Shown piece by piece: positions 1-64,000 of a DNA stretch of 64,000 nucleotides. Position 1 is the first letter of the stretch. The number at the start of each line of letters is the position of its first letter. A model generated the notes under the pieces. The model had not been told where the DNA came from, did no database searches, and worked only from the letters and a program-made list of their open reading frames with translations. The DNA comes from Ralstonia sp. NFACC01. GTDB taxonomy: Bacteria > Pseudomonadota > Gammaproteobacteria > Burkholderiales > Burkholderiaceae. The DNA is taken from positions 806,001-870,000 of the forward strand of contig NZ_FOWV01000001.1 in assembly GCF_900115545.1 (NCBI RefSeq), written 5' to 3'. The position numbers were made by a program, and so were the translations under genes.

Positions 1-2
1 AC

Positions 3-2036
3 GCCTACCTGCGCGTGCTGGCCGTAACCGGCGTGATTCCGCCGGCGCTGCGCGATGCGGCGATCGCGCAATCGCTCAAGCAGCAGGCCCTGAACACACG
101 CGTGCCGCCTCCGCCGATTGAGCACAAAGGCACAAACGCCGTGCGCGTCAACCTGGCGGGCATGCTCGGCATATCGCGCATGTATGCGCTCGACCGGCTC
201 GACCTGACCGCCAGCAGCACGCTCGATGCGCCGTTGCAGCGCGATATCTCCACTGAGCTGCGCAAGCTGCGCGACCCGGCACAAGCCAAGGCTGCCGGCC
301 TCGTCGGCGACATGATGCTGGAGCGCGGCGACCCGCGCGGCGTGACTTACAGCTTCACGCTCTATGAACGGGCGCCGGGCGGCAACCGCGTGCTGGTGCA
401 GGCCGACACGTTCGACAAGCCGTTCGACATCAACGAAGGCGTCAAGCTGGATCTGGGCTCAACGGCCAAGCTGCGCACGCTGGTGACGTATCTCCAGATC
501 GTGGCTGAGCTGCATAAGCGCTATGCCGACCAGCCTGCGGCGGCGCTGCGCAAAATCAACATCCCAGTGCAGAACCCGATCGAGCGCTGGGCGGTGGACT
601 ACCTCGCTCACACGCAAGACCGGTCGCTCGAGGCAATGCTGGATGCGTCGATGGAGCGCAAGTACTCCGGCAACGCCGGCGAATGGTTTGCCACCGGCGG
701 CGGCATGCAGAGTTTCGAGAACTTCGAGAAATGGGAAGGCACGCAGAACTTCACGGTGCGCGAGGGGCTCAAGCATTCCGTCAATCTCGTGTTCGTACGG
801 ATCATGCGTGACATCTCGCGCTACTTTCAGCATCAGTTGCCCAACGCCGGCGCCGAGGCGTTGACCAACCCCGATTCCCCGCAGCGACAGGTCTACCTGC
901 AACGCTTTGCCGACCGCGAAGGCAAGCTGTTCATGGGCCGGTTCTACACGAAGTACAAAGGCAAGACCGACCAGCAGCGCGAAGCCATCCTCGTGCAAAG
1001 CACCCGCCCCACACCGGTGCGGCTGGCCACGATCTACCGCAGCATCGACCCGGAAGCCGGCCCCGGCAAACTCGCGGCATTCATCCGCAGCTACCTGCCC
1101 GGTGCAAAACTGGATGAGGCGGAACTTACCAACCTGTATGAGAAGTATTCCGTCCAACGTTTCGACCTGGCCGACCGCGGCTACATCGCCCGGCTGCATC
1201 CGCTGGAACTTTGGCTGGTGGCGTACCTGCGAACCCATCCTCAAGCCACGCTTGCGCAGGTGAACGAGGCAAGCGCCGATGAACGGCTGTCCGTCTACAA
1301 ATGGCTGCTGCAATCGCACCGCAAGACCGCGCAAGACAAACGCATCAAGCAGATGCTGGAGATCGAGGCGTTTCAGCAGATTCACGCCATGTGGAAGCGG
1401 CTGGGATATCCGTTTGAATCGCTGGTGCCGTCATACGGAACGGCCATCGGCGCATCGGCAGACCGGCCAGCATCGCTGGCGGAGCTGATGGGCATCATCG
1501 AAAACGACGGCATCCGCGTGCCCAGCGTGCGTATCGACCGCCTGCGCTTCGCCGCCGACACGCCTTACGAAGTCATGCTCTGCCGCGACCCCAACGCCGG
1601 AGAACGCGTGCTGCCGCCCGAAATTCCGCCCTTGGTCAAATCTGCGCTGGCCGGCGTCGTCGAAGGCGGCACCGCCAAGCGGATCTCTGGAACGTTCGTT
1701 CAGAAGGATGGCAAACCCATCGCCATCGGCGGTAAAACCGGCACCGGCGACAACCGCTTCAAAACCTTCAGCCGCGGCGGCGGCCTCATCTCCGAGCGGG
1801 TCGTGAGCCGCTCCGGCGCCTTTGTTTTTTATCTAGGAGATCGCTACTTCGGCACCGTCGTCGCGTACGTAGCCGGCGCAGACGCGGCCAAGTACAAATT
1901 CACCAGCGCACTGACGGTGCAAGTGCTAAAAGTCCTGGCGCCCACGCTGATGAACCATCTGAACCTGCAAGAGGAGGCGCCAGCCTTCAACTGCAACATG
2001 CCGCAGGCCACCGCACCGGAACAAAAGTTGGATTGA
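3..2036 (+). CDS. Penicillin-binding protein, transpeptidase part (5' end outside window)
   Basis: The reading frame is open through the left edge, so the gene starts upstream and only its C-terminal about 675 residues are seen. Numbering from the GTG at position 15, the three penicillin-binding transpeptidase motifs are present in order: STAK at 149-152 (SxxK, catalytic serine), SVN at 255-257 (SxN), and KTGT at 574-577. This makes it a DD-transpeptidase acting on peptidoglycan in the periplasm. The missing N-terminal part may hold a transglycosylase domain, as in class A enzymes, but that cannot be checked here. The spacing between motifs two and three (over 300 residues) is large, so an insertion is present relative to the usual fold. 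It ends 3 bases before the convergent MFS gene. Confidence 0.8.
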   Translation, partial: AYLRVLAVTGVIPPALRDAAIAQSLKQQALNTRVPPPPIEHKGTNAVRVNLAGMLGISRMYALDRLDLTASSTLDAPLQRDISTELRKLRDPAQAKAAGLVGDMMLERGDPRGVTYSFTLYERAPGGNRVLVQADTFDKPFDINEGVKLDLGSTAKLRTLVTYLQIVAELHKRYADQPAAALRKINIPVQNPIERWAVDYLAHTQDRSLEAMLDASMERKYSGNAGEWFATGGGMQSFENFEKWEGTQNFTVREGLKHSVNLVFVRIMRDISRYFQHQLPNAGAEALTNPDSPQRQVYLQRFADREGKLFMGRFYTKYKGKTDQQREAILVQSTRPTPVRLATIYRSIDPEAGPGKLAAFIRSYLPGAKLDEAELTNLYEKYSVQRFDLADRGYIARLHPLELWLVAYLRTHPQATLAQVNEASADERLSVYKWLLQSHRKTAQDKRIKQMLEIEAFQQIHAMWKRLGYPFESLVPSYGTAIGASADRPASLAELMGIIENDGIRVPSVRIDRLRFAADTPYEVMLCRDPNAGERVLPPEIPPLVKSALAGVVEGGTAKRISGTFVQKDGKPIAIGGKTGTGDNRFKTFSRGGGLISERVVSRSGAFVFYLGDRYFGTVVAYVAGADAAKYKFTSALTVQVLKVLAPTLMNHLNLQEEAPAFNCNMPQATAPEQKLD

Positions 2037-2039
2037 TCT

Positions 2040-3593
2040 TTACCGCAACGACCGCTGCAACCAGATCGCCCCCGCGCAAACCAACGCCACCACCGCGCCC
2101 CAGGCGAACAAATCCCCCACGGCCAACAGCGTCGCCTGCCGGTCAATCTCGGCCGAGATGCGAATCAACTCCGAACCCTGCAGGGGATGCGGCCACTGCC
2201 AAGCTGGCGTCAGCGCGCTGACGTGCCCCACCAGGTCGGTGCGATGCTGTGCCTGTCCGCGCTGCAGCAACAACGTGGCCCCCATCGTCCCAAACGCCTG
2301 GGCCCAAGCCCGCATGATCCCCTTGAACTGGTAGGCATGCCCGAAATCCTTGGCTGGCAGATCCACGTAAGACAGCCCCGCCACCTGGATCACCACGAAC
2401 ATCCCCACCATACCTTCGATCATGAACCCCGGCACCACCGCCGCCACCGACGCGCCCGGCGTGGCCACATGCGACATCCACAGCAGCGCAGTCGCCATCA
2501 GGACGAAGCCGATGGAGATCAGCACGCGCTTGGTTGGCAGCACGTTCGTCAGCTGAAAGTTCAGGATGCCCAGTGCAACCGTCACCAGCCCGCCCAGGCT
2601 CATCAACTGGGCGGTGGTTTCATAACGGAAGCCCAAACCGTTCTGCAGCAGGCTCGACGAGAGAAAACCCCACGCGCTCGCAAACAGGTAATAGATGGCG
2701 TAGAAGACCATGCCCATCAGGAAGCGCCGCTGCAGCGTCGCCCGCAGGTCGACCCACGGCAAGGGATGGCCCGTCTGCCGAATACCCACCCAGATAATGA
2801 GCGCCACCACCGCAATGATCGGCACCACCTGCGCGGGCGAACCATCGGGATGAACGAAGCGGGCCTGCTGGAAACCGTGCAGCGCAATCAACGCAGCCAG
2901 CCCAAAGGCGATGGCCGAGGGCCAGTCGAGCGAGGCGAAATCGCCCTTGCGCTCGTGCATCTTCGGATGCGGATAGAACGCCGCCACCAGCCCGCACACC
3001 ACCACCGCCACCAGCAACTGCGCGACGAAGATGGCGCGCCAGCCGAATTGCTCCGTGAGCGCCGCCGACAGCATCGGTGACACGCAACTCAGCCCAAAGA
3101 TGCCGTAGATCATGCCTTTCATCATCGTGCGGCGTTCGTGCGCGGGGCTGTGCTGCACAAAGATGCGCGAAGTCGACAGCATCGGCCCGCCGCCAAACCC
3201 CTGCACCGCCCGGCCGACGATCAGCATCGTGCCGCCCTCGGCCGCCGCACACATCAGCGTGCCGATGATGAACACCAGAAGCGACAACAGAGTGTGTCTG
3301 CGGTAAGTCATGTGATCGGCCAGCCGGCCCATTACCAGAATCGCCAGGCTGGCCGCCGCCGCATACGCCGTCACGGCCCAGAGATACACATCCTGAGACG
3401 CCAGCACCCCGCCTTCGATATGCGGCCCGGCAATCGAGAACATCAGGTTGGACATGTAGTCCACGCCCGTCGCCAAGCCAATCACCATGCCCACCATGCG
3501 CAACTCCATCCGGCTGCCGACGGTCGATGCGGCGACTGGTTTGCGAGGCGCGGACGGCGGAGAAACCATGTGGTCTGTGCTTGGCGTGTTCAT
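2040..3593 (-). CDS. MFS transporter, DHA2-like, 517 aa
   Basis: A long hydrophobic protein with about 14 predicted membrane segments after a 30-residue hydrophilic N-terminus, the size and layout of the 14-helix DHA2 drug:H+ antiporter branch of the major facilitator superfamily. The loop GRLADHMTYRRH near residue 90 is the motif between helices 2 and 3, and GRAVQGFGGGPM near 125 is typical of DHA2 helix 4. It sits in the inner membrane and probably exports a small compound; the substrate is not readable. It is divergent from a LysR gene 64 bases away, which is its likely regulator. The start ATG has no alternative nearby that keeps helix 1. Confidence 0.85.
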   Translation of the reverse strand: MNTPSTDHMVSPPSAPRKPVAASTVGSRMELRMVGMVIGLATGVDYMSNLMFSIAGPHIEGGVLASQDVYLWAVTAYAAAASLAILVMGRLADHMTYRRHTLLSLLVFIIGTLMCAAAEGGTMLIVGRAVQGFGGGPMLSTSRIFVQHSPAHERRTMMKGMIYGIFGLSCVSPMLSAALTEQFGWRAIFVAQLLVAVVVCGLVAAFYPHPKMHERKGDFASLDWPSAIAFGLAALIALHGFQQARFVHPDGSPAQVVPIIAVVALIIWVGIRQTGHPLPWVDLRATLQRRFLMGMVFYAIYYLFASAWGFLSSSLLQNGLGFRYETTAQLMSLGGLVTVALGILNFQLTNVLPTKRVLISIGFVLMATALLWMSHVATPGASVAAVVPGFMIEGMVGMFVVIQVAGLSYVDLPAKDFGHAYQFKGIMRAWAQAFGTMGATLLLQRGQAQHRTDLVGHVSALTPAWQWPHPLQGSELIRISAEIDRQATLLAVGDLFAWGAVVALVCAGAIWLQRSLR

Positions 3594-3657
3594 GCAGGGA
3601 TGGTAATTTGCCTCGAAACCGGCGGAAATCGCCTGCCAACAAATTCATTGTTCAATT

Positions 3658-4623
3658 ATGCGAACGACGGACTGGAACGACTGGGACACTTTCTGCACCG
3701 TGGCCACGCTCGGCAGCTTCACGCGCGCGGCTGACCGGCTGGGGTTGCCCAAGTCGTCGGTCAGCACCGCGGTGTCGCGGCTGGAAGGCAAGATGGGCGT
3801 GCGCCTTTTCGAGCGCAGCACACGCCGCCTGCGCCTGACCGATGCCGGAGAAGCCCTATTGCGCGACGCCGGCCCATTGTTCCAGCGGCTGCGCGAAGTG
3901 TCGGAAGACGCGGCAGCGACGTTTCAGTCACCCGCGGGCACCTTGCGCATTGCCATGCCGTATGAGTTTGCCGCCAAGCAGCTCGCCGAGGTGGTGCTGG
4001 AAGTCATGCGCGAGCACACCAGCCTTCGCATCGAAGTGGACGTTGCGCCGCGCCAGATCGACCCGCTCGCCCAGGGCTACGACATCATGCTGACGGTGCC
4101 GCGTGGCCCGTTGCCTGATTCCGGCCTCGTCGCCCAGCGCGTCTTTGATTTGCGGCGCGCCGTGGTCGTCGCCCCGCAGCTGCTGGAACGCCTCGGGCCG
4201 CTTACCCACCCAGACCAGCTTGCCGATTGGCCCTGCCTCGGCACCTCAAACGAAGCCGAATGGCAGTTCCGCACGCCCGGCGGCGAGACGATCAATCTGC
4301 CCCTGGACTTCCGCATGCGCACATCCAACAGCGAACTGCGCATGCAGGCCGCCATTGCGGGCCTGGGCGTCGCCCGCATTACCTCCGTGTTTGCTACCGA
4401 TCTGATCGGCTCCGGCGCGCTACAGGAGGCGCTGACGGATTTCCAATCGCCGCCGATGCGCGTGTATGCCGTCTTCCCGGGCCGCCGCCTGATGCCCGCC
4501 AAGGTCAAGGTTTTCATGGATGCCCTGCACCGCCGCATAGAGCATTCCCGCCAACACACCGACATGCGGCCCACCTTCGTAGACGAGGCCGCTGCATCCT
4601 GGCCGCCAGAGTCGCTGCTCTGA
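3658..4623 (+). CDS. LysR family transcriptional regulator, 321 aa
   Basis: The first 60 residues form the LysR winged helix-turn-helix (FCTVATLGSFTRAADRLG, then SSVSTAVSRLEGKMGVRLFER), followed by a linker helix and a substrate-binding-like effector domain to about residue 295. The style (TRRLRLTDAG, LRIAMPYEF) is that of the CrgA/AaeR-like branch common in Burkholderiales. It is divergent from the DHA2 exporter with a 64-base shared promoter region, so it most likely controls that gene and itself in response to an exported or related compound. The effector is unknown. Confidence 0.9.
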   Translation: MRTTDWNDWDTFCTVATLGSFTRAADRLGLPKSSVSTAVSRLEGKMGVRLFERSTRRLRLTDAGEALLRDAGPLFQRLREVSEDAAATFQSPAGTLRIAMPYEFAAKQLAEVVLEVMREHTSLRIEVDVAPRQIDPLAQGYDIMLTVPRGPLPDSGLVAQRVFDLRRAVVVAPQLLERLGPLTHPDQLADWPCLGTSNEAEWQFRTPGGETINLPLDFRMRTSNSELRMQAAIAGLGVARITSVFATDLIGSGALQEALTDFQSPPMRVYAVFPGRRLMPAKVKVFMDALHRRIEHSRQHTDMRPTFVDEAAASWPPESLL

Positions 4624-4656
4624 CTTTCAATCTTTCCTTCTTATCTACGCAAAGCC

Positions 4657-5136
4657 ATGCGCACGTCCACCAAACTCCCTGTTTTGATTGCCGCGCTCGC
4701 TCTGAGCGCCGTTGGCTGTTCCCGCGCCGAAGACATCGGCAGCGTCAGCACCAATTTCCGCATCACGGGCTCCGACAAGATCGTCATCGAAGCCTTTGAC
4801 GATCCGCTCGTGCAGGGCGTGACCTGCTACGTCTCGCGGGCGCGCACCGGCGGCATCAAGGGCACGCTGGGCGTGGCCGAAGACGTGAGCGAGGCCGCCG
4901 TGGCCTGCCGCCAGGTCGGCGACATCAGCTTCGTCAAACCGCTGCCCCAGCAGGACGACATGTTCACGCAGCGCCTGTCGCTCGTCTTCAAGACGCTGCA
5001 CGTGGTGCGCACGGTCGATCGCAAGCGGAATGTGCTGGTCTATCTGACGTATTCAGACAAGGTCATTTCGGGCAGCCCGAAGAACAGCGTGACGGCCGTG
5101 CCGATCCCGGCCAGCCAACCCATTCCGGTCAAGTGA
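4657..5136 (+). CDS. creA: CreA family protein, 159 aa
   Basis: A small exported protein. The N-terminus is a signal peptide with a lipobox-like ending (LSAVGC at about 16-21), so it may be a lipoprotein or a cleaved periplasmic protein. The rest matches the CreA family in length and in the core segments IVIEAFDDPLVQGVTCYVSR and GDISFVKPLP. CreA is conserved in proteobacteria, but its biochemical role is not established. It follows the LysR gene by 33 bases on the same strand and might be co-transcribed with it, though no functional link is evident. Confidence 0.88.
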   Translation: MRTSTKLPVLIAALALSAVGCSRAEDIGSVSTNFRITGSDKIVIEAFDDPLVQGVTCYVSRARTGGIKGTLGVAEDVSEAAVACRQVGDISFVKPLPQQDDMFTQRLSLVFKTLHVVRTVDRKRNVLVYLTYSDKVISGSPKNSVTAVPIPASQPIPVK

Positions 5137-5164
5137 GGCGCGAGGCGTACATAAAGCGGCGATA

Positions 5165-5179
5165 GCACCACATTGGTGC
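5165..5179. repeat. Short hairpin GCACCA-cat-TGGTGC
   Basis: A perfect 6-base inverted repeat with a 3-base loop, 28 bases after the creA stop. There is no following T-run, so it is not a classical intrinsic terminator. It may stabilise the transcript end or be chance. Confidence 0.3.
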
Positions 5180-5231
5180 GGCGCAACGCAAGCGTGGTGG
5201 CCGAGCAACGGTAGACGGCGCAAAAGGGGTG

Positions 5232-5251
5232 CATACGTAAGCCTACGTATG
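5232..5251. promoter_or_regulatory. Palindrome CATACGTA-agcc-TACGTATG upstream of a small gene
   Basis: A perfect 8-base inverted repeat with a 4-base spacer lies 67 bases upstream of the ATG of the 58-residue gene. A TATGAT hexamer (5272-5277) just downstream could be a -10 element, which would place the dyad in the -35 region, where an operator is expected. No protein that binds it is recognised. Confidence 0.4.
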
Positions 5252-5317
5252 GTGCATTGCATCATCTGGTGTATGATCAGGGTATTCCCTAACCGGGATT
5301 TCCCTAAGAGGCCAATC

Positions 5318-5494
5318 ATGCAAAACACGAACGACCTGAAGCTGACCGATCAACTCGAACGCGAACTGATCGAGCGCGAAATGTCCGAAGGTATCTACTA
5401 CTATCGCCGTCCGAGCGGCCAATCGTTCTCGTTCGCCCAGTTCTTCTCGGCAATCGCGAACCTGTTCGGCACGCACCGCACCGCCAAGGCCTAA
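5318..5494 (+). CDS. Small unknown protein, 58 aa
   Basis: The ATG at 5318 follows a purine-rich AAGAGG at a good distance. The peptide has an acidic, helical N-terminal half (QLERELIEREMSEGIYYYRR) and a C-terminal amphipathic segment (FAQFFSAIANLF) before a basic end. It has no cysteines and no clear membrane helix. I do not recognise the family. Coding is supported by the ribosome site, the regulatory-looking dyad upstream, a terminator-like hairpin downstream, and the absence of any competing gene. An in-frame ATG at 5249 lies inside the promoter-like region and is less likely. Confidence 0.6.
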   Translation: MQNTNDLKLTDQLERELIEREMSEGIYYYRRPSGQSFSFAQFFSAIANLFGTHRTAKA

Positions 5495-5864
5495 TCCGCC
5501 GCGCTGTTGTTGATGGGCGTGTGCCCAAGCTAGCTGTATGCAGCAATCGCAATTTCAGTAGCACCGTGCGCCGGCCGTGTGTCATCACACCCGCCGCCAC
5601 ACCCGCCAGGTCATGACCGCCTGGTGCCAATCGAGGGCCGGATTCCGGCCCTTTGTCATTTCTGCGGCATTTGTTTGGTTTGTCTGCGTGCCGCAGCATC
5701 GCCCTTTTTCCTCCGACCGGCTCGCCGCGCTGCGGTTGTCTTCTGGTTCACCTGTGCTTTACTGAGTAGAGCCGCGACCACCGATATCGAGACCACGCGC
5801 ACGTCTTCGTAGCAAGGAAGGCGCACAGCATGGCACCCGGCGCCCATCCCCCAAGGAGACTCCC
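5495..5864. other. 370-base gap upstream of the molybdenum hydroxylase operon
   Basis: No credible gene is seen: open frames here have poor composition and no ribosome site. It holds the hairpin at 5635-5655 and, at its right end, the strong AAGGAG ribosome site of the next gene. The operon promoter should lie in the last 200 bases, but I cannot place it with confidence. Confidence 0.5.
5635..5655 (+). terminator. Hairpin GGGCCGG-att-CCGGCCC with short T-run
   Basis: A perfect 7-base GC stem with a 3-base loop, followed by TTTGTCATTT. It lies between the 58-residue gene and the molybdenum hydroxylase operon and could end the former transcript. The T-run is weak. Confidence 0.5.
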
Positions 5865-6392
5865 ATGGCGATCAGCCTCAAGCTGTCGGTCAACGGTGCG
5901 CCTGTCACCGTCAGTGTCGAACCTCATACCCTCCTAGTCCAATTGCTGCGCGAAAACTTGCGCCTGACCGGTACGCACGTCGGCTGCGATACCGCGCAAT
6001 GCGGTGCGTGCACGGTGCATATGAACGGGCGCGCGGTGAAGTCCTGCAACATCCTGGCCGTGCAGGCCGACGGCGCCGAGGTGACGACCATTGAAGGCCT
6101 GTCAAAAAATGGTGCGCTGCACCCGATGCAGGAAGCCTTTCGCCAATGCCACGGCCTGCAATGCGGCTTCTGCACGCCCGGCATGGTGATGGCGGCCACG
6201 GCGCTGGTGGCGCAGCATCCGCATCCCGATGAACACACGGTGCGCGAGCAGCTCGACGGCAATCTTTGCCGCTGCACGGGCTATCACAACATCGTGCGTG
6301 CCGTCATGCACGGTGCCGAAGCGATGGCCGAAGCCCAAGGCGACGATGCCTCGCTCCAAAACCTGGCCGCAGCGCGCGCCCACGCCGCCTGA
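5865..6392 (+). CDS. (2Fe-2S) small subunit of a CoxS-type molybdenum hydroxylase, 175 aa
   Basis: This is the iron-sulfur electron-transfer subunit of a three-subunit xanthine-oxidase-family enzyme. The plant-type ferredoxin cluster is bound by C41, C46, C49 and C61, and the second cluster by C100, C103, C135 and C137 (CGFC and CRC). Both sets are complete. The length is usual for CoxS/IorA-like proteins. A strong AAGGAG precedes the ATG. It is the first gene of a run of seven tightly spaced genes on the same strand; the large subunit starts 18 bases later. Electrons would pass from the molybdenum site through these clusters to the FAD subunit. Confidence 0.93.
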
Positions 6393-6410
6393 CCCAGCGA
6401 GGAGACCACC

Positions 6411-8789
6411 ATGAACGCTCCCGCAGAACCCAACAACCACCTGATCGGTGCGTCCGTCAAACGCAAGGAAGATTTCCGCTTCCTGACAGGCGCCGGACAG
6501 TACACGGACGATGTCGTCCAGGCGCACCAGTCCTACGCAGTGTTCCTGCGCTCGCCGTATGCGCATGCCCGCATCAAACACATCAACGCGGATGCGGCAC
6601 GCAATCATCCGGGCGTGCTGGCCGTGCTCACGGGCGACGACCTCGCTGCCGACAAGGTGAACGGCCTGCCGTGCGGCTGGCTCATCCACAGCATTGACGG
6701 CACGCCGATGAAGGAGCCGCCCCACCCTGTGCTCGCGCAAGGCAAGGTGCGCCACGTGGGCGACCAGGTCGCGCTGGTGGTGGCTGAATCGGTGAAGATC
6801 GCCAAAGATGCGGTCGAGATGATCGACGTCGAATACGACGAACTGCCCGCCGTGGTCGACACCGCCACCGCAGATGCTGCCGGCACCGCCGTCCACGACG
6901 ACGTGCCCAACAACACCTGCTACACCTGGGGCCACGGCGACAAGGTCGCCACCGATGCGGCGTTTGCCAAGGCCGAGCACGTGACGCAGCTCGACATCGT
7001 CAACAACCGGCTGATCCCGAATGCGATCGAGCCGCGCGCCGTCAATGCCAGCTATTCGCGTCAGGACGACAGCTACACGCTTTACGTTGCCAACCAGAAC
7101 CCGCACGTCGAACGCCTGCTGATGTCGGCATTCGTGCTGGGCCTGACCGAAGCCAAGGTGCGTGTGATTGCGCCGGATGTGGGCGGCGGGTTCGGCTCGA
7201 AGATCTTTCTGTACCCCGAAGACGTGGCGCTTACTTGGGCATCGAAAAAGGTGGGCCGGCCGATCAAGTGGACGGCCGAGCGCTCCGAATCCTTTCTGAC
7301 CGATGCGCATGGCCGCGACCACGTTACGCATGCGGAACTGGCGCTCGATGCGCAGGGCAATTTCCTCGCCATGCGCGTGCATACGACGGCCAACATGGGC
7401 GCGTATCTGTCGACGTTTGCCAGCAGCGTGCCAACCATCCTGTATGCGACGTTGCTTGCCGGCCAGTACAAGACGCCAGCCATTTATGCCGAAGTGAAAG
7501 CGGTCTTCACGAACACCGCGCCCGTCGATGCGTATCGCGGCGCCGGGCGGCCGGAAGCGACGTATGTGGTTGAACGGCTCGTTGAAACTGCTGCGCGCGA
7601 ACTGCAAGTCGATCCGGCTGAACTGCGCCGCCGCAACTTCATCCGCACATTCCCCTATGCCACGCCGGTTGGCCTGACCTATGACACGGGCGACTACGAG
7701 CCGTGCCTGGATCGCGCCATCGAATTGGCCGATGTAAAAGGCTTTGCAGCCCGACGCGATGCCTCCCGCGCCAAGGGCCGGCTGCGCGGCATGGGCTATT
7801 CCTGCTACATCGAGGCTTGCGGGCTCGCGCCGTCGAACATCGCAGGGGCATTGGGCGCGCGGGCTGGCCTGTTCGAAGCCGGCGAAATTCGCGTGCACCC
7901 AACGGGCTCCGTCACGGTCTTCACCGGCTCGCACAGCCACGGCCAGGGCCACGAGACGACGTTCGCGCAAGTGGTGGCCGATCGCCTGGGCGTGCCCATC
8001 GACAACATCGAGATCGTGCACGGCGACACCGGGCGCATCCCGTTCGGCATGGGCACGTACGGCTCGCGCTCGATTGCCGTGGGCGGCTCGGCCATCATGA
8101 AGGCACTCGACAAGATCGAGGCCAAGGCCAAGAAGATCGCCGCGCATTTGCTGGAGGCCTCGGCGGAAGACATCGAGTTCAAGGATGGCGTCTTCCGCGT
8201 GGCCGGCACCGACCGCACCAAGACCTTTGGCGAAGTCGCGCTCACGGCCTACGTGCCGCACAACTATCCACTCGACAAGCTTGAACCTGGGCTGGACGAA
8301 AACGCCTTCTACGATCCGACCAACTTCACCTACCCGGCCGGCGCGTACATCTGCGAGGTGGAAGTCGACCCCGACACCGGCGAGGTGCACATCGACCGCT
8401 TCGTTGCGGTAGACGACTTCGGCAACATCATCAATCCGATGATCGTCGAGGGCCAGGTGCACGGCGGGCTTGGTCAGGGCATCGGCCAGGCGCTGCTCGA
8501 AGCGTGCGTGTACGACGAAAACGGCCAGTTGCTGACGGGCTCCTACATGGACTACGCCATGCCCCGCGCCAACGACCTGCCCAGCTTCACGGTGGAAACC
8601 GCCAAGGGCACGCCGTGCACACACAACCCGCTCGGCGTCAAAGGCTGCGGTGAAGCCGGCGCGATCGGCTCCCCGCCGGCGCTGATCAACGCCATCGTCG
8701 ACGCGCTTGCGCCGCTGGGCGTGAAGGACATCCAGATGCCCGCGACGCCGCACCGCATCTGGCAAACCATTCAAGCGGCCAAGGCCTAG
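6411..8789 (+). CDS. Molybdopterin-binding large subunit, form II CoxL type, 792 aa
   Basis: The catalytic subunit of a xanthine-oxidase-family hydroxylase. It has the aldehyde oxidase/xanthine dehydrogenase a/b hammerhead domain (about 20-130), followed by the molybdopterin-binding region with GGGFGSK near 265. The active-site loop at 374-380 reads AYRGAGR, the signature of form II CoxL; true CO dehydrogenase (form I) has AYxCSFR with the copper-binding cysteine. The catalytic glutamate of the family is E748 in GCGEAG. The protein therefore probably hydroxylates an aldehyde or N-heterocycle rather than CO. Full length, cytoplasmic, and flanked by its small and FAD subunits. The substrate is not known. 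Confidence 0.92.
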
Positions 8790-8804
8790 GCAGAGGAGCC
8801 CACC

Positions 8805-9611
8805 ATGTACGACTTCGAGTACCAGAAAGCCACCGACGCCCAGACCGCCGTCACCGCGCTGAAGACGCACACCGACGCCAAATACCTCGGCGGCGGCCAG
8901 AGCCTGCTGGCGGCGATGAAGCTGCGCTTGGCACAGCCGTCAACGCTGGTGGATGTCACGCGCATTCCGGGCATGACGGGCATTCGCACGCAGCCCGGCG
9001 TGATTACGGTGGGCGCAGCCACACGCCATGCCGATGTGGCAGACAGCGCAGACATCGCCCGCATGCTGCCCGCGCTGGGCGAACTGGCCGGCGGCATCGG
9101 CGACCGGCAAGTGCGTGCGATGGGCACGCTGGGCGGCTCGCTCGCCAACAACGACCCGGCCGCGTGCTACCCGGCCGCTGTGCTCGGCCTGAACGCCACC
9201 GTCGTCACCGAGCGGCGCAACATCGCGGCGGACGATTTCTTCCTCGGCATGTATGAGACCGCGCTGGCTGCGGATGAACTCATCACCGAGGTGCAGTTTC
9301 CCGTGCCGGACCAGGCGGCGTACGTGAAATTCCGCAACCCCGCGTCGCGCTTTGCGCTGGTGGGCGTATTCATCAGTCGCAAGGGCAACAACGTGCGCGT
9401 GGCGGTTACGGGCGCGGCGCCGTGCGTGTTCCGTTGCACGCCGTTGGAGCAGGCGCTGGCAGCCAGCTTTACAGCAGAAGCCGCTCGCAAGGTGGTGGTG
9501 GCTGCCGACGATCTGGTGGGCGATCTGCATGCCTCGCCGGAATATCGGGCGCACCTCATTCCGGTCTTGACGGCGCGCGCGGTTGAGCAGGCGTTGGCGC
9601 ACCATCATTGA
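8805..9611 (+). CDS. FAD-binding medium subunit, CoxM type, 268 aa
   Basis: The flavoprotein subunit of the molybdenum hydroxylase. It has the two FAD motifs of the CoxM/xanthine dehydrogenase FAD domain: AKYLGGGQSLLAAMKLRLAQP near 25-45 and a TLGGSLANNDPAACYPA stretch near 105-120. It accepts electrons from the iron-sulfur subunit and passes them on, perhaps to the quinone pool. The gene starts 15 bases after the large subunit; the order small-large-medium differs from the medium-small-large order of classical coxMSL operons. Its stop overlaps the region before the MoxR gene. Confidence 0.92.
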   Translation: MYDFEYQKATDAQTAVTALKTHTDAKYLGGGQSLLAAMKLRLAQPSTLVDVTRIPGMTGIRTQPGVITVGAATRHADVADSADIARMLPALGELAGGIGDRQVRAMGTLGGSLANNDPAACYPAAVLGLNATVVTERRNIAADDFFLGMYETALAADELITEVQFPVPDQAAYVKFRNPASRFALVGVFISRKGNNVRVAVTGAAPCVFRCTPLEQALAASFTAEAARKVVVAADDLVGDLHASPEYRAHLIPVLTARAVEQALAHHH

Positions 9612-9631
9612 GCGCACGCCCAAGGAACGGC

Positions 9632-10528
9632 ATGCCGGTCGATTCCATCGACGACTGCATCGCGCAACTGCAGGGCCAGGGCTATTTCGCCAGCCGTGAG
9701 CTGGCCACGGCCTTGTTCCTCGCGTTGCGCATGCAGCGGCCGCTGTTTCTCGAAGGCGAGCCCGGCGTCGGCAAGACCGAGCTGGCGAAGGCGGCAGCCG
9801 GGCTGCTCGGCACGTCGCTGCTGCGACTGCAGTGTTACGAAGGGCTCGACACCGCCAGCGCGCTCTATGAATGGGATTACCCGCGCCAGATCATGGCGCT
9901 GCGTCTGGCCGAGGCCGCCGGCGAGAAGCCGCGCGCCGACACGCTCTATCGCGACGAATTCCTCCTCAAGCGCCCGTTGTTGCAGGCGCTGCTGCCCGAC
10001 CCACTCCATCCCGAGACACGGCGCGTTCTTTTGATCGACGAGATCGACCGCGCCGACGAACCGTTCGAGGCGTTTTTGCTGGAGCTGCTGTCGGACTTCC
10101 AGGTGTCGATTCCTGAATTCGGCACGGTGCGCGCGCAGGTGATTCCGCTGGTCATCATGACGTCCAACCGCACGCGCGAGGTGCACGACGCGCTCAAGCG
10201 GCGCTGCCTGTATCAATGGATTGGCTACCCGGATAAGGCAAGGGAGCTGCAGATCGTCGCGCAGCGCGCGCCCGAAACGGCCGCTCGCCTGCAGCATCGT
10301 GCGGTTGATTTTGTGCACCGCCTGCGCGGCATCGACCTGTTCAAGGCGCCGGGCATTGCCGAAGCGATCGACTGGTGCCGCGCATTGGCGGCGCTGAACG
10401 TAACCGAGCTTGATCCGCAGTCCGTGCAGGACACGCTGGGCGTGCTGCTCAAGTACCAGGATGATCTGGCCCGCGTCGATACGTCGACCATCGAGCAACT
10501 GCTGGCGGCCCCCGCGCTGCCGGAGTAA
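9632..10528 (+). CDS. MoxR family AAA+ ATPase, CoxD-like, 298 aa
   Basis: An AAA+ ATPase with Walker A GEPGVGKT at residues 42-49 and Walker B LLIDEIDRAD near 131-140, of the MoxR class. CoxD, the relative in CO dehydrogenase operons, acts as a chaperone-like ATPase in maturation of the molybdenum site. The ATG at 9632 has AAGGA just upstream and is preferred to the TTG at 9608, which overlaps the previous stop. It is followed after 3 bases by a VWA-domain gene, the usual MoxR partner, so the two probably form an ATPase-adaptor pair that works on this enzyme. Confidence 0.88.
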   Translation: MPVDSIDDCIAQLQGQGYFASRELATALFLALRMQRPLFLEGEPGVGKTELAKAAAGLLGTSLLRLQCYEGLDTASALYEWDYPRQIMALRLAEAAGEKPRADTLYRDEFLLKRPLLQALLPDPLHPETRRVLLIDEIDRADEPFEAFLLELLSDFQVSIPEFGTVRAQVIPLVIMTSNRTREVHDALKRRCLYQWIGYPDKARELQIVAQRAPETAARLQHRAVDFVHRLRGIDLFKAPGIAEAIDWCRALAALNVTELDPQSVQDTLGVLLKYQDDLARVDTSTIEQLLAAPALPE

Positions 10529-10531
10529 GGC

Positions 10532-11764
10532 ATGCAAGCGACCATGCCGATGCAGCTCCCGATGCTGGCGCGCAACGTAACGCATTTCGTGCGGCTGCTG
10601 CGCAACGCCGGCATGCCGCTCGCGCCCTCGCGCGCCGTGGACGCCATCGAAGCGCTGAGCCATATCGACATCGGCCGCCGCGACGACGTCAAGGCCGCGC
10701 TGTCTGCCCTGCTCGTCTCGCATCCCGACGAACGCGGACTCTTCGATGCCGCTTTCAACGTGTTCTGGCGCGATCCGGATTGGGAAGGCAAGCTGCGCGC
10801 GCTGCTGCTGCCCAAAGTACGCGGCGGCATTCCCGCGGCACGCAGCAACCGCCTGGCCGATGCCTTGCGCGCGCAGCCGTCGACCAACCTTCCGCCCGGC
10901 CCAAAGCCCGATGGCGAACGCCATGACATCGTGGCGCCGCTGGCATTTTCTGCAAACGAAGCCCTGCGCACGCGTGACTTCGACACGCTCGACGCTGCGG
11001 AATGGCGCACGCTGCAACACATGATCCGCCGCCGACGCGTGCATCTGGCGCAGGAGCGGACGCGACGGCTCAAAGCTGCTTCGCGCGGGCGCCATCCGGA
11101 CCTGCGTGCGACCGCCCGCCAGGCCGTTCGCGCCGGCGGCGAATGGGCCGGCTGGAAATACCGCCAGCCTGTCGATCGCACGCCGCCGCTGGTGCTGCTG
11201 CTCGACATCTCCGGATCGATGAGTCGCTATTCGCGCGCCGTGCTGTACTACTGCCACGCGCTGGTGCAATCGCGCGAGCGTATCCAGGCTTTCCTGTTCG
11301 GCACGCGTCTGACGAACGTCTCGCGGCAGTTGCGCGAGCGCGATCCGGATGTCGCCGTGCAGGCAATCGCTGAGCTTGTGCCCGACTGGTCGGGCGGCAC
11401 GCGCATCGGCGCGGCGCTGGCGGAGTTCAACCGCCAATGGGCGCGCCGCACGCTGTCCGGCCGTGCCACCGTCCTGCTCGTGACGGATGGACTCGACCAC
11501 GAGCACATCGACGTGCTCGACACCGAGATGGCGCGCCTGGCGCGCTTTGCCCATCGCATCGTCTGGCTCAACCCGCTGCTGCGCTTTGCCGATTTTGAGC
11601 CGCGGGCACGTGGCGTGCGGGCCATCCTGCCGCATGTCGATGTGATGGTGCCGGCGCACCATTTCAACAGCCTGGCTGCGCTGGAGCACGAACTGGCGCA
11701 TGCTCGCCGCACGCGCACTCCCCGCCACCCAACCCCAGCCCGATCGACCGCGCCATGGAACTGA
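10532..11764 (+). CDS. VWA-containing CoxE family protein, 410 aa
   Basis: A cytoplasmic protein of the CoxE (DUF58-like VWA) family. The metal-ion-dependent adhesion site of the von Willebrand A domain is D225-x-S227-x-S229 (LLDISGSMS), with the later TDGLDHE loop. The N-terminal 200 residues are helical and basic near RMIRRRR-like segments. With the MoxR ATPase directly upstream it forms the pair that in the coxDEF system is needed for post-translational maturation of the active site. Its end overlaps the ATG of the CoxG gene by 10 bases, consistent with translational coupling. Confidence 0.88.
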   Translation: MQATMPMQLPMLARNVTHFVRLLRNAGMPLAPSRAVDAIEALSHIDIGRRDDVKAALSALLVSHPDERGLFDAAFNVFWRDPDWEGKLRALLLPKVRGGIPAARSNRLADALRAQPSTNLPPGPKPDGERHDIVAPLAFSANEALRTRDFDTLDAAEWRTLQHMIRRRRVHLAQERTRRLKAASRGRHPDLRATARQAVRAGGEWAGWKYRQPVDRTPPLVLLLDISGSMSRYSRAVLYYCHALVQSRERIQAFLFGTRLTNVSRQLRERDPDVAVQAIAELVPDWSGGTRIGAALAEFNRQWARRTLSGRATVLLVTDGLDHEHIDVLDTEMARLARFAHRIVWLNPLLRFADFEPRARGVRAILPHVDVMVPAHHFNSLAALEHELAHARRTRTPRHPTPARSTAPWN

Positions 11765-12429
11765 CCCAGACCCATCTCCTGCCCGTGCCACTCCAGACCG
11801 CCTGGGATGCGCTGAACGATCCAGCCGTGCTGCAACGTTGCATTCCCGGCTGCGAGAGCATCACCGCCGCCGAGGGAAGCGCCAACCCCGCCTACGACGT
11901 CGCCATGACCGCCGCCGTCGGGCCCGTCAAGGCACGCTTCAAGGGACGCATGGAGCTGGCCGACGTGGCGCCCCCACGCAGCTACACGCTGCATTTCGAC
12001 GGCCAGGGCGGCGCGGCCGGCTTCGGCAAGGGCAGCGCGCAGGTGCAGCTCGCGCCCGAAGGCCCCACGGTCACGCGGCTTTCTTATACGGCAACCGCCC
12101 AGGTGGGCGGCAAGCTTGCGCAAATCGGCTCACGGCTCATCGATGGTGCTGCACGCAAACTGGCCGATGAATTCTTCCAGCGTTTTGCGGCAGAGTTCGG
12201 TCCTGCAGATACGGCGGGCATCGACGGACACGCCGCGCCGGTCGACGGCATGCCGGCCACACAGGCGATTCCCGATTTGGCCGCCGCCCAGCTGCAGGCC
12301 CACGGTGCGCCGCCCGGCCACGCACCCAACGTCAGCCCCGCGCTGCAGCCGCGCAATCCATGGCCGTGGATCATCGTGGCGGTGGTGGCCGTGGCGGCCG
12401 CCTACCTGTTTTTGCACCACGGGGCATAA
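11755..12429 (+). CDS. coxG: CoxG family SRPBCC protein with C-terminal membrane helix, 224 aa
   Basis: The first 150 residues match the CoxG branch of the SRPBCC (START-like) fold: LPVPLQTAWDALNDPAVLQRCIPGC at the start and the GKGSAQVQL and KLAQIGSRLIDGAARKLADEFF segments. CoxG proteins anchor the hydroxylase to the cytoplasmic face of the membrane in the CO dehydrogenase system. Here the last 22 residues (WPWIIVAVVAVAAAYLFLHH) form one membrane helix, which fits an anchor. A proline-rich linker separates the two parts. The start overlaps the CoxE end by 10 bases. Confidence 0.9.
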   Translation: MELTQTHLLPVPLQTAWDALNDPAVLQRCIPGCESITAAEGSANPAYDVAMTAAVGPVKARFKGRMELADVAPPRSYTLHFDGQGGAAGFGKGSAQVQLAPEGPTVTRLSYTATAQVGGKLAQIGSRLIDGAARKLADEFFQRFAAEFGPADTAGIDGHAAPVDGMPATQAIPDLAAAQLQAHGAPPGHAPNVSPALQPRNPWPWIIVAVVAVAAAYLFLHHGA

Positions 12430-12485
12430 TCGGTCCATTCCCCGCAACACATCACTCTAGTGCGCGAAAGCGCAGCCAACGCATC

Positions 12486-13517
12486 ATGGACAGCGTCGAT
12501 CTTGAAGTCTTGAAAACCAGCGTGCGCTGGCTGGAACAAGGGCGCCGCGTGCTGCTCGTCACCGTGGTCAAGACGTGGGGCTCATCGCCACGGCCCGAAG
12601 GCGCAATGCTCGCGCTGCGCGATGACGGCGTGGTCATCGGCTCGGTTTCAGGCGGCTGCATTGAAGACGACCTCATCGACCGCGTGCGCCGTGAAGGGCT
12701 GCATTACACCAAGCCCGAAGCCGTCAAATACGGCATCAGCGCTGAAGAAGCACACCGCTTTGGGCTGCCCTGCGGCGGTACGCTGCAACTCGTGCTGGAG
12801 CCGCTGAATGCGTCCAGCGGGATCGAAGCTTTGCTGCGCGCCGTGGAGGCCGGTCAGCTCGTCGCGCGCACGCTCGACATGGCGACCGGCGCCTCGACGC
12901 TGCAGCACGCTACCGTCACCGATGGCCTGCAGTTCGACGAAGCGCGCCTCGTCACCATTCACGGGCCGCGCTACCGGATGCTCGTCATCGGTGCGGGACA
13001 GCTTTCGCGCTACCTGTGCCAGATCGCCGTGGGCCTGGACTACCAGGTCACTGTCTGCGACCCGCGCGAGGAATACAGCGAAGAATGGTCGATCCCTGGC
13101 GTGGCCATGGTCCGCACCATGCCCGACGATACGGTGATGGCCATGAAGCTCGACGAGCGCTGCGCCGTCATTGCCCTCACGCACGATCCCAAACTCGATG
13201 ACCTCGCGCTCATGGAAGCGCTCAAGACGCCAGCGTTCTACGTTGGCGCGCTCGGCAGTCGCCGCAACAACGCCAACCGCCGGGAGCGCCTGAAGGAATT
13301 CGATCTGAGCGACGCCGAGTTGGCGCGCCTGCATGGCCCGGTCGGCATTTACATCGGCAGCCGTACGCCGCCGGAAATCGCCATCTCGATCCTGGCTGAA
13401 GTCACGGCTGCCAAGAACGGCGTATCGCTGCCGACCATCCTGCAAGTCGAAGGCGCAAAAGCCGCGCGCGAGATTGCCGCCAATGCCACGTCGAGTTGCG
13501 CAGTGCCGCAGACTTGA
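12486..13517 (+). CDS. XdhC family molybdenum-cofactor chaperone, 343 aa
   Basis: An XdhC/CoxI/CoxF-family protein. The N-terminal XdhC domain has GSSPRPEGAML and the conserved GSVSGGCIEDD; the C-terminal Rossmann-like domain holds LVIGAGQLSRYL and ALGSRRNNANRRERL. XdhC binds molybdopterin cofactor, promotes its sulfuration and inserts it into the large subunit. The ATG at 12486 begins exactly where the family begins; the longer frame upstream reads across the CoxG tail and is rejected. As the last gene of the seven-gene run it completes the maturation set with CoxD, CoxE and CoxG. Confidence 0.92.
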   Translation: MDSVDLEVLKTSVRWLEQGRRVLLVTVVKTWGSSPRPEGAMLALRDDGVVIGSVSGGCIEDDLIDRVRREGLHYTKPEAVKYGISAEEAHRFGLPCGGTLQLVLEPLNASSGIEALLRAVEAGQLVARTLDMATGASTLQHATVTDGLQFDEARLVTIHGPRYRMLVIGAGQLSRYLCQIAVGLDYQVTVCDPREEYSEEWSIPGVAMVRTMPDDTVMAMKLDERCAVIALTHDPKLDDLALMEALKTPAFYVGALGSRRNNANRRERLKEFDLSDAELARLHGPVGIYIGSRTPPEIAISILAEVTAAKNGVSLPTILQVEGAKAAREIAANATSSCAVPQT

Positions 13518-13791
13518 GTCAACCCTCTGATGGAATGGGGTGCTGAAAGGCACCTGAAAGGTTACATTCTTATAAATCGCTGATTGTGCGCAGGTTTTGG
13601 CCGCATCGCATCACGCGAATCTTGCGGCCCGCGAACCCTGTTTCGTGTGCGCGGCTTCATCTGACACGACTTGCCTGTTCCCTGCCCCGAGCGCACTGCC
13701 AACGCGCGCCTCGCCGGTGCGGCAGCGGTCGTGTTGTTTGCAAGCGGGTTGGTCGCCCGCTTTGCCACCCAAGGGATTCAAGTTTTCTCGC

Positions 13792-14895
13792 ATGAGTATT
13801 TTGCTAACCGGTGCGACCGGTTTCGTGGGCGGCGCCATTGCCGCCAATCTGGCAGCCAAAGGTTTGCTGGCCGACACACGCTTTGCCGTGCGCGGTGACA
13901 CGCCCGCAGAAGGGTTGGCGCGGCTGCGCAGCAACCTGCGCCGCTTCGAGTTTGCACAGGGCACCCTGGACGGCATTTCGGAATCGCAGATCGTGCCGTT
14001 CGACCTGCGCGAGGCAGGTGCCGCCAAGCTGGGCGATCCGGAAATCATCATCAATTGCGCGGCGCTGGCAACGTTCTCGAACCATCCGTCGCTGTGGGAA
14101 ACCAACGTGGAGGGCGTGCTGGCGCTGGGCCGACTGGCGGCGCAGAGCAAACGCCTGAAGCGATTCCTGCAGATCGGCACGGCCATGTCTTGCGGCCAGT
14201 TGGCGGATCGCCATGTCAGCGAAAGCTGGGATGTCCCCCCGCTGGAGCAGCACGCGGTGCCTTACACGTATTCCAAGGGCATGGCGGAGCTGAAGCTGCG
14301 CGAAGCGGTGCCCGAGCTGCCGCTGGTGGTGGTGCGGCCGTCCATCGTGGTGGGTCATAGCACGCTGGGGTGTGAGCCCTCGGGCAGTATTTTCTGGATG
14401 CTGCGCATGGTGGCGCTGCTCGAAACGTTCAGTTGTCGCTTGTCCGACCGCGTCGACATCCTGCCTGTGGACGACTGCGCCGAGGCCATCGTGCAGTTGT
14501 CGACCAAGCCCACGCTGGCGCACGACCTGTATCACATCAGCGCCGGCGATGCGAACTCCGAGCGCATCGAAACGCTGTACCCGCGCTTCAAGCGTTGCAA
14601 GACGCCGGAAGAAGATGCCCAGGCGCTGGCCGGCTACGTGTATCAGGAAAAAATCGCCGAGAAAGCATTGGCGCGTAAATTCCTGAGCCTGACGGGCGAC
14701 GGCAATGTGCGACTGGTCGCGCGCTGCATCCACCTGTATGCCAAGTTCGCCAGCATGAGCTACGTGTTCGACAACACGCGGCTCGTGCAGGAGACCGGCT
14801 TTCAACCGCGCTCCCTGCTCGCTTACCTCGACCGCTGCCTCGAGACGTCGGACGCCGTGCCGATCCCCGAGCAGATGCAGTGGGACTATAAATAG
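13792..14895 (+). CDS. NAD-dependent epimerase/SDR-type oxidoreductase, 367 aa
   Basis: An extended short-chain dehydrogenase or male-sterility-like reductase. The N-terminal nucleotide-binding motif is TGATGFVGG (residues 6-14), and the active-site tyrosine-lysine pair is YTYSKGMAE near 157-165. The middle of the protein (VVVRPSIVVGHS) is typical of NAD-dependent epimerases. The substrate is unknown; relatives act on nucleotide sugars, sterols or thioesters. The ATG at 13792 starts right at the Rossmann fold; longer frames upstream have poor composition. It stands alone, 274 bases after the hydroxylase operon, which suggests its own promoter. Confidence 0.82.
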   Translation: MSILLTGATGFVGGAIAANLAAKGLLADTRFAVRGDTPAEGLARLRSNLRRFEFAQGTLDGISESQIVPFDLREAGAAKLGDPEIIINCAALATFSNHPSLWETNVEGVLALGRLAAQSKRLKRFLQIGTAMSCGQLADRHVSESWDVPPLEQHAVPYTYSKGMAELKLREAVPELPLVVVRPSIVVGHSTLGCEPSGSIFWMLRMVALLETFSCRLSDRVDILPVDDCAEAIVQLSTKPTLAHDLYHISAGDANSERIETLYPRFKRCKTPEEDAQALAGYVYQEKIAEKALARKFLSLTGDGNVRLVARCIHLYAKFASMSYVFDNTRLVQETGFQPRSLLAYLDRCLETSDAVPIPEQMQWDYK

Positions 14896-14915
14896 CCGTC
14901 CGGCCTCCCCCGCCC

Positions 14916-14939
14916 GCACGGCGTGTCATGGCGCCGTGC
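14916..14939. promoter_or_regulatory. Strong hairpin in the leader of the MgtC-like gene
   Basis: GCACGGCG and CGCCGTGC form a perfect 8-base stem around an 8-base loop, 55 bases upstream of the MgtC/SapB start codon and 20 bases after the preceding stop. No T-run follows, so it is either a transcript-end structure of the upstream gene or a leader structure of the next. The role is unknown. Confidence 0.4.
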
Positions 14940-14994
14940 TATAACCATCGGCGCCCTTCACCAAGACTCCGGTCACCACAACAAGGAGCCGCCG

Positions 14995-15717
14995 ATGACG
15001 CTGCAAGCCCTCGTCCATCTCAATGTCGCCACGCTGGTGGATTCGTTCATCAGCCTTGCCTCGGCCTTTGCGCTCGGGTCATTGATCGGCTTCGAGCGGC
15101 AGGTCAGACAGCGGACTGCGGGGCTGCGCACCAATGCGCTGGTGGCGGTGGCGGCCTCGGCATTCGTCGACATGGCCGCGCAGATCGGCACCGCATCGGA
15201 CACCACCCGCGTGATCGCCTATGTGGTATCGGGCGTCGGCTTTCTGGGTGCCGGCACGATCATGAAGGAAGGGCTGAACGTGCGCGGCCTGAACACCGCC
15301 GCCACGCTGTGGGGCTCGGCGGCTGTGGGTGCGGCGGCAGGCTCCGACCTGGTTGGCCAGGCCATTCTGATTACGCTGTTCGTGCTGGCCTCCAACATCC
15401 TGCTGCGGCCCGTGGTGGACCGCATCAACCGCACACCGCTCGACAACCAGGCCAGCGAAGTCACGTACACGATGTGCGTCATCTCCACGAGCGAGCGCCA
15501 GAAAGAAGCCCTTGCCGACCTGGAACGTCTGCTTGAAGAAGCCAGCTACCCGATCAGCGATCTGTCAGTCGAACCCTTTGGCGACGACCACGTAGAAATT
15601 GAAGCGATGCTGATGTCGACTGCGGTGAATGCCGCAGAGCTGGATCGCATCGTCAACGCGCTGCAATCACAGCCGCACATTGCTCAGGCCTTCTGGAACC
15701 CGAGCACGACGGAATAA
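14995..15717 (+). CDS. MgtC/SapB family membrane protein, 240 aa
   Basis: The N-terminal 145 residues hold about four membrane helices and the MgtC signature: GSLIGFERQVRQRTAGLRTNALVA, GVGFLGAGTIMKEG and RGLNTAATLWGSAAVG. The C-terminal 90 residues are a soluble ACT-like domain, as in the longer MgtC proteins. MgtC family members act in low-magnesium and acid tolerance and interact with membrane ATPases, but the exact activity differs between members. AAGGAG lies 7 bases before the ATG, which excludes the longer upstream frame. Confidence 0.9.
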   Translation: MTLQALVHLNVATLVDSFISLASAFALGSLIGFERQVRQRTAGLRTNALVAVAASAFVDMAAQIGTASDTTRVIAYVVSGVGFLGAGTIMKEGLNVRGLNTAATLWGSAAVGAAAGSDLVGQAILITLFVLASNILLRPVVDRINRTPLDNQASEVTYTMCVISTSERQKEALADLERLLEEASYPISDLSVEPFGDDHVEIEAMLMSTAVNAAELDRIVNALQSQPHIAQAFWNPSTTE

Positions 15718-15734
15718 TCGCGGGCGAGCGCCGG

Positions 15735-16202
15735 TCAAAGCTCCTGGCTGGCCGCGAGCGCAAAGATCTTCGCCCAGCGCTTCGCTTCCTGGCGGTTGCG
15801 CATTGGGATCGGCCAATCAGCCTGCGCCTGATGCTTCAGGTGCAGCGCCAGCGCCCAGGCACCTTCGCGTTCAACCGCATCGGCGCCGGCAATATCGGCG
15901 AAGAGAAAGCGCGCGCTTTGCCCGTGCAACTGCAGCGTCCCGCGTTTCTGTTCGGCATCGACCGCGACCTGCCCCCAGCTTGCGCTGAGCGACACGACCC
16001 GCTGCCCTTTCACATTCACGCCATGAACGGCGCGGTAACGCCGGATGAAGGTGATGACTGCGCCGGCCAGCAGCGCTACTGCAAGCATCACCGCCGCGCT
16101 GCCCGCGACCGCGCCGTAAGCCGCGGCAACCCTCGCATACAGCCGGACTGCGCCGTAAATCAGCAGACCAACCAGCGCGAGCGCGGCAATGATGAACGGC
16201 AT
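15735..16202 (-). CDS. Unknown membrane protein with two N-terminal helices, 155 aa
   Basis: Residues 1-20 and 34-56 are hydrophobic and probably span the inner membrane; the C-terminal 100 residues are soluble, with a segment LHGQSARFLFADIAGADAVEREGAWALAL that looks like a PH-like strand pattern. No family is recognised with confidence. It stands between the convergent MgtC gene and the upstream chemotaxis receptor on the same strand, 101 bases apart. Composition is like its neighbours. Confidence 0.65.
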   Translation of the reverse strand: MPFIIAALALVGLLIYGAVRLYARVAAAYGAVAGSAAVMLAVALLAGAVITFIRRYRAVHGVNVKGQRVVSLSASWGQVAVDAEQKRGTLQLHGQSARFLFADIAGADAVEREGAWALALHLKHQAQADWPIPMRNRQEAKRWAKIFALAASQEL

Positions 16203-16303
16203 GAAGCGACTCCTTGAATGGGCCAGTCGGTTATATCAACCGAAACAGCGCTCAAGGCAAGTCTTAAGTCTTTAGCGTGCCCCGTGCATCGACGGGGCCA
16301 ATA

Positions 16304-17845
16304 TCAGGCGAGGCGGAATGCGGCGATGGCGGCGTTCAAGGCTTGGGCCTGCTCCTCCAGCGATTCAGCCGCGGCTGCGGCTTGCTCCACCAGCGCCGCG
16401 TTCTGCTGCGTGGCTTCGTCCATCAGCGTGACGGCCTTGTTGACCTGTTCGATGCCGGAGCTTTGCTCGTTCGAGGCGGCGGCAATTTCGCCCATGATGT
16501 CGGTCACGCGGCGGATGGACGACACGATGTCTTCCATCGTGCTGCCCGCGCGCTCGGCCAGTGCGCTGCCGGTCTCGACCTTGGACAGCGACGCCTCGAT
16601 CATTTCCTTGATTTCCTTGGCGGCTGCGGCGCTGCGCTGCGCGAGGTTGCGCACCTCACCGGCCACCACGGCAAAGCCGCGGCCTTGTTCGCCGGCGCGC
16701 GCGGCTTCTACGGCAGCGTTGAGTGCAAGGATGTTGGTCTGGAACGCAATGCCGTCAATCACGCCGATGATTTCCGACACCGTGCGCGACGACGCGCTGA
16801 TCTCGCGCATGGTCGCCACCACATCGGTCACAACAGCGCCGCCCTGGCTGGCAACTTCCGAGGCGCTGTCGGCCAGTTGGCTGGCCTGGCGCGCGTTGTC
16901 GGCGTTCTGGCGCACGATGGAAGTCATTTCTTCCATACTCGAAGCGGTTTCTTCCAGCGAGCTGGCTTGCTCTTCCGTGCGTTGCGACAGGTCTGCATTG
17001 CCTGCGGCAATCTGCTTGGTGGCGGCGCCGATGGATTCGGAGCCGGTGCGCACGCGGCGCACCGTGTCGGTCAGCGCTGTCTGCATACGGGCCAGGCCCT
17101 CCAGCAGGCGGCCCATTTCATCCTTGCGGTCGACGCGCACCGGCTGCGTGAGGTCACCGGCGGCAATGCGGTCGAACTGCGCCAGCGCAGCGTTCAGCGG
17201 TTCCACAATCGCACGCAGCAACGACCAGGCGCACCAGAGTGCGACCACCAGGGCGACGAGAATGGCCGCCGTCACGATCACGCGAAAACGCGCGTAGGCT
17301 TCCTGGGATTCGTCATAGTTGGCCTTGGAGAAGCCGAGCTGCTTCTTGCTCAATGCCAGGCTTTTGTCGTTGGAATCGCGGAAAGCGTTGGACACGCGCT
17401 TTTCCATGATGTCGTCGGCCGTCGCGCGGTCGCCAGCGCGTAGCGCCTTGATGATGTCGCGCAGGCTGCCGGCCGCGGCTTCGCGCGTGATGGCAACCTC
17501 TTTGGCCAGGCGGTCCTCTTCTTCGCTGCGGGGCAGCGTCAGGTATTTCTTCCACGCTTCATCCGAGCGTGCGATCAGCTCTTCGGTACGATCGAGCAAC
17601 TTCATCGCGCCCTTGTCGTTCGGATACAGCATGGCCTTGTCGAGGGCCGTGCGGGCGCGCGTGAGGCTCAGATCAGACTCGCCAAGCGCAAGCGCAGACG
17701 GAAACTGATTGGTGAAGGTTTCCTCGTGCGCATGGTTGGCGCCGCGCAGGCCGAGCAGGCCAGCCACGCCAATCAGCAAGGCAAGCAGAAACAGAATGGA
17801 AACCGAAAGCACCAGGCGGGTGCGGATGGTCAGGCGAGCGGACAT
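16304..17845 (-). CDS. Methyl-accepting chemotaxis protein, 513 aa
   Basis: A transmembrane chemoreceptor. Helix 1 is at about 11-31, followed by a four-helix-bundle periplasmic sensor domain of about 155 residues, then helix 2 at about 190-212 and a HAMP domain. The cytoplasmic signalling hairpin has the highly conserved tip ([21 protein letters not shown]) near 365-385. There is no C-terminal NWETF-type pentapeptide for CheR/CheB docking. The ligand cannot be read. It is monocistronic in appearance. Confidence 0.95.
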
Positions 17846-18150
17846 GGGCGCGGCGAGAGTAGTGTGCGCGGCTCTTCACGCGGGCGCGACCATCGCGCCG
17901 GGCGGCCGGCTACCTCAGCACTATCGGCCGCGCAATCGATCAACTTAAGGGCGAAGAGGCGAATACATCCCTGCAGCCCGCCTCGTCTCTTGGGCAGTTT
18001 CGTGATTGCCGAGTGCCCGTTGGAGGACGTGCCGATCACCCGGTTCGGTGCCGAAACACAGTACTGGGCCGAACCGCATGCGAATGTGCGGCGGCTGGCC
18101 ATCATGGAAACGGCGAGTGAGGCGCCGAGCCACATCAGCAATAGGCACAA
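17830..18150 (-). CDS. Possible small secreted protein, 106 aa (doubtful)
   Basis: An open frame starting with TTG just after aroG on the same strand. Its first 18 residues ([19 protein letters not shown]) look like a signal peptide or membrane helix, and the following 40 residues have codon use close to real genes, with two cysteines. The second half is arginine- and proline-rich and looks non-coding, and the frame runs into the chemoreceptor start. There is no clear ribosome site. It may be the remnant of a small exported protein or chance. Confidence 0.22.
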
Positions 18151-18180
18151 GGCGACAACCCTGAACCTGCCGCCATCACA
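17846..18180. other. 335-base gap between chemoreceptor and aroG
   Basis: No firm gene. It contains the 5' region of the chemoreceptor gene and one weak candidate for a small protein on the minus strand, listed separately. No terminator hairpin with a T-run was seen after aroG. Confidence 0.4.
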
Positions 18181-19311
18181 TCACCCGTCGTACGAATACG
18201 CGCGCCGATGCCGCACAGCCTCAGCGAGTATGTCGAGCACGGGCTCAGTCTGCGTCCAGCTCAGGCACGCGTCGGTGATCGATACGCCGTACTTGAGCGG
18301 CACACCCGGCTTCAGATCTTGGCGGCCCGCTTCGAGGTGGCTTTCGACCATCACGCCGACGATCCGGTGCTCCCCCTGCGACAACTGCCGCGCGAGATCC
18401 TGTGCAACCTCGATCTGCCGTTCATGCGATTTGTTTGAATTCGCGTGCGAGCAGTCGACCATCACCTGTTCGCGCAACTTTGCCGCACGCAGCGCCGCGC
18501 AGGTCGCCTCAATGTGCTCGCTGTCGTAGTTCGGCCCGCTCTTGCCGCCGCGCAGGATCACGTGCGCGTCGTCATTGCCGCGCGTCTCGAAGATCGCGGC
18601 CATGCCCATCTTGGTCATGCCCATGAACGCGTGGCTGGCGCGCGCCGCGATGATTGCGTCCGACGCAACCTGCACGCCGCCGTCGGTGCCGTTCTTGAAA
18701 CCGATCGGGCAACTCAGGCCCGACGCGAGCTGTCGATGGCTCTGGCTTTCCGTCGTGCGCGCGCCGATCGCGCCCCACGCGATGAGGTCCGCGATGTATT
18801 GCGGGCTCAGCAGATCAAGGAATTCAGTTGCTGCAGGCAGACCGAGCGCGTTGACGTCGAGCAGCAGTTGCCGCGCAGCGCGCAGCCCTTCATTGATACG
18901 GAAGCTGCCGTCCAGCCGCGGATCGTTGATGTACCCCTTCCAACCGACCGTCGTGCGCGGCTTCTCAAAGTAGACGCGCATCACGATCAGCAGGTCGTCC
19001 TTCAGTGCATCAGCCGCAGCCTTGAGGCGGCGCGCGTAATCGAGCGCCTGGTCGTGATCGTGGATCGAGCACGGCCCGACGATGAGCAGCAGCCGGTCGT
19101 CGCGGCCGTGCAAGATGTTGCTGATGGCCCGGCGGGTGTCTTCAACGAGCGCCTGCGTATCGGCAGGCACGGGCAATTCGTCCAGCAACAGCGCAGGAGA
19201 AATCAGCGGACGCACCGCGCCGATGCGGGTGTCGTCGATGCGCGTCGTGTCTTGCGTCGCGTCGGCGACGCCCACCTCGCGATCATGTGATGGATTGTCG
19301 AGGTTCTTCAT
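18181..19311 (-). CDS. aroG: 3-deoxy-7-phosphoheptulonate synthase (DAHP synthase), 376 aa
   Basis: Class I (AroA-I alpha) DAHP synthase, which condenses phosphoenolpyruvate and erythrose 4-phosphate in the first step of the shikimate pathway. Family motifs are IVGPCSIHD near 80-88, KPRTTVGWKGYINDPRLDGS near 115-134, and the metal and substrate residues in VMVDCSHANSNK near 290-300 and ILRGGKSGPNYD. The length is slightly over E. coli AroG because of an N-terminal tail of about 25 residues. Which aromatic amino acid inhibits it cannot be told from sequence alone. No attenuator-like leader peptide was seen. Confidence 0.95.
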   Translation of the reverse strand: MKNLDNPSHDREVGVADATQDTTRIDDTRIGAVRPLISPALLLDELPVPADTQALVEDTRRAISNILHGRDDRLLLIVGPCSIHDHDQALDYARRLKAAADALKDDLLIVMRVYFEKPRTTVGWKGYINDPRLDGSFRINEGLRAARQLLLDVNALGLPAATEFLDLLSPQYIADLIAWGAIGARTTESQSHRQLASGLSCPIGFKNGTDGGVQVASDAIIAARASHAFMGMTKMGMAAIFETRGNDDAHVILRGGKSGPNYDSEHIEATCAALRAAKLREQVMVDCSHANSNKSHERQIEVAQDLARQLSQGEHRIVGVMVESHLEAGRQDLKPGVPLKYGVSITDACLSWTQTEPVLDILAEAVRHRRAYSYDG

Positions 19312-19376
19312 TGTGATCTCCGAGGGACTTCAAATATGAATCGCGCGCCTGACGTCAATGGCGCGCCATCGCGCAC

Positions 19377-20603
19377 TTAAGCAGCCTTGCCACCGCGCGC
19401 TTGACGATAGTCCTCAGCAAACTCAGCCCATTGCTTGAGCGACACGTCTCTGCCATGCGCGGCCAGCTTCAGCGCCGATTTGCGCCAGGCCGTGCCAGCC
19501 GCATAGTCCTGCACCTTTTCCACGAGATCCGTCCCATGCCGGCCACAGCCGCGCAGATGGCACCACGCTGCCACGCGAGCCATGGTCTGCAGTGCATCGT
19601 CCAGGTTGGCGACCACGTTCTTGCCCGAGCCTAGCGCGACGCGATCGGCGGTCGGTTGCAGGCTTTTGACGACGTACGACTTCGGTTTCTCGCCCTTGGC
19701 GCCATAAACGACGCCGCGCAGCAGTGCTGGCGAAATGGCCTGCGAAATGCGCTGGATATCGACGACGCGCCCGGCCTCGCTACGCCAAGGGGCCACGCTG
19801 CAGGCGCTGCCCAGCACATCGTCCCAGACACTTGGGATGGAGAGCTTGATGTCGATCAGGCGCAGCGTGGTCGGGTCGTTTTCGGGGCGAGCGAGCACGG
19901 AATAGCGTTCAAGCCCCAGACTGCCCGTGCCAGCAATCCGCCGTGCGACGTCGATGGCAATGAAACGCTGGCCGTTGCCCTGCTGGCCATACGCCTCGAG
20001 GATGCGTCGTGCGCGGCGGACCTCGTCCTTGCTGGCACGCAATGTGCGGCGCCCATCAATGCGCAGCGAGATGCGGTTGCCGCTGCGCACGGTGCGCTGC
20101 GCCAGGTAGGCCGCACGGTTGCGCTTGCGCAAGGCACGCAGCAGATCGCGCACGATGCCCGTGGCGGTCGCCCGCTCGACCCAGCGCGGCTTGCCGTCAA
20201 CCAGCGCGGCCGCATACGTGTCGAGAAAGCGCCGGCACAGGTTGTGAGCATCTTCATCGGCCAGTTTCCAGCTGAAGGACGCCACCTGCAGGCTGGACAG
20301 CACGCGCACCAGGTCGACTGTGAACGGCGCGGCTAGCGCTTCGTCAAAGTCGTTCATGTCGAAGTAGACGAGGCCGTTGTCGCCCTTGAAGCTGCCGAAG
20401 TTTTCAAGGTGCAGGTCGCCGCAGACCAGCGTGCGGGGCGCGTCGTGCAGCAAGGCAGCGTCGGCCAGCGACGCGGCATACAGGTTGTTGGTGCCGCGAA
20501 AGAATGAAAACGGGTCGGCGGCGATGGCATCCAGCTTGCGGGTGAGTCTTTCGGGATCACGCCCGGCGTTGTATTCAAGCAGGATGCGGGTGCTGTCATG
20601 CAT
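19377..20603 (-). CDS. DUF2252 domain-containing protein, 408 aa
   Basis: It covers the whole DUF2252 family. Recognisable segments are PFSFFRGTNNLYAASLAD near the start, CGDLHLENFGSFKG and FDMNDFDEALAAPFTVDLVR; these resemble the catalytic HxDxxxxN and DxD-like elements of aminoglycoside phosphotransferase/kinase folds, so a kinase-like activity is plausible. The biochemical role is unknown. The ATG at 20603 is preferred over the GTG at 20609 because GAGG lies at the proper distance. It is divergent from the GH15 gene with only 37 bases between starts. Confidence 0.87.
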   Translation of the reverse strand: MHDSTRILLEYNAGRDPERLTRKLDAIAADPFSFFRGTNNLYAASLADAALLHDAPRTLVCGDLHLENFGSFKGDNGLVYFDMNDFDEALAAPFTVDLVRVLSSLQVASFSWKLADEDAHNLCRRFLDTYAAALVDGKPRWVERATATGIVRDLLRALRKRNRAAYLAQRTVRSGNRISLRIDGRRTLRASKDEVRRARRILEAYGQQGNGQRFIAIDVARRIAGTGSLGLERYSVLARPENDPTTLRLIDIKLSIPSVWDDVLGSACSVAPWRSEAGRVVDIQRISQAISPALLRGVVYGAKGEKPKSYVVKSLQPTADRVALGSGKNVVANLDDALQTMARVAAWCHLRGCGRHGTDLVEKVQDYAAGTAWRKSALKLAAHGRDVSLKQWAEFAEDYRQARGGKAA

Positions 20604-20640
20604 GGTCACGGCCTCGTTGAAGTGCTTGGAGTGGAGTGCA

Positions 20641-22512
20641 ATGCCCTCAAAAATCGAAGATTACGCGTTGATTGGCGATTGCGAAACCGCGGCACTGGTT
20701 TCGCGCGACGGGTCCATCGATTGGCTGTGCTGGCCGCGGTTCGATTCAGGCGCTTGTTTTGCCGCGCTGCTCGGCACGCCGGACCACGGCCGATGGCGCA
20801 TCGCGCCGAAAGGCGAGGCTCGCGCCACGCGCCGGCGCTACCTGCCAGGCACGCTGGTGCTGGAAACCGTATTCGAGACCGACACCGGTTCCGCCAGCGT
20901 GACCGACCTGATGACCGCCCGCCTGCCGGGCACCGCTGGCGCACGGGACGACACCTCAGACCTCATCCGTATCGTGCGGGGGCTCTCCGGTACCGTCGAC
21001 ATGCGCATGGACCTCACGCTGCGGTTCGACTACGGCGCGTCGATACCGTGGGTCAGCCGCGTGTCCGAAGTCACGGGGGCGCCGGCTGACGGCCCGTGCG
21101 ACATGCCCGATTGCGTGCTTCGAGCCGTGGCGGGGCCCAACATGACGACGCTGCGCACCCCTGCCCCGATCCGTGGCGAGAACCTCTCCACCGTGGCGGA
21201 TTTCACCGTGCGCGAAGGTGAAGCGGTGCCATTTGTGCTCACGCATTCGCCCTCGCATCTGCCATTACCGGCATCGATCGACGCGCTTGAAGCCCAGGTC
21301 GACATCGAGGCGCGCTGGCGTGCGTGGTCCGGCCGCTGCCACGGTGCAGGCCCATGGACAGAAGCCGTCGAGCGCTCGCTCATCACACTCAAGGCACTGA
21401 CGTATCACCGCACCGGCGGCGTCGTGGCCGCGCCCACAACGTCGCTGCCTGAGCAACTCGGCGGCGTGCGCAACTGGGACTACCGCTACTGCTGGCTGCG
21501 CGACGCCACCCTCACGCTGCTCGCGCTCATGAATGCGGGCTACTACAACGAGGCGCGCTCGTGGCGACAATGGCTCGAACGCGCAATCGCCGGCAGCCCG
21601 GCACAGGTGCAGATCATGTACGGCATTGCCGGCGAACGGCGCCTGGGCGAGTGGACGGTTCCCTGGCTCCCAGGCTACGAAGGCGCGCAACCCGTGCGCG
21701 TGGGCAATGCGGCCGCGATGCAACTCCAGCTCGACGTGTACGGCGAACTGATGGACGCCCTCTTCATCGCCCGCAAAGGCGGCCTGGATGGCGATGAAGC
21801 CTCGTGGCGCTTGCAGGTCGCGCTGATGACGCATCTGGAAAGCATCTGGCAGACGCCAGACGAAGGCATCTGGGAGGTCCGCGGCCCTTCGCGCCATTTC
21901 ACGCATTCCAAGGTCATGGCATGGGTCGCGTTCGACCGCGCCGTCAAAACCATCGAGCAATTCAACGTGGATGGCCCAGCAGAGCACTGGCGCGCCGTGC
22001 GCGACCGCATTCACGCGGAGGTCTGTGCCCACGGCTACAACGCCACGCGCGACTGCTTCGTACAGAGTTACGGTGGCGACGAGCTGGACGCCGCGCTCCT
22101 GATGCTGCCGCTCGTCGGCTTTCTGCCGGCGTCTGACCCGCGCATCCAGGGCACGGTCAAGGCCATCGAAGAAGACCTGCTCGTTGATGGCCTCGTGCGC
22201 CGCTACCGCACCGAAGCCGTAACCGATGGCCTGCCCCAGGGCGAAGGCGTATTTCTCGCCTGCAGCTTCTGGTATGTCGACAACCTCGTCCTGCAAGGCC
22301 GCCAGGACGAGGCTCGCGCGCTCTTCACCAAGCTGCTGGCACTGCGCAACGACGTCGGCTTGCTGGCCGAAGAATACGACCCGCGCGTGAAACGGCTGGT
22401 TGGCAACTTCCCGCAAGCGTTTTCGCATATCGCGCTCGTGAATTCAGCGCTGGCGCTATCTGCCGCAGCGGATCACGTCAGCCAGCGCACGGGCAACCCT
22501 GCGCGCAACTGA
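20641..22512 (+). CDS. Glycoside hydrolase family 15 protein (glucoamylase/trehalase type), 623 aa
   Basis: A cytoplasmic GH15 enzyme. The N-terminal beta-sandwich domain (IEDYALIGDCETAALVSRDGSIDWLCWPRFDS) leads to the (alpha/alpha)6 catalytic barrel, with RNWDYRYCWLRDATLTL near 280-295, WEVRG near 420 (the expected position of the general acid) and the C-terminal LVGNFPQAFSHIALVN. No signal peptide, so the substrate is intracellular: maltodextrin, trehalose or an alpha-glucoside. The ATG at 20641 has GGAG upstream; earlier in-frame starts would overlap the divergent DUF2252 gene. Close divergence from DUF2252 suggests shared control. Confidence 0.9.
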   Translation: MPSKIEDYALIGDCETAALVSRDGSIDWLCWPRFDSGACFAALLGTPDHGRWRIAPKGEARATRRRYLPGTLVLETVFETDTGSASVTDLMTARLPGTAGARDDTSDLIRIVRGLSGTVDMRMDLTLRFDYGASIPWVSRVSEVTGAPADGPCDMPDCVLRAVAGPNMTTLRTPAPIRGENLSTVADFTVREGEAVPFVLTHSPSHLPLPASIDALEAQVDIEARWRAWSGRCHGAGPWTEAVERSLITLKALTYHRTGGVVAAPTTSLPEQLGGVRNWDYRYCWLRDATLTLLALMNAGYYNEARSWRQWLERAIAGSPAQVQIMYGIAGERRLGEWTVPWLPGYEGAQPVRVGNAAAMQLQLDVYGELMDALFIARKGGLDGDEASWRLQVALMTHLESIWQTPDEGIWEVRGPSRHFTHSKVMAWVAFDRAVKTIEQFNVDGPAEHWRAVRDRIHAEVCAHGYNATRDCFVQSYGGDELDAALLMLPLVGFLPASDPRIQGTVKAIEEDLLVDGLVRRYRTEAVTDGLPQGEGVFLACSFWYVDNLVLQGRQDEARALFTKLLALRNDVGLLAEEYDPRVKRLVGNFPQAFSHIALVNSALALSAAADHVSQRTGNPARN

Positions 22513-22542
22513 CGCCCGGCCGAAGCCGGTAAAATAGCGGCC

Positions 22543-22803
22543 ATGACCGAATCGACCGCATTCAGCCCCATGCCAGACGACGCAACCAGTGCTTCCGACA
22601 GCACCCTGCTGGGCCGCCCAGACAGTCCCTGCATCGGCATCTGCTCGACGCTCTTCGACGAGGTCTGCCAAGGCTGCGGGCGCACGCAGCTGGAAGTCAG
22701 CAACTGGGTGTTCATGACAGACGAAGAACGCAACACGGTCTGGACGCGCATACTTGCCGAAGGCACGGCCCAGGGCTACAACGCCGATGGCAGCCGCAAG
22801 TAG
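22543..22803 (+). CDS. DUF1289 domain-containing protein, 86 aa
   Basis: A small cysteine-rich protein. The DUF1289 core is clear: SPCIGICSTLFDEVCQGCGR with four cysteines, then the WVFMTDEERNTVW segment. Four cysteines in this pattern suggest a bound zinc or iron-sulfur centre; the function is not established. It follows the GH15 gene by 30 bases and is closed by a strong terminator, so it may share its transcript. Confidence 0.9.
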   Translation: MTESTAFSPMPDDATSASDSTLLGRPDSPCIGICSTLFDEVCQGCGRTQLEVSNWVFMTDEERNTVWTRILAEGTAQGYNADGSRK

Positions 22804-22821
22804 GCACCGCGCTTCAGATGC

Positions 22822-22849
22822 AAAAAACCCGGCCGAAGCCGGGTTTTTT
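22822..22849. terminator. Bidirectional intrinsic terminator
   Basis: CCCGGC-cgaa-GCCGGG with six A before and six T after. It lies between the convergent DUF1289 and aldehyde dehydrogenase genes and would stop both transcripts. Confidence 0.93.
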
Positions 22850-22871
22850 GTTGGGGCCGCATGTGGGCAGA

Positions 22872-24308
22872 TCAGGCGGTCTTCGCCGGATTGAGCTGCA
22901 TCGCCTTGTACTCCAGGAACTCCTCCAGGCCGTACTTGCCGTTCTCGCGCCCGTGGCCGGACTGCTTGTAGCCACCAAACGGCGCCTGCATGTTAAACGG
23001 CCCGCCGTTGATGTTCACCTGACCCGTGCGGATGCGCCGCGCCACGCGAATCGCCCGCGCCTCGTCGCCCGACCACACCCCGCCGCCCAGGCCGTAGATG
23101 CTGTCGTTGGCGATGCGAACGGCCTCTTCCTCGTCGTCGTAGCAGATCACCGTGAGCACGGGGCCGAATATTTCTTCGCGCGCCACGGTGTCGGTGGTCT
23201 TGACGTTGCCGAGCACCGTCGGCTTGACGAAGTAACCGGTCGGCAGGCCCTCCGGCGTGTCGGCGCCGCCGGTAATGAGTTCTGCGCCCTCTTCCAGGCC
23301 CTTGCGGATGTAGCCGAGCACGCGGTCGCGCTGCACGGCAGAAATGAGCGGCCCGAGGCGCGTGTTTTCCTGCGCTGGATCGCCCGGCACGTAGGCAGCA
23401 GCAAACTGCGCGGCCAGCGCCTTCACCTCTTCATACTTCGCGCGCGGCACCAGCATGCGGGTGTGCGCCGAGCACGTCTGCCCAGAGTTCAGGAAACACG
23501 CCGACAGCGTGCCCTTGACCGCCGATGCCAGGTCCGCATCATCCAGGATCACCGAGGCCGATTTGCCGCCCAGCTCCAGCGCCACGCGCTTGACCGACTG
23601 CGATGCCAGTTCCGCCACACGCTTGCCTGCACGCGTCGAGCCCGTGAACGACACCATGTCGACATCCGGGTCGCTTGCGAGCACTTCACCCACCACCGGG
23701 CCATAGCCGGTGACAAGGTTGAACACGCCCGGCGGCAGACCGGCTTCTTCAATGACCTCCGCCAGCACGAAGGCGTTGAGCGGCGCCACTTCCGACGGCT
23801 TGAGCACCACCGTGCACCCCGCGGCCAACGCGGGCGCGACCTTCAGCGTGATCTGGTTCAGCGGGTAGTTCCACGGCGTGATGGCGCCCACCACACCCAC
23901 CGGCTCGCGCACCACCAGCGAGTTGCCAACGTGTTCTTCAAACTCGAACGTGCTGAGCAGCTTGGCGAAATTGCCCCAGTTATAAACTGGACCGCCCACC
24001 TGGATGGCGCGCGCCAGCTTGACCGGCATGCCGACTTCGCCGGCAATCAACTGCGCCAGCTCTTCGCTGCGGGCCTGCAGGCCGTCGGCAATCTTCTGGA
24101 TGTATTCGGCGCGCTTGGCAACGGGCGTGGCAGCCCAGTCATCAAATGCAGCGCGGGCCGCTGCCACGGCGGCTTCCGCATCGGCCGCGCTGCCTTCGGG
24201 AATGGTTCCCATCACGGCTTCAGTGGCCGAATGAATCACTTCAATGACGCCCTTGCCCTGCGGCGCCACCCACTTGCCATTGATGAAAAGCTTGTCGCGT
24301 TGCTGCAT
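22872..24308 (-). CDS. Aldehyde dehydrogenase family protein, 478 aa
   Basis: A full-length NAD(P)-dependent aldehyde dehydrogenase. The catalytic cysteine is C279 in NSGQTCSA, the general base is the glutamate of LELGGKSAS about 34 residues earlier, and the nucleotide-binding FTGST motif is near 220. The conserved EEIFGPVL and PFGGYKQSG segments are present. The closest style is the aldehyde dehydrogenase branch that includes betaine- and aldehyde-type enzymes with broad substrates; the true substrate is not determined. It stands alone and is followed by the bidirectional terminator. Confidence 0.93.
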
Positions 24309-24459
24309 CGTCGGTCGTCTCGCTCTGGTGGATGCGCGATTTGCGCGTTGTGCTATCCGGGTTGCGACTGAGGCCCACGTCGCCCCCGGGCGGTTATGAT
24401 CGGTCTATTGTAGAGCCAGCAGAGCGCGCGCTGCAGACGCGCCGGCCGAGGGAGACAGC

Positions 24460-24969
24460 ATGACCACCACCATCTACCAGAAGACCGAAAAAGGTCAGGA
24501 TGAGATCCGCACACGTGCGAATCACCTTGACCAGCGTCACCGCGCGGTCCTTCTGATGATCAACGGCGAAAAAACCTGCGACGACATCCTCGTCCAGCTG
24601 CAACCTCTGGGCATGACGCAAGCCGTGTTTGACGAACTCGAGAACGCCGGGTATATCCGTACGCACGTGCCCGGAGCCACCACCGTGAAGGCGGCACCAG
24701 CGACAAGCCCTGCCCTGGCAGCAACTTCAAAAGAGCCGACCGCCGAGGGCTATCAACGCCTCTATCGCTTCTATACCGAAACCATCAGCCGGTATCTCGG
24801 CCTGCGCGGTTATCTGCTTGAGATGAAGGTGGAGAAAGCCAGCAACGTCGCGGAACTCGTCGCCCTGCGCGACACGCTCAAGGCCGCCCTCGGCAAAACG
24901 CGTGGCGAGCCTGACACCAGCAACGTGATCGCCCAGCTCGATCTGCTGATCGACGAAGCAACAAGCTGA
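24460..24969 (+). CDS. Unknown protein, 169 aa
   Basis: Residues 1-70 read like a winged-helix-type unit (GQDEIRTRANHLDQRHRAVL, then INGEKTCDDILVQL and FDELENAGYI), followed by an alanine- and threonine-rich linker and a helical C-terminal domain of about 80 residues. It resembles proteins seen near genes in Ralstonia and Cupriavidus annotated as hypothetical; I do not know a function. It may be a regulator. A weak hairpin and T-rich stretch (about 24990-25020) follow the stop. Confidence 0.7.
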   Translation: MTTTIYQKTEKGQDEIRTRANHLDQRHRAVLLMINGEKTCDDILVQLQPLGMTQAVFDELENAGYIRTHVPGATTVKAAPATSPALAATSKEPTAEGYQRLYRFYTETISRYLGLRGYLLEMKVEKASNVAELVALRDTLKAALGKTRGEPDTSNVIAQLDLLIDEATS

Positions 24970-25097
24970 CTGCAACGCACCCTGGACTCCATAAAAGACG
25001 GTCGCGTGAACCGCCTTTTTCTTTCGAGCGCCGTTGAATACGAGCGTCCATCAGATATTGAGGTCTCCGCGTCGCGGAATGGGAAAACTTCATTACC

Positions 25098-26033
25098 ATG
25101 GCGAATCCCATTCGCGTGCTTCATGGCAAAAGGCTGCCCGTGCCCATCGATATCCGAGCCCTTCGTTACTTCGTAGAAACCGCGCGGCTGCAGAGCTTCA
25201 CGCAAGCGGCGAGTTCGCTCTCGGTAACACAGTCCACCATCAGCAAGATGGTGCGTCAGCTGGAAAACGAGGTTGGCCAGCCGCTGCTGATCCGCGAAGG
25301 CAGGCAGGTGCGGCTCACCGACGTAGGCCGTGTCGTGTATGCGCGCGGCCAGGAAACGCTCGGTGTGGTGCACAGGCTGACACTTGAAGTGGCCGACCTG
25401 TCTTCGCTTGGACGGGGTGAACTCACGGTCGGCATTCCGCCGATGGTGAACCTGTTCTTTTCGCCCGTGGTAAGCGCATTTCGACAGCGCTATCCCAATC
25501 TGGCACTGAACCTGGCCGAGTACGGCGGCAAGACAGTGGAACAGCAGGTGGCCAGTGGTGAGCTGGAGGTGGGCGCCACGGTTCTGCCCGGGGACAGCGG
25601 CCTCGAACTCGCTACGCGGCAGTTTGCAAAGTATCCGATCTGGGTGGTGGGACCGCGCAAAGCGAAATGGGCCAAGGGCAAGACCGTCAGCCTCTCGGCG
25701 CTGCGTGACGAACCGCTGCTGTTGCTGGCTGAGGATTTCTCGCTCACGCGCAAGCTGCGGCAGGCTTTTCTTGAAGCCCGCATCGAGCCGCACATCGCTG
25801 CGCAGAGCGGGCACTGGGAATTCCTCGCCTCGATGGCGGCTGCGGGCCTGGGCACGACTTTTTTACCACAGCCGCTGGTGGCCAATCTTGCGAACCGTGA
25901 CAAGCTGGCCGTGGCACGCCTGACCGCGCCGGACATGGATTGGGCGCTCGCGCACCTGTGGTCGCCGGGCCGGTACCTGTCGCACGCCGCGCGTGCATGG
26001 CTGGCGACATGCGAGGAAGTGCTGGGCGCCTGA
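25098..26033 (+). CDS. LysR family transcriptional regulator, 311 aa
   Basis: A LysR protein with the helix-turn-helix at about residues 20-75 (RYFVETARLQSFTQAASSLSVTQ, then STISKMVRQLEN), and an effector domain to the end. The ATG at 25098 has a weak ribosome site; a GTG at 25140, preceded by AAAAGG, would give a protein starting at the usual distance before the helix and may be the true start. It converges with the CoA-transferase gene and has no divergent partner, so its target is not evident from context. Confidence 0.88.
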   Translation: MANPIRVLHGKRLPVPIDIRALRYFVETARLQSFTQAASSLSVTQSTISKMVRQLENEVGQPLLIREGRQVRLTDVGRVVYARGQETLGVVHRLTLEVADLSSLGRGELTVGIPPMVNLFFSPVVSAFRQRYPNLALNLAEYGGKTVEQQVASGELEVGATVLPGDSGLELATRQFAKYPIWVVGPRKAKWAKGKTVSLSALRDEPLLLLAEDFSLTRKLRQAFLEARIEPHIAAQSGHWEFLASMAAAGLGTTFLPQPLVANLANRDKLAVARLTAPDMDWALAHLWSPGRYLSHAARAWLATCEEVLGA

Positions 26034-26045
26034 GCAGCGGCGCCC
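26024..26045. terminator. GC hairpin spanning two convergent stops
   Basis: GGGCGCC and GGCGCCC form a 7-base stem around an 8-base loop in the 17 bases between the convergent LysR and CoA-transferase genes, overlapping the LysR stop. There is no T-run, so it may only impede transcription or protect the ends. Confidence 0.4.
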
Positions 26046-26050
26046 ACGCT

Positions 26051-27598
26051 TCAGGCGCTCAATGCAGACTCCGCGAGCGCACCCTCTTCACTGAACCCCG
26101 CCGGGCGCATCGATCCATGATCGCGGAACCGGACATGCCAGGCCAGCGCCTCTTCCAGCAGATGCGGGGTATGCCCGCCGCGCCGCTGCGCGCGCACAAC
26201 GTAGTCGCGCAGCAGCTCGCGGTAGCGAGGGTCCGCGCAGTTTCCGATGATCTGCACGGCACGCTCGCGCGGCGCCAGTCCCCGCAGATCAGCCAACCCG
26301 TGTTCGGTGACGATGATGTCGACGTCGTGCTCTGTGTGGTCCACATGCGAGACCATCGGAACGATGCTCGAGATGTCGCCGTCCTTGGCCAACGACTTGG
26401 TCACGAAAACCGACAGATGCGCGTTGCGCGCAAAGTCGCCCGAGCCGCCGATGCCGTTCATCATGTGCGTGCCGCCCACGTGCGTCGAATTGACGTTGCC
26501 GTAGATATCGCATTCCAGCGCGGTATTGATGGTGATCAGACCCAGCCGGCGGATCACTTCGGGGTGGTTGCTGATCTCCTGCGGCCGCAGAACCACGCGC
26601 GCCTTGTAGCGCTCCAGCTCCGTCAGGAACCGCTTGTAGACCGGGCGCGACAGCGTGATCGACGAAGCCGACGCAAACGCCAGCTTGCCCGAGTCGAGCA
26701 GCTCGATGGAGCTGTCCTGCAAGACCTCGGAGTACATCTTGAGGTCATGGAACGGCGAATCAATGAAGCCATGCAGGACCGCGTTGGAGATGGTTCCGAT
26801 ACCCGCCTGCAATGGCTGCAGCGTGGGCGAAAGGCGGCCCGTGCGCACCTCGCGCGCCAGAAACGCGTTCAGATGCCCGGCAATGGCGTTGGTCTCGGCA
26901 TCGGGCGGCAGCACGTTGGATGGGCTGTCGTCCTGCCCTGTGATGACGATGGCGGCGATCTTGCGCGGATCGATCGGGATGGCCGGCACGCCGATGCGCT
27001 GCTCCGCCGCAATGAGCGGAATCGGCTGGCGATAGGGCCGCTGAACCGGGAAGAAGATATCGTGCAGCCCTTCCAGATTCGCGGGCATGTTCAGGTTGAT
27101 CTCGACAATCACCTGTTTCGCCAGCACCGCAAAACTTGCGGAATTGCCCACCGACGTGGTCGGCACAATGCCGCCACTCTCCGTGATGGCCGTGGCTTCG
27201 ACAACCGCCACATCCAGTGGTGCAATCTGCCGCGAACGCAGTTGCTCGACGGTCTCCGACAGGTGCTGATCAATGAACATGACCTCGCCTGCGTTGATCT
27301 TGCGCCGCAGCGTGGCATCGGCCTGGAACGGCAGGCGACGGGCAATCACGTCGGCTTCGGCCAACACCTTGTCGATGTCGTTGCCCAGCGAGGCGCCCGT
27401 CATGAGGGTAATGCGCAGCGGCTCGTGCGCCGCGCGTCGGGCTAGGGCAAACGGCACGGCTTTGCAGTCGCCGGCACGGGTGAAACCGCTCATGCCGACC
27501 GTCATGCCGTCGCGGATCAGGGCTGCGGCTTCGTCCGCAGACACCACTTTGTCGAGCAGGGATTGCAACCGAATGCGGCCGCCAATATCAGAGGTCAT
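26051..27598 (-). CDS. Acetyl-CoA hydrolase/transferase family, succinate CoA-transferase type, 515 aa
   Basis: A class I CoA-transferase that moves CoA between acyl groups, probably succinyl-CoA or propionyl-CoA and acetate. The catalytic glutamate is E362 in NTALECDIYGNVNS, followed by THMMNGIGGSGDFARNA, the oxyanion and CoA-binding region of this family. The N-terminal half (GMTVGMSGFTRAGDCKAVP) carries the first GxGGF-like loop. The length is typical of succinate:acetate CoA-transferases, longer than plain acetyl-CoA hydrolases. Stand-alone gene; the 269 bases upstream hold no gene and should contain its promoter. Confidence 0.92.
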   Translation of the reverse strand: MTSDIGGRIRLQSLLDKVVSADEAAALIRDGMTVGMSGFTRAGDCKAVPFALARRAAHEPLRITLMTGASLGNDIDKVLAEADVIARRLPFQADATLRRKINAGEVMFIDQHLSETVEQLRSRQIAPLDVAVVEATAITESGGIVPTTSVGNSASFAVLAKQVIVEINLNMPANLEGLHDIFFPVQRPYRQPIPLIAAEQRIGVPAIPIDPRKIAAIVITGQDDSPSNVLPPDAETNAIAGHLNAFLAREVRTGRLSPTLQPLQAGIGTISNAVLHGFIDSPFHDLKMYSEVLQDSSIELLDSGKLAFASASSITLSRPVYKRFLTELERYKARVVLRPQEISNHPEVIRRLGLITINTALECDIYGNVNSTHVGGTHMMNGIGGSGDFARNAHLSVFVTKSLAKDGDISSIVPMVSHVDHTEHDVDIIVTEHGLADLRGLAPRERAVQIIGNCADPRYRELLRDYVVRAQRRGGHTPHLLEEALAWHVRFRDHGSMRPAGFSEEGALAESALSA

Positions 27599-27867
27599 CT
27601 CGTCTCCTGGGTACTTCGCCGGGCCTGCGTTTGGCGCTTCTTGGTGTGACGCGCGGCGCCTGGTCCGCAGTTTTCGGCCTGTTCACTGTGATATGCAGCC
27701 CCAGTGTAGCGACGGTAGTGCATTCCGATGGCGATAAAAAATCATGGAATCAAGTCGGTTTTTTCATAGATAGCTGCCTTTAGTGGCTCGCGCTTGCCGC
27801 TTGGGCGAATACCAAATACAAAGGGCGGCACATTGGCGGCCCCTTGGTCACGGCAGAGAATCGGCGC

Positions 27868-29490
27868 TCAGACTTCGACGCCCTGGCTCTGCAGGTATTC
27901 GTCGTAGGTACCGAGGTAGTCGGTCAGCGTGCCGTTCGGGCGCACTTCGATCACGCGCGTGGCCAGGGCGCTGATCAACTCGCGGTCATGCGACACGAAG
28001 ATCAACGTGCCTTCGTACTTGTCCAGCGCGATCTGCAGCGACTCAATGGATTCCATGTCCATGTGGTTGGTCGGCTCGTCGAGTGCCAGAACGTTGTGAC
28101 GGCCCAGCATCAGCTTGCCCCAGATCATGCGGCCCTTCTCGCCACCGGAAAGCACCTTCACGCTCTTCTTGATGTCGTCGGCCGAGAACAGCAAGCGGCC
28201 CATCGTGCCACGCAGCGATTGGTCATCGTCGCCGGCCTGCGTCCACTGGCTCATCCAGTCCATCAGGTCGCGGTCTTCGGGGAATTCTTCGTAGGTGTCC
28301 TGCGGCATGTAGCCGACATTGGCGTTCTCGGCCCACTTGACGGCGCCCCCGTCGACCTCGATGCCGCGCTGTACGCCGGTCTTCACGGCGCCGTTCAGCA
28401 GGCAGCGCAGCAGCGTGGTCTTGCCCGCACCGTTCTCACCGATGATTGCAATCCGCTCGCCCGCGCGCACGGCCATGGTCAGGCCATCGAAAATCTTGCG
28501 GTCGTACGTCTTGCGTGCGTTCTCGGTTTCCACCGCCAGGTTGTGCAGCTTCTTCTCCATCTCGAAACGGACGAAGGGGTTCTGGCGCGACGACGGCTTG
28601 ATGTCTTCCACCTTGATCTTGTCGATCATCTTCAGGCGCGACGTAGCCTGGCGTGCCTTGGACTTGTTGGCCGAGAAGCGGCGCACGAAGTCCTGCAGGT
28701 CGGAGATGCGCTCCTTGGCCCGCGCGTTGGCGGCCTGCAGGCGTTCGCGCGCCTGCATGGAGGCTTCCATGTAATCGTCGTAATTGCCCGGGTAGACCTT
28801 GAGCGTGCCGTAATCCATGTCGGCCATGTGCGTGCAGACCGAGTTCAGGAAGTGGCGATCGTGGGAAATGATGATCATGGTGGAATTGCGCTCGTTGAGC
28901 ACCGATTCCAGCCAGCGGATCGTGTTGATATCGAGGTTGTTGGTCGGCTCATCCAGCAGCAGCACGTCCGGGTTCGAGAACAGCGCCTGCGCCAGCAGCA
29001 CGCGCAGCTTCCAGCCGGGCGCGACGTTGCTCATCGTGCCGTTGTGCTGGTCGGTCGGAATGCCCACGCCCATCAGCAGTTCACCCGCACGCGCTTCAGC
29101 GGTGTAGCCGTCGTATTCGGCGTACTTGGCCTCCAGGTCGGCGGCCTTCATGTAGTCGTCGTCGGTCGCTTCCGGGTTCGCGTAGATGGCATCGCGCTCC
29201 TGTGCGGCGGCCCACATTTCGGTGTGACCCATCATCACCACGTCCAGCACGCGCATGTCTTCGTAGGCGAACTGGTCCTGGCGCAGCTTGCCCAGGCGCA
29301 CGCCCGGTTCCAGGATCACGTTGCCGGAGCTTGGCTCCAGATCGCCGCCCAGGATCTTCATGAAGGTCGACTTGCCGCAGCCGTTGGCGCCGATCAGGCC
29401 ATAGCGATTGCCCTCGCCAAACTTGACCGAGATGTTCTCGAACAAGGGCTTGGGCCCGAACTGCATGGTGATGTTGGCGGTGGAAAGCAC
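27868..29490 (-). CDS. ABC-F family ATPase (YbiT-like), 540 aa
   Basis: Two ABC ATPase domains and no membrane segments. Walker A of domain 1 is GANGCGKST and of domain 2 is GENGAGKTT; the second signature is LSGGEKGRM; both have [11 protein letters not shown] or [11 protein letters not shown] Walker B regions. An interdomain linker of about 80 charged residues is present. ABC-F proteins bind the ribosome near the E site; YbiT-type members help in translation of difficult sequences. The GTG at 29490 has AAGG 8 bases upstream and starts at the family N-terminus ([11 protein letters not shown]); the 28 extra upstream codons are not conserved-looking. Confidence 0.9.
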
Positions 29491-29601
29491 GTGGAAACCT
29501 TGATTTGGAAAGCGGTGATCTGGCGCGGCAAGCACTTGGCCGTACGCCATTTGGGGAACCTGAGATTTTACCACCCGGACGTGACCCGGATGGCCGGGGG
29601 C

Positions 29602-31569
<1,968 letters not shown>

Positions 31570-31647
31570 GGGGCAAGGTGGCGGCAGCAGGGGCCGCGAA
31601 ACGGCTGGAGCCGGCAGAAAACCGGGGACAAAGTGCTGCGGCCCGCC

Positions 31648-32286
31648 TTAGCGGATGCCCAGCATCTTATGGGTTTGCAGCGACAGGCGCCAGCGCGGTC
31701 GGCGCTGGCACAGCTCAACGGCTGCCGCCGTATTCTGCCGGGCAAGCGGGCCGTCCATGGCCTGCAGGAAGAAATGCTGGAAATCCAGCCGTTCGTATGC
31801 GTCGAGGTCCTGTCCGTCTTGCGGAATCACCACCTTCAGCTCGTCGCCGCGCGTGACGACGAGTTCGGAGCCCATCTTGGGGCTCACGCACACCCAGTCG
31901 ATGCCTTCCGGTACGGCGATGGTGCCGTTGGTTTCGATGGCGATTTCGAAGCCACGTGCGTGCAGCGCGTCGATCAGCGGCTTGTCGAGCTGCAGCAGCG
32001 GCTCGCCGCCGGTGCAGATGACGAGCGGTTTGCCGCCCGTGGCGCTGGCCGGCCATTCGGCGGCGACGGTATCGGCGAGTGCGTTGGCGGTGGTGTATTT
32101 GCCGCCTTGCGTGCCGTCCGTGCCGACGAAGTCGGTGTCACAGAACTGGCAGACGGCGGTGGCGCGATCGGCTTCGCGCCCACTCCAGAGATTGCAGCCG
32201 GCAAAGCGGCAGAAGACGGCTGCGCGGCCGGTGTTGGCACCCTCGCCTTGCAGCGTGTAGAAAATTTCCTTGACGGCGTAAGTCAT
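31648..32286 (-). CDS. queE: 7-carboxy-7-deazaguanine synthase QueE, 212 aa
   Basis: A radical-SAM enzyme that contracts 6-carboxytetrahydropterin to 7-carboxy-7-deazaguanine. The cluster cysteines are C31, C46 and C49, i.e. CX14CX2C rather than the common CX3CX2C; this variant is known from Burkholderia QueE. The N-terminal VKEIFYTLQGEGANTGR is the family signature. The ATG at 32286 starts the family; the longer upstream frame is not conserved-looking. No queC, queF or preQ1-riboswitch-like element was seen nearby. Confidence 0.94.
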   Translation of the reverse strand: MTYAVKEIFYTLQGEGANTGRAAVFCRFAGCNLWSGREADRATAVCQFCDTDFVGTDGTQGGKYTTANALADTVAAEWPASATGGKPLVICTGGEPLLQLDKPLIDALHARGFEIAIETNGTIAVPEGIDWVCVSPKMGSELVVTRGDELKVVIPQDGQDLDAYERLDFQHFFLQAMDGPLARQNTAAAVELCQRRPRWRLSLQTHKMLGIR

Positions 32287-32407
32287 GTCTGAACGGTGGC
32301 ATTCACAGGCGAACGCCGCAAAATCGACGTCATTCCCGCGCAAACCGTACCAGTGCCCACTAGTGATTAACCCGACATTGTTTCACAAATCGGGCTTGTG
32401 CGTCGCT

Positions 32408-32536
32408 CTACCCGCAGAAGGACGCCAACGTCACAAATGAAAATGCATTCTCCGGCGACAGCCACGCCGCAAAGATCAGGGCGGCGCCGGCCGCTGCCAG
32501 CGCCCAGGCAATCCATCTTTTGAGCTGTGCGTTCAC
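32408..32536 (-). CDS. Small membrane protein coupled to the MFS gene, 42 aa
   Basis: It starts with GTG whose last bases overlap the TGA stop of the MFS gene (GTGA), the classical arrangement for translational coupling. The peptide NAQLKRWIAWALAAAGAALIFAAWLSPENAF has a basic start, one membrane helix (about 8-25) and a short C-terminal tail. It is too short for most gene finders. I do not recognise it; a single-helix partner or stabiliser of the transporter is one possibility. Confidence 0.55.
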   Translation of the reverse strand: MNAQLKRWIAWALAAAGAALIFAAWLSPENAFSFVTLASFCG

Positions 32537-33750
32537 GCGGGTTGCGCCACCGGCGTGCGCAAGAGTTGGCGATCGTCGATCGGCCAGTGCAGCAGCGCGG
32601 CCACCACGCCGAGCGCCATCGCGCCAAACCAGATCGCGTCGTAGGAATGCAGGTGGTCGTACACCACGCCGCCCAACCACACGCCCAGGAACGCGCCGAT
32701 CTGGTGGCCAAGGAACACGAAGCCGAACAGCGTGCCGATGTAGCGCACCCCGAACACCTGCGACAGCAGCCCGTTTGTCAGCGGCACCGTGCCCAGCCAC
32801 AACAAGCCCATGACGATGGCAAACGCATACAACGTTGCCGGCGACAGCGGCAGCAGGATGAACAGCGCAATCGCCGCCGTGCGAATCAGGTACAGCAACG
32901 ACAGCAGATACTTGCGCCGGAACAGCCCGCCCAACGCGCCGCAGTAATACGTGCCGACGATGTTGGCGGCAGCAATCAGCGCCAGCGCGACCATGCCGTG
33001 CCGGCCGGTGAGCCCTTTGTCGAGCAGGTACGCCGGCATGTGCGCACCGATAAAGGCGAGCTGGAAGCCGCACGTCAGAAAACCGAGATTCAGCAGCCAG
33101 AAACCGCGGTGGGAAAAGGCCTCGCGGATGGCCGAACCCATGCTCTGGTGCGCTTCCTGTGCGGTGGTAGTCGACGTTTTCTCGCGCAGCGGCACGGCGA
33201 GCGGTGCGAACATCGCCATGACCACTGCCATGACGAGCAGCGCCGCTACCCAGCCGACCGTGCTCAGCAAGCCCTGTGCTGTCGGCACCATCACGAACTG
33301 GCCAACACCGCCCACCGCACCGGCCACGCCCAGCGCCCAGCTGCGCCGCTCAGGCGGCGTCAATCGGCTGATTGCGCCATACACCACGCCGAACGACGTG
33401 CCTGACAACCCGAGCCCGATCAGCCCGCCCGCCGACAGCGTGAAGCCCAGCGGCGTACCCGCATGTGCCATCAGCAGCAAACCAAGCGCATAAACCACGA
33501 CGCCTGCCACGACCACCTTGGCCGCGCCATAGCGGTCTGCCAGCATGCCCGCAAATGGCTGTGCCACGCCCCAGATGAGGTTTTGCAACGCGATCGCCAG
33601 GCCGAAGGTTTCGCGCGTCCAGCCGTGATCCATTGTGATCGGCACGAGGAAGAGGCCTTGCACGTGGCGGATGCCCAGCGCAAGGCCGATCACCGCCCCG
33701 CCGGCCAGCACCGGCAACCATGGCGATTGCGTAAGAGATTTCGATGTCAT
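32533..33750 (-). CDS. MFS transporter, 405 aa
   Basis: A 12-helix major facilitator, in the oxalate/formate antiporter-like or nitrate-like branch (AVIGLALGIRHVQGLFLVPITMDHGWTRETFGLAIALQNLIWGVAQPFAGMLADRYG). The loop GMLADRYGAAKV is the inter-helix 2-3 motif. The substrate is not readable. The ATG at 33750 has GGAG 9 bases upstream, and the longer frame adds 45 poorly supported residues. It is divergent from a LysR gene 146 bases away, with a perfect dyad between them, and overlaps the 42-residue membrane peptide at its 3' end. Confidence 0.9.
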   Translation of the reverse strand: MTSKSLTQSPWLPVLAGGAVIGLALGIRHVQGLFLVPITMDHGWTRETFGLAIALQNLIWGVAQPFAGMLADRYGAAKVVVAGVVVYALGLLLMAHAGTPLGFTLSAGGLIGLGLSGTSFGVVYGAISRLTPPERRSWALGVAGAVGGVGQFVMVPTAQGLLSTVGWVAALLVMAVVMAMFAPLAVPLREKTSTTTAQEAHQSMGSAIREAFSHRGFWLLNLGFLTCGFQLAFIGAHMPAYLLDKGLTGRHGMVALALIAAANIVGTYYCGALGGLFRRKYLLSLLYLIRTAAIALFILLPLSPATLYAFAIVMGLLWLGTVPLTNGLLSQVFGVRYIGTLFGFVFLGHQIGAFLGVWLGGVVYDHLHSYDAIWFGAMALGVVAALLHWPIDDRQLLRTPVAQPA

Positions 33751-33853
33751 GCGTTTTTCTCCGATATGACTGACATTCCCACTTCGCAAGCGTGCCGAAT
33801 GTGCGTTTGGCTGGAATGTCGCTTGATGGCTTATTAAACTTCGCCATATCCGG

Positions 33854-33876
33854 GTTCTCAACTGACCTTTGAGAAC
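33854..33876. promoter_or_regulatory. Dyad GTTCTCAA-N7-TTGAGAAC between MFS and LysR genes
   Basis: A perfect 8-base inverted repeat with a 7-base spacer, 20 bases before the LysR start. The position and symmetry fit an autoregulatory operator for the divergent regulator. No T-run follows. Confidence 0.55.
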
Positions 33877-33896
33877 GCCTTGCATGAGGAAAACGC

Positions 33897-34841
33897 ATGT
33901 CGACTCCCCTGGTTAGGTTGGCCTCCCTGGACTTGCTGCGCGGTTTCGTGGCAGTAGGCAGGCGCATGAGCATCACGCTCGCGGCCGATGATCTGTGCCT
34001 GACGCAATCCGCTGTAAGCCGGCAGGTGTCGGCGCTGGAAGAAGCGCTGGGTGTGAAGCTGCTGGTGCGCGGCCACCGCTCGATCGCGTTCACGCCTGAG
34101 GGTGAACGCCTGTTCCGCAGCGCCGACAGTGCCGTGCAGCAGTTGCAGGACGCCATTGGCGCCATCCGCGTGGCGGCCGAACGCCGGCCGGTGACGATCA
34201 CGGCCAGCATCGGCGTCACAGGCTTGTGGCTGCTACCGCGCCTGGCGCGCTTCCAATTGCAATACCCCGACATCGACGTGCGCGTGGCCACCAACAACCG
34301 CCTCGTCGACCTGAAGAACGAAGGCATCGAGCTTGCCATCCGGTATTGCCCACCGGGCGATGCACCGCCCGGCGCAATCCGGCTGTTTGGGGAGACCGTT
34401 GCCCCGGTCGCGCATCCGTCGCTGGGGCTGCGCTCGCTGGATTCCGCCGAGGCGTTTGCCGGCTTGACGCTGCTCGATTTTGACGACCGTGACCTACGCC
34501 GCCCCTGGCTCCAGTGGACCGACTGGCTGGCTGCAGCGGGCTGGAGCCACGCCAAACCGCGCACCGTGCTGCGCTTCAACCAGCACGACCAGATCATCCA
34601 TGCGGCGGTGGCCGGCCAGGGGATCGCGCTCGGGCGCCTGGAACTGATCGCCCCGCTGCTGGCCGACGGCCGCTTGGTCACCGTGCCGACCATCGCGCCT
34701 GGGGTGCACAACACGCATGCGTACTGGCTGATCCAGTCCGAGCCGAACCCGCGCCGCGATGTGCGCGATGTGGCCGCGTGGATCTGCTCGGAAGCGGCAA
34801 CCCAGGCCACGCATGCCCCGGGCGCATCCGAACTTGCGTGA
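33897..34841 (+). CDS. LysR family transcriptional regulator (GcvA-like), 314 aa
   Basis: The helix-turn-helix is in the first 65 residues (LLRGFVAVGRRMSITLAADDLCLTQ, then SAVSRQVSALEEALGVKLLVRG), of the GcvA/AmpR-like branch, followed by the effector domain. It is divergent from the MFS transporter and probably controls it. The gene ends immediately before a fragment of a DsbA-like isomerase, which suggests that a deletion took place just behind this gene. Confidence 0.9.
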   Translation: MSTPLVRLASLDLLRGFVAVGRRMSITLAADDLCLTQSAVSRQVSALEEALGVKLLVRGHRSIAFTPEGERLFRSADSAVQQLQDAIGAIRVAAERRPVTITASIGVTGLWLLPRLARFQLQYPDIDVRVATNNRLVDLKNEGIELAIRYCPPGDAPPGAIRLFGETVAPVAHPSLGLRSLDSAEAFAGLTLLDFDDRDLRRPWLQWTDWLAAAGWSHAKPRTVLRFNQHDQIIHAAVAGQGIALGRLELIAPLLADGRLVTVPTIAPGVHNTHAYWLIQSEPNPRRDVRDVAAWICSEAATQATHAPGASELA

Positions 34842-34845
34842 CACG

Positions 34846-35130
34846 CCGCGCAATTTCGCCCAGGACCGCGACATTTACACGCCCGAAACCGTGGCCGAGG
34901 AACTGACGGCGCTCGGCTTGCCTGCCGACGCCATCCTGACGCAGACGCAGTCCGGCACCAGCAAGCCCCGCCTGCGCGAGCAAACGCACGCCGCGCAGAT
35001 TCGTGGCATCTTTGGCGCTCCCATGTTCTTTGTCGGCGACGCGATGTTCTGGGGCAATGACCGCCTGGACGATGCGCTCGCCTGTGCCGCAGCATTGCAG
35101 TCCAGCCCCCATTCACTTCACACCGGATAG
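34846..35130 (+). pseudogene. C-terminal remnant of a DsbA-like 2-hydroxychromene-2-carboxylate isomerase
   Basis: About 92 codons matching the C-terminal end of DsbA-family isomerases: RDIYTPETVAEELTALGL, then IRGIFGAPMFFVGDAMFWGNDRLDDAL, where the GAPMFFV part holds the cis-proline of the thioredoxin fold. The N-terminal half, with the CxxC or serine active site, is absent, and there is no start codon near the start of homology. The frame opens directly after the LysR stop. It is best read as the end of a gene whose front was deleted. Confidence 0.75.
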
Positions 35131-35133
35131 CCC

Positions 35134-35961
35134 ATGCCGACCCAGATCGAAAAAGCTCACGCCTTCCGCGCGCTGCACGAGCGCAGCGGCACCTTCGTGA
35201 TCCCCAACCCGTGGGACCCGGGCTCGGCCCGGCTGCTGGCATCGCTTGGCTTTGAAGCATTGACCAGCACCAGCGCAGGCTTCGCGTTCTCGCGCGGGCT
35301 GCCTGACTATGGCGTCGGCCGTGACACTATCCTCGCGCACGTGACCGACCTCGCTGCCGCCACGGATGTGCCCTTGGCTGCCGATCTGGAGAACGGTTTT
35401 GGCGATGCGCCGGAAACGGTGGCAGAGACGATCCGCCTGGCGGGCGCCACCGGCATCGTCGGCGGATCGATTGAAGACGCCACGGGCCGCGCAGATGCGC
35501 CGATCTATTCGCTGGAGGCATCGGTGGAACGCGTGCGTGCCGCGGTGGAGGCTGCGCGCGCGTTGCCGTTTCCGTTCACGCTCACCGCGCGCGCCGAAAA
35601 CCACCTGCACGGCCGCAACGACCTGGCCGACACGATCCGCCGCCTGCAAGCCTTCCAGGATGCCGGCGCCGACGTGCTCTACGCCCCGGGCCTGAAAACG
35701 CGCGACGAGATCGCCACCGTGCTGCGCGAGATCGATCGTCCGCTCAATGTGCTGATGGGTTTTGCCGACGGCAACCTGAGCGTGGCGGAACTGACGGAAT
35801 TGGGCGTCAAGCGCATCAGCGTGGGTGCCACGCTTGCACGCGTGGCCATGGGCGCGTTCCAGCGGGCGGCGGAAGAACTGCGCACCACCGGCACGTTCAA
35901 CTTTGCGCGCGATGCCGCCAGCGGGGCCAAGCTCAACAGCCTCTTTGCGCCGTTCGCCTGA
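35134..35961 (+). CDS. Isocitrate lyase/PEP mutase family protein, 275 aa
   Basis: A member of the isocitrate lyase/PEP phosphonomutase superfamily, which cleaves or forms C-C or P-C bonds next to a carboxylate with Mg2+. The N-terminal part (FVIPNPWDPGSARLLASLGFEALTSTSAGFAFSRGLPD) and the metal-binding SIEDATGR segment are typical of the oxaloacetate decarboxylase-like/PEP mutase-like branch. The KKCGH lyase motif of isocitrate lyase is lacking, so the reaction is different and not determined. It starts 3 bases after the isomerase remnant. Confidence 0.85.
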   Translation: MPTQIEKAHAFRALHERSGTFVIPNPWDPGSARLLASLGFEALTSTSAGFAFSRGLPDYGVGRDTILAHVTDLAAATDVPLAADLENGFGDAPETVAETIRLAGATGIVGGSIEDATGRADAPIYSLEASVERVRAAVEAARALPFPFTLTARAENHLHGRNDLADTIRRLQAFQDAGADVLYAPGLKTRDEIATVLREIDRPLNVLMGFADGNLSVAELTELGVKRISVGATLARVAMGAFQRAAEELRTTGTFNFARDAASGAKLNSLFAPFA

Positions 35962-35990
35962 CGCCCGCCGCAAAGCGAAAGCAACGAACC

Positions 35991-37204
35991 ATGGCACCCT
36001 CCCCAACCGACGCCCAACCGCCCGGCGGCCTGCGCCAGATTCCCGCCGGCATCTGGGTGCTCGGCTGCGTCAGCCTGCTGATGGACATCGCTTCCGAGAT
36101 GATCCACAGCCTGCTGCCGCTGTTCATGGTGTCGGTGCTGGGGGCAAGCGCCTTGTCGGTCGGCCTGATCGAGGGCCTGGGTGAGTCGACCGCGCTCATC
36201 GTCAAGATCTTCTCCGGTACGCTGAGCGACTACCTCGGCAGGCGCAAGGGCTTGGCGGTCTTCGGCTATGCGCTGGGCGCGCTGTCCAAACCGTTGTTCG
36301 CCGTGGCCCCCACGGCGGGCATTGTGCTGACGGCGCGCCTGCTGGACCGCGTCGGCAAGGGCATCCGCGGTGCGCCGCGCGATGCGCTGGTCGCCGACAT
36401 TGCCCCACCTGCGCTGCGCGGCGCGGCCTTCGGGCTGCGGCAGGCGCTCGATACCGTGGGCGCGTTTCTGGGGCCGCTTCTGGCCGTCGGGCTGATGCTG
36501 CTGTGGGCCGATGATTTTCGCGCCGTGTTCTGGGTGGCCGTGGTGCCTGGGCTGTTATCCGTAGCGCTGCTGATGTTTGGCCTGCGCGAGCCCGAGACCC
36601 GCAACGGCGCCCGCCGCAACAACCCGATCCGCCGCGACAACCTCCAGCGATTAGATAGCGCGTACTGGTGGGTGGTGATGATCGGCGCGGTCTTCACACT
36701 CGCACGCTTCTCCGAAGCCTTCCTGGTCCTGCGTGCACAGCAAGGCGGCATTCCTCTCGCGTTGGTGCCGTTGGTCATGGTGGCGATGAACGTGGTCTAT
36801 GCGCTGGCGGCGTATCCGTTCGGCAAGCTCTCAGACCGCATGAGCCATACAAAGCTCCTGGCGCTCGGACTGGTGGTATTGATTGCCGCCGATGTGGTGT
36901 TGGGCGTGTCTGCCCATTGGAGCGTCGTCATCGTGGGCGTGGCGTTGTGGGGCGTGCATATGGGCATCACGCAAGGTTTGCTGGCAACCATGGTCGCCGA
37001 TACTGCACCGGCCGATTTGCGCGGCACCGCTTACGGCATGTTCAACCTGGTGAGCGGGCTGGCGATGTTGGCTGCCAGCGTTCTGGCGGGCTTGTTGTGG
37101 GACAGCTCGGCGCAGCCGCAACGTTCCACGCGGGAGCGGTGTTCTGCGTGCTGGCGTTGGGACTGCTGGCGATACGAAGGAAGTCTTCCGGGCCGATCAC
37201 GTGA
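35991..37204 (+). pseudogene. MFS transporter with a 1-base deletion near 37105
   Basis: Residues 1-370 form a good 12-helix MFS (GVLSLLMDIASEMIHSLLP-like start, GLIEGLGESTALIVKIFSGTLSDYLGRRKG, RVGKGIRGAPRDALVAD, and the repeat AYGMFNLVSGLAML). At LLWDS the frame breaks: the expected continuation LGAAATFHAGAVFCVLALGLLAIRR is found in another frame, ending at 37204. One base is missing at about 37105, where GACAGCTC would read GACAGCCTC in the intact gene. As written the protein reads through with a foreign tail to 37880. Either the last helix is lost or this is a sequencing error. Confidence 0.75.
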
Positions 37205-37205
37205 C

Positions 37206-38108
37206 TTACGTGATGTTCGGCTGCACCTTGAACCAGTCCACCAGAAAATCGAGCATCGCCCGCAGCGCTACCGGCATCTGCCTGCGCGAGCTGTACACCC
37301 CATGAATACCCAGCGCCTGGGGCGCGTGCTCAGGCAACAGGCGCACGAGTTGCCCGCTGGCGATCAGCGGCGCGGCAGCAAACACGGGCTGCAACGCAAT
37401 GCCCGCGCCCTCTCGTGCCGCTGTCAGCAACACCATCGATTCATTCGCACTCAGATTGCCGCCCACGGGCACGTCGGACGGGGCGCCTGTCTTCGCGTCC
37501 GTGAACTTCCACAGGCTTTTGCCGAAGTACGAATATGTCAGGCAGTTGTGAACGGCCAGGTCTTCCACGCGCCGCGGTGTGCCGTGCGCGGCCAGGTACG
37601 ACGGTGCCGCCACCACGACGGATTCGCACACGCCCAGCGGCCGCGCAATCAGGTTCGGGTCGAGGTCGTTGGTAATACGCACCGCCAGGTCGATGCGCTC
37701 TTCCACAAGGTTGATGGTGCGGTTGTCGACCACCAGATCGACCGCCGTTTGCGGATAGCGCCGCAGGTAGGCAGTCACCGCCGCGCTCAAGGTCTGCTGC
37801 GCCAGGGATTGCGCGCAGGCAATGCGCAGGAGCCCGCGCGGCATATCGGCTTCGGGGCCATCCGCCACGGCCATCTGTGAAGCGATTTCCAGCATCTGGC
37901 GGCAGCGCGCGAGAGTCGCTTCACCGGCCGGCGTCAGGCCGATGCGGCGCGTGGTTCGATGCAGCAGCCGGGCGCCGGACCACGCCTCCATCTGCGCCAG
38001 ATAACGCGTGACCATCGCCCGCGACATGTCGAGCCCTTCTGCGGCGGCGCTCAGGCTGCCGCGATCGACGATCGCCACAAACACTTCGGCCGACGTGATG
38101 CGATCCAT
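37206..38108 (-). CDS. LysR family transcriptional regulator, 300 aa
   Basis: The helix-turn-helix is in the first 60 residues (EVFVAIVDRGSLSAAAEGLDMSRAMVTRYLAQ), then GARLLHRTTRRIGLTPAG, and an effector domain. This style is the CrgA-like branch. It is divergent from the exported metallo-hydrolase gene, 109 bases away, with a T-N11-A box between them; it probably controls that gene. Confidence 0.9.
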   Translation of the reverse strand: MDRITSAEVFVAIVDRGSLSAAAEGLDMSRAMVTRYLAQMEAWSGARLLHRTTRRIGLTPAGEATLARCRQMLEIASQMAVADGPEADMPRGLLRIACAQSLAQQTLSAAVTAYLRRYPQTAVDLVVDNRTINLVEERIDLAVRITNDLDPNLIARPLGVCESVVVAAPSYLAAHGTPRRVEDLAVHNCLTYSYFGKSLWKFTDAKTGAPSDVPVGGNLSANESMVLLTAAREGAGIALQPVFAAAPLIASGQLVRLLPEHAPQALGIHGVYSSRRQMPVALRAMLDFLVDWFKVQPNIT

Positions 38109-38153
38109 ATTTGATCGATTGGAGAAACAAATATGCGCATCTTAGGTGGTTTT

Positions 38154-38166
38154 TTGATCGAATCAA
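38154..38166. promoter_or_regulatory. LysR box TTGAT-CGA-ATCAA (T-N11-A)
   Basis: A 5-base dyad with the T-N11-A form of LysR sites, between the divergent LysR and metallo-hydrolase genes. A second copy of TTTGATCGA lies at 38110-38118, next to the LysR start, so two sites about 43 bases apart flank the promoter region. Confidence 0.6.
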
Positions 38167-38217
38167 GCAACCTACAGTAGCGGCATCGCACTCACCACAT
38201 CCAACTGGAGAAACTCG

Positions 38218-39099
38218 ATGCCCCTGCTCCGCACCCCGCTTGCCGCCGCCCTCGCCACCACCAGCCTGATTGCCCACGCTGCCGCACCGGCGCCGCTGCA
38301 CGTTGAGGTCTACAACCCTGGCGACAAGGGCATCTTCCCCGTGTCGTCGGAAATCATCACCGGTGCACACGACGCCATCCTGATCGACGCGCAATTCCAG
38401 CGCAGCGACGCGCAAGCGCTCGTGCAGAAACTCAAGGCCAGCGGCAAGACGCTCACCACCGTCTACATCAGCCATAGCGATCCGGATTATTACTTCGGAC
38501 TGGATGTCATCCGCACGGCATTCCCGAAAGCGAAAATCGTGGCCACGCCGCAGACGGTGGCTGCCATCAAGGCATCGATGAACGGCAAGCTGGCCTACTG
38601 GGGCCCGATCCTGAAAGACAGTGCGCCCAAGACGCTCGTGCTGCCCGTGGCGCTGCACGCCGACCGCCTGACGCTGGAGGGCCGCGCCATCGAGATCAAA
38701 GGCCTGAACGGCCCGAATCCGGCACGCACGTATCTGTGGATTCCCTCAATCAAGACCGTGGCCGGCGGCGTGGTCGTCTTCAATGGCGATCATGTATGGG
38801 TGGCCGACACGCAGACGCGCGAATCGCGCCTGGGCTGGCTGCAGACGCTCGACAGCATCACGGCGCTTCAACCGATGACGGTGGTGCCGGGCCACTTCAC
38901 CGGGGCGATGCCCAAAGGGCTGGAGGCGGTGCGCTTTACGGCGGATTACCTGAAGACCTTCGAGGTACAGGCCGCCAAGGCCGACAATTCGGCAGAGCTG
39001 GTCAAGGCGATGAAGACCGCGTATCCGACGCTGGCCGGCGATGCATCGCTGGACTTGAGCGCCAAGGTCATCAAGGGCGAAATGAAGTGGCCGCAGTAA
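38218..39099 (+). CDS. Exported MBL-fold metallo-hydrolase, 293 aa
   Basis: The first 22 residues are a signal peptide ending near AHAAA, so the protein is periplasmic. The metallo-beta-lactamase fold is clear, but the canonical HxHxDH motif is replaced by S85-H86-S87-D88-P89-D90 (SHSDPDYYFG); another metal histidine is H226 in PGHFTG. This variant is seen in a subfamily annotated only as MBL fold hydrolase. The reaction is unknown. It is followed after 25 bases by a DsbA-like protein, likely in the same transcript. Confidence 0.88.
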   Translation: MPLLRTPLAAALATTSLIAHAAAPAPLHVEVYNPGDKGIFPVSSEIITGAHDAILIDAQFQRSDAQALVQKLKASGKTLTTVYISHSDPDYYFGLDVIRTAFPKAKIVATPQTVAAIKASMNGKLAYWGPILKDSAPKTLVLPVALHADRLTLEGRAIEIKGLNGPNPARTYLWIPSIKTVAGGVVVFNGDHVWVADTQTRESRLGWLQTLDSITALQPMTVVPGHFTGAMPKGLEAVRFTADYLKTFEVQAAKADNSAELVKAMKTAYPTLAGDASLDLSAKVIKGEMKWPQ

Positions 39100-39124
39100 A
39101 TCGGCCGGTCACCTGGAAAACAAC

Positions 39125-39826
39125 ATGACGACGCTGCATTACATCTACGACCCGCTGTGCGGCTGGTGCTACGGCGCCGCGCCGCTCGTGCAAGCCGCGC
39201 GAAACGTGCCGGGCTTGTCGATCACCTGCCACGGCGGCGGCATGCTCGCCGGCCCGAACCGCCGCGCGGTAACGCCTCAGTGGCGCGACTACGTGATGCC
39301 GCACGACCACCGCATTGCAGAGTTGACTGGCCAGCCCTTTGGCGAGCCCTACTTTGAAGGCCTGCTGCGCGACACCACGGCGGTGATGGATTCGGAGCCG
39401 CCCATTACTGCCGTGCTCGCCGCGCAAGCGCTGGGCGGCCGCGGGCTGGACATGCTCCACCGCGTCCAACGTGCGCATTACGAAGAAGGCCGACGCATTG
39501 CCGACGTGCCTGTATTACGCGAGTTGGCTGCGGAGATCGGCTTATCGCCCGAAGCATTCGATGCGGAATTCGCGCAGCAAACCGGCGGCCCGACGCAGAA
39601 GCACATCGCACAAAGCCGGCAGTGGCTCGATCGTGTTGGCGGTCAGGGTTTTCCGACGTTTGCGCTGGAAGATGCGGAAGGCCAGCTCGGCATCATCGAT
39701 ATCGGCCCGTGGCTTGGTAACCCGGAACACTGGGCACAAGCGCTAACCCAACACATCGGCGCGCCTGCCCAGGCCCCGAAGATCGAAGCTGATGGCCCCG
39801 TCTGCGGGCCGGACGGCTGCGCGTAA
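39125..39826 (+). CDS. DsbA family thioredoxin-fold protein, 233 aa
   Basis: A thioredoxin-fold protein with an intact CxxC site, C12-G-W-C15, and the cis-proline in GFPTF near 175. The helical insertion and length fit the FrnE/DsbA-like group. There is no signal peptide, so it is probably cytoplasmic, unlike the preceding metallo-hydrolase. Relatives act as oxidoreductases or isomerases; the substrate is unknown. Confidence 0.88.
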   Translation: MTTLHYIYDPLCGWCYGAAPLVQAARNVPGLSITCHGGGMLAGPNRRAVTPQWRDYVMPHDHRIAELTGQPFGEPYFEGLLRDTTAVMDSEPPITAVLAAQALGGRGLDMLHRVQRAHYEEGRRIADVPVLRELAAEIGLSPEAFDAEFAQQTGGPTQKHIAQSRQWLDRVGGQGFPTFALEDAEGQLGIIDIGPWLGNPEHWAQALTQHIGAPAQAPKIEADGPVCGPDGCA

Positions 39827-39835
39827 GGACGGTGC

Positions 39836-40420
39836 TCAGCCCTTGAGCTGCCAGCGGGCAAGTTCGTCGTAGCGCGTCTTGCCCAGCCAGCTATGGATGA
39901 GAACGAACTCGCGCACCGTCCAGGTAATGGGCTCGACCGCCTTCGGCGCAAAGCCTCCGCGGTCATACAGCAGCGTGATGTGCGGCTTGAATGTCCCGCG
40001 CGGCACCGGCACGGCGGCATGCTGGAGCGCTTCGCCTAGCGCCGCCTGAAACGCCATCAAACCGGCTACACCTTCATCGCCCAAGAGAACGAACGGCCGA
40101 TGATCGCGCCGGCCATGAAAGCTCACCACCTGGTTGAAGGTGGCATCGAATGCCGGCAAGGCCAGACTGTCCGCCGCTGCGCGCACACGCACCACGACAT
40201 CCTCAGGCGGCAGATGAACGAAATCGCCCAGATGATGCAGCGTGACATGCAGACGCTCCGTACGCAGTGCCTTGCCTTTGAAACCCACCACCGGCCGCAA
40301 TTGTTCGATCAGGCGCGCAATGCGCCCTGCAGTTTCGACGTCAGGCTTGACCGCCAGAAACAGGCGATGCGCGGGCAATTGCGGGGTGGCTTCGAATCCG
40401 GGAAGGGTCAGCTGGGTCAC
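39836..40420 (-). CDS. thpR: RNA 2',3'-cyclic phosphodiesterase, 194 aa
   Basis: A 2H phosphoesterase of the ThpR/LigT family. The two catalytic motifs are H58-V-T60 (LHVTLHHLG) and H147-I-T149 (PHITLLYD). It opens 2',3'-cyclic phosphate ends of RNA and was first described as 2'-5' RNA ligase. The length is normal. It converges with the DsbA-like gene, 9 bases apart. Confidence 0.93.
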   Translation of the reverse strand: MTQLTLPGFEATPQLPAHRLFLAVKPDVETAGRIARLIEQLRPVVGFKGKALRTERLHVTLHHLGDFVHLPPEDVVVRVRAAADSLALPAFDATFNQVVSFHGRRDHRPFVLLGDEGVAGLMAFQAALGEALQHAAVPVPRGTFKPHITLLYDRGGFAPKAVEPITWTVREFVLIHSWLGKTRYDELARWQLKG

Positions 40421-40503
40421 GGCAGGGTCGTCAAACGCCGGTTGGCGATTTACCCATTATCGACGCCCGCATGACGTCTCGCTGAAAGTCCTGCTGACTG
40501 AAT

Positions 40504-40548
40504 CAAAAACAACGCCCGGCGGTGACAACCTGCCGGGCGTTGTTTTTG
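40504..40548. terminator. Very strong bidirectional terminator
   Basis: A 17-base perfect stem (GCCCGGC core with flanking A/T-rich part) around an 11-base loop, with A-run and T-run on the two sides. It lies 17 bases after the pcaG stop and upstream of the thpR start, so it closes the pcaHG transcript. Confidence 0.95.
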
Positions 40549-40565
40549 CAGATGTGATGCAGCGA

Positions 40566-41260
40566 TCAGATATCGAAGAACACGGTCTCGGCGCCGCCAT
40601 CGGGCGTGTCTTGCAGGCGCACGTCGAAGGTGTAGGCCACCTCGCCGTTACGCTCGCTGCGCTGGGCAATCAGCGTCTTGCGGCGCACTTCCCACTCGAT
40701 GCCGTTCAGCACAGGGTCCGCACCGTTGGCCGCGGCCTCATCGCTGAAGTACACGCGGGTATGCAGGCCGAGGTTGATGCCGCGTGCAAACAGGATCATG
40801 CAGATGTGCGGTGCCTGCGTCGACCCGCTGCGGCCGGCCACCGCGCCCGGCTTGATGGTGTCGAAACGATAGACGCCCGTATCGAAATCCGCGCCGGCGC
40901 GGCCCCAGCCACGGAATGCCGGGTCGACGGCTTTGTCCTGCCGGTCAGCGGGATGCGCATATTTGCCGTCGGCGTTGGCTTGCCAGATCTCGATCAGCAC
41001 ATCGCGCACGAGCGAGCCCGAGCCATCGTAGACACGGCCTTCCAGCGCGATGCGTTCGCCGCGCGTGGCGGGCGTGGTCAGTACGCTGCCGAATTCCTTG
41101 TCGTAGATGTCGAAACCGGCTTGGCGCGGTGCAAGGCCGATGTGCACGTACGGGCCGCCCGTCTGCGAAGCGGTTTCGTTCAAATGTGCGAATGGCGGCG
41201 TTGTCGTCATGGCCGTTGCCTGGGCACGTTCGAGCGATTCACGCAATGTGGTCGTGGTCA

Positions 41261-41261
<1 letters not shown>
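40566..41261 (-). CDS. pcaG: Protocatechuate 3,4-dioxygenase alpha subunit, 231 aa
   Basis: The non-iron subunit of intradiol protocatechuate dioxygenase. The family core is present: TGGPYVHIGL at the start, ALEGRVYDGSGSLVRDVLIEIWQANADGKYAHP in the middle, and ICMILFARGINLGLHTRVYFSDE. The ATG at 41261 has AAGGAG upstream and shares a base with the pcaH stop (TGATG), so the two are coupled. The enzyme cleaves protocatechuate to beta-carboxymuconate in the beta-ketoadipate pathway. Confidence 0.94.
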
Positions 41262-42022
<761 letters not shown>

Positions 42023-42070
42023 TTATGAAACTTATGAAATCGTGGGAAGACTGTATCGCCGCCAAAAAGT

Positions 42071-42086
42071 GAAGTAAATTGACTTC
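42071..42086. promoter_or_regulatory. Dyad GAAGT-N6-ACTTC in the pcaH-pcaQ promoter region
   Basis: A perfect 5-base inverted repeat with a 6-base spacer, 61 bases from the pcaH start and 27 from pcaQ. It may be a PcaQ or RNA polymerase-related site. Confidence 0.4.
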
Positions 42087-42100
42087 TCGTCGGAAAATCG

Positions 42101-42115
42101 ATAACCCCAAGTTAT
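42101..42115. promoter_or_regulatory. Palindrome ATAAC-N5-GTTAT overlapping the pcaQ start
   Basis: A perfect dyad that contains a T-N11-A LysR box and resembles the ATAACC-type site reported for PcaQ of Sinorhizobium (spacing differs by a base). It includes the first two bases of the pcaQ ATG, which fits strong autorepression. Confidence 0.6.
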
Positions 42116-43058
42116 GGAAAGAGTCTTCTCGGCCGACCTGCCATCCCGCATCCGGTTTCGCCATCTGAGCTGCTTTGTCGCCATCGCGCAGGAGCGCAAC
42201 CTGCGGCGTGCCGCCGAGCGGCTGCATTTGAGCCAGCCGGCGGTATCGAAAACGCTGGGCGAACTGGAAGCGCTGGCCGGCGTGCAACTCGTGGAGCGTG
42301 GCCGGCAAGGCGCACGGCTCACCGCGGCCGGCGAGCAATTCCTGCGGCATGCAGTCGGCGTGACGCAGGCGCTGGAATCGGCCACAGCGGCGCTGATGGG
42401 ATCGACGGACGCTTCCGCGCCGGTCGTACATGTGGGCGCCCTGCCGACGGTGGCCAGCAGCCTGCTGCCCCAGGCAATTGTCCATTTGCACGCGCAGCGC
42501 CCGCATGCCGGCGTGCGGTTGCGTACCGGCACCAATGTCGAGCTGCTGACCGCGCTCAAGGCCGGCGAACTCGATTTCATCGTCGGGCGCATGGCCGAGC
42601 CGGATCGCATGCAGGGGCTGTCGTTCGAGTTGCTGTATGCCGAGCCGCTGGCGCTGGTCGTGCGCTCTGGGCATCCGCTGCTGACGCAGCCGGGTGCATC
42701 CGCCTCGCTGCAGGCGGTGCTGGATTACCCGTTGGTGATCGCCACGCCGGGCACGGTGCCGCGCCATCACACCGAAGCGCTGTTCCAGACGCACGGGCTG
42801 CGCTTGCCGGCGGGCGTGACGGAAACGCTCTCGGTGTCCGTCGCACGGTTGCTGGCGTGCCGATCCGATGCTGTGTGGATCACCCCCGAGCGCGCGGCGG
42901 GCGACGACCTGATGCATGGTCAACTCGCCCGGCTGGACATCGTCACGTCGGGCACCAAGGAACCCGTCGGCCTGCTGCGCAGAAGCGCCGCCACGCCCAG
43001 CGAACTGGCCAGCGCGTTCATGGAACTGCTGACGGAGCTGGCACAGACGCCTGACTGA
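42114..43058 (+). CDS. pcaQ: LysR-type regulator PcaQ, 314 aa
   Basis: A LysR protein divergent from pcaHG. Helix-turn-helix: FRHLSCFVAIAQERNLRRAAERLHLSQ and AVSKTLGELEALAGVQLVERG, the style of the PcaQ/CbbR-like branch. The effector domain runs to about 300. In other bacteria PcaQ activates pca genes with beta-carboxymuconate-type intermediates as coinducers. The ATG has only a weak GGA upstream. Confidence 0.9.
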   Translation: MERVFSADLPSRIRFRHLSCFVAIAQERNLRRAAERLHLSQPAVSKTLGELEALAGVQLVERGRQGARLTAAGEQFLRHAVGVTQALESATAALMGSTDASAPVVHVGALPTVASSLLPQAIVHLHAQRPHAGVRLRTGTNVELLTALKAGELDFIVGRMAEPDRMQGLSFELLYAEPLALVVRSGHPLLTQPGASASLQAVLDYPLVIATPGTVPRHHTEALFQTHGLRLPAGVTETLSVSVARLLACRSDAVWITPERAAGDDLMHGQLARLDIVTSGTKEPVGLLRRSAATPSELASAFMELLTELAQTPD

Positions 43059-43072
43059 GCCGCCTCGCCCTC

Positions 43073-43100
43073 AAAAAAAATGCCGACCCCATGGCCGGCA
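43073..43100. terminator. Bidirectional terminator between pcaQ and the symporter
   Basis: An A-run, TGCCGACC-ccat-GGCCGGCA (one mismatch), and a T-run. It is placed between two convergent genes and works for both. Confidence 0.88.
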
Positions 43101-43121
43101 TTTTTTATTTCGGTGCGCAGA

Positions 43122-44510
43122 TCAGCGGTGTGCCATCTCCACGTCATCGGCAGCGTCGAAGACACTGCGATCGGTCTGCCCCAGCAACTGGCTGGTGATC
43201 GTCCCGGCGGTCATCGAGCCGTTGACGTTGAGCGCGGTACGGCCCATGTCGATCAGCGGTTCGATGGAGATCAGCAGTGCCACGAGCGTCACCGGCAAGC
43301 CCATCGCCGGCAGCACGATCAACGCTGCAAACGTGGCGCCGCCGCCCACACCCGCCACGCCCACCGAACTGAGGGTGACGACCGCCACGAGCGTTGCAAT
43401 CCACACAGGATCGAACGGGTTGATGCCCACGGTGGGCGCCACCATCACTGCCAGCATGGCGGGATACAGACCAGCACAGCCGTTCTGGCCAATGGTCGTG
43501 CCAAACGATGCGGCGAAGCTGGCGATCGACTCCGGCACGCCGATGCGCCGCGTCTGCGCCTCGATGCTCAACGGAATGGTGGCCGCACTCGACCGGCTCG
43601 TGAACGCGAACGACAGCGCCGGCCAGACCTTACGGAAGAAGCGAAGCGGATTGATGCCGTTGAGCGTGAGTAGCACGGCATGCACGCCGAACATGATCGC
43701 CAGGCCCAGGTAAGACGCCACGACGAAACCGCCGAGCTTGATGATGTCCTGCACGTTGGACACGGCCACCACGTTCGTCATGAGCGCCAGCACGCCGTAA
43801 GGGGTCAGGCGAATGACGAGCCGCACGAGCTTCATCACCCAGGCCTGCGCGGTGTCAATGGCGGTCAGCACGCGCTCGCCCTTCACCGCATCATCCTTGA
43901 GCAGATTCAACGCGGCCACGCCGAGGAACGCCGCAAAGATCACCACGCCGATGATGGACGTCGGCTTGGCACCGGTCAGCTCGGCAAACGGGTTCTTCGG
44001 AATGAAGGACTGCACCAGCTGCGGCACCGACAGGTCGGCCACCTTGCCGACGTAGTTGTCCTGGATGGCTGTCAGCCGCGCGGTTTCCTGGGCGCCTTGC
44101 ACCAGTCCCTCGGCTGTCAGCCCAAACAGGTGGGTGACGAACACCCCGACCAGCGCGGAGATCAGCGTCGTAAGCAGCAGCGTGCCGATCGTCAGCACGC
44201 TGATCTTGCCCAGCGACGCCGTGCTGTTGAGCTTGGCCACCGAGTTCAGCACAGAGACCAGCACGAGCGGCATGACGATCATTTGCAGCAGCTGGATATA
44301 GCCGCCGCCAACGATGCTGAACCAGGAGATCGACTGCTTGAGCGTCGCGTTGTCCTCCCCATAGATCAGGTGCAGCGCCAGCCCGAACACGATGCCCAGC
44401 ACCATGCCCAGCAGCACACGCTTGGCCAGGCTCCAGCTCGCGTTCACGCGACCCAGAGCGAACAGGAGGACGACGAAAGTCGCGATATTCAATAAGAGCG
44501 GGAGATTCAT
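43122..44510 (-). CDS. tcyP: Dicarboxylate/amino acid:cation symporter, L-cystine type, 462 aa
   Basis: A sodium:dicarboxylate symporter family (DAACS) protein with 8-10 membrane segments and the two re-entrant hairpins: the serine-rich hairpin [16 protein letters not shown] and the [22 protein letters not shown] region. The overall length and sequence style are those of TcyP/YdjN, which imports L-cystine. Substrate assignment is by family resemblance only. It faces the pcaQ gene through a shared terminator. Confidence 0.85.
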
Positions 44511-44735
44511 GGCGTTTGTGTCGCAAGCTGCGGTCGAAATCGAGTCGGCATCTTACGCCGGTTGCACAAAGGTTGCCCGAGCACGGACCGCGTCACAAAT
44601 GCCGGCCAATCTGCCGCCAAGCTAGCAACGGCGTGGCTCTGTTGCCAGATCGTGTTCGTGCGCCGTGACGAAGAACGCGCCTATATCAGTGCTCGCCGCA
44701 CAGCATTTCCCGGCGCGAAAGTGGCTTTCCGAGAA

Positions 44736-44760
44736 GAAAAAAAACCCGCACAAGTGCGGG
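44736..44760 (-). terminator. Intrinsic terminator at the end of the L-fucose operon
   Basis: On the minus strand CCCGCA-cttg-TGCGGG is followed by eight T. It lies 45 bases after the porin stop and would end the ten-gene transcript. Confidence 0.93.
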
Positions 44761-44804
44761 CTGACAAGGAGCCGAGCGATCAGGAGGTCACGCTCAGTCA
44801 GAAG

Positions 44805-45860
44805 TTAGAACGAGTGAACGATACCGGTGTAGGCACCCAGTTGGTTCTTACCCGGCGCCGGGTTGTTGTTGGTCGCCTCCACCGAGAAATTGGCGGTGGC
44901 GCTGTTCTGCACGGTGCCCACGCTCGCGTACAGCATCGTGCGCTTGGACAGGTTGTAGTTGGCACCCGCCATGAACAGATTGGCGTTGCCGCCGCCGTGG
45001 TTGACGTTGACGCGGTACGCCGCGCCGATCAGCGTCAGCGCCGGCGTAACTTCGTAGTTGATGCCCAGCCAGTAATGATTGGCCTTGGTCGGGGCACCGG
45101 CAGCCGCATCCGGTGCCGACAGGTTTTCATACGCAGCAAACAGCTTCGCCTTGCCGATGGTGTACGTACCGCCGATCGTCGCTTCCTTCGAGAAATTGAA
45201 GATGTCGCTGAACTTGCCGTTGCCGTCGCGGATCACGTCGTAGATCGCGCGCACTTCCAGCGGGCCGGCCGTGTAGACAGCGGATACGCCATCGCGGCGG
45301 CTGTTCGTGAAGGAGCCAGGCTGCTCGCCCAGGCCGGTCTGCAGGCCGATCTGGAAGCCGCCCCAGGTGGGGCTTTGATATTCGACGATGTTGTTCGCGC
45401 CCGGCCAGTTGCGCCCGCGCACCAGCGTGGCCGAGCCGATGAACTGTTGGCCCGTCGGGTCCAGGAACCAGACGTCGTTGCTGATGAAGAGGTTCTTGCC
45501 GGCCGTCAACGTGCCCCAGGTCGGGCTGGACAGGCCGACGTACGAACGGCGGTTGAAGAGCGCATCGCCGTTGGTTTTGCCCTGGGCCGCGCCAAAGCCG
45601 GACTCCAGCCGGAAGACCGCCTGCAGGCCACCGCCCAGATCCTCCTTGCCCATGAACCCGAACATGCTCGTGCCCCACTGGTTGTCGGCGGCGCGCCAGA
45701 GGCTGCCGCCTGGCGAGGTCGCGGTGGGGGCGACGTTGTTCTGGTAGTCGATGCCGCTGGCGACGCGGCCGTACAGCGTGACGTTGGTTTGTGCATGCGC
45801 GGCGCCAGCGGCCGCGCACACGATTGCCGCGCACAGCGGCCAAGTTACTCGTTTCTTCAT
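44805..45860 (-). CDS. Outer-membrane porin, OmpC-like, 351 aa
   Basis: A typical Burkholderiales general porin of the Gram-negative porin family. Signal peptide with cleavage after AHA at 23. The mature start is QTNVTLYGRVASGIDY, and the C-terminus ends in a phenylalanine (IVHSF), the outer-membrane insertion signal. Strands like RRSYVGLSSPTWGTLTAGK are diagnostic. As the last gene of the L-fucose operon it probably lets the sugar or oligosaccharides cross the outer membrane. Confidence 0.93.
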   Translation of the reverse strand: MKKRVTWPLCAAIVCAAAGAAHAQTNVTLYGRVASGIDYQNNVAPTATSPGGSLWRAADNQWGTSMFGFMGKEDLGGGLQAVFRLESGFGAAQGKTNGDALFNRRSYVGLSSPTWGTLTAGKNLFISNDVWFLDPTGQQFIGSATLVRGRNWPGANNIVEYQSPTWGGFQIGLQTGLGEQPGSFTNSRRDGVSAVYTAGPLEVRAIYDVIRDGNGKFSDIFNFSKEATIGGTYTIGKAKLFAAYENLSAPDAAAGAPTKANHYWLGINYEVTPALTLIGAAYRVNVNHGGGNANLFMAGANYNLSKRTMLYASVGTVQNSATANFSVEATNNNPAPGKNQLGAYTGIVHSF

Positions 45861-45908
45861 TGTCTTCTCCTCTCTCTGGTGTCATGCCGGCCACGGCCGG
45901 AATTGCTT

Positions 45909-46253
45909 CTACTGCGGTTGCTGCTGCAAATCGAAAATGCGGCTCATCGGTATCCACTTCTGCCCCGCGGGCGTCCAGGGGGTGGGCGCCTGAAACTGCC
46001 ACATCAGCGCTTCCCATTCGCGGATCTTCGGGTCCGTGTCGGTGGCAAGCGCCATGCGCTCGGCGTCGTAGATGGCGTCGTCGGTCTCCATGAGCATCAC
46101 CATGCGGGTGCCCAGTCGATAGATCTCCATGCCCGTCACACCGTGCTCGCGCAGGTGGCGGGCGACTTCTGGCCAGATGCGTTGATGGTGGGCTTCGTAC
46201 GTGGCGATGAGCGCCGCGTCGTCTTTCAGATCCAGAGCAAGGCAGTAGCGCAT
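45909..46253 (-). CDS. rhaM: L-rhamnose mutarotase family protein, 114 aa
   Basis: A small dimeric alpha/beta-barrel protein that interconverts sugar anomers. The family signature is clear: LKDDAALIATYEAHHQRIWPEV, GVTGMEIYRLGTRMVMLME and the C-terminal FQAPTPWTPAGQKWIPM. In this operon its substrate is more likely L-fucose (or L-galactose) than L-rhamnose: it would supply the anomer used by the dehydrogenase whose gene ends 7 bases upstream. Confidence 0.92.
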   Translation of the reverse strand: MRYCLALDLKDDAALIATYEAHHQRIWPEVARHLREHGVTGMEIYRLGTRMVMLMETDDAIYDAERMALATDTDPKIREWEALMWQFQAPTPWTPAGQKWIPMSRIFDLQQQPQ

Positions 46254-46260
46254 GGCAGCC

Positions 46261-47040
<780 letters not shown>

Positions 47041-47937
47041 TCAAGCCTTGAGTTGCAGGTTGTAGCAGCGGGCGGCGGTACCACCCCAGAGATTGGCGCG
47101 TTCGGTGGCGCTCACTCGCTCTTCGGCCCAGACATGCAGCACGTCGTACACCGTGCCGTACGACGCCGCCAATTGGCACACCGGCCAATCCGACCCAAAC
47201 ATCACGCGGTTGGGACCGAAGACATCGAGTGCAACGTCAAGGCATTGGCGCGCGTGCTGAACGTCGCGCACGGTCACGCCCTTTCGCCAGTCGGCTTCGG
47301 TCAGCAGGCCGGAGAGCTTGCAGGAGACGTGCGGCATGTCCTTGAGCGGCGCAAGTGTGGCCCGCCAGCGTGCAAGGGCTTGCGCGTCACGCTCGAACGC
47401 TTCAAGCGGTGGCTTGCCGAGGTGGTCCAGCACCAACAAGTGACGATCGTGCCGGCCGCAGAAATCCACAGCGGGCTCCAGTTGGTGACCGAACACCAGC
47501 ACGTCGTACGTGTAGCCCCAGAGTTGCAGCAACGCGACGCCCTGCTCGAATGCCGGGTTCGACAAAAATGCGGCAACGTCCGGCTCGTCCTGCACGGTGT
47601 GCCGGAAGCCAACCAGCTTGTGCTCGCCGCTCCGGGCTTCAAGGCGGGCCTCAAGATCGGCGGCATGCAGGTCTTCCCAGCCGACCACGCCGACAATCCA
47701 GTCGTGCTCGGCAGCGAGGCCGAGCAGAAAATCCGTCTCCTCCCGCACACCGCGCGCCTGCACGGCAATCGCAGCGTCCAGGCGTTGTGCGCGCAGCTCT
47801 GGCAGCAGGTCGGCAGGCAGACGGTCTTCGGCCAGGGCTTCCATGCCGGGGCCGATCCATGAATACGCCCCGGGTTGATAGCGCCAGAAATGCTGGTGCG
47901 CGTCTATTCGTGGCACGGGCAGCGCAGGGTCCGTCAT
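47041..47937 (-). CDS. Amidohydrolase family, L-fucono-lactonase, 298 aa
   Basis: An amidohydrolase-2 (COG3618) lactonase. Metal ligands start in RIDAHQHFW near residue 10, with later VLDHLGKPP near 190 and FGSDWPV near the end (D of the last strand). It hydrolyses L-fuconolactone to L-fuconate. The ATG at 47937 follows the dehydratase stop by 4 bases; the TTG at 47967 would overlap that gene by 26 bases and is less likely. The context within the L-fucose operon supports the assignment. Confidence 0.88.
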   Translation of the reverse strand: MTDPALPVPRIDAHQHFWRYQPGAYSWIGPGMEALAEDRLPADLLPELRAQRLDAAIAVQARGVREETDFLLGLAAEHDWIVGVVGWEDLHAADLEARLEARSGEHKLVGFRHTVQDEPDVAAFLSNPAFEQGVALLQLWGYTYDVLVFGHQLEPAVDFCGRHDRHLLVLDHLGKPPLEAFERDAQALARWRATLAPLKDMPHVSCKLSGLLTEADWRKGVTVRDVQHARQCLDVALDVFGPNRVMFGSDWPVCQLAASYGTVYDVLHVWAEERVSATERANLWGGTAARCYNLQLKA

Positions 47938-47941
47938 CGCA

Positions 47942-49219
47942 TCAGCCCCGGAAGCGGTATTGCTCAAGCGATGCCGGCTTCATCGTGATGGAGAAACCCG
48001 GTGCCTGCGGCGGAAGATAGGCCGCATTGCGCACCACGCACGGATCGACAAAGTGCTCGTGCAGGTGGTCGACATACTCGACAACACGCCCTTCGCGCGT
48101 CCCTGACACGCAGATGTAGTCGATCATCGACAGATGCTGCACGTACTCGCACAGGCCCACACCGCCGGCATGCGGGCACACCGGCAAGCCGTACTTGGCG
48201 GCCAGCAGCAACACGGCCAGGATCTCGTTCACACCGCCCAGCCGGCACGCGTCGATCTGCACGACATCGATGGCGCCGCGCATGATGAACTGCTTGAAGA
48301 GAATGCGGTTCTGGCACATCTCGCCGGTCGCCACCTTGACGGGGGCAACCGCTTCGCGCACCGCGCGGTGCCCTTCCACGTCGTCCGGGCTGGTCGGCTC
48401 TTCAATGAACCACGGCTTGGCGAAACCGAGTTCGCGCACCCAGTCAATGGCCTCCTTGACCTCCCAGACCTGGTTGGCATCGATCATCAACTCGCGGTCC
48501 GGCCCAAGCACTTCGCGTGCGATCGAGACCCGGCGAATATCGTCCTTCAGATCACGCCCCACCTTGAGCTTGATATGGCGGAAACCGCTGTCGACGGCCT
48601 CGCGGCAGAGGCGGCGCAGCTTGTCATCGTCGTAGCCGAGCCAGCCGGCGGACGTGGTGTAGCACGGGTAGCCTTCCTGCTCCAGCGTGCGGATGTGCTC
48701 GGCCTTGCCCGGCGCTTGCTTGCGCAGCAGTTCAAGCGCTTCTTCGGGCGTGATGCCGTCCGTGATGTAGCGGAAGTCGATGCAGCGCACGAACTCTTCG
48801 GGCGTGAGATCGGCCACCAGGCGCCAGAGCGGCTTGCCTTCGGCCTTGGCCCACAGATCCCAGGCAGCATTCACGACGGCGCCCGTCGCCAGATGAATGG
48901 CGCCCTTGTCCGGGCCGATCCAGCGCAACTGGCTGTCCGACGTGACATGGCGCCAGAAGCGGCCCATGTCTTCACGAATCCAGTCGAGGTCGAGCCCTTC
49001 CACCAGATGATGCATCGCCGCGATGGCGGCGCAGCACACCTCGTTGCCGCGACCGATCGTGAAGGTCAGGCCGTGGCCTTCCAGGCCCGGCTGGTCAGTC
49101 TCGAGGATCACGTAGGCCGCGGAGTAATCCGGGTCCGGATTCATCGCGTCAGAGCCGTCGAGATGCTGCGAGGTCGGGAAGCGCACGTCCAGCACGCGCA
49201 GGGATCGGATGATGGTCAT
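47942..49219 (-). CDS. fucD: L-fuconate dehydratase (enolase superfamily), 425 aa
   Basis: It dehydrates L-fuconate to 2-keto-3-deoxy-L-fuconate. It starts with the diagnostic LRVLDVRFPTSQHLDGSDAMNPDPDYSAAYV and has the KxK catalytic pair (HIKLKVGR), then metal-binding D-E-E in LMIDANQVW, WFIEEPTSPDD, and the PVKVATGEMCQNR region. Length fits the mandelate-racemase subgroup FucD. Known relatives also act on L-galactonate and D-arabinonate. Confidence 0.95.
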   Translation of the reverse strand: MTIIRSLRVLDVRFPTSQHLDGSDAMNPDPDYSAAYVILETDQPGLEGHGLTFTIGRGNEVCCAAIAAMHHLVEGLDLDWIREDMGRFWRHVTSDSQLRWIGPDKGAIHLATGAVVNAAWDLWAKAEGKPLWRLVADLTPEEFVRCIDFRYITDGITPEEALELLRKQAPGKAEHIRTLEQEGYPCYTTSAGWLGYDDDKLRRLCREAVDSGFRHIKLKVGRDLKDDIRRVSIAREVLGPDRELMIDANQVWEVKEAIDWVRELGFAKPWFIEEPTSPDDVEGHRAVREAVAPVKVATGEMCQNRILFKQFIMRGAIDVVQIDACRLGGVNEILAVLLLAAKYGLPVCPHAGGVGLCEYVQHLSMIDYICVSGTREGRVVEYVDHLHEHFVDPCVVRNAAYLPPQAPGFSITMKPASLEQYRFRG

Positions 49220-49253
49220 GAGTATCGTGTTCGGGATTGCGGAATGCGTGCTT

Positions 49254-50114
49254 TCAGCCTTGCGCGTTCACCGTGCGCTGGCGCTGCTCGCCCAGACCCT
49301 CGATGCCCAGGCGCATCGTCTGGCCGGCGCGCAGATAGACCGGCGGCTTCTGCCCCAGCCCCACGCCCGGCGGCGTGCCGGTGGAAATCACATCGCCAGG
49401 TTGCAGGCTCATGAAGCGGCTCAGATAGCTCACCAGATGCGCCACGCCAAACACCATGGTCGACGTCGATCCGTTCTGGTAGCGATGTCCATCCACCTCC
49501 AGCCACAGATGCAACGCTTGCGGGTTGGGCACCTCGTCTGCAGTCACGAGCCACGGGCCGATGGGGCCAAAGGTGTCGCAGCCCTTGCCCTTGTCCCACG
49601 TGCCGCCGCGCTCGAGCTGGTATTCGCGCTCCGACACATCGTTGATGACGCAGTAGCCCGCCACGTGCGCGAGCGCATCAGCCTCGCTGATGTATCGGCC
49701 GCCCTTGCCGATCACCACACCAAGCTCGACTTCCCAATCGGTCTTCACCGAGCCCTGCGGAATTTCCACATCATCATTGGGGCCGCAGATGGCGCTGGTC
49801 CATTTGCCGAAGACGACCGGCTCGGCCGGCACTTCGGCACCCGTCTCAGCGGCGTGGTCGGAATAGTTCAGCCCGATGCAGATGAACTTGCCGACGTTGC
49901 CCACGCAGGCGCCCAGGCGCAGGCCCGCTTGCGGCGTGCCATCGACGATGGGCAGTCGGCTGATGTCCAGCGTGCGCAGGTGAGCGAGGCTCTCGGGCAG
50001 CAGCGCCGCGCCGCCAATGTCGTCAATCACGGCTGACAGGTCGCGCACTTGCCCTTGCGCATCGAGCAGGCCGGGCTTTTCCTGGCCCTTGGGGCCGTAG
50101 CGGAGGAGTTTCAT
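49254..50114 (-). CDS. 2,4-diketo-3-deoxy-L-fuconate hydrolase (FAH family), 286 aa
   Basis: A fumarylacetoacetate hydrolase family enzyme. Core segments: FICIGLNYSDHAAETGAEVP, the metal-binding DWEVELGVVIGKGGR and GKGCDTFGPIGPW, and the final GDVISTGTPPGVG. In this operon it would cleave 2,4-diketo-3-deoxy-L-fuconate to pyruvate and L-lactate. The ATG at 50114 begins at the family N-terminus (MKLLRYG). The alternative annotation ureidoglycolate lyase is common for this family but not supported here. Confidence 0.9.
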   Translation of the reverse strand: MKLLRYGPKGQEKPGLLDAQGQVRDLSAVIDDIGGAALLPESLAHLRTLDISRLPIVDGTPQAGLRLGACVGNVGKFICIGLNYSDHAAETGAEVPAEPVVFGKWTSAICGPNDDVEIPQGSVKTDWEVELGVVIGKGGRYISEADALAHVAGYCVINDVSEREYQLERGGTWDKGKGCDTFGPIGPWLVTADEVPNPQALHLWLEVDGHRYQNGSTSTMVFGVAHLVSYLSRFMSLQPGDVISTGTPPGVGLGQKPPVYLRAGQTMRLGIEGLGEQRQRTVNAQG

Positions 50115-50150
50115 CGTGTTGTCTTTGTGGACTGCAATCAATCAAACCAA

Positions 50151-50900
50151 TCAGTTGGACCAGCCGCCGTCGATCACGCAGCAGGTACCGGTCGTGAAGC
50201 GGGACTCATCCGAAGCCAGGTAGGTCGCCAGCGCGGCAATCTCGTCTGCCGTGCCGACGCGACCCATCGGCTGGCGCGCAACGAAGGCCGCACGGATGGT
50301 GTCAATCGACACGCTCTGTTCCTGCGCCTGCGCGGCAATGCGCTGCTCGAGCGACGGAGACTCCACCGTGCCCGGGCAGATGGCGTTGCAGCGGATGCCG
50401 CGCGCCACAAAGTCGGCGGCAATAGCCTTGGTCATGCCAATGACGGCAGCCTTGGTCGTGCCATACACGAAGCGGTTCGGCACGCCCTTCACGCTTGATG
50501 CGGCGGAGGCCATGTTGATGATCGATGCGCCGCCGTTGTCCAGCATCTTCGGCAACAGCGCACGCGTCAGGCGGTACATCGACGTCACGTTGAGCTGCCA
50601 CGAGAACGCCCAGTCGTCTTCCGAACATTCGAGGATGCTGCCGGGATGCACGAAGCCCGCGCAGTTGAACAGCGCATCGAACGCGGCTTCTTCGCGCGCA
50701 AGGACGGCAACGGCATTGGCGTCCGTCACGTCCAGGCGCAAGGTGCGGACACCGGCGGTCTCTGCCAGCGTGGCCAACGCCTCTGCGTTGATATCGGTGG
50801 CGAGCACCTGCGCGCCCTCTCTTGCAAACATCATCGCGCTGGCCCGGCCAATACCCTGCCCGGCCGCCGTCACGAGGATGCGTTTTCCTTGGAGTCTCAT
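50151..50900 (-). CDS. 2-keto-3-deoxy-L-fuconate dehydrogenase (SDR family), 249 aa
   Basis: A short-chain dehydrogenase. Cofactor motif TAAGQGIG at 11-18, NAG replaced by the NCAG motif, active site Y146-x-x-x-K150 (FVYGTTKAA). It matches the human DHRS6-like/bacterial KDF 4-dehydrogenase branch (KGVPNRFVYGTTKAAVIGMTKAIAADFV), oxidising the C4 hydroxyl of 2-keto-3-deoxy-L-fuconate. The ATG at 50900 starts at the family N-terminus. A second SDR, L-fucose dehydrogenase, lies downstream; the two have different cores. Confidence 0.9.
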   Translation of the reverse strand: MRLQGKRILVTAAGQGIGRASAMMFAREGAQVLATDINAEALATLAETAGVRTLRLDVTDANAVAVLAREEAAFDALFNCAGFVHPGSILECSEDDWAFSWQLNVTSMYRLTRALLPKMLDNGGASIINMASAASSVKGVPNRFVYGTTKAAVIGMTKAIAADFVARGIRCNAICPGTVESPSLEQRIAAQAQEQSVSIDTIRAAFVARQPMGRVGTADEIAALATYLASDESRFTTGTCCVIDGGWSN

Positions 50901-51040
50901 TGCGTCTGCGTTCCGGGGCGGACCACGTTGGCGGTGGCCCATTCCGGCAATGGAGTTAAAACACTGCGCCGTTCAGGAAAGGGATTCAGCCGGCATGGCG
51001 GCGAACGACGCTCCGCCACGCCCCTTGTTGCGATGATTCG

Positions 51041-51988
51041 TCAGTACAGAACGTTCTTGGCCTCGGGCGAATCCAGGTTCTGCTTGTTGACCATCATCAC
51101 GCCCGTGTCGACCTGCTTCTGCACGGGCTTCTTCTCGATCACGCTGACGACCGTCTCGATGCCCTTGTAGCCCATCTGGTACGAGCTTTGGACGGCAATT
51201 GCGCGAATCGTGCCGTCGCGCACGAAGCCCTGCAGATCCTGGTTGCCGTCAAAGCCGATGGCCGCCACCTTGCCGCTCTTTCCCGACTGCTGCAGCGCGC
51301 GCCCCATCCCGACCGCCGTCGGTTCGTTCGCACCGAAAATGCCCTTCAGATCAGGATTGGCGGCCAGCACATCCGTCGTCTGGTTCAGCGCCGTAGCCAT
51401 TTGCGATTGCGAGTAGAACGGCCCAACGATCTGCAGCTTCGAGTGCGCCTCGATGTATTTCTTGAAGCCGCCCACTCGGCCGATTTCAGACCCCGCGCCC
51501 GGCACATAAGACATGATCGCGATCTTGCCAGTCTGGCCCACGGCCTCGATCATCGCCTTCGCGCACAACTCCCCCGCCTTCGCGTTATCCGTCGACAGGA
51601 ACGACTGGTAATACTGCTTGCCGGAGTCGGACACCATCGAGTCGATCAGCACCACCGGAATGTGGGCTTCCCAAGCCTTCTTCATCGCCGGTACCAGCGC
51701 ATCCGGGTCCGACGGTGCGAGGACAATGCCTGCGACATGCCGGTTCACGGCGTTCTCGACCATGTTCACTTCGTCGGCAATGGCCGATTCTGCTGCGGGC
51801 CCCTGGAAGGTCATCGTGTAGCCCTTCGCGTTGCCCATGGCGGCTGTCGCGCCTTTCTGAACGTTCTGCCAGTAGTTGGAATTTGCCGATTTCACGATCA
51901 CGGCAATTTCACCGCCTGCCGCCTGCGCATAAGCAGAGAACAGTGCACACGTTGCTGCAACCACCGCCAGTACGGAAAACTTCTTCAT
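51041..51988 (-). CDS. Sugar ABC transporter substrate-binding protein, 315 aa
   Basis: A periplasmic type I sugar-binding protein (RbsB-like). Signal peptide to about residue 23 (AYAQAAG). The mature part has IAVIVKSANSNYWQNVQKGA, the IVLAPSDPDALVPAMKKA hinge region, and FGANEPTAVGMGRAL. It has a good AAGGAGTGAG ribosome site. Within the operon it most likely binds L-fucose or a related sugar. Confidence 0.93.
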   Translation of the reverse strand: MKKFSVLAVVAATCALFSAYAQAAGGEIAVIVKSANSNYWQNVQKGATAAMGNAKGYTMTFQGPAAESAIADEVNMVENAVNRHVAGIVLAPSDPDALVPAMKKAWEAHIPVVLIDSMVSDSGKQYYQSFLSTDNAKAGELCAKAMIEAVGQTGKIAIMSYVPGAGSEIGRVGGFKKYIEAHSKLQIVGPFYSQSQMATALNQTTDVLAANPDLKGIFGANEPTAVGMGRALQQSGKSGKVAAIGFDGNQDLQGFVRDGTIRAIAVQSSYQMGYKGIETVVSVIEKKPVQKQVDTGVMMVNKQNLDSPEAKNVLY

Positions 51989-52023
51989 GTCTCACTCCTT
52001 GGTTTTGGTTTGAACTGCTCGAC

Positions 52024-53055
52024 TCACAACTTGCGGTTTCTGAGCTGATCGATCCAGACGGTGCCAAGGATGACCACGCCGATGATGATCTGCTGGATAA
52101 AACTCGATACGCCGTTCATGTTGAGCCCGTTGCGCAACACCCCGATCACGAACGCGCCAATGGCCGTGCCCGAGACCGTTCCGACACCGCCCATCAGCGA
52201 CGTCCCGCCGATCACGGCACTGGCAATCGCATCAAGCTCGTACATCACGCCTTCGTTCGGCTGCGCCGTCACGAGGCGAGACATCAGCACGCAGCCGGTC
52301 ATCCCGGCCAGCAAGCCCGACAGCACATACGTGAACAGCTTCACGCCCTGCACGTTCACGCCGGACAGGCGCGCCGCCTCGGCGTTCGAGCCGACTGCGT
52401 AGATGTGGCGACCCAGTGAAGTGCGGGAGAGCAGCACAGAGACGGCAATGAACAGCGCAAGCATGATCACCACCGGGTAAGGAATGCCGGGGAAGACCGT
52501 GTCCGGAAAGCCGTCTGCGCCGATGTGCGAGATGCGGAACAGCGCGCCGTTGCCGAGTTCGCCGAAGGCGTCCCCCAAGCCCGAGACCGGACGGGCACCC
52601 GTGATCTGCAGCGCCAGTCCGCGCGCGACCAGCATCATGCCGAGCGTGGCAATGAATGGCGGCAGGCCCATCCGCGTGATGCAGATACCGTTGACCCATC
52701 CGCACATGGCACCAACGGCCACACCGGCCAGCATGGCAATCGGAACCGGCACGCCCATCTTCACGAGCAATGCGGCCACGACGCCGGAAAGCGCCAGCAC
52801 TGAGCCCACCGACAGATCGATGCCACCGGTGATGATCACGCACGTGGCGGCCACACCCAGGTAGGCAATCGACGTGACTTGCAGCGCGACGGTCATGAAG
52901 TTGCCGACCGAAAAGAACGCTGCGCTGGTGGCGGAAAACGCAATCACAAGCGCCACGAGGCTACCGAGCGCCGCAAACTTCTGGATCAAATCCCGATGGT
53001 GTTGCTTGCGCTGCGTTTTCACGGCCTGCGGCTGATCTGATGTCATTTCAAGCAT
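52024..53055 (-). CDS. Sugar ABC transporter permease, 343 aa
   Basis: A ribose-type (RbsC-like) inner-membrane permease with 8-10 helices. Conserved segments: IAYLGVAATCVIITGGIDLSVGSVLALSG and VGSNAEAARLSGVNVQGVKLFTYVLSGLLAG. The ATG at 53055 overlaps the ATPase stop by 8 bases; the ATG at 53046 is an alternative. The overlap implies coupled translation. Confidence 0.93.
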   Translation of the reverse strand: MLEMTSDQPQAVKTQRKQHHRDLIQKFAALGSLVALVIAFSATSAAFFSVGNFMTVALQVTSIAYLGVAATCVIITGGIDLSVGSVLALSGVVAALLVKMGVPVPIAMLAGVAVGAMCGWVNGICITRMGLPPFIATLGMMLVARGLALQITGARPVSGLGDAFGELGNGALFRISHIGADGFPDTVFPGIPYPVVIMLALFIAVSVLLSRTSLGRHIYAVGSNAEAARLSGVNVQGVKLFTYVLSGLLAGMTGCVLMSRLVTAQPNEGVMYELDAIASAVIGGTSLMGGVGTVSGTAIGAFVIGVLRNGLNMNGVSSFIQQIIIGVVILGTVWIDQLRNRKL

Positions 53056-54595
53056 GTGTTCGTCCTGATGCGTAATGCAGAATTTCTTCCTGGTTTGTCT
53101 TCCGTGTTTCCAGGACTGCGGTAATGCGGCCTTCGTGAAAGACGGCAATTCGATCTGTCATGCCCAGCAGTTCTGGCAGCTCCGAGCTGATCAGCACGAC
53201 TCCGACACCGTCCGCGGCGAGTTCGTCCATCAGCCCATAAATCGCGTACTTGGCGCCGACGTCGATGCCCCGCGTCGGTTCATCGAAAAACAGGATGCGC
53301 GAACCGCGATACAGCCATTTGCCGATCACGATCTTCTGTTGATTGCCGCCCGAGAGATTGCGCACCATCTGCCCGACGGACGGCGTGCGGATGTTCAGCT
53401 CGCGCACGTAGCGCTGTGCCACGGCGGTCTCTTCGGAAAAGCGCAGGAAGCCATGCGATGAAATCGCCCGGACATTGGCCAGGGTGATATTCACGGCCAC
53501 CGGCATCGACAACGCCAGACCGTCCTTCTTTCTGTCTTCCGACAGGTAGGCAATACCTTGGCGGATAGCCTCGCGCGGGGAGCGGATCGTGACCGGCGTG
53601 TCGCCGAGCATGATCGACCCGGAATCGAGCCGTTCCGCACCAAAAATGGCCCGCGCCACCTCCGTGCGGCCCGCGCCCATCAGGCCGGCAAAACCGAGAA
53701 TCTCGCCCTTGCGCAACTCGAACGACACCGGCCCGAAGACGCCCGCCCGGCTCAGTGCGTTCACGCGTAACAACACCTCGTCGGTCGGCACCGATTTGCG
53801 CGCCGGGAACACATCGTCGAGTGAGCGCCCGACCATCCGCGCGACGATCTCGTTGACACTGGTGGAAGCGAAATCGCTCGTGGCGATATGGCGGCCGTCA
53901 CGCAGCACCGTCACCCGATCAACGATCTCGGCCATCTCATCCAGCCGGTGCGAGATGTAGAGAATCGCCACGCCATCGGCGCGCAACTCCTTGATGATGC
54001 GAAACAGCTGAACGGTTTCGGATTCCGTGAGCGAAGACGTGGGCTCGTCCATGATCAGCACACGCGCGTTGAGCGAGAGCGCCTTGGCAATCTCCACCAT
54101 CTGTTGCTGAGCAATCGACAGCGCGCTAACCAGCGTGGTCGGCTCGACGGCCAGCCCGATCCGCTGCAGATAGCTCCGTGCATTGGTGTTGAGCTTGCGG
54201 TAATCAATGAACGGGCCGCGCTTGGGCTCGCGCGCCAGGAAGATGTTCTCTGCCACCGACAGATGCGGCACGAGATTCAGCTCCTGATGGATGATCGCAA
54301 TGCCGGCCGCCTGCGCCTCGGATGTCGAGGTGAAGCGCACCGCCTCGCCGCGGTAATTGATGGCACCATCGTCTGCCGTGTACTGGCCGCTGATAATCTT
54401 CATCAGGGTGGATTTGCCGGCACCGTTTTCGCCGCAGACGGCATGGACTTCGCCCACGCGCAGATCCAGATCGACGCCATCCAGCGCAACAACGCCGGGA
54501 AAGCGTTTGCCGATGCGCTGCAAGCAAAGAATCTCTTGCGGCATCGACGATCTGGAGCTGCTTACGTGCGTAGGCACGGCATCAGCACTGCTCAT
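53048..54595 (-). CDS. Sugar ABC transporter ATP-binding protein, 515 aa
   Basis: A double-domain RbsA/MglA-type ATPase. Domain 1 has Walker A GENGAGKST, signature SIAQQQMVEIAKAL and Walker B VLIMDEPTSSLTESE. Domain 2 lacks a normal P-loop (GLMGAGRTEVARA), as usual in this family, and has LSGGNQQKIVIGKWL and FFDEPTRGIDVG. The ATG at 54595 has GGAG upstream and gives an N-terminal tail of about 17 residues. It is the first gene of the ten-gene operon. Confidence 0.94.
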   Translation of the reverse strand: MSSADAVPTHVSSSRSSMPQEILCLQRIGKRFPGVVALDGVDLDLRVGEVHAVCGENGAGKSTLMKIISGQYTADDGAINYRGEAVRFTSTSEAQAAGIAIIHQELNLVPHLSVAENIFLAREPKRGPFIDYRKLNTNARSYLQRIGLAVEPTTLVSALSIAQQQMVEIAKALSLNARVLIMDEPTSSLTESETVQLFRIIKELRADGVAILYISHRLDEMAEIVDRVTVLRDGRHIATSDFASTSVNEIVARMVGRSLDDVFPARKSVPTDEVLLRVNALSRAGVFGPVSFELRKGEILGFAGLMGAGRTEVARAIFGAERLDSGSIMLGDTPVTIRSPREAIRQGIAYLSEDRKKDGLALSMPVAVNITLANVRAISSHGFLRFSEETAVAQRYVRELNIRTPSVGQMVRNLSGGNQQKIVIGKWLYRGSRILFFDEPTRGIDVGAKYAIYGLMDELAADGVGVVLISSELPELLGMTDRIAVFHEGRITAVLETRKTNQEEILHYASGRTHA

Positions 54596-54685
54596 CGTGG
54601 TCTCCGTTGTGTTGCGAGGCTCTGATCTTCCGCTCGGCGCACTGGTAAGTCCAGTTCGGATCGATTCGAATAAGCCAAGCATTTT

Positions 54686-54698
54686 TTGGTCAAGCCAA
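54686..54698. promoter_or_regulatory. Operator-like TTGGTC-A-AGCCAA upstream of the transporter operon
   Basis: Near-palindrome in the 245 bases between the divergent ATPase and GntR genes. It shares TTGGTCNNNCCAA with the site at 55727-55741 and fits the FadR-type form TGGTNNNACCA with one mismatch. A half-site TGACCA follows at 54721-54726. Confidence 0.55.
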
Positions 54699-54840
54699 TA
54701 TCACTTACAACACACCTGCCTGACCACTAGTGCAAACCCTGAACTGTTGCTGACACCAGTCTAGACAACGGCTGGCGGTGCCCATGCTAGACTCGAAGCA
54801 CATCCATGCGCGGCAACGCCCGCGCCAAAAAACACACACG

Positions 54841-55548
54841 ATGAAGCAGACAGAGCCAAAGCGGCTTTACCAATCTGTAGCCGCGCAGATTCTCGCGCTG
54901 ATCCAACAGGAAAAGCTCGGACCGGGCACACGCTTGCCTCCCGAGCGCGAACTGGCGCAGACGCTGGGCGTATCGCGCCCGTCGTTGCGCGAGGCGTTGA
55001 TCGCCCTGGAGATTGGCGGCCAGGTTGAGATCCGCATGGGTTCTGGGGTGTACGTGCAAGACGCAAGCGCGGCGAGCGAGAGTGCGGCCATTCCGTCGCT
55101 GGGCGAAAGCCCCTCCGAACTGATGCAGGCCCGGGCCGTTCTTGAAGGCGACGTGATCACGCTCGCCACGGGGCGCCTGACGGCGGCCACGCTCGACAAG
55201 CTCCAGCGCACCATCGACCGCATGAAGAAACTCGCATCGGGGGGGAAGTCGCCCACCGACGCCGACCGCCAGTTCCACATGCTGATTGCAGAGACCGCCG
55301 GCAATTCGGTCCTCAGCCGATTCGTGGCCGAGCTGTTCGATAGTCGCCATGACCCGCTGGCCATGGCCATCCGCGACCATGCGGAGGGCGAATCAAGCTG
55401 GCATGCGGCCGTGCATGAGCACGAAGAGATTCTCAAGGCGCTGCAGGCGGGCGACCCCATCGCGGCGCAAACCGCCATGCGGGCGCACTTGAAAGCGTCC
55501 GAAGAGCGCTGGATTGCGGGCGCCATTCAGCAAGACAGCGCGCAGTAA
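54841..55548 (+). CDS. GntR family regulator, FadR/FCD type, 235 aa
   Basis: The N-terminal winged helix is clear: LPPERELAQTLGVSRPSLREALIALEIGGQVEIRMGSGVYV at about 32-72, followed by an FCD effector domain (LMQARAVLEGDVITLATGR, DRQFHMLIAETAGNSVL, HAAVHEHEEILKAL), with metal-binding D and H residues typical of sugar-acid sensors. It lies between the L-fucose operon and the altronate operon and probably represses both, with a pathway acid as inducer. The ATG at 54841 starts at the family N-terminus. Confidence 0.92.
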   Translation: MKQTEPKRLYQSVAAQILALIQQEKLGPGTRLPPERELAQTLGVSRPSLREALIALEIGGQVEIRMGSGVYVQDASAASESAAIPSLGESPSELMQARAVLEGDVITLATGRLTAATLDKLQRTIDRMKKLASGGKSPTDADRQFHMLIAETAGNSVLSRFVAELFDSRHDPLAMAIRDHAEGESSWHAAVHEHEEILKALQAGDPIAAQTAMRAHLKASEERWIAGAIQQDSAQ

Positions 55549-55953
55549 CGGCCCTCACCGCATGCGCGGCTCCCCGCGGCCGCGCGGTCCTTCCCCGGCA
55601 CCCACGCCGCTCCCGCCCCAATGCGGCCTGACCAAATTTCGGGCCGTCTCGCCTTGACCCCTTGAAAACAAGGGATTTCCTGCCCTCAGGGTTTCCCCCA
55701 TCAAGGAATTTCCCGCAAGATGTTAAATTGGTCTGACCAATAGGTGAGGCCTGTTTGGCATGACCAGTTGCTGTAGACGAAGGCTGTCTCCTTCAACTTG
55801 GTGCAGTACACGCGCGCAATCAAACCTCACCGCATCCACTCAAGGAGACCGGAAGGTGACCCACTGTTTGCCATCGCCACGCGCCCATACACAACTTCTC
55901 CAACGGCTCCGTCACGCGGAGACTGGCGACGCCGCTTCTGCCGGAGCCGCATC
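55549..55953. other. 405-base regulatory gap upstream of the altronate operon
   Basis: No gene is seen. It holds the perfect operator dyad at 55727-55741, a half-site TGACCAA at about 55630, and several similar A/T-centred GGGATTTCC / GGAATTTCCC repeats at 55672-55714. It should contain the operon promoter; TTAAAT at 55723-55728, next to the dyad, is a candidate -10 element. The GGAG ribosome site of the next gene lies at its right end. Confidence 0.55.
55727..55741. promoter_or_regulatory. FadR-type operator ATTGGTC-T-GACCAAT
   Basis: A perfect 7+1+7 palindrome containing TGGTCTGACCA, the TGGTNNNACCA form bound by FadR-family GntR proteins. It lies 179 bases after the GntR stop and about 213 bases before the dehydrogenase start, overlapping a possible -10 element. 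Confidence 0.75.
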
Positions 55954-56961
55954 ATGCTGACGGTCGTTTGCGAAACACCAGGCACCCTGCTCGCGCTCGA
56001 CCGCCCGGTCCCCACCCCTGCCGAGGGCGAGGTGCTGCTGCGCGTCAAACGCGTTGGTGTGTGCGGGACCGATCTGCACATCTTCACGGGCAATCAGCCT
56101 TACCTCAATTACCCGCGCGTGATGGGGCATGAGCTGTCGGGCATCGTCGAACAGGCGCCGGCCGGCAGCACGCTGGCCAAGGGCGACGTGGTCTACGTGA
56201 TGCCCTACCTGTCATGCGGGCACTGCGTCGCGTGCCGCCAGGGCCGGACAAACTGCTGCGTCAATATCCAGGTGCTGGGGGTGCATCGCGACGGGGCGTT
56301 CACTGAATACCTGAGCGTGCCGCAAGCCTTCGTGCACAGGGCGGACGGCGTGAGTTTGGATCAAGCTGCGATGGTGGAATTTCTGGCCATTGGCGCCCAC
56401 GCGGTGCGTCGTGCACAGGTGCGAGCCGGGCAGCGCGTGCTGGTGGTAGGCGCTGGCCCTATCGGCATGGCCGCCATGATCTTTGCCAAACTGCGCGGCG
56501 CGGTGGTCACGGCGCTGGACTCCCGTGCAGATCGCCTCGCCTTTGCAGTGGAGCAACTTGGTGTGGATGCCAGCGTTGCACTGGGCGATACCGACGAAGT
56601 ACAACTCGCCGCGCTTACAGGCAACGAGTTTTACGACGTCGTCTTCGATGCCACGGGCAATCCGAAAGCCATGGAGCGCGGCTTGCGTTTCGTGGCGCAC
56701 GCCGGCACCTATGTGCTGATCTCTGTGGTAGCGGCGAACATCTCGTTCTCCGATCCGGAATTCCACAAACGCGAGACCACGCTGCTCGCCAGCCGCAACG
56801 CCACCACGGAAGATTTTGAGACTGTGCTCGACGCCATGCGCGCGGGCAAGATTCCGGCCGCGCTGAACACCCACCGCATGGCGCTGGCAGACGTGCCCGA
56901 GCACTTCAAGACACTGCTCGACCCCGCCGCTGGCGTGGTGAAAGCCATCGTGGAGTGCTGA
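55954..56961 (+). CDS. Zinc alcohol dehydrogenase, probably L-galactonate 5-dehydrogenase type, 335 aa
   Basis: A medium-chain zinc dehydrogenase. Catalytic zinc residues are C37, H59 and E60 (GVCGTD, GHE); structural zinc cysteines are C88, C91, C94 and C102. The NAD-binding GAGPIG lies near 165. The neighbours (tagaturonate-type reductase and altronate dehydratase) point to oxidation of L-galactonate to D-tagaturonate, as by LgoD; L-gulonate or another polyol acid is an alternative. GGAG lies about 10 bases before the ATG. Confidence 0.88.
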   Translation: MLTVVCETPGTLLALDRPVPTPAEGEVLLRVKRVGVCGTDLHIFTGNQPYLNYPRVMGHELSGIVEQAPAGSTLAKGDVVYVMPYLSCGHCVACRQGRTNCCVNIQVLGVHRDGAFTEYLSVPQAFVHRADGVSLDQAAMVEFLAIGAHAVRRAQVRAGQRVLVVGAGPIGMAAMIFAKLRGAVVTALDSRADRLAFAVEQLGVDASVALGDTDEVQLAALTGNEFYDVVFDATGNPKAMERGLRFVAHAGTYVLISVVAANISFSDPEFHKRETTLLASRNATTEDFETVLDAMRAGKIPAALNTHRMALADVPEHFKTLLDPAAGVVKAIVEC

Positions 56962-56965
56962 GCGC

Positions 56966-58093
56966 ATGACCGAGCCGATCCTCCAGTTCGGCACAAGCCG
57001 CTTCCTGCAGGCGCACGTCGACTTGTTCGTGTCGGAAGCGCTCGATGCGGGGCAAGCGCTGGGTGGGATAACCGTCGTTCAGACCACATCCAACCCCGCC
57101 AGCGCAGCGCGTGTGGCGGCGCTGGCAGGCGGTGAGGGTTATCCGGTGCGCATTCGCGGTTTGCAAGACGGCGCACCCATTGATCAGACCGTCACGTGCT
57201 GCGCTGTGCAACGCGCCCTTCAGGCCGAGGCCGACTGGGAACAGCTGCGCGAGCTCATGGCAAGAGACGTGCAGGTGGTGATTTCCAACACGGCCGACCA
57301 GGGCTACCAGCTCGACCCGCGCGATGATGCCAGCTTGATCAAGCAGCCATCGCGCGTGCCACACAGCTTCCCCGCCAAACTGGTGGCGCTGCTGCTCGGC
57401 CGCTGGCTGCGGCAGCCGCAGGCACCGCTGTCGCTGTTTCCGTGCGAACTGATCGAGCGCAACGGCGACACGCTCTGCGAGACGGTCTGCTCGCTGGCAC
57501 AGCAATGGGCACTGCCCGCCGCGTTCGTCGATTGGCTGCGCACGCATTGCATCTGGGCGAATTCGCTCGTAGACCGCATCGTCTCCGAGGCATTGCACCC
57601 CGTGGGCGCCGTGGCAGAACCGTACGCGCTGTGGGCCATCGAGCGCCGGCCCGGGCTGGTGCTGCCATGCACGCATCCGGCCATCGTGCTGACGGATGAG
57701 CTGGATCATCACGAGCGGCTCAAGCTCTTTCTGCTCAACGCGGGCCACACCTTTCTGGCCGAGCGTTGGCGCGAAGATGCGCATCCCGCCGATCTGACCG
57801 TCGTGCAGGCCATGGAAGACCCGCGCCTGCGGCCGGAGCTGGAAGCCCTGTGGCGCGACGAGATCGTTCCTGTATTCGCCGCCCTGCACAAGCGCGAGGC
57901 CGCCGCGGCCTATCTCGTCTTGCTGCGAGAACGGCTGTTGAACCCTTACCTTGCCCACCGCCTCGCCGACATCGCGCAGAACCACGCGCAGAAGAAGCAG
58001 CGGCGCCTGGCACCCATCGTCGCGCTGACGCGGCAATTGGGCTTGCACCTCGCCCAGCCGCGCCTGAATGCCGCGCTGGCCAATCCGAATTGA
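56966..58093 (+). CDS. Mannitol dehydrogenase family protein, tagaturonate reductase-like, 375 aa
   Basis: It belongs to the polyol-specific long-chain dehydrogenase family (UxaB, UxuB, mannitol dehydrogenase). N-terminal FGTSRFLQAHVDLFV, middle WANSLVDRIV and the catalytic-region LKLFLLNAGHTFLAE are typical. It is shorter than E. coli UxaB (about 480). In front of uxaA it would reduce D-tagaturonate to D-altronate with NADH. It begins 4 bases after the zinc dehydrogenase stop. Confidence 0.87.
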   Translation: MTEPILQFGTSRFLQAHVDLFVSEALDAGQALGGITVVQTTSNPASAARVAALAGGEGYPVRIRGLQDGAPIDQTVTCCAVQRALQAEADWEQLRELMARDVQVVISNTADQGYQLDPRDDASLIKQPSRVPHSFPAKLVALLLGRWLRQPQAPLSLFPCELIERNGDTLCETVCSLAQQWALPAAFVDWLRTHCIWANSLVDRIVSEALHPVGAVAEPYALWAIERRPGLVLPCTHPAIVLTDELDHHERLKLFLLNAGHTFLAERWREDAHPADLTVVQAMEDPRLRPELEALWRDEIVPVFAALHKREAAAAYLVLLRERLLNPYLAHRLADIAQNHAQKKQRRLAPIVALTRQLGLHLAQPRLNAALANPN

Positions 58094-58107
58094 ACCTGCG
58101 AAGCACC

Positions 58108-59619
58108 ATGTCCGACTCATCCATCATTCTTCTTGCCCCCGACGACGACGTAGCCGTCGCGCGTGTTGCGCTAGCGCCCGGCGCGGCACTTGACGCTGCG
58201 GTGACCACGCGCGATGCCATTCCCGCCGGCCACAAGGTCGCGTTGCGCGACATCGCAGTGGGGCAGCCGGTGCACAAGTATGGGCAGGTCATCGGCGTGG
58301 CCACAGCGCCCATCCGCATGGGTGAGCACGTGCACGTACACAACGTCGGCATGGCCAACTCCGCCGTCGAGCACACTGTGGGCCACGCGTATCGCGCCAC
58401 CGTGCCGGTCGACACGCCCGCCACGTTCGAAGGGTACGTGCGGGCAGATGGCCGCGTCGGCACGCGCAACTTCATCGGCGTCATCGCCAGCGTCAACTGC
58501 TCTGCCACCGTGTGCCGGCATATCGTGCAGGCGGCGCAGGCAGAGGTGGCCGCGTTCCCCAACGTGGATGGCGTTGTCGCCATCACGCACGGCAGCGGCT
58601 GCGGCATGGCCGGTAACGGCGAGGGGCTGGAACTGCTGCAGCGCACGCTGCGCGGCTACGCCGACCACCCCAACTTTGCCGGCGTGCTGATCGTTGGCCT
58701 GGGTTGCGAGGTCAATCAGGTGGCACCGCTCGTGCAGATGCTGGGGGCACGGACGCCAGGCTTGTTTGCCTCGCTGACGATCCAGGAAGAAGGCGGCACG
58801 CGTGAGGCGATTGCTGCCGGCTTGGCCATGCTGCGCGACATGCTGCCGATCGCGAACCAGGTGCAACGCAGCACCGTCCCGGCAAGCCACTTGACGGTAG
58901 GCCTGCAATGCGGCGGGTCGGACGGCTATTCCGGCATCAGCGCCAACCCTGCGCTGGGCGCCGCGGTGGATTTGCTTGTGCGACACGGAGGCACCGCAGT
59001 GCTATCTGAAACACCCGAGATCTATGGCGCAGAACATCTGTTGACTGCACGCGCCGCAACGCCTGCCGTGGCCGATGCGTTGATGAAACGGTTGGCCTGG
59101 TGGGAGCACTACACCAGCACGCTGGGCGCCGACATGAACAACAACCCTTCGCCCGGCAACAAGGCCGGCGGCGTCACGACCATCCTGGAAAAATCGCTCG
59201 GCGCGGTCGCCAAGGGCGGCAGCAGCGGGCTGATGGCCGTGTATGAATACGCCCAGCCTGTGCAGGCGCACGGCCTCGTCTTCATGGACACACCCGGCTA
59301 CGACCCTGTCTCAGCCACGGGTCAAGTTGCAGGTGGCGCCAACCTGATCTGCTTCACAACGGGCCGCGGGTCCACCTATGGCTGCAAGCCGGTGCCCTCC
59401 TTGAAGCTGGCTACCAACAGCACGCTTTTCCGGCACATGGAGCTGGATATGGATTACGACTGCGGCGGCATCGTCGATGGCCGCCTCAGCATTGCACAGG
59501 CCGGCCAGGCGCTGTTCCAACTGATGCTGGCCACAGCGTCGGGCGACCACACCAAGAGCGAACTCAACGGCCTGGGCGACAACGAGTTCGTACCCTGGCA
59601 GCTTGGTGCGGTGATGTAA
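58108..59619 (+). CDS. uxaA: Altronate dehydratase UxaA, 503 aa
   Basis: An iron-dependent UxaA family dehydratase converting D-altronate to 2-keto-3-deoxy-D-gluconate. N-terminal SAF domain (about 1-105), then GRVGTRNFIGVIASVNCSATVC, TGSGCGM-type loop THGSGCGMAGNGEGLELL, and the C-terminal QCGGSDGYSGISANPA, ETPEIYGAEHLL and FTTGRGSTYGCKPVP; the cysteines of these loops are kept. Length is normal. It ends 6 bases from the convergent DUF2182 gene. The D-galactarate branch (GarD) is similar but context favours altronate. Confidence 0.92.
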   Translation: MSDSSIILLAPDDDVAVARVALAPGAALDAAVTTRDAIPAGHKVALRDIAVGQPVHKYGQVIGVATAPIRMGEHVHVHNVGMANSAVEHTVGHAYRATVPVDTPATFEGYVRADGRVGTRNFIGVIASVNCSATVCRHIVQAAQAEVAAFPNVDGVVAITHGSGCGMAGNGEGLELLQRTLRGYADHPNFAGVLIVGLGCEVNQVAPLVQMLGARTPGLFASLTIQEEGGTREAIAAGLAMLRDMLPIANQVQRSTVPASHLTVGLQCGGSDGYSGISANPALGAAVDLLVRHGGTAVLSETPEIYGAEHLLTARAATPAVADALMKRLAWWEHYTSTLGADMNNNPSPGNKAGGVTTILEKSLGAVAKGGSSGLMAVYEYAQPVQAHGLVFMDTPGYDPVSATGQVAGGANLICFTTGRGSTYGCKPVPSLKLATNSTLFRHMELDMDYDCGGIVDGRLSIAQAGQALFQLMLATASGDHTKSELNGLGDNEFVPWQLGAVM

Positions 59620-59625
59620 GGCAAG

Positions 59626-60399
59626 TCATGGCAACGCGGCGGAAGCCAACTGGAGCAACCCCGCCACGATCGCCACAGCACCAATGCAGCGGGCTACGCG
59701 GTCACCGGCGGGCGCCAGGCGCTCCAGCGTGATCGCCGCTGACACCGCGGCCATTGCGCGCAGATCCATGACGCCGATCACAAGGAGGATTGCCGTGAGG
59801 CCCGCGCAAGAGCAGGCGCAGCGCATGCCGAGGCGCAAGCCATATCGCCACGCTGTACTGCCCAGTGCAGGCGCCGTTCGGCACCCTGCAAGCTGCCGCG
59901 CCTTCCATGCGCTGAACTGCAGTGCACCGGCCGCAAGAACGACTGCACCGCTGGTAGCCGGCAACGCGCGCGCCAGCACGGGCCACGTCATTTCAAGCTG
60001 GGCCACCGCGGCGCCCAGCGCAAAGACCATCGCGCCGATCAGCCCCCACACGGCAAAGTACGCCGTGCCTGCCAACGCGGTGTGCGCATCAACATCCGGC
60101 TTGCCCGTCATGTGAAGCGCAACGCGATACCGCCGCAGCATCGGCAGTAAAGACGGCAGCATCATCGCCACCATCATCACCGTCCACATACCAATGAAGG
60201 ACGCGGCAAAACTCCACCACGTCTGACCGCACATCGGCATCCACGCCATCGGCATCGCGGCCATGGCCGGCATGGCGTCGCACCAGGCCACCGTCGCTGC
60301 CGTGCTGGCGATGAACAGCAATGCCGAGACGGCCAGGAAGCCGCGCTCGGACACTGCATGCTCGCGTGGCAGCTCAACGCTGCTGAGCGTACTCGTCAT
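59626..60399 (-). CDS. DUF2182 membrane protein, 257 aa
   Basis: A DUF2182 (predicted metal-binding integral membrane) protein with about 6-7 helices. The characteristic segments are WWSFAASFIGMWTVMMVAMMLPSLLPMLRRY, with many methionines, and LGMRCACSCAGLTAILLVIGVM near the end. The methionine- and cysteine-rich helices suggest copper or another metal, but nothing is proven. The ATG at 60399 lies inside the DUF899 gene (26-base overlap), so the two are coupled. Confidence 0.88.
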   Translation of the reverse strand: MTSTLSSVELPREHAVSERGFLAVSALLFIASTAATVAWCDAMPAMAAMPMAWMPMCGQTWWSFAASFIGMWTVMMVAMMLPSLLPMLRRYRVALHMTGKPDVDAHTALAGTAYFAVWGLIGAMVFALGAAVAQLEMTWPVLARALPATSGAVVLAAGALQFSAWKARQLAGCRTAPALGSTAWRYGLRLGMRCACSCAGLTAILLVIGVMDLRAMAAVSAAITLERLAPAGDRVARCIGAVAIVAGLLQLASAALP

Positions 60400-61144
60400 G
60401 GCGACGCCACCAGACACCGGTTTCGTTGCGGCCGAGCGGCGCGCGATCGAGCCACTGGTATGCGCCCCACAAGCCGTCGAGGCCGCGCGCGTAGGTGGAA
60501 TACGTGTGGTACACGACACCGTCTTCCAGCACGAACGCGCTCATGCCAGGCCGATCGCGCACATAGGTGGGCGCGTCGGTGCCGCACATGCTGGCGAACT
60601 GCTGCACAGGTTCGGGCAAGTCAGATGCATCCATCACGTGGCTGCCGCGCACGTAGTTGTAATCGGCGCTGCCTGCGCGCTGCTGGTCTTCTGTGATTGA
60701 GACGTTGAAGTCGTAGTTGAAATTGCTGCCCACCGACGACGCCCACGGAAAACGCCAGCCCATCCGCTCCCGGTACTCCAGCAGCTTGGTCAGTGGTCCG
60801 CGCGACACCGCCATCAGCGTCACGTCGTGGTTCGCCAGATGCGTGACGAAACCGTCAAAGCCATCGGCAATCATCGAGCACGAGGGGCAGCCCGCCTTGT
60901 AGTCCGGCCCGAACATGAAGTGATAGACGAGCAGTTGCGAGCGCCCGGCGAACAGATCGGCCAGCGACGCACTGCCATTCTCGGTTTCAAAGCGATAGGT
61001 TTTGTCGATGCGCACCCATGGCAGTGCCTGCCGGCGGCGCGCGAGTTCGTCGCTGCGGCGGGTGAGTTCCTTCTCGGCCTTTAGCAGTTCAATGCGCTCT
61101 GCCAGCCAGCTTGCGCGGGTTGCGGTCGGGTGTGTTGCACTCAT
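60374..61144 (-). CDS. DUF899 thioredoxin-like protein, 256 aa
   Basis: It belongs to DUF899, a family with a thioredoxin-like fold. C86 and C89 (GCPSCSM) form a CxxC motif at the expected site, and FHFMFGPDYKAGC-like text, SVGSNFNYDFNVS and SVYHTYSTYARGLDG complete the family. Cytoplasmic. It is transcribed away from the HTH regulator with 86 bases between starts, and its end overlaps the DUF2182 gene. Function unknown; a redox or peroxide-related role is a guess from the fold. Confidence 0.88.
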   Translation of the reverse strand: MSATHPTATRASWLAERIELLKAEKELTRRSDELARRRQALPWVRIDKTYRFETENGSASLADLFAGRSQLLVYHFMFGPDYKAGCPSCSMIADGFDGFVTHLANHDVTLMAVSRGPLTKLLEYRERMGWRFPWASSVGSNFNYDFNVSITEDQQRAGSADYNYVRGSHVMDASDLPEPVQQFASMCGTDAPTYVRDRPGMSAFVLEDGVVYHTYSTYARGLDGLWGAYQWLDRAPLGRNETGVWWRRHDEYAQQR

Positions 61145-61230
61145 GCTTGCCTCCGTTTTGAGTGAGTGGTCGTGTGCTAGATTAGGCGCCGACCTCAAAT
61201 GGCGGGAGTGACAAGTGTGGCGGGATTCGA

Positions 61231-62451
61231 ATGGATTCATTGATCACGGCTGCAGCCCGAGCACTCGCTGCCGGTGACCCATTCGGAGCGCTGAACCGCG
61301 TCGCCTTGCGTGACGACGCGCCAGCACTCGCGCTGCGCGGCATCGCCATGGCACAGCTCGGTGACCTGGCACGCGCCAAACTCTTGTTGCGTCGCGCCGC
61401 CCGCGCATTCGGCTCGCGGGAAGCCTTGGCACGCGCACGCTGCATCGTCGCGGAAGCCGAAGTCGCCCTTGCTTCGCGCGATCTGGGCTGGCCCGCCAAA
61501 ACCCTCGACGCGGCATGCGCCACGCTGGAGGCGCATGGCGATCACGTCAACGCCGCACACGCGCGGTATCTCAGCATCCGCCGCCTGCTGCTGATCGGCC
61601 GCCTGGACGATGCAGAAGCTGCGCTCGCGGCGCTAACCCCGGCGCATCTTCCTCCGGTCTTGCGGGCGGCGCATGCGCTTGTCGTCGCCGGCATTGCCAT
61701 CCGACGTTTGCAGACCGCTGCCGCACGCGCTGCCTTGAGCGACGCAGATATCGCGGCGCGTCAGGCCGGCATCCCGACGCTCACCGCCGAAGTCGAACGT
61801 GCCGCCCTCGCCTTGAGCGCACCGGCTGCGCGCCTCATCTCGCGCGGCGAAGAACGCGTCCTGCGCCTTGATGATGTCGAAGCCCTCTTTGCGTCGGACG
61901 CGCTGGTGGTGGATGCATGCCGACTCGCCATCCGACACATCGATGCGGTCGTCCCACTTGCCACGCGGCCCGTGCTGTTCACGCTAGCGCGAGCACTTGC
62001 CGAAGCGTGGCCCGAAGATGTCCCCCGAGACGCCCTCATCGCCCGGGCGTTCCGCACCCGGCATCCCGACGAATCGCACCGCGTGCGACTGCGCGTGGAG
62101 ATGGGGCGTTTGCGCACGGCACTTGGTGCGTTGGGTACGGTCAAGGCGACCAAGCAAGGATTCGCGCTGCAACCCCACGCGGCGCAAAAGGTGGTGGTGC
62201 TCGCGCAACCCGTCGACGAGCAATACGCCGCCGTGCTGGCGTGCCTGGCCGATGGGGAATCGTGGTCCAGCTCTGCATTGGCATTGGCCCTCGGGGCCAG
62301 CCAGCGCACCGTACAGCGCGCGCTCGACGCATTGGCCGCCACCGGCAAGGTGCAGTTCTTCGGACGCGGGCGCGCGCGCCGCTGGGTGACGCCGCCGGTA
62401 CCCGGATTCGCGACCACCTTGTTACTCCCCGCACCGCTGCCAAGTGACTAG
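61231..62451 (+). CDS. Winged-helix regulator with a helical N-terminal domain, 406 aa
   Basis: Residues 1-230 are alanine-rich helices in a tetratricopeptide-like pattern (RALAAGDPFGALNRVALRDDAPALALRGIAMAQLGD), residues 240-310 hold a second helical region that resembles a DNA-binding transcriptional activator domain, and residues 335-390 a winged helix (WSSSALALALGASQRTVQRALDALAATGKV). It is divergent from the DUF899 gene and 36 bases upstream of the Vgb-like gene. It probably regulates both; the signal is unknown. Confidence 0.8.
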   Translation: MDSLITAAARALAAGDPFGALNRVALRDDAPALALRGIAMAQLGDLARAKLLLRRAARAFGSREALARARCIVAEAEVALASRDLGWPAKTLDAACATLEAHGDHVNAAHARYLSIRRLLLIGRLDDAEAALAALTPAHLPPVLRAAHALVVAGIAIRRLQTAAARAALSDADIAARQAGIPTLTAEVERAALALSAPAARLISRGEERVLRLDDVEALFASDALVVDACRLAIRHIDAVVPLATRPVLFTLARALAEAWPEDVPRDALIARAFRTRHPDESHRVRLRVEMGRLRTALGALGTVKATKQGFALQPHAAQKVVVLAQPVDEQYAAVLACLADGESWSSSALALALGASQRTVQRALDALAATGKVQFFGRGRARRWVTPPVPGFATTLLLPAPLPSD

Positions 62452-62487
62452 GATGAAGGCTCCACAACCGACCCCAGCGAGTCCAAC

Positions 62488-63132
62488 ATGAAACGATCCA
62501 CCGCCGAAGTCGTGCGCGAATACGGCCCATTCCCTGGCGCAGAGAACGTCGGCGGCGTGACCTACGATGGTCAACACGTCTGGTTTGCTGCCGGCGGTCA
62601 GTTGAAGGAACTTGACCCCGACAGCGGCAAGACGCAGCGCTCCATCGACGTGCCGGCCCATGCCGGTACCGCGTTCGATGGACGGCACCTGTTCCAGATC
62701 GCCGAAGACCGCATCCAGAAGATCGATCCGCAAACCGGCGCCGTGCTCGCCACGATTCCCGCGCCAGGCGCGGGCGGAGACTCGGGCCTCGCCTGGGCCG
62801 AAGGCACGTTGTGGGTCGGTCACTACCGTGAGCGCAAGATCCGCCAGATCGATCCGGAAACCGGCAAGGTGTTGCGCACCATCGAATCCAACCGCTTCGT
62901 AACTGGTGTCACGTGGGTCGACGGCGAACTCTGGCACGCCACATGGGAAGGCGATACGAGCGAGCTGCGGCATATCGATCCGCAAACCGGCGAAGTGCTG
63001 GAGCAGCTTGACATGCCAGCCGGCATCACTGTGTCAGGACTCGAGTCGGATGGCGCCGATCAGTTCTTCTGCGGCGGCGGCACCACCGGAAAGATTCGCG
63101 CGGTACGGCGGCCCCGCAAGCAGGCGGCATAG
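62488..63132 (+). CDS. Vgb-like beta-propeller protein, 214 aa
   Basis: A repeat protein with four copies of a D-P-x-[ST]-G motif (LDPDSGK, IDPQTGA, IDPETGK, IDPQTGE) spaced about 40-45 residues apart, each with a tryptophan-rich strand (HVWFAAGG, TLWVGHYRE, ELWHATWEG). This is the pattern of Vgb (virginiamycin lyase)/glutamine cyclotransferase propellers, here with about five blades and no signal peptide. The Vgb catalytic residues cannot be confirmed. It forms a unit with the upstream regulator. Confidence 0.83.
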   Translation: MKRSTAEVVREYGPFPGAENVGGVTYDGQHVWFAAGGQLKELDPDSGKTQRSIDVPAHAGTAFDGRHLFQIAEDRIQKIDPQTGAVLATIPAPGAGGDSGLAWAEGTLWVGHYRERKIRQIDPETGKVLRTIESNRFVTGVTWVDGELWHATWEGDTSELRHIDPQTGEVLEQLDMPAGITVSGLESDGADQFFCGGGTTGKIRAVRRPRKQAA

Positions 63133-63158
63133 TAGCGATACCGCACACGGAAGGAACG

Positions 63159-63189
63159 AGGCCCGCTCAAATGCGGGCCTTCTTGTTTG
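63159..63189 (+). terminator. Intrinsic terminator after the Vgb-like gene
   Basis: GGCCCGC-tcaaat-GCGGGCC, followed by TTCTTGTTT, 28 bases after the stop. Confidence 0.85.
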
Positions 63190-63209
63190 CGTGGCCCGCG
63201 CATAACATT

Positions 63210-63235
63210 ACAGCTTAACTGCACAGTTAAACTGT
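63210..63235. promoter_or_regulatory. Operator-like dyad upstream of the MarR gene
   Basis: TTAACTG-CA-CAGTTAA (63215-63230) is a perfect 7-base dyad, extended by ACAG and CTGT on the outside after one mismatch. It ends 20 bases before the start codon, the normal place for MarR autorepression. Confidence 0.7.
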
Positions 63236-63255
63236 ATTGATGCTATGCTCGCGGC

Positions 63256-63708
63256 ATGGCTAAATCACCCTCCTCCACCGAGCCCGCGCCGCCCGCCGCG
63301 CTGGCCGGCGATCTGCGCATTGCGCTCGGCAAGCTGTCCCGGCGCCTGCGCGAACAAGTCCACCCAAACGATCTCACCCACGCGCAAAAGTCGGTTCTGC
63401 TGCGCCTGGACCGTGATGGCCCGGCCACCGTGTCTGCGCTTGCGCGGGCCGGCAGTGTGAAGCCGCAGTCGATGCGGGTCACCGTTGCAGCACTGGAAGC
63501 AATGGGCGCAGTTGTCGGCAAGCCCGATCCGACGGATGGCCGGCAAACGCTCATCGAATTGACGCCGGGCTTTCGGAAAGCACTCAGGGAAAGCCGCGCC
63601 GCGAAGGACGATTGGCTGTTCCGCGCACTGCAGGCGCAACTGTCCGCCGCCGAGCAAGCTGAGCTGGCAAAGGCCGTGACGTTGCTGCAACGGCTGGCAG
63701 AGTTTTGA
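63256..63708 (+). CDS. MarR family transcriptional regulator, 150 aa
   Basis: A MarR protein: helical dimerisation ends and a winged helix (LTHAQKSVLLRLDRDGPATVSALARAGSVKPQSMRVTVAALEAMGAVVGKPDPTDGRQTLIELT). It is the usual length. The next gene, a small membrane protein, begins 34 bases later and is the likely target together with itself, through the dyad upstream. Confidence 0.92.
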   Translation: MAKSPSSTEPAPPAALAGDLRIALGKLSRRLREQVHPNDLTHAQKSVLLRLDRDGPATVSALARAGSVKPQSMRVTVAALEAMGAVVGKPDPTDGRQTLIELTPGFRKALRESRAAKDDWLFRALQAQLSAAEQAELAKAVTLLQRLAEF

Positions 63709-63742
63709 GCCTCTTTTACTGTTCCTGATCCGGAGTGTCGGC

Positions 63743-64000
63743 ATGGCATGGTCGCATCTCATCTCTTGGTTTTTCGGCGGCGCATTCCTCGCCAACGCTG
63801 TGCCGCACTTCGTCTTCGGTATCGCAGGCAAACCATTTCAGAGCCCATTCGCAACGCCGCCCGGCGAAGGTCTTTCGTCTTCTACGGTGAATGTGCTGTT
63901 GGGGGGGGGCGTTCAATCTGGCCGTCGGTTACGTCCTCGTCCTGCGGGTTGGTGATTTCCACCTGCGAAACACAACCGATGCCGTTGCGATCGGGTTGGG
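63743..64000 (+). pseudogene. Small membrane protein gene, frameshifted at a run of nine G, runs off the window
   Basis: The ATG at 63743 has GGAG 9 bases upstream. Codons 1-53 (WSHLISWFFGGAFLANAVPHFVFG, then FQSPFATPPGEGLSSSTVNVLLG) form the start of a conserved membrane protein seen next to MarR genes. At the nine-G run (63901-63909) the frame is lost and stops at 63955. With eight G it would continue as GGAFNLAVGYVLVLRVGDFHLRN to the window end with no stop. So the gene is broken by a single extra G, or is switched by slippage, or the count is a sequencing error. Confidence 0.7.

Follow-up and report, generated by a model that had tools for sequence, protein, structure and literature searches.

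Within the window, by which the whole analysed stretch of 64,000 nucleotides is meant, lies a locus of 14 genes: a ten-gene minus-strand operon (44805-54682, intergenic gaps at most 98 bp), a gntR gene and a plus-strand trio (Table 1). From its first gene the minus-strand operon runs ABC ATPase, permease, binding protein, FucF, FucG, FucC, FucB, FucA, RhaM-type mutarotase and porin. A preliminary description had placed here a ten-gene operon with a sugar ABC transporter, five fuc enzymes, a mutarotase and a porin, and divergent from it a GntR/FCD regulator and a three-gene operon; all these genes were found where it had put them.

Table 1. Genes and predicted operators of the locus (positions are those of the window)
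Feature	Position	Strand	Basis or remark
porin, last gene of operon	44805..45860	-	Pfam Porin_4 194.9 bits; same-place homologues in fuc-only operons L121/L122, 69-71%
fucM, sugar mutarotase, RhaM family	45909..46253	-	Pfam rhaM 99.5 bits
fucA, L-fucose 1-dehydrogenase; proposed also for L-galactose oxidation	46261..47037	-	NF052481; 70% identity to PDB 4gkb/4gvx
fucB, L-fucono-1,5-lactonase; proposed also for L-galactonolactone	47041..47967	-	NF052480
fucC, L-fuconate dehydratase, enolase superfamily	47942..49219	-	phmmer 4ip4, 2hne
fucG, 2,4-diketo-3-deoxy-L-fuconate hydrolase, FAH family	49254..50114	-	phmmer 8gsr, E 1.3e-93; Pfam FAA_hydrolase
fucF, L-2-keto-3-deoxyfuconate 4-dehydrogenase; possible KDG dehydrogenase	50151..50942	-	62% identity to 8y11
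sugar-binding protein, ABC transporter, L-galactose-cluster type	51041..51988	-	Peripla_BP_4; tree of 33 rows
ABC permease	52024..53148	-	BPD_transp_2; true start probably downstream of listed TTG
ABC ATPase, first gene of operon	53048..54682	-	ABC_tran, two stretches
predicted GntR operator, ABC/fuc operon side	54686..54698	.	TTGGTCAAGCCAA
gntR/FCD regulator, UxuR-like	54841..55548	+	FCD and GntR domains
predicted GntR operator, lgoD operon side	55728..55740	.	TTGGTCTGACCAA; weaker second copy at 55755
lgoD-like, predicted zinc-type L-galactonate 5-dehydrogenase	55951..56961	+	ADH_N and ADH_zinc_N; 44.5% to E. coli LgoD
uxaB-like, predicted tagaturonate reductase, mannitol-dehydrogenase family, short (375 aa)	56966..58093	+	best NCBIfam family is tagaturonate reductase
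predicted D-altronate dehydratase, UxaA/GarD family	58108..59619	+	GD_AH domains and SAF

By family assignment the minus-strand operon is one of non-phosphorylating L-fucose degradation, with a complete set of FucA, FucB, FucC, FucF and FucG homologues in the one cluster. FucA (444.9 bits against a cut-off of 300 for L-fucose dehydrogenase, NF052481) and FucB (465.7 against 400, NF052480) pass their NCBIfam equivalog cut-offs, and in phmmer searches FucC matches 4ip4 first and the solved L-fuconate dehydratases next. The top phmmer match of FucG is the L-2,4-diketo-3-deoxyrhamnonate hydrolase 8gsr, and its NCBIfam score of 421.9 is under the cut-off of 500, as is that of FucM for rhamnose mutarotase (21.3 bits against 99.6). 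FucF is 62% identical to the L-KDF dehydrogenase of H. huttiense (8y11), and the NAD- and L-KDF-binding residues named for that enzyme (D41, R148, R192, R214 and W252; PMC11199699) are kept in it as D50, R157, R201, R223 and W261. Route 3 of the non-phosphorylating L-fucose pathway, found in X. campestris, H. huttiense and A. avenae, likewise has FucM, FucA, FucB, FucC, FucF and FucG, but the transporter and regulator of the Ralstonia locus are of the L-galactose-cluster type.

The plus-strand trio fits conversion of L-galactonate to D-altronate and then KDG, and the earlier proposal that it does so through tagaturonate gains support from the zinc dehydrogenase, whose 44.5% identity to E. coli LgoD over 321 aa, against 32.7% to RspB, is a matter of homology only. 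The UxaB-like protein (29.8% identical to UxaB and 25.7% to UxuB) scores 205.3 bits, below the NCBIfam tagaturonate reductase cut-off of 359, and carries K-x4-N-x2-H, which we take to be the catalytic motif of its family. The UxaA-like protein resembles E. coli GarD (40%, 305 bits) more than UxaA (36%, 271 bits); like the low score of the UxaB-like protein, this counts against the proposed reading. Its 403.7 bits against the NCBIfam galactarate dehydratase model are far under the cut-off of 730.85, and the cysteines in its SVNC, SGCG, GLGCE and QCGGSD segments align with cysteines of 6u7l. The E. coli L-galactonate pathway (LgoD, UxaB, UxaA) has the three steps proposed here, but there the genes are far apart, the regulator is another one, LgoR, and a symporter, LgoT, is used; to our knowledge E. 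coli lacks the step from L-galactose to L-galactonate. That the substrate of the LgoD-like enzyme is instead a different hydroxyl acid (for example L-gulonate or L-idonate), or a 2-keto-3-deoxy acid used directly, would suit two loci (L023 and L033) in which its gene stands with uxaA-like and fucG-like genes and no uxaB was detected, and 20/80 loci, among the best 80 of 422 relatives, in which it has none of its usual partners in view; with the enzyme, of the two E. coli relatives compared, nearer LgoD than RspB, and with uxaB-like and uxaA-like genes next to it in all five Ralstonia-type loci, such a substrate seems most improbable. The absence of UxaC had also been held to show that the trio is not a normal galacturonate pathway. 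The absence stands (there is no match in the whole of the organism's own genome), but the argument is rejected, since 0/349 genomes of the family have UxaC, while 7/14 control genomes were positive, and its absence here is therefore uninformative.

Relatives of the locus were sought by a scan of genome contigs, and the best 80 of 422 relatives were compared, A. avenae not being among them. In these relatives homologues of the GntR protein, the sugar ABC transporter, the zinc dehydrogenase and the UxaB-like gene form stand-alone L-galactose-type clusters (in Paraburkholderia, Rhizobacter, Roseateles and Azospirillum, among the best 80 of 422), which carry an aldo/keto reductase of their own and, mostly, a lactonase. 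The aldo/keto reductase precedes lgoD in 9/80, and these nine clusters, some on short contigs, have lactonase in 7/9, uxaB in 7/9 and uxaA in 3/9; outside Ralstonia only 3/18 sugar-ABC-transporter loci among the same 80 have uxaA in view, a point against joint use. In the Ralstonia-type loci uxaB-like and uxaA-like genes follow the lgoD-like gene in 5/5. The Ralstonia cluster lacks the aldo/keto reductase and the second lactonase, and has the L-fucose genes placed after the transporter. Elsewhere in its genome a single search, run without a positive control, gave no orthologue of the reductase, and a single search with the lactonase gave none either, FucB being the best of its three matches (41%, 152 bits, compared with 47 and 40 bits for the remaining two). 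The binding protein is 70-87% identical to those of the aldo/keto reductase clusters and of a reductase-less sister (L138), but only 30-31% to those of three L-fucose-only operons (L120, L123 and L124). Consistent with this, in a tree of 33 rows it groups with lgoD-cluster proteins, the fucC-locus rows without lgoD separating at 100/99. Two further L-fucose-only operons, L121 and L122, have the same order porin-fucM-A-B-C-G-F as here with another ABC transporter.

The GntR/FCD protein is 36% identical to E. coli UxuR and 23% to LgoR, and a predicted GntR-type operator, TTGGYNNNRCCAA, stands before both operons. The pattern was first seen in the window itself, which has 3 copies against 0.19 expected, and then sought elsewhere. 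An exact match precedes each operon in 5/5 other Ralstonia-type loci, and the pattern lies upstream of gntR homologues in 36/48 loci (0.16 expected; reversed pattern 0). The 5.37 Mb genome has 48 copies, against 13 of the reversed pattern; of the 48 places, the three inspected outside the window (L150-L152) are each inside a called reading frame. A 3-base spacer fits; an operator of ExuR/UxuR type, whose spacer has 2 bases, was rejected, as it gave only one two-mismatch match ahead of the ABC operon and no match ahead of lgoD.

The same operator also precedes gntR in acid-transporter clusters and so is no mark of L-galactose. This bears on the possibility that L-galactonate (or D-altronate) is imported as the acid and is the substrate of the plus-strand operon, the two operons being neighbours under one regulator with no common use of FucA and FucB. 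Among the best 80 of 422 relatives, lgoD and uxaB stand beside an amino-acid-type ABC transporter in 21/80 loci, with no aldo/keto reductase detected, and 11/80 have TRAP transporter genes; these are layouts expected for sugar acids, and the operator is present in such clusters too. The Ralstonia locus, however, has no acid-type transporter, and the one it has is of the sugar type that in relatives is found with the aldo/keto reductase, so that acid uptake is unlikely.

Linkage of the two gene sets goes beyond chance, since the uxaB-like gene and a close fucC (97-100% identity) are found in the same 9/16 genomes of the genus, the other seven having only distant fucC-family matches of at most 36%. 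In 8/9 of these genomes about 9 kb separates the starts of the two genes. In the family sample (n=349) both are present in 93 genomes, uxaB only in 16, fucC only in 50 and neither in 190, counts that ignore phylogeny, and close linkage is limited to Ralstonia save for five paralogue cases.

L-Fucose and L-galactose both occur in plants and algae. Gene families, synteny and the operator-like sites together suggest that the locus is probably one regulon for these two related L-sugars. Joint use of the two operons, as proposed in the preliminary description, is favoured on three grounds. The transporter ahead of the L-fucose genes and the regulator next to them have their nearest kin, within the set of loci compared, in L-galactose-type clusters; one predicted operator type precedes both operons; and the cluster has neither the aldo/keto reductase nor the lactonase that in relatives precede lgoD, and the searches above gave no orthologue of either in the rest of the genome. 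A single ABC transporter would import both sugars, and FucM, FucA and FucB would convert either to its aldonate, where the routes would split. FucC, FucF and FucG would take L-fuconate to pyruvate and L-lactate. From L-galactonate the LgoD-like enzyme, by oxidation at C5, would make D-tagaturonate, which the UxaB-like enzyme would reduce to D-altronate; the UxaA-like enzyme would then dehydrate this to KDG. One GntR/FCD protein would control both operons. The locus probably arose when an L-fucose enzyme operon was joined to an L-galactose cluster from which the aldose dehydrogenase and lactonase had gone. A fuller reading, with about an even chance, is that gene replacement fused the two catabolic systems into one regulon: the L-galactose cluster, after loss of its aldo/keto reductase and lactonase, would have lent transporter, regulator and operators to the L-fucose operon, promiscuous FucA and FucB then supplying both branches and FucF/FucG perhaps retaking KDG, giving a shared entry, a split at the aldonate and a shared exit. 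If this holds, the locus would be a clear natural example of promiscuous enzymes becoming fixed through a rearrangement of the genome. It would also predict what the ABC transporter carries, the operator motif of a GntR family present in many Burkholderiales, and that ABC and TRAP importers next to lgoD in relatives carry sugar acids.

That FucA and FucB feed L-galactonate to the trio we infer in part from B. multivorans FabG (4gvx), 70% identical to FucA, which acts on L-galactose (PMC6946681). Counting against joint use, the same source gives the C. jejuni homologue low L-galactose activity and no effect on growth with L-galactose, and an L-fucose dehydrogenase from H. huttiense shows strict specificity. 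L-Galactonate could alternatively go mainly through FucC to L-KDGal and then by FucF/FucG to pyruvate and L-glycerate, leaving the trio for another substrate. X. campestris FucD does have residual L-galactonate activity, and the H. huttiense KDF dehydrogenase is only 5.3-fold poorer on L-KDGal than on L-KDF (PMC11199699), but such a route leaves L-glycerate and explains neither the trio behind the same operator nor the aldo/keto reductase beside lgoD in related clusters; we regard it as very unlikely.

In A. avenae two dehydrogenases reportedly convert L-galactonate to D-altronate by C5 epimerisation, in a route that overlaps the one for L-fucose. In strain ATCC 19860 ACAV_RS08155, a UxaA/GarD-superfamily dehydratase like the UxaA-like protein of the trio, is linked to L-galactose metabolism, and ACAV_RS08210 is the L-KDF dehydrogenase. 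Were the tags to step by 5, ACAV_RS08155-RS08210 would be a 12-gene stretch, matching the 12 genes of a Roseateles locus (L044) in the order fucF fucG fucC fucM ATPase perm SBP AKR lactonase lgoD uxaB uxaA. This Roseateles locus uses an aldo/keto reductase and another lactonase, on a single strand with no gntR detected, whereas Ralstonia uses the SDR FucA and FucB, in two operons split around gntR. Unpublished data in PMC6336799, however, make ACAV_RS08155 an L-galactonate dehydratase and not a D-altronate dehydratase, which counts against joint use. Chemistry of this kind was already known, to go by the title of Watanabe, Fukumori and Watanabe (2019, Mol Microbiol, doi 10.1111/mmi.14259); the merged architecture of the two gene sets looks new as far as was searched, no paper on a joint L-fucose/L-galactose locus in Ralstonia being found by title or abstract (the full text of Watanabe et al. 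2019 was outside this scope). The available parts of a Variovorax paper (PMC12911387) and a pathway-gap paper (PMC9007349) add nothing on L-galactose. The dual L-glucose/L-galactose lgu cluster of Luteolibacter LG18 takes L-galactose through L-galactonate, tagaturonate and D-altronate to KDG, as proposed here, but its LguA is inactive on L-fucose, a KDPG aldolase is in the cluster, and the part of the source available (PMC12632266) describes no L-fucose genes.

The exit of KDG would be either oxidation and cleavage by FucF/FucG, to pyruvate and D-glycerate, or phosphorylation by a kinase encoded elsewhere. In the former case FucF/FucG may bring the two routes back together, a point absent from the preliminary description. 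The H. huttiense KDF dehydrogenase prefers L-KDF over KDG 105-fold (PMC11199699). Among sugar kinases of the PfkB family, of which the genome has eight, none of the seven scanned against KDG-kinase models is over the cut-off (best 186.7 against 400 bits). Elsewhere in the genome, at a distance of about 6 kb from the best-scoring one, are a KDPG aldolase, a GntP permease and genes of D-amino-acid type; because of this neighbour aldolase a phosphorylating exit is possible and, given also the 105-fold preference, KDG may not return to FucF.

Every gene that the preliminary description had placed in the locus was found. Both FucA and FucB score above curated cut-offs, and FucA shares 70% identity with the protein of PDB 4gkb/4gvx. 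FucF, at 62% identity to its H. huttiense counterpart, conserves the residues for NAD and substrate binding named for that enzyme in PMC11199699. Of two E. coli proteins compared, the zinc dehydrogenase is closer to LgoD (44.5% identity) than to RspB (32.7%). The UxaB-like protein (29.8% to UxaB, 25.7% to UxuB) and the dehydratase (39.6% to GarD, 35.9% to UxaA) both score under the NCBIfam cut-offs, and by sequence are assigned at family level only.

Features of the locus, its flanks and the predicted operator sites in the window
Position	Strand	Feature
44805-59619		Locus, all named genes
	-	Operon: ATPase, permease, binding protein, fucF, fucG, fucC, fucB, fucA, fucM, porin; intergenic gaps at most 98 bp
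	+	gntR, 402 bp gap, zinc dehydrogenase (lgoD), 375-aa mannitol-dehydrogenase-family protein, UxaA/GarD-family dehydratase
54686		TTGGYNNNRCCAA match before the ABC/fuc operon
55728		TTGGYNNNRCCAA match before lgoD
50428		TTGGYNNNRCCAA match inside fucF
59626-61240	-	PpoB2-family protein (Pfam: copper chaperone) and DUF899 protein, adjoining the locus; no evident link to it
42114-44510		PcaQ-like LysR regulator (314.8 bits, above cut-off) and SDF-family symporter, past the porin end

Since L-fucose is simply 6-deoxy-L-galactose, the two differing at C6 alone, FucA could oxidise, and FucB open, both sugars. L-fuconate would then be taken by FucC, while in the L-galactonate branch the LgoD, UxaB and UxaA steps would invert C5 and dehydrate to give KDG. 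Exit of KDG via FucF and FucG would yield pyruvate and D-glycerate; KDG carries the 4(S)-hydroxyl required by KDF dehydrogenase, and H. huttiense FucF oxidises it, though 105-fold less well than L-KDF (both PMC11199699). KDG might instead leave through a KDG kinase: none of the 7 PfkB proteins scanned (8 were found) reaches the KDG-kinase cut-off, but the best-scoring of the seven has a KDPG aldolase some 6 kb away.

Watanabe, Fukumori and Watanabe are said to have found in 2019 that in A. avenae L-galactonate is C5-epimerised by two dehydrogenases to D-altronate, in an L-galactose pathway that reportedly overlaps the L-fucose route. With this precedent and the separate dual L-glucose/L-galactose cluster described in PMC12632266, the joint L-fucose/L-galactose pathway put forward in the preliminary description is already known in kind. 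ACAV_RS08155 of A. avenae is given as D-arabinonate dehydratase (PMC10079672) and ACAV_RS08210 is that strain's L-KDF dehydrogenase (PMC11199699); the spacing of the two tags points to a stretch of 12 genes resembling Roseateles locus L044. For the merged Ralstonia architecture, the transporter exchange and the operator, no prior description was found in the limited literature set searched.

Twenty stretches around fucC or uxaB, hand-picked from the family sample, were compared with the window. Two fuc-only stretches of genus g3 (L121, L122) have its exact order porin-fucM-fucA-fucB-fucC-fucG-fucF with a different ABC transporter (permease 30-32%, ATPase 34-36%), and in three of genus g12 (L120, L123, L124) the binding protein is only 30-31% and GntR 32-36% identical. 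In lgoD clusters with (L136, L137) or without (L138) an aldo/keto reductase, gntR is 63-77%, the ATPase 73-77%, the permease 82-84% and the binding protein 78-87% identical to the window's. In a maximum-likelihood tree of 33 binding proteins, six from fucC loci without lgoD (L120, L123, L124, L126, L128, L129) split off at 100/99, and the six Ralstonia rows lie among those of lgoD clusters, at forks (92/92 and 94/93) short of the tool's star. By these identities and this tree, the window's transporter and regulator belong with the L-galactose side and its enzymes with the L-fucose side; any direction of rearrangement between the two gene sets is one that we infer. The aldo/keto reductase of L068, a stand-alone cluster, had no match in the window's own genome in one search run without a positive control, a weak negative, and the best match there to the second lactonase of such clusters is FucB (41%). 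FucA and FucB would on these grounds be the obvious, not necessarily the sole, suppliers of L-galactonate.

Neighbourhoods were compared for the best 80 of 422 relatives of the zinc dehydrogenase (matches at 30% identity or more over at least 45% of the query); several contigs are short, so gene absences are lower bounds. The five nearest (95-97% identical; four Ralstonia and Burkholderiaceae bacterium 26) head the set, and five of the 80 show the Ralstonia-type fusion to the fuc operon; fucC is in view at these five and at Roseateles L044. Nine carry the aldo/keto reductase (L029, L031, L044, L060, L067, L068, L073, L075, L076), with the second lactonase in 7, uxaB in 7 and uxaA in 3. A further nine have a sugar ABC transporter and uxaB without reductase or uxaA, 21 an amino-acid-type ABC transporter and uxaB, 11 TRAP genes and uxaA, two (L017, L020) uxaA and a distant uxaB (L020 also a distant ABC transporter and a fucF-like gene at 57%), and three (L005, L069, L078) uxaB and uxaA without a transporter. 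Twenty, 16 of them named Caballeronia, have the dehydrogenase at 73-75% identity and show no usual partner in view (L039, L040, L046, L047, L049, L051 and 14 more of L001-L080). Pfam searches on 10 proteins of L060, L068, L044 and L023 gave Aldo_ket_red, Amidohydro_2, rhaM, BPD_transp_1, SBP_bac_3, DctP, DctM and FAA_hydrolase.

At L050 (7005-13771) and 20 other loci an SBP_bac_3-type ABC transporter, a predicted importer of L-galactonate or D-altronate, adjoins lgoD-uxaB(-uxaA). In Azospirillum L060 (491-13697) one run holds sugar and acid-type ABC transporters, aldo/keto reductase, lactonase, mutarotase, lgoD, uxaB and uxaA. L023 (4297-11011) and L033 bring together a TRAP transporter and FucG-like hydrolase, uxaA-like and lgoD-like genes, with uxaB and fucF not detected; perhaps this is a sugar-acid route where the zinc dehydrogenase acts differently.

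The operator pattern TTGGYNNNRCCAA was suggested by the palindrome before lgoD. Its three matches in the window compare with 0.19 expected, and 1 of 100 shuffles reached three; the genome has it at 48 places (13 for the reversed pattern), from which about 0.001 and 0.004 matches are calculated for the two intergenic regions. An exact operator precedes both operons in all five other Ralstonia-type loci, close relatives and so not independent. Upstream of gntR homologues it was counted first at 37 of 57 loci; after dropping seven without upstream DNA (no match) and the duplicates L139 (a match; same genome as L004) and L137 (a miss), at 36 of 48 against 0.16 expected and none for the reversed pattern (Ralstonia type 5/5, others 31/43), although these loci are related and may include further duplicates, so that no nominal probability is to be taken literally. 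The operator also precedes gntR in acid-transporter clusters. L044 had no exact match and no detected gntR, and the fuc-only stretches L120-L124 gave two matches, none adjoining fucF.

Within the genus a uxaB-like gene occurs in 9 of 16 genomes, the same nine that carry fucC at 97-100% identity; some fucC-family match exists in all 16, at 36% or less in the other seven. The fucC and uxaB starts lie about 9 kb apart in eight of the nine; in the ninth, G013, uxaB is divergent (59%) and lies on another contig than fucC, and the gntR region (L134) is without an exact operator match. Among the 349 genomes of the family sample (E 1e-60 or better for uxaB-like genes, 1e-140 or better for fucC), 109 have uxaB and 143 fucC: 93 both, 16 uxaB only, 50 fucC only and 190 neither, kinship ignored. 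UxaC is found in 0 of the 349, so its absence, from which the preliminary description had argued against a normal galacturonate pathway, says nothing special about the locus. Outside Ralstonia fucC falls mostly into two identity bands (83-91% and 57-67%) and may therefore span more than one function. Close fucC-uxaB linkage there was seen only in five g12 genomes, on contigs compared by eye, where fragmented assemblies could hide more. In these five, including G210 (L131), a second FucC-like dehydratase of the enolase type, with about 57% identity to the window's FucC, directly adjoins the uxaB-like gene, and L131 has a uxaA-like gene besides.
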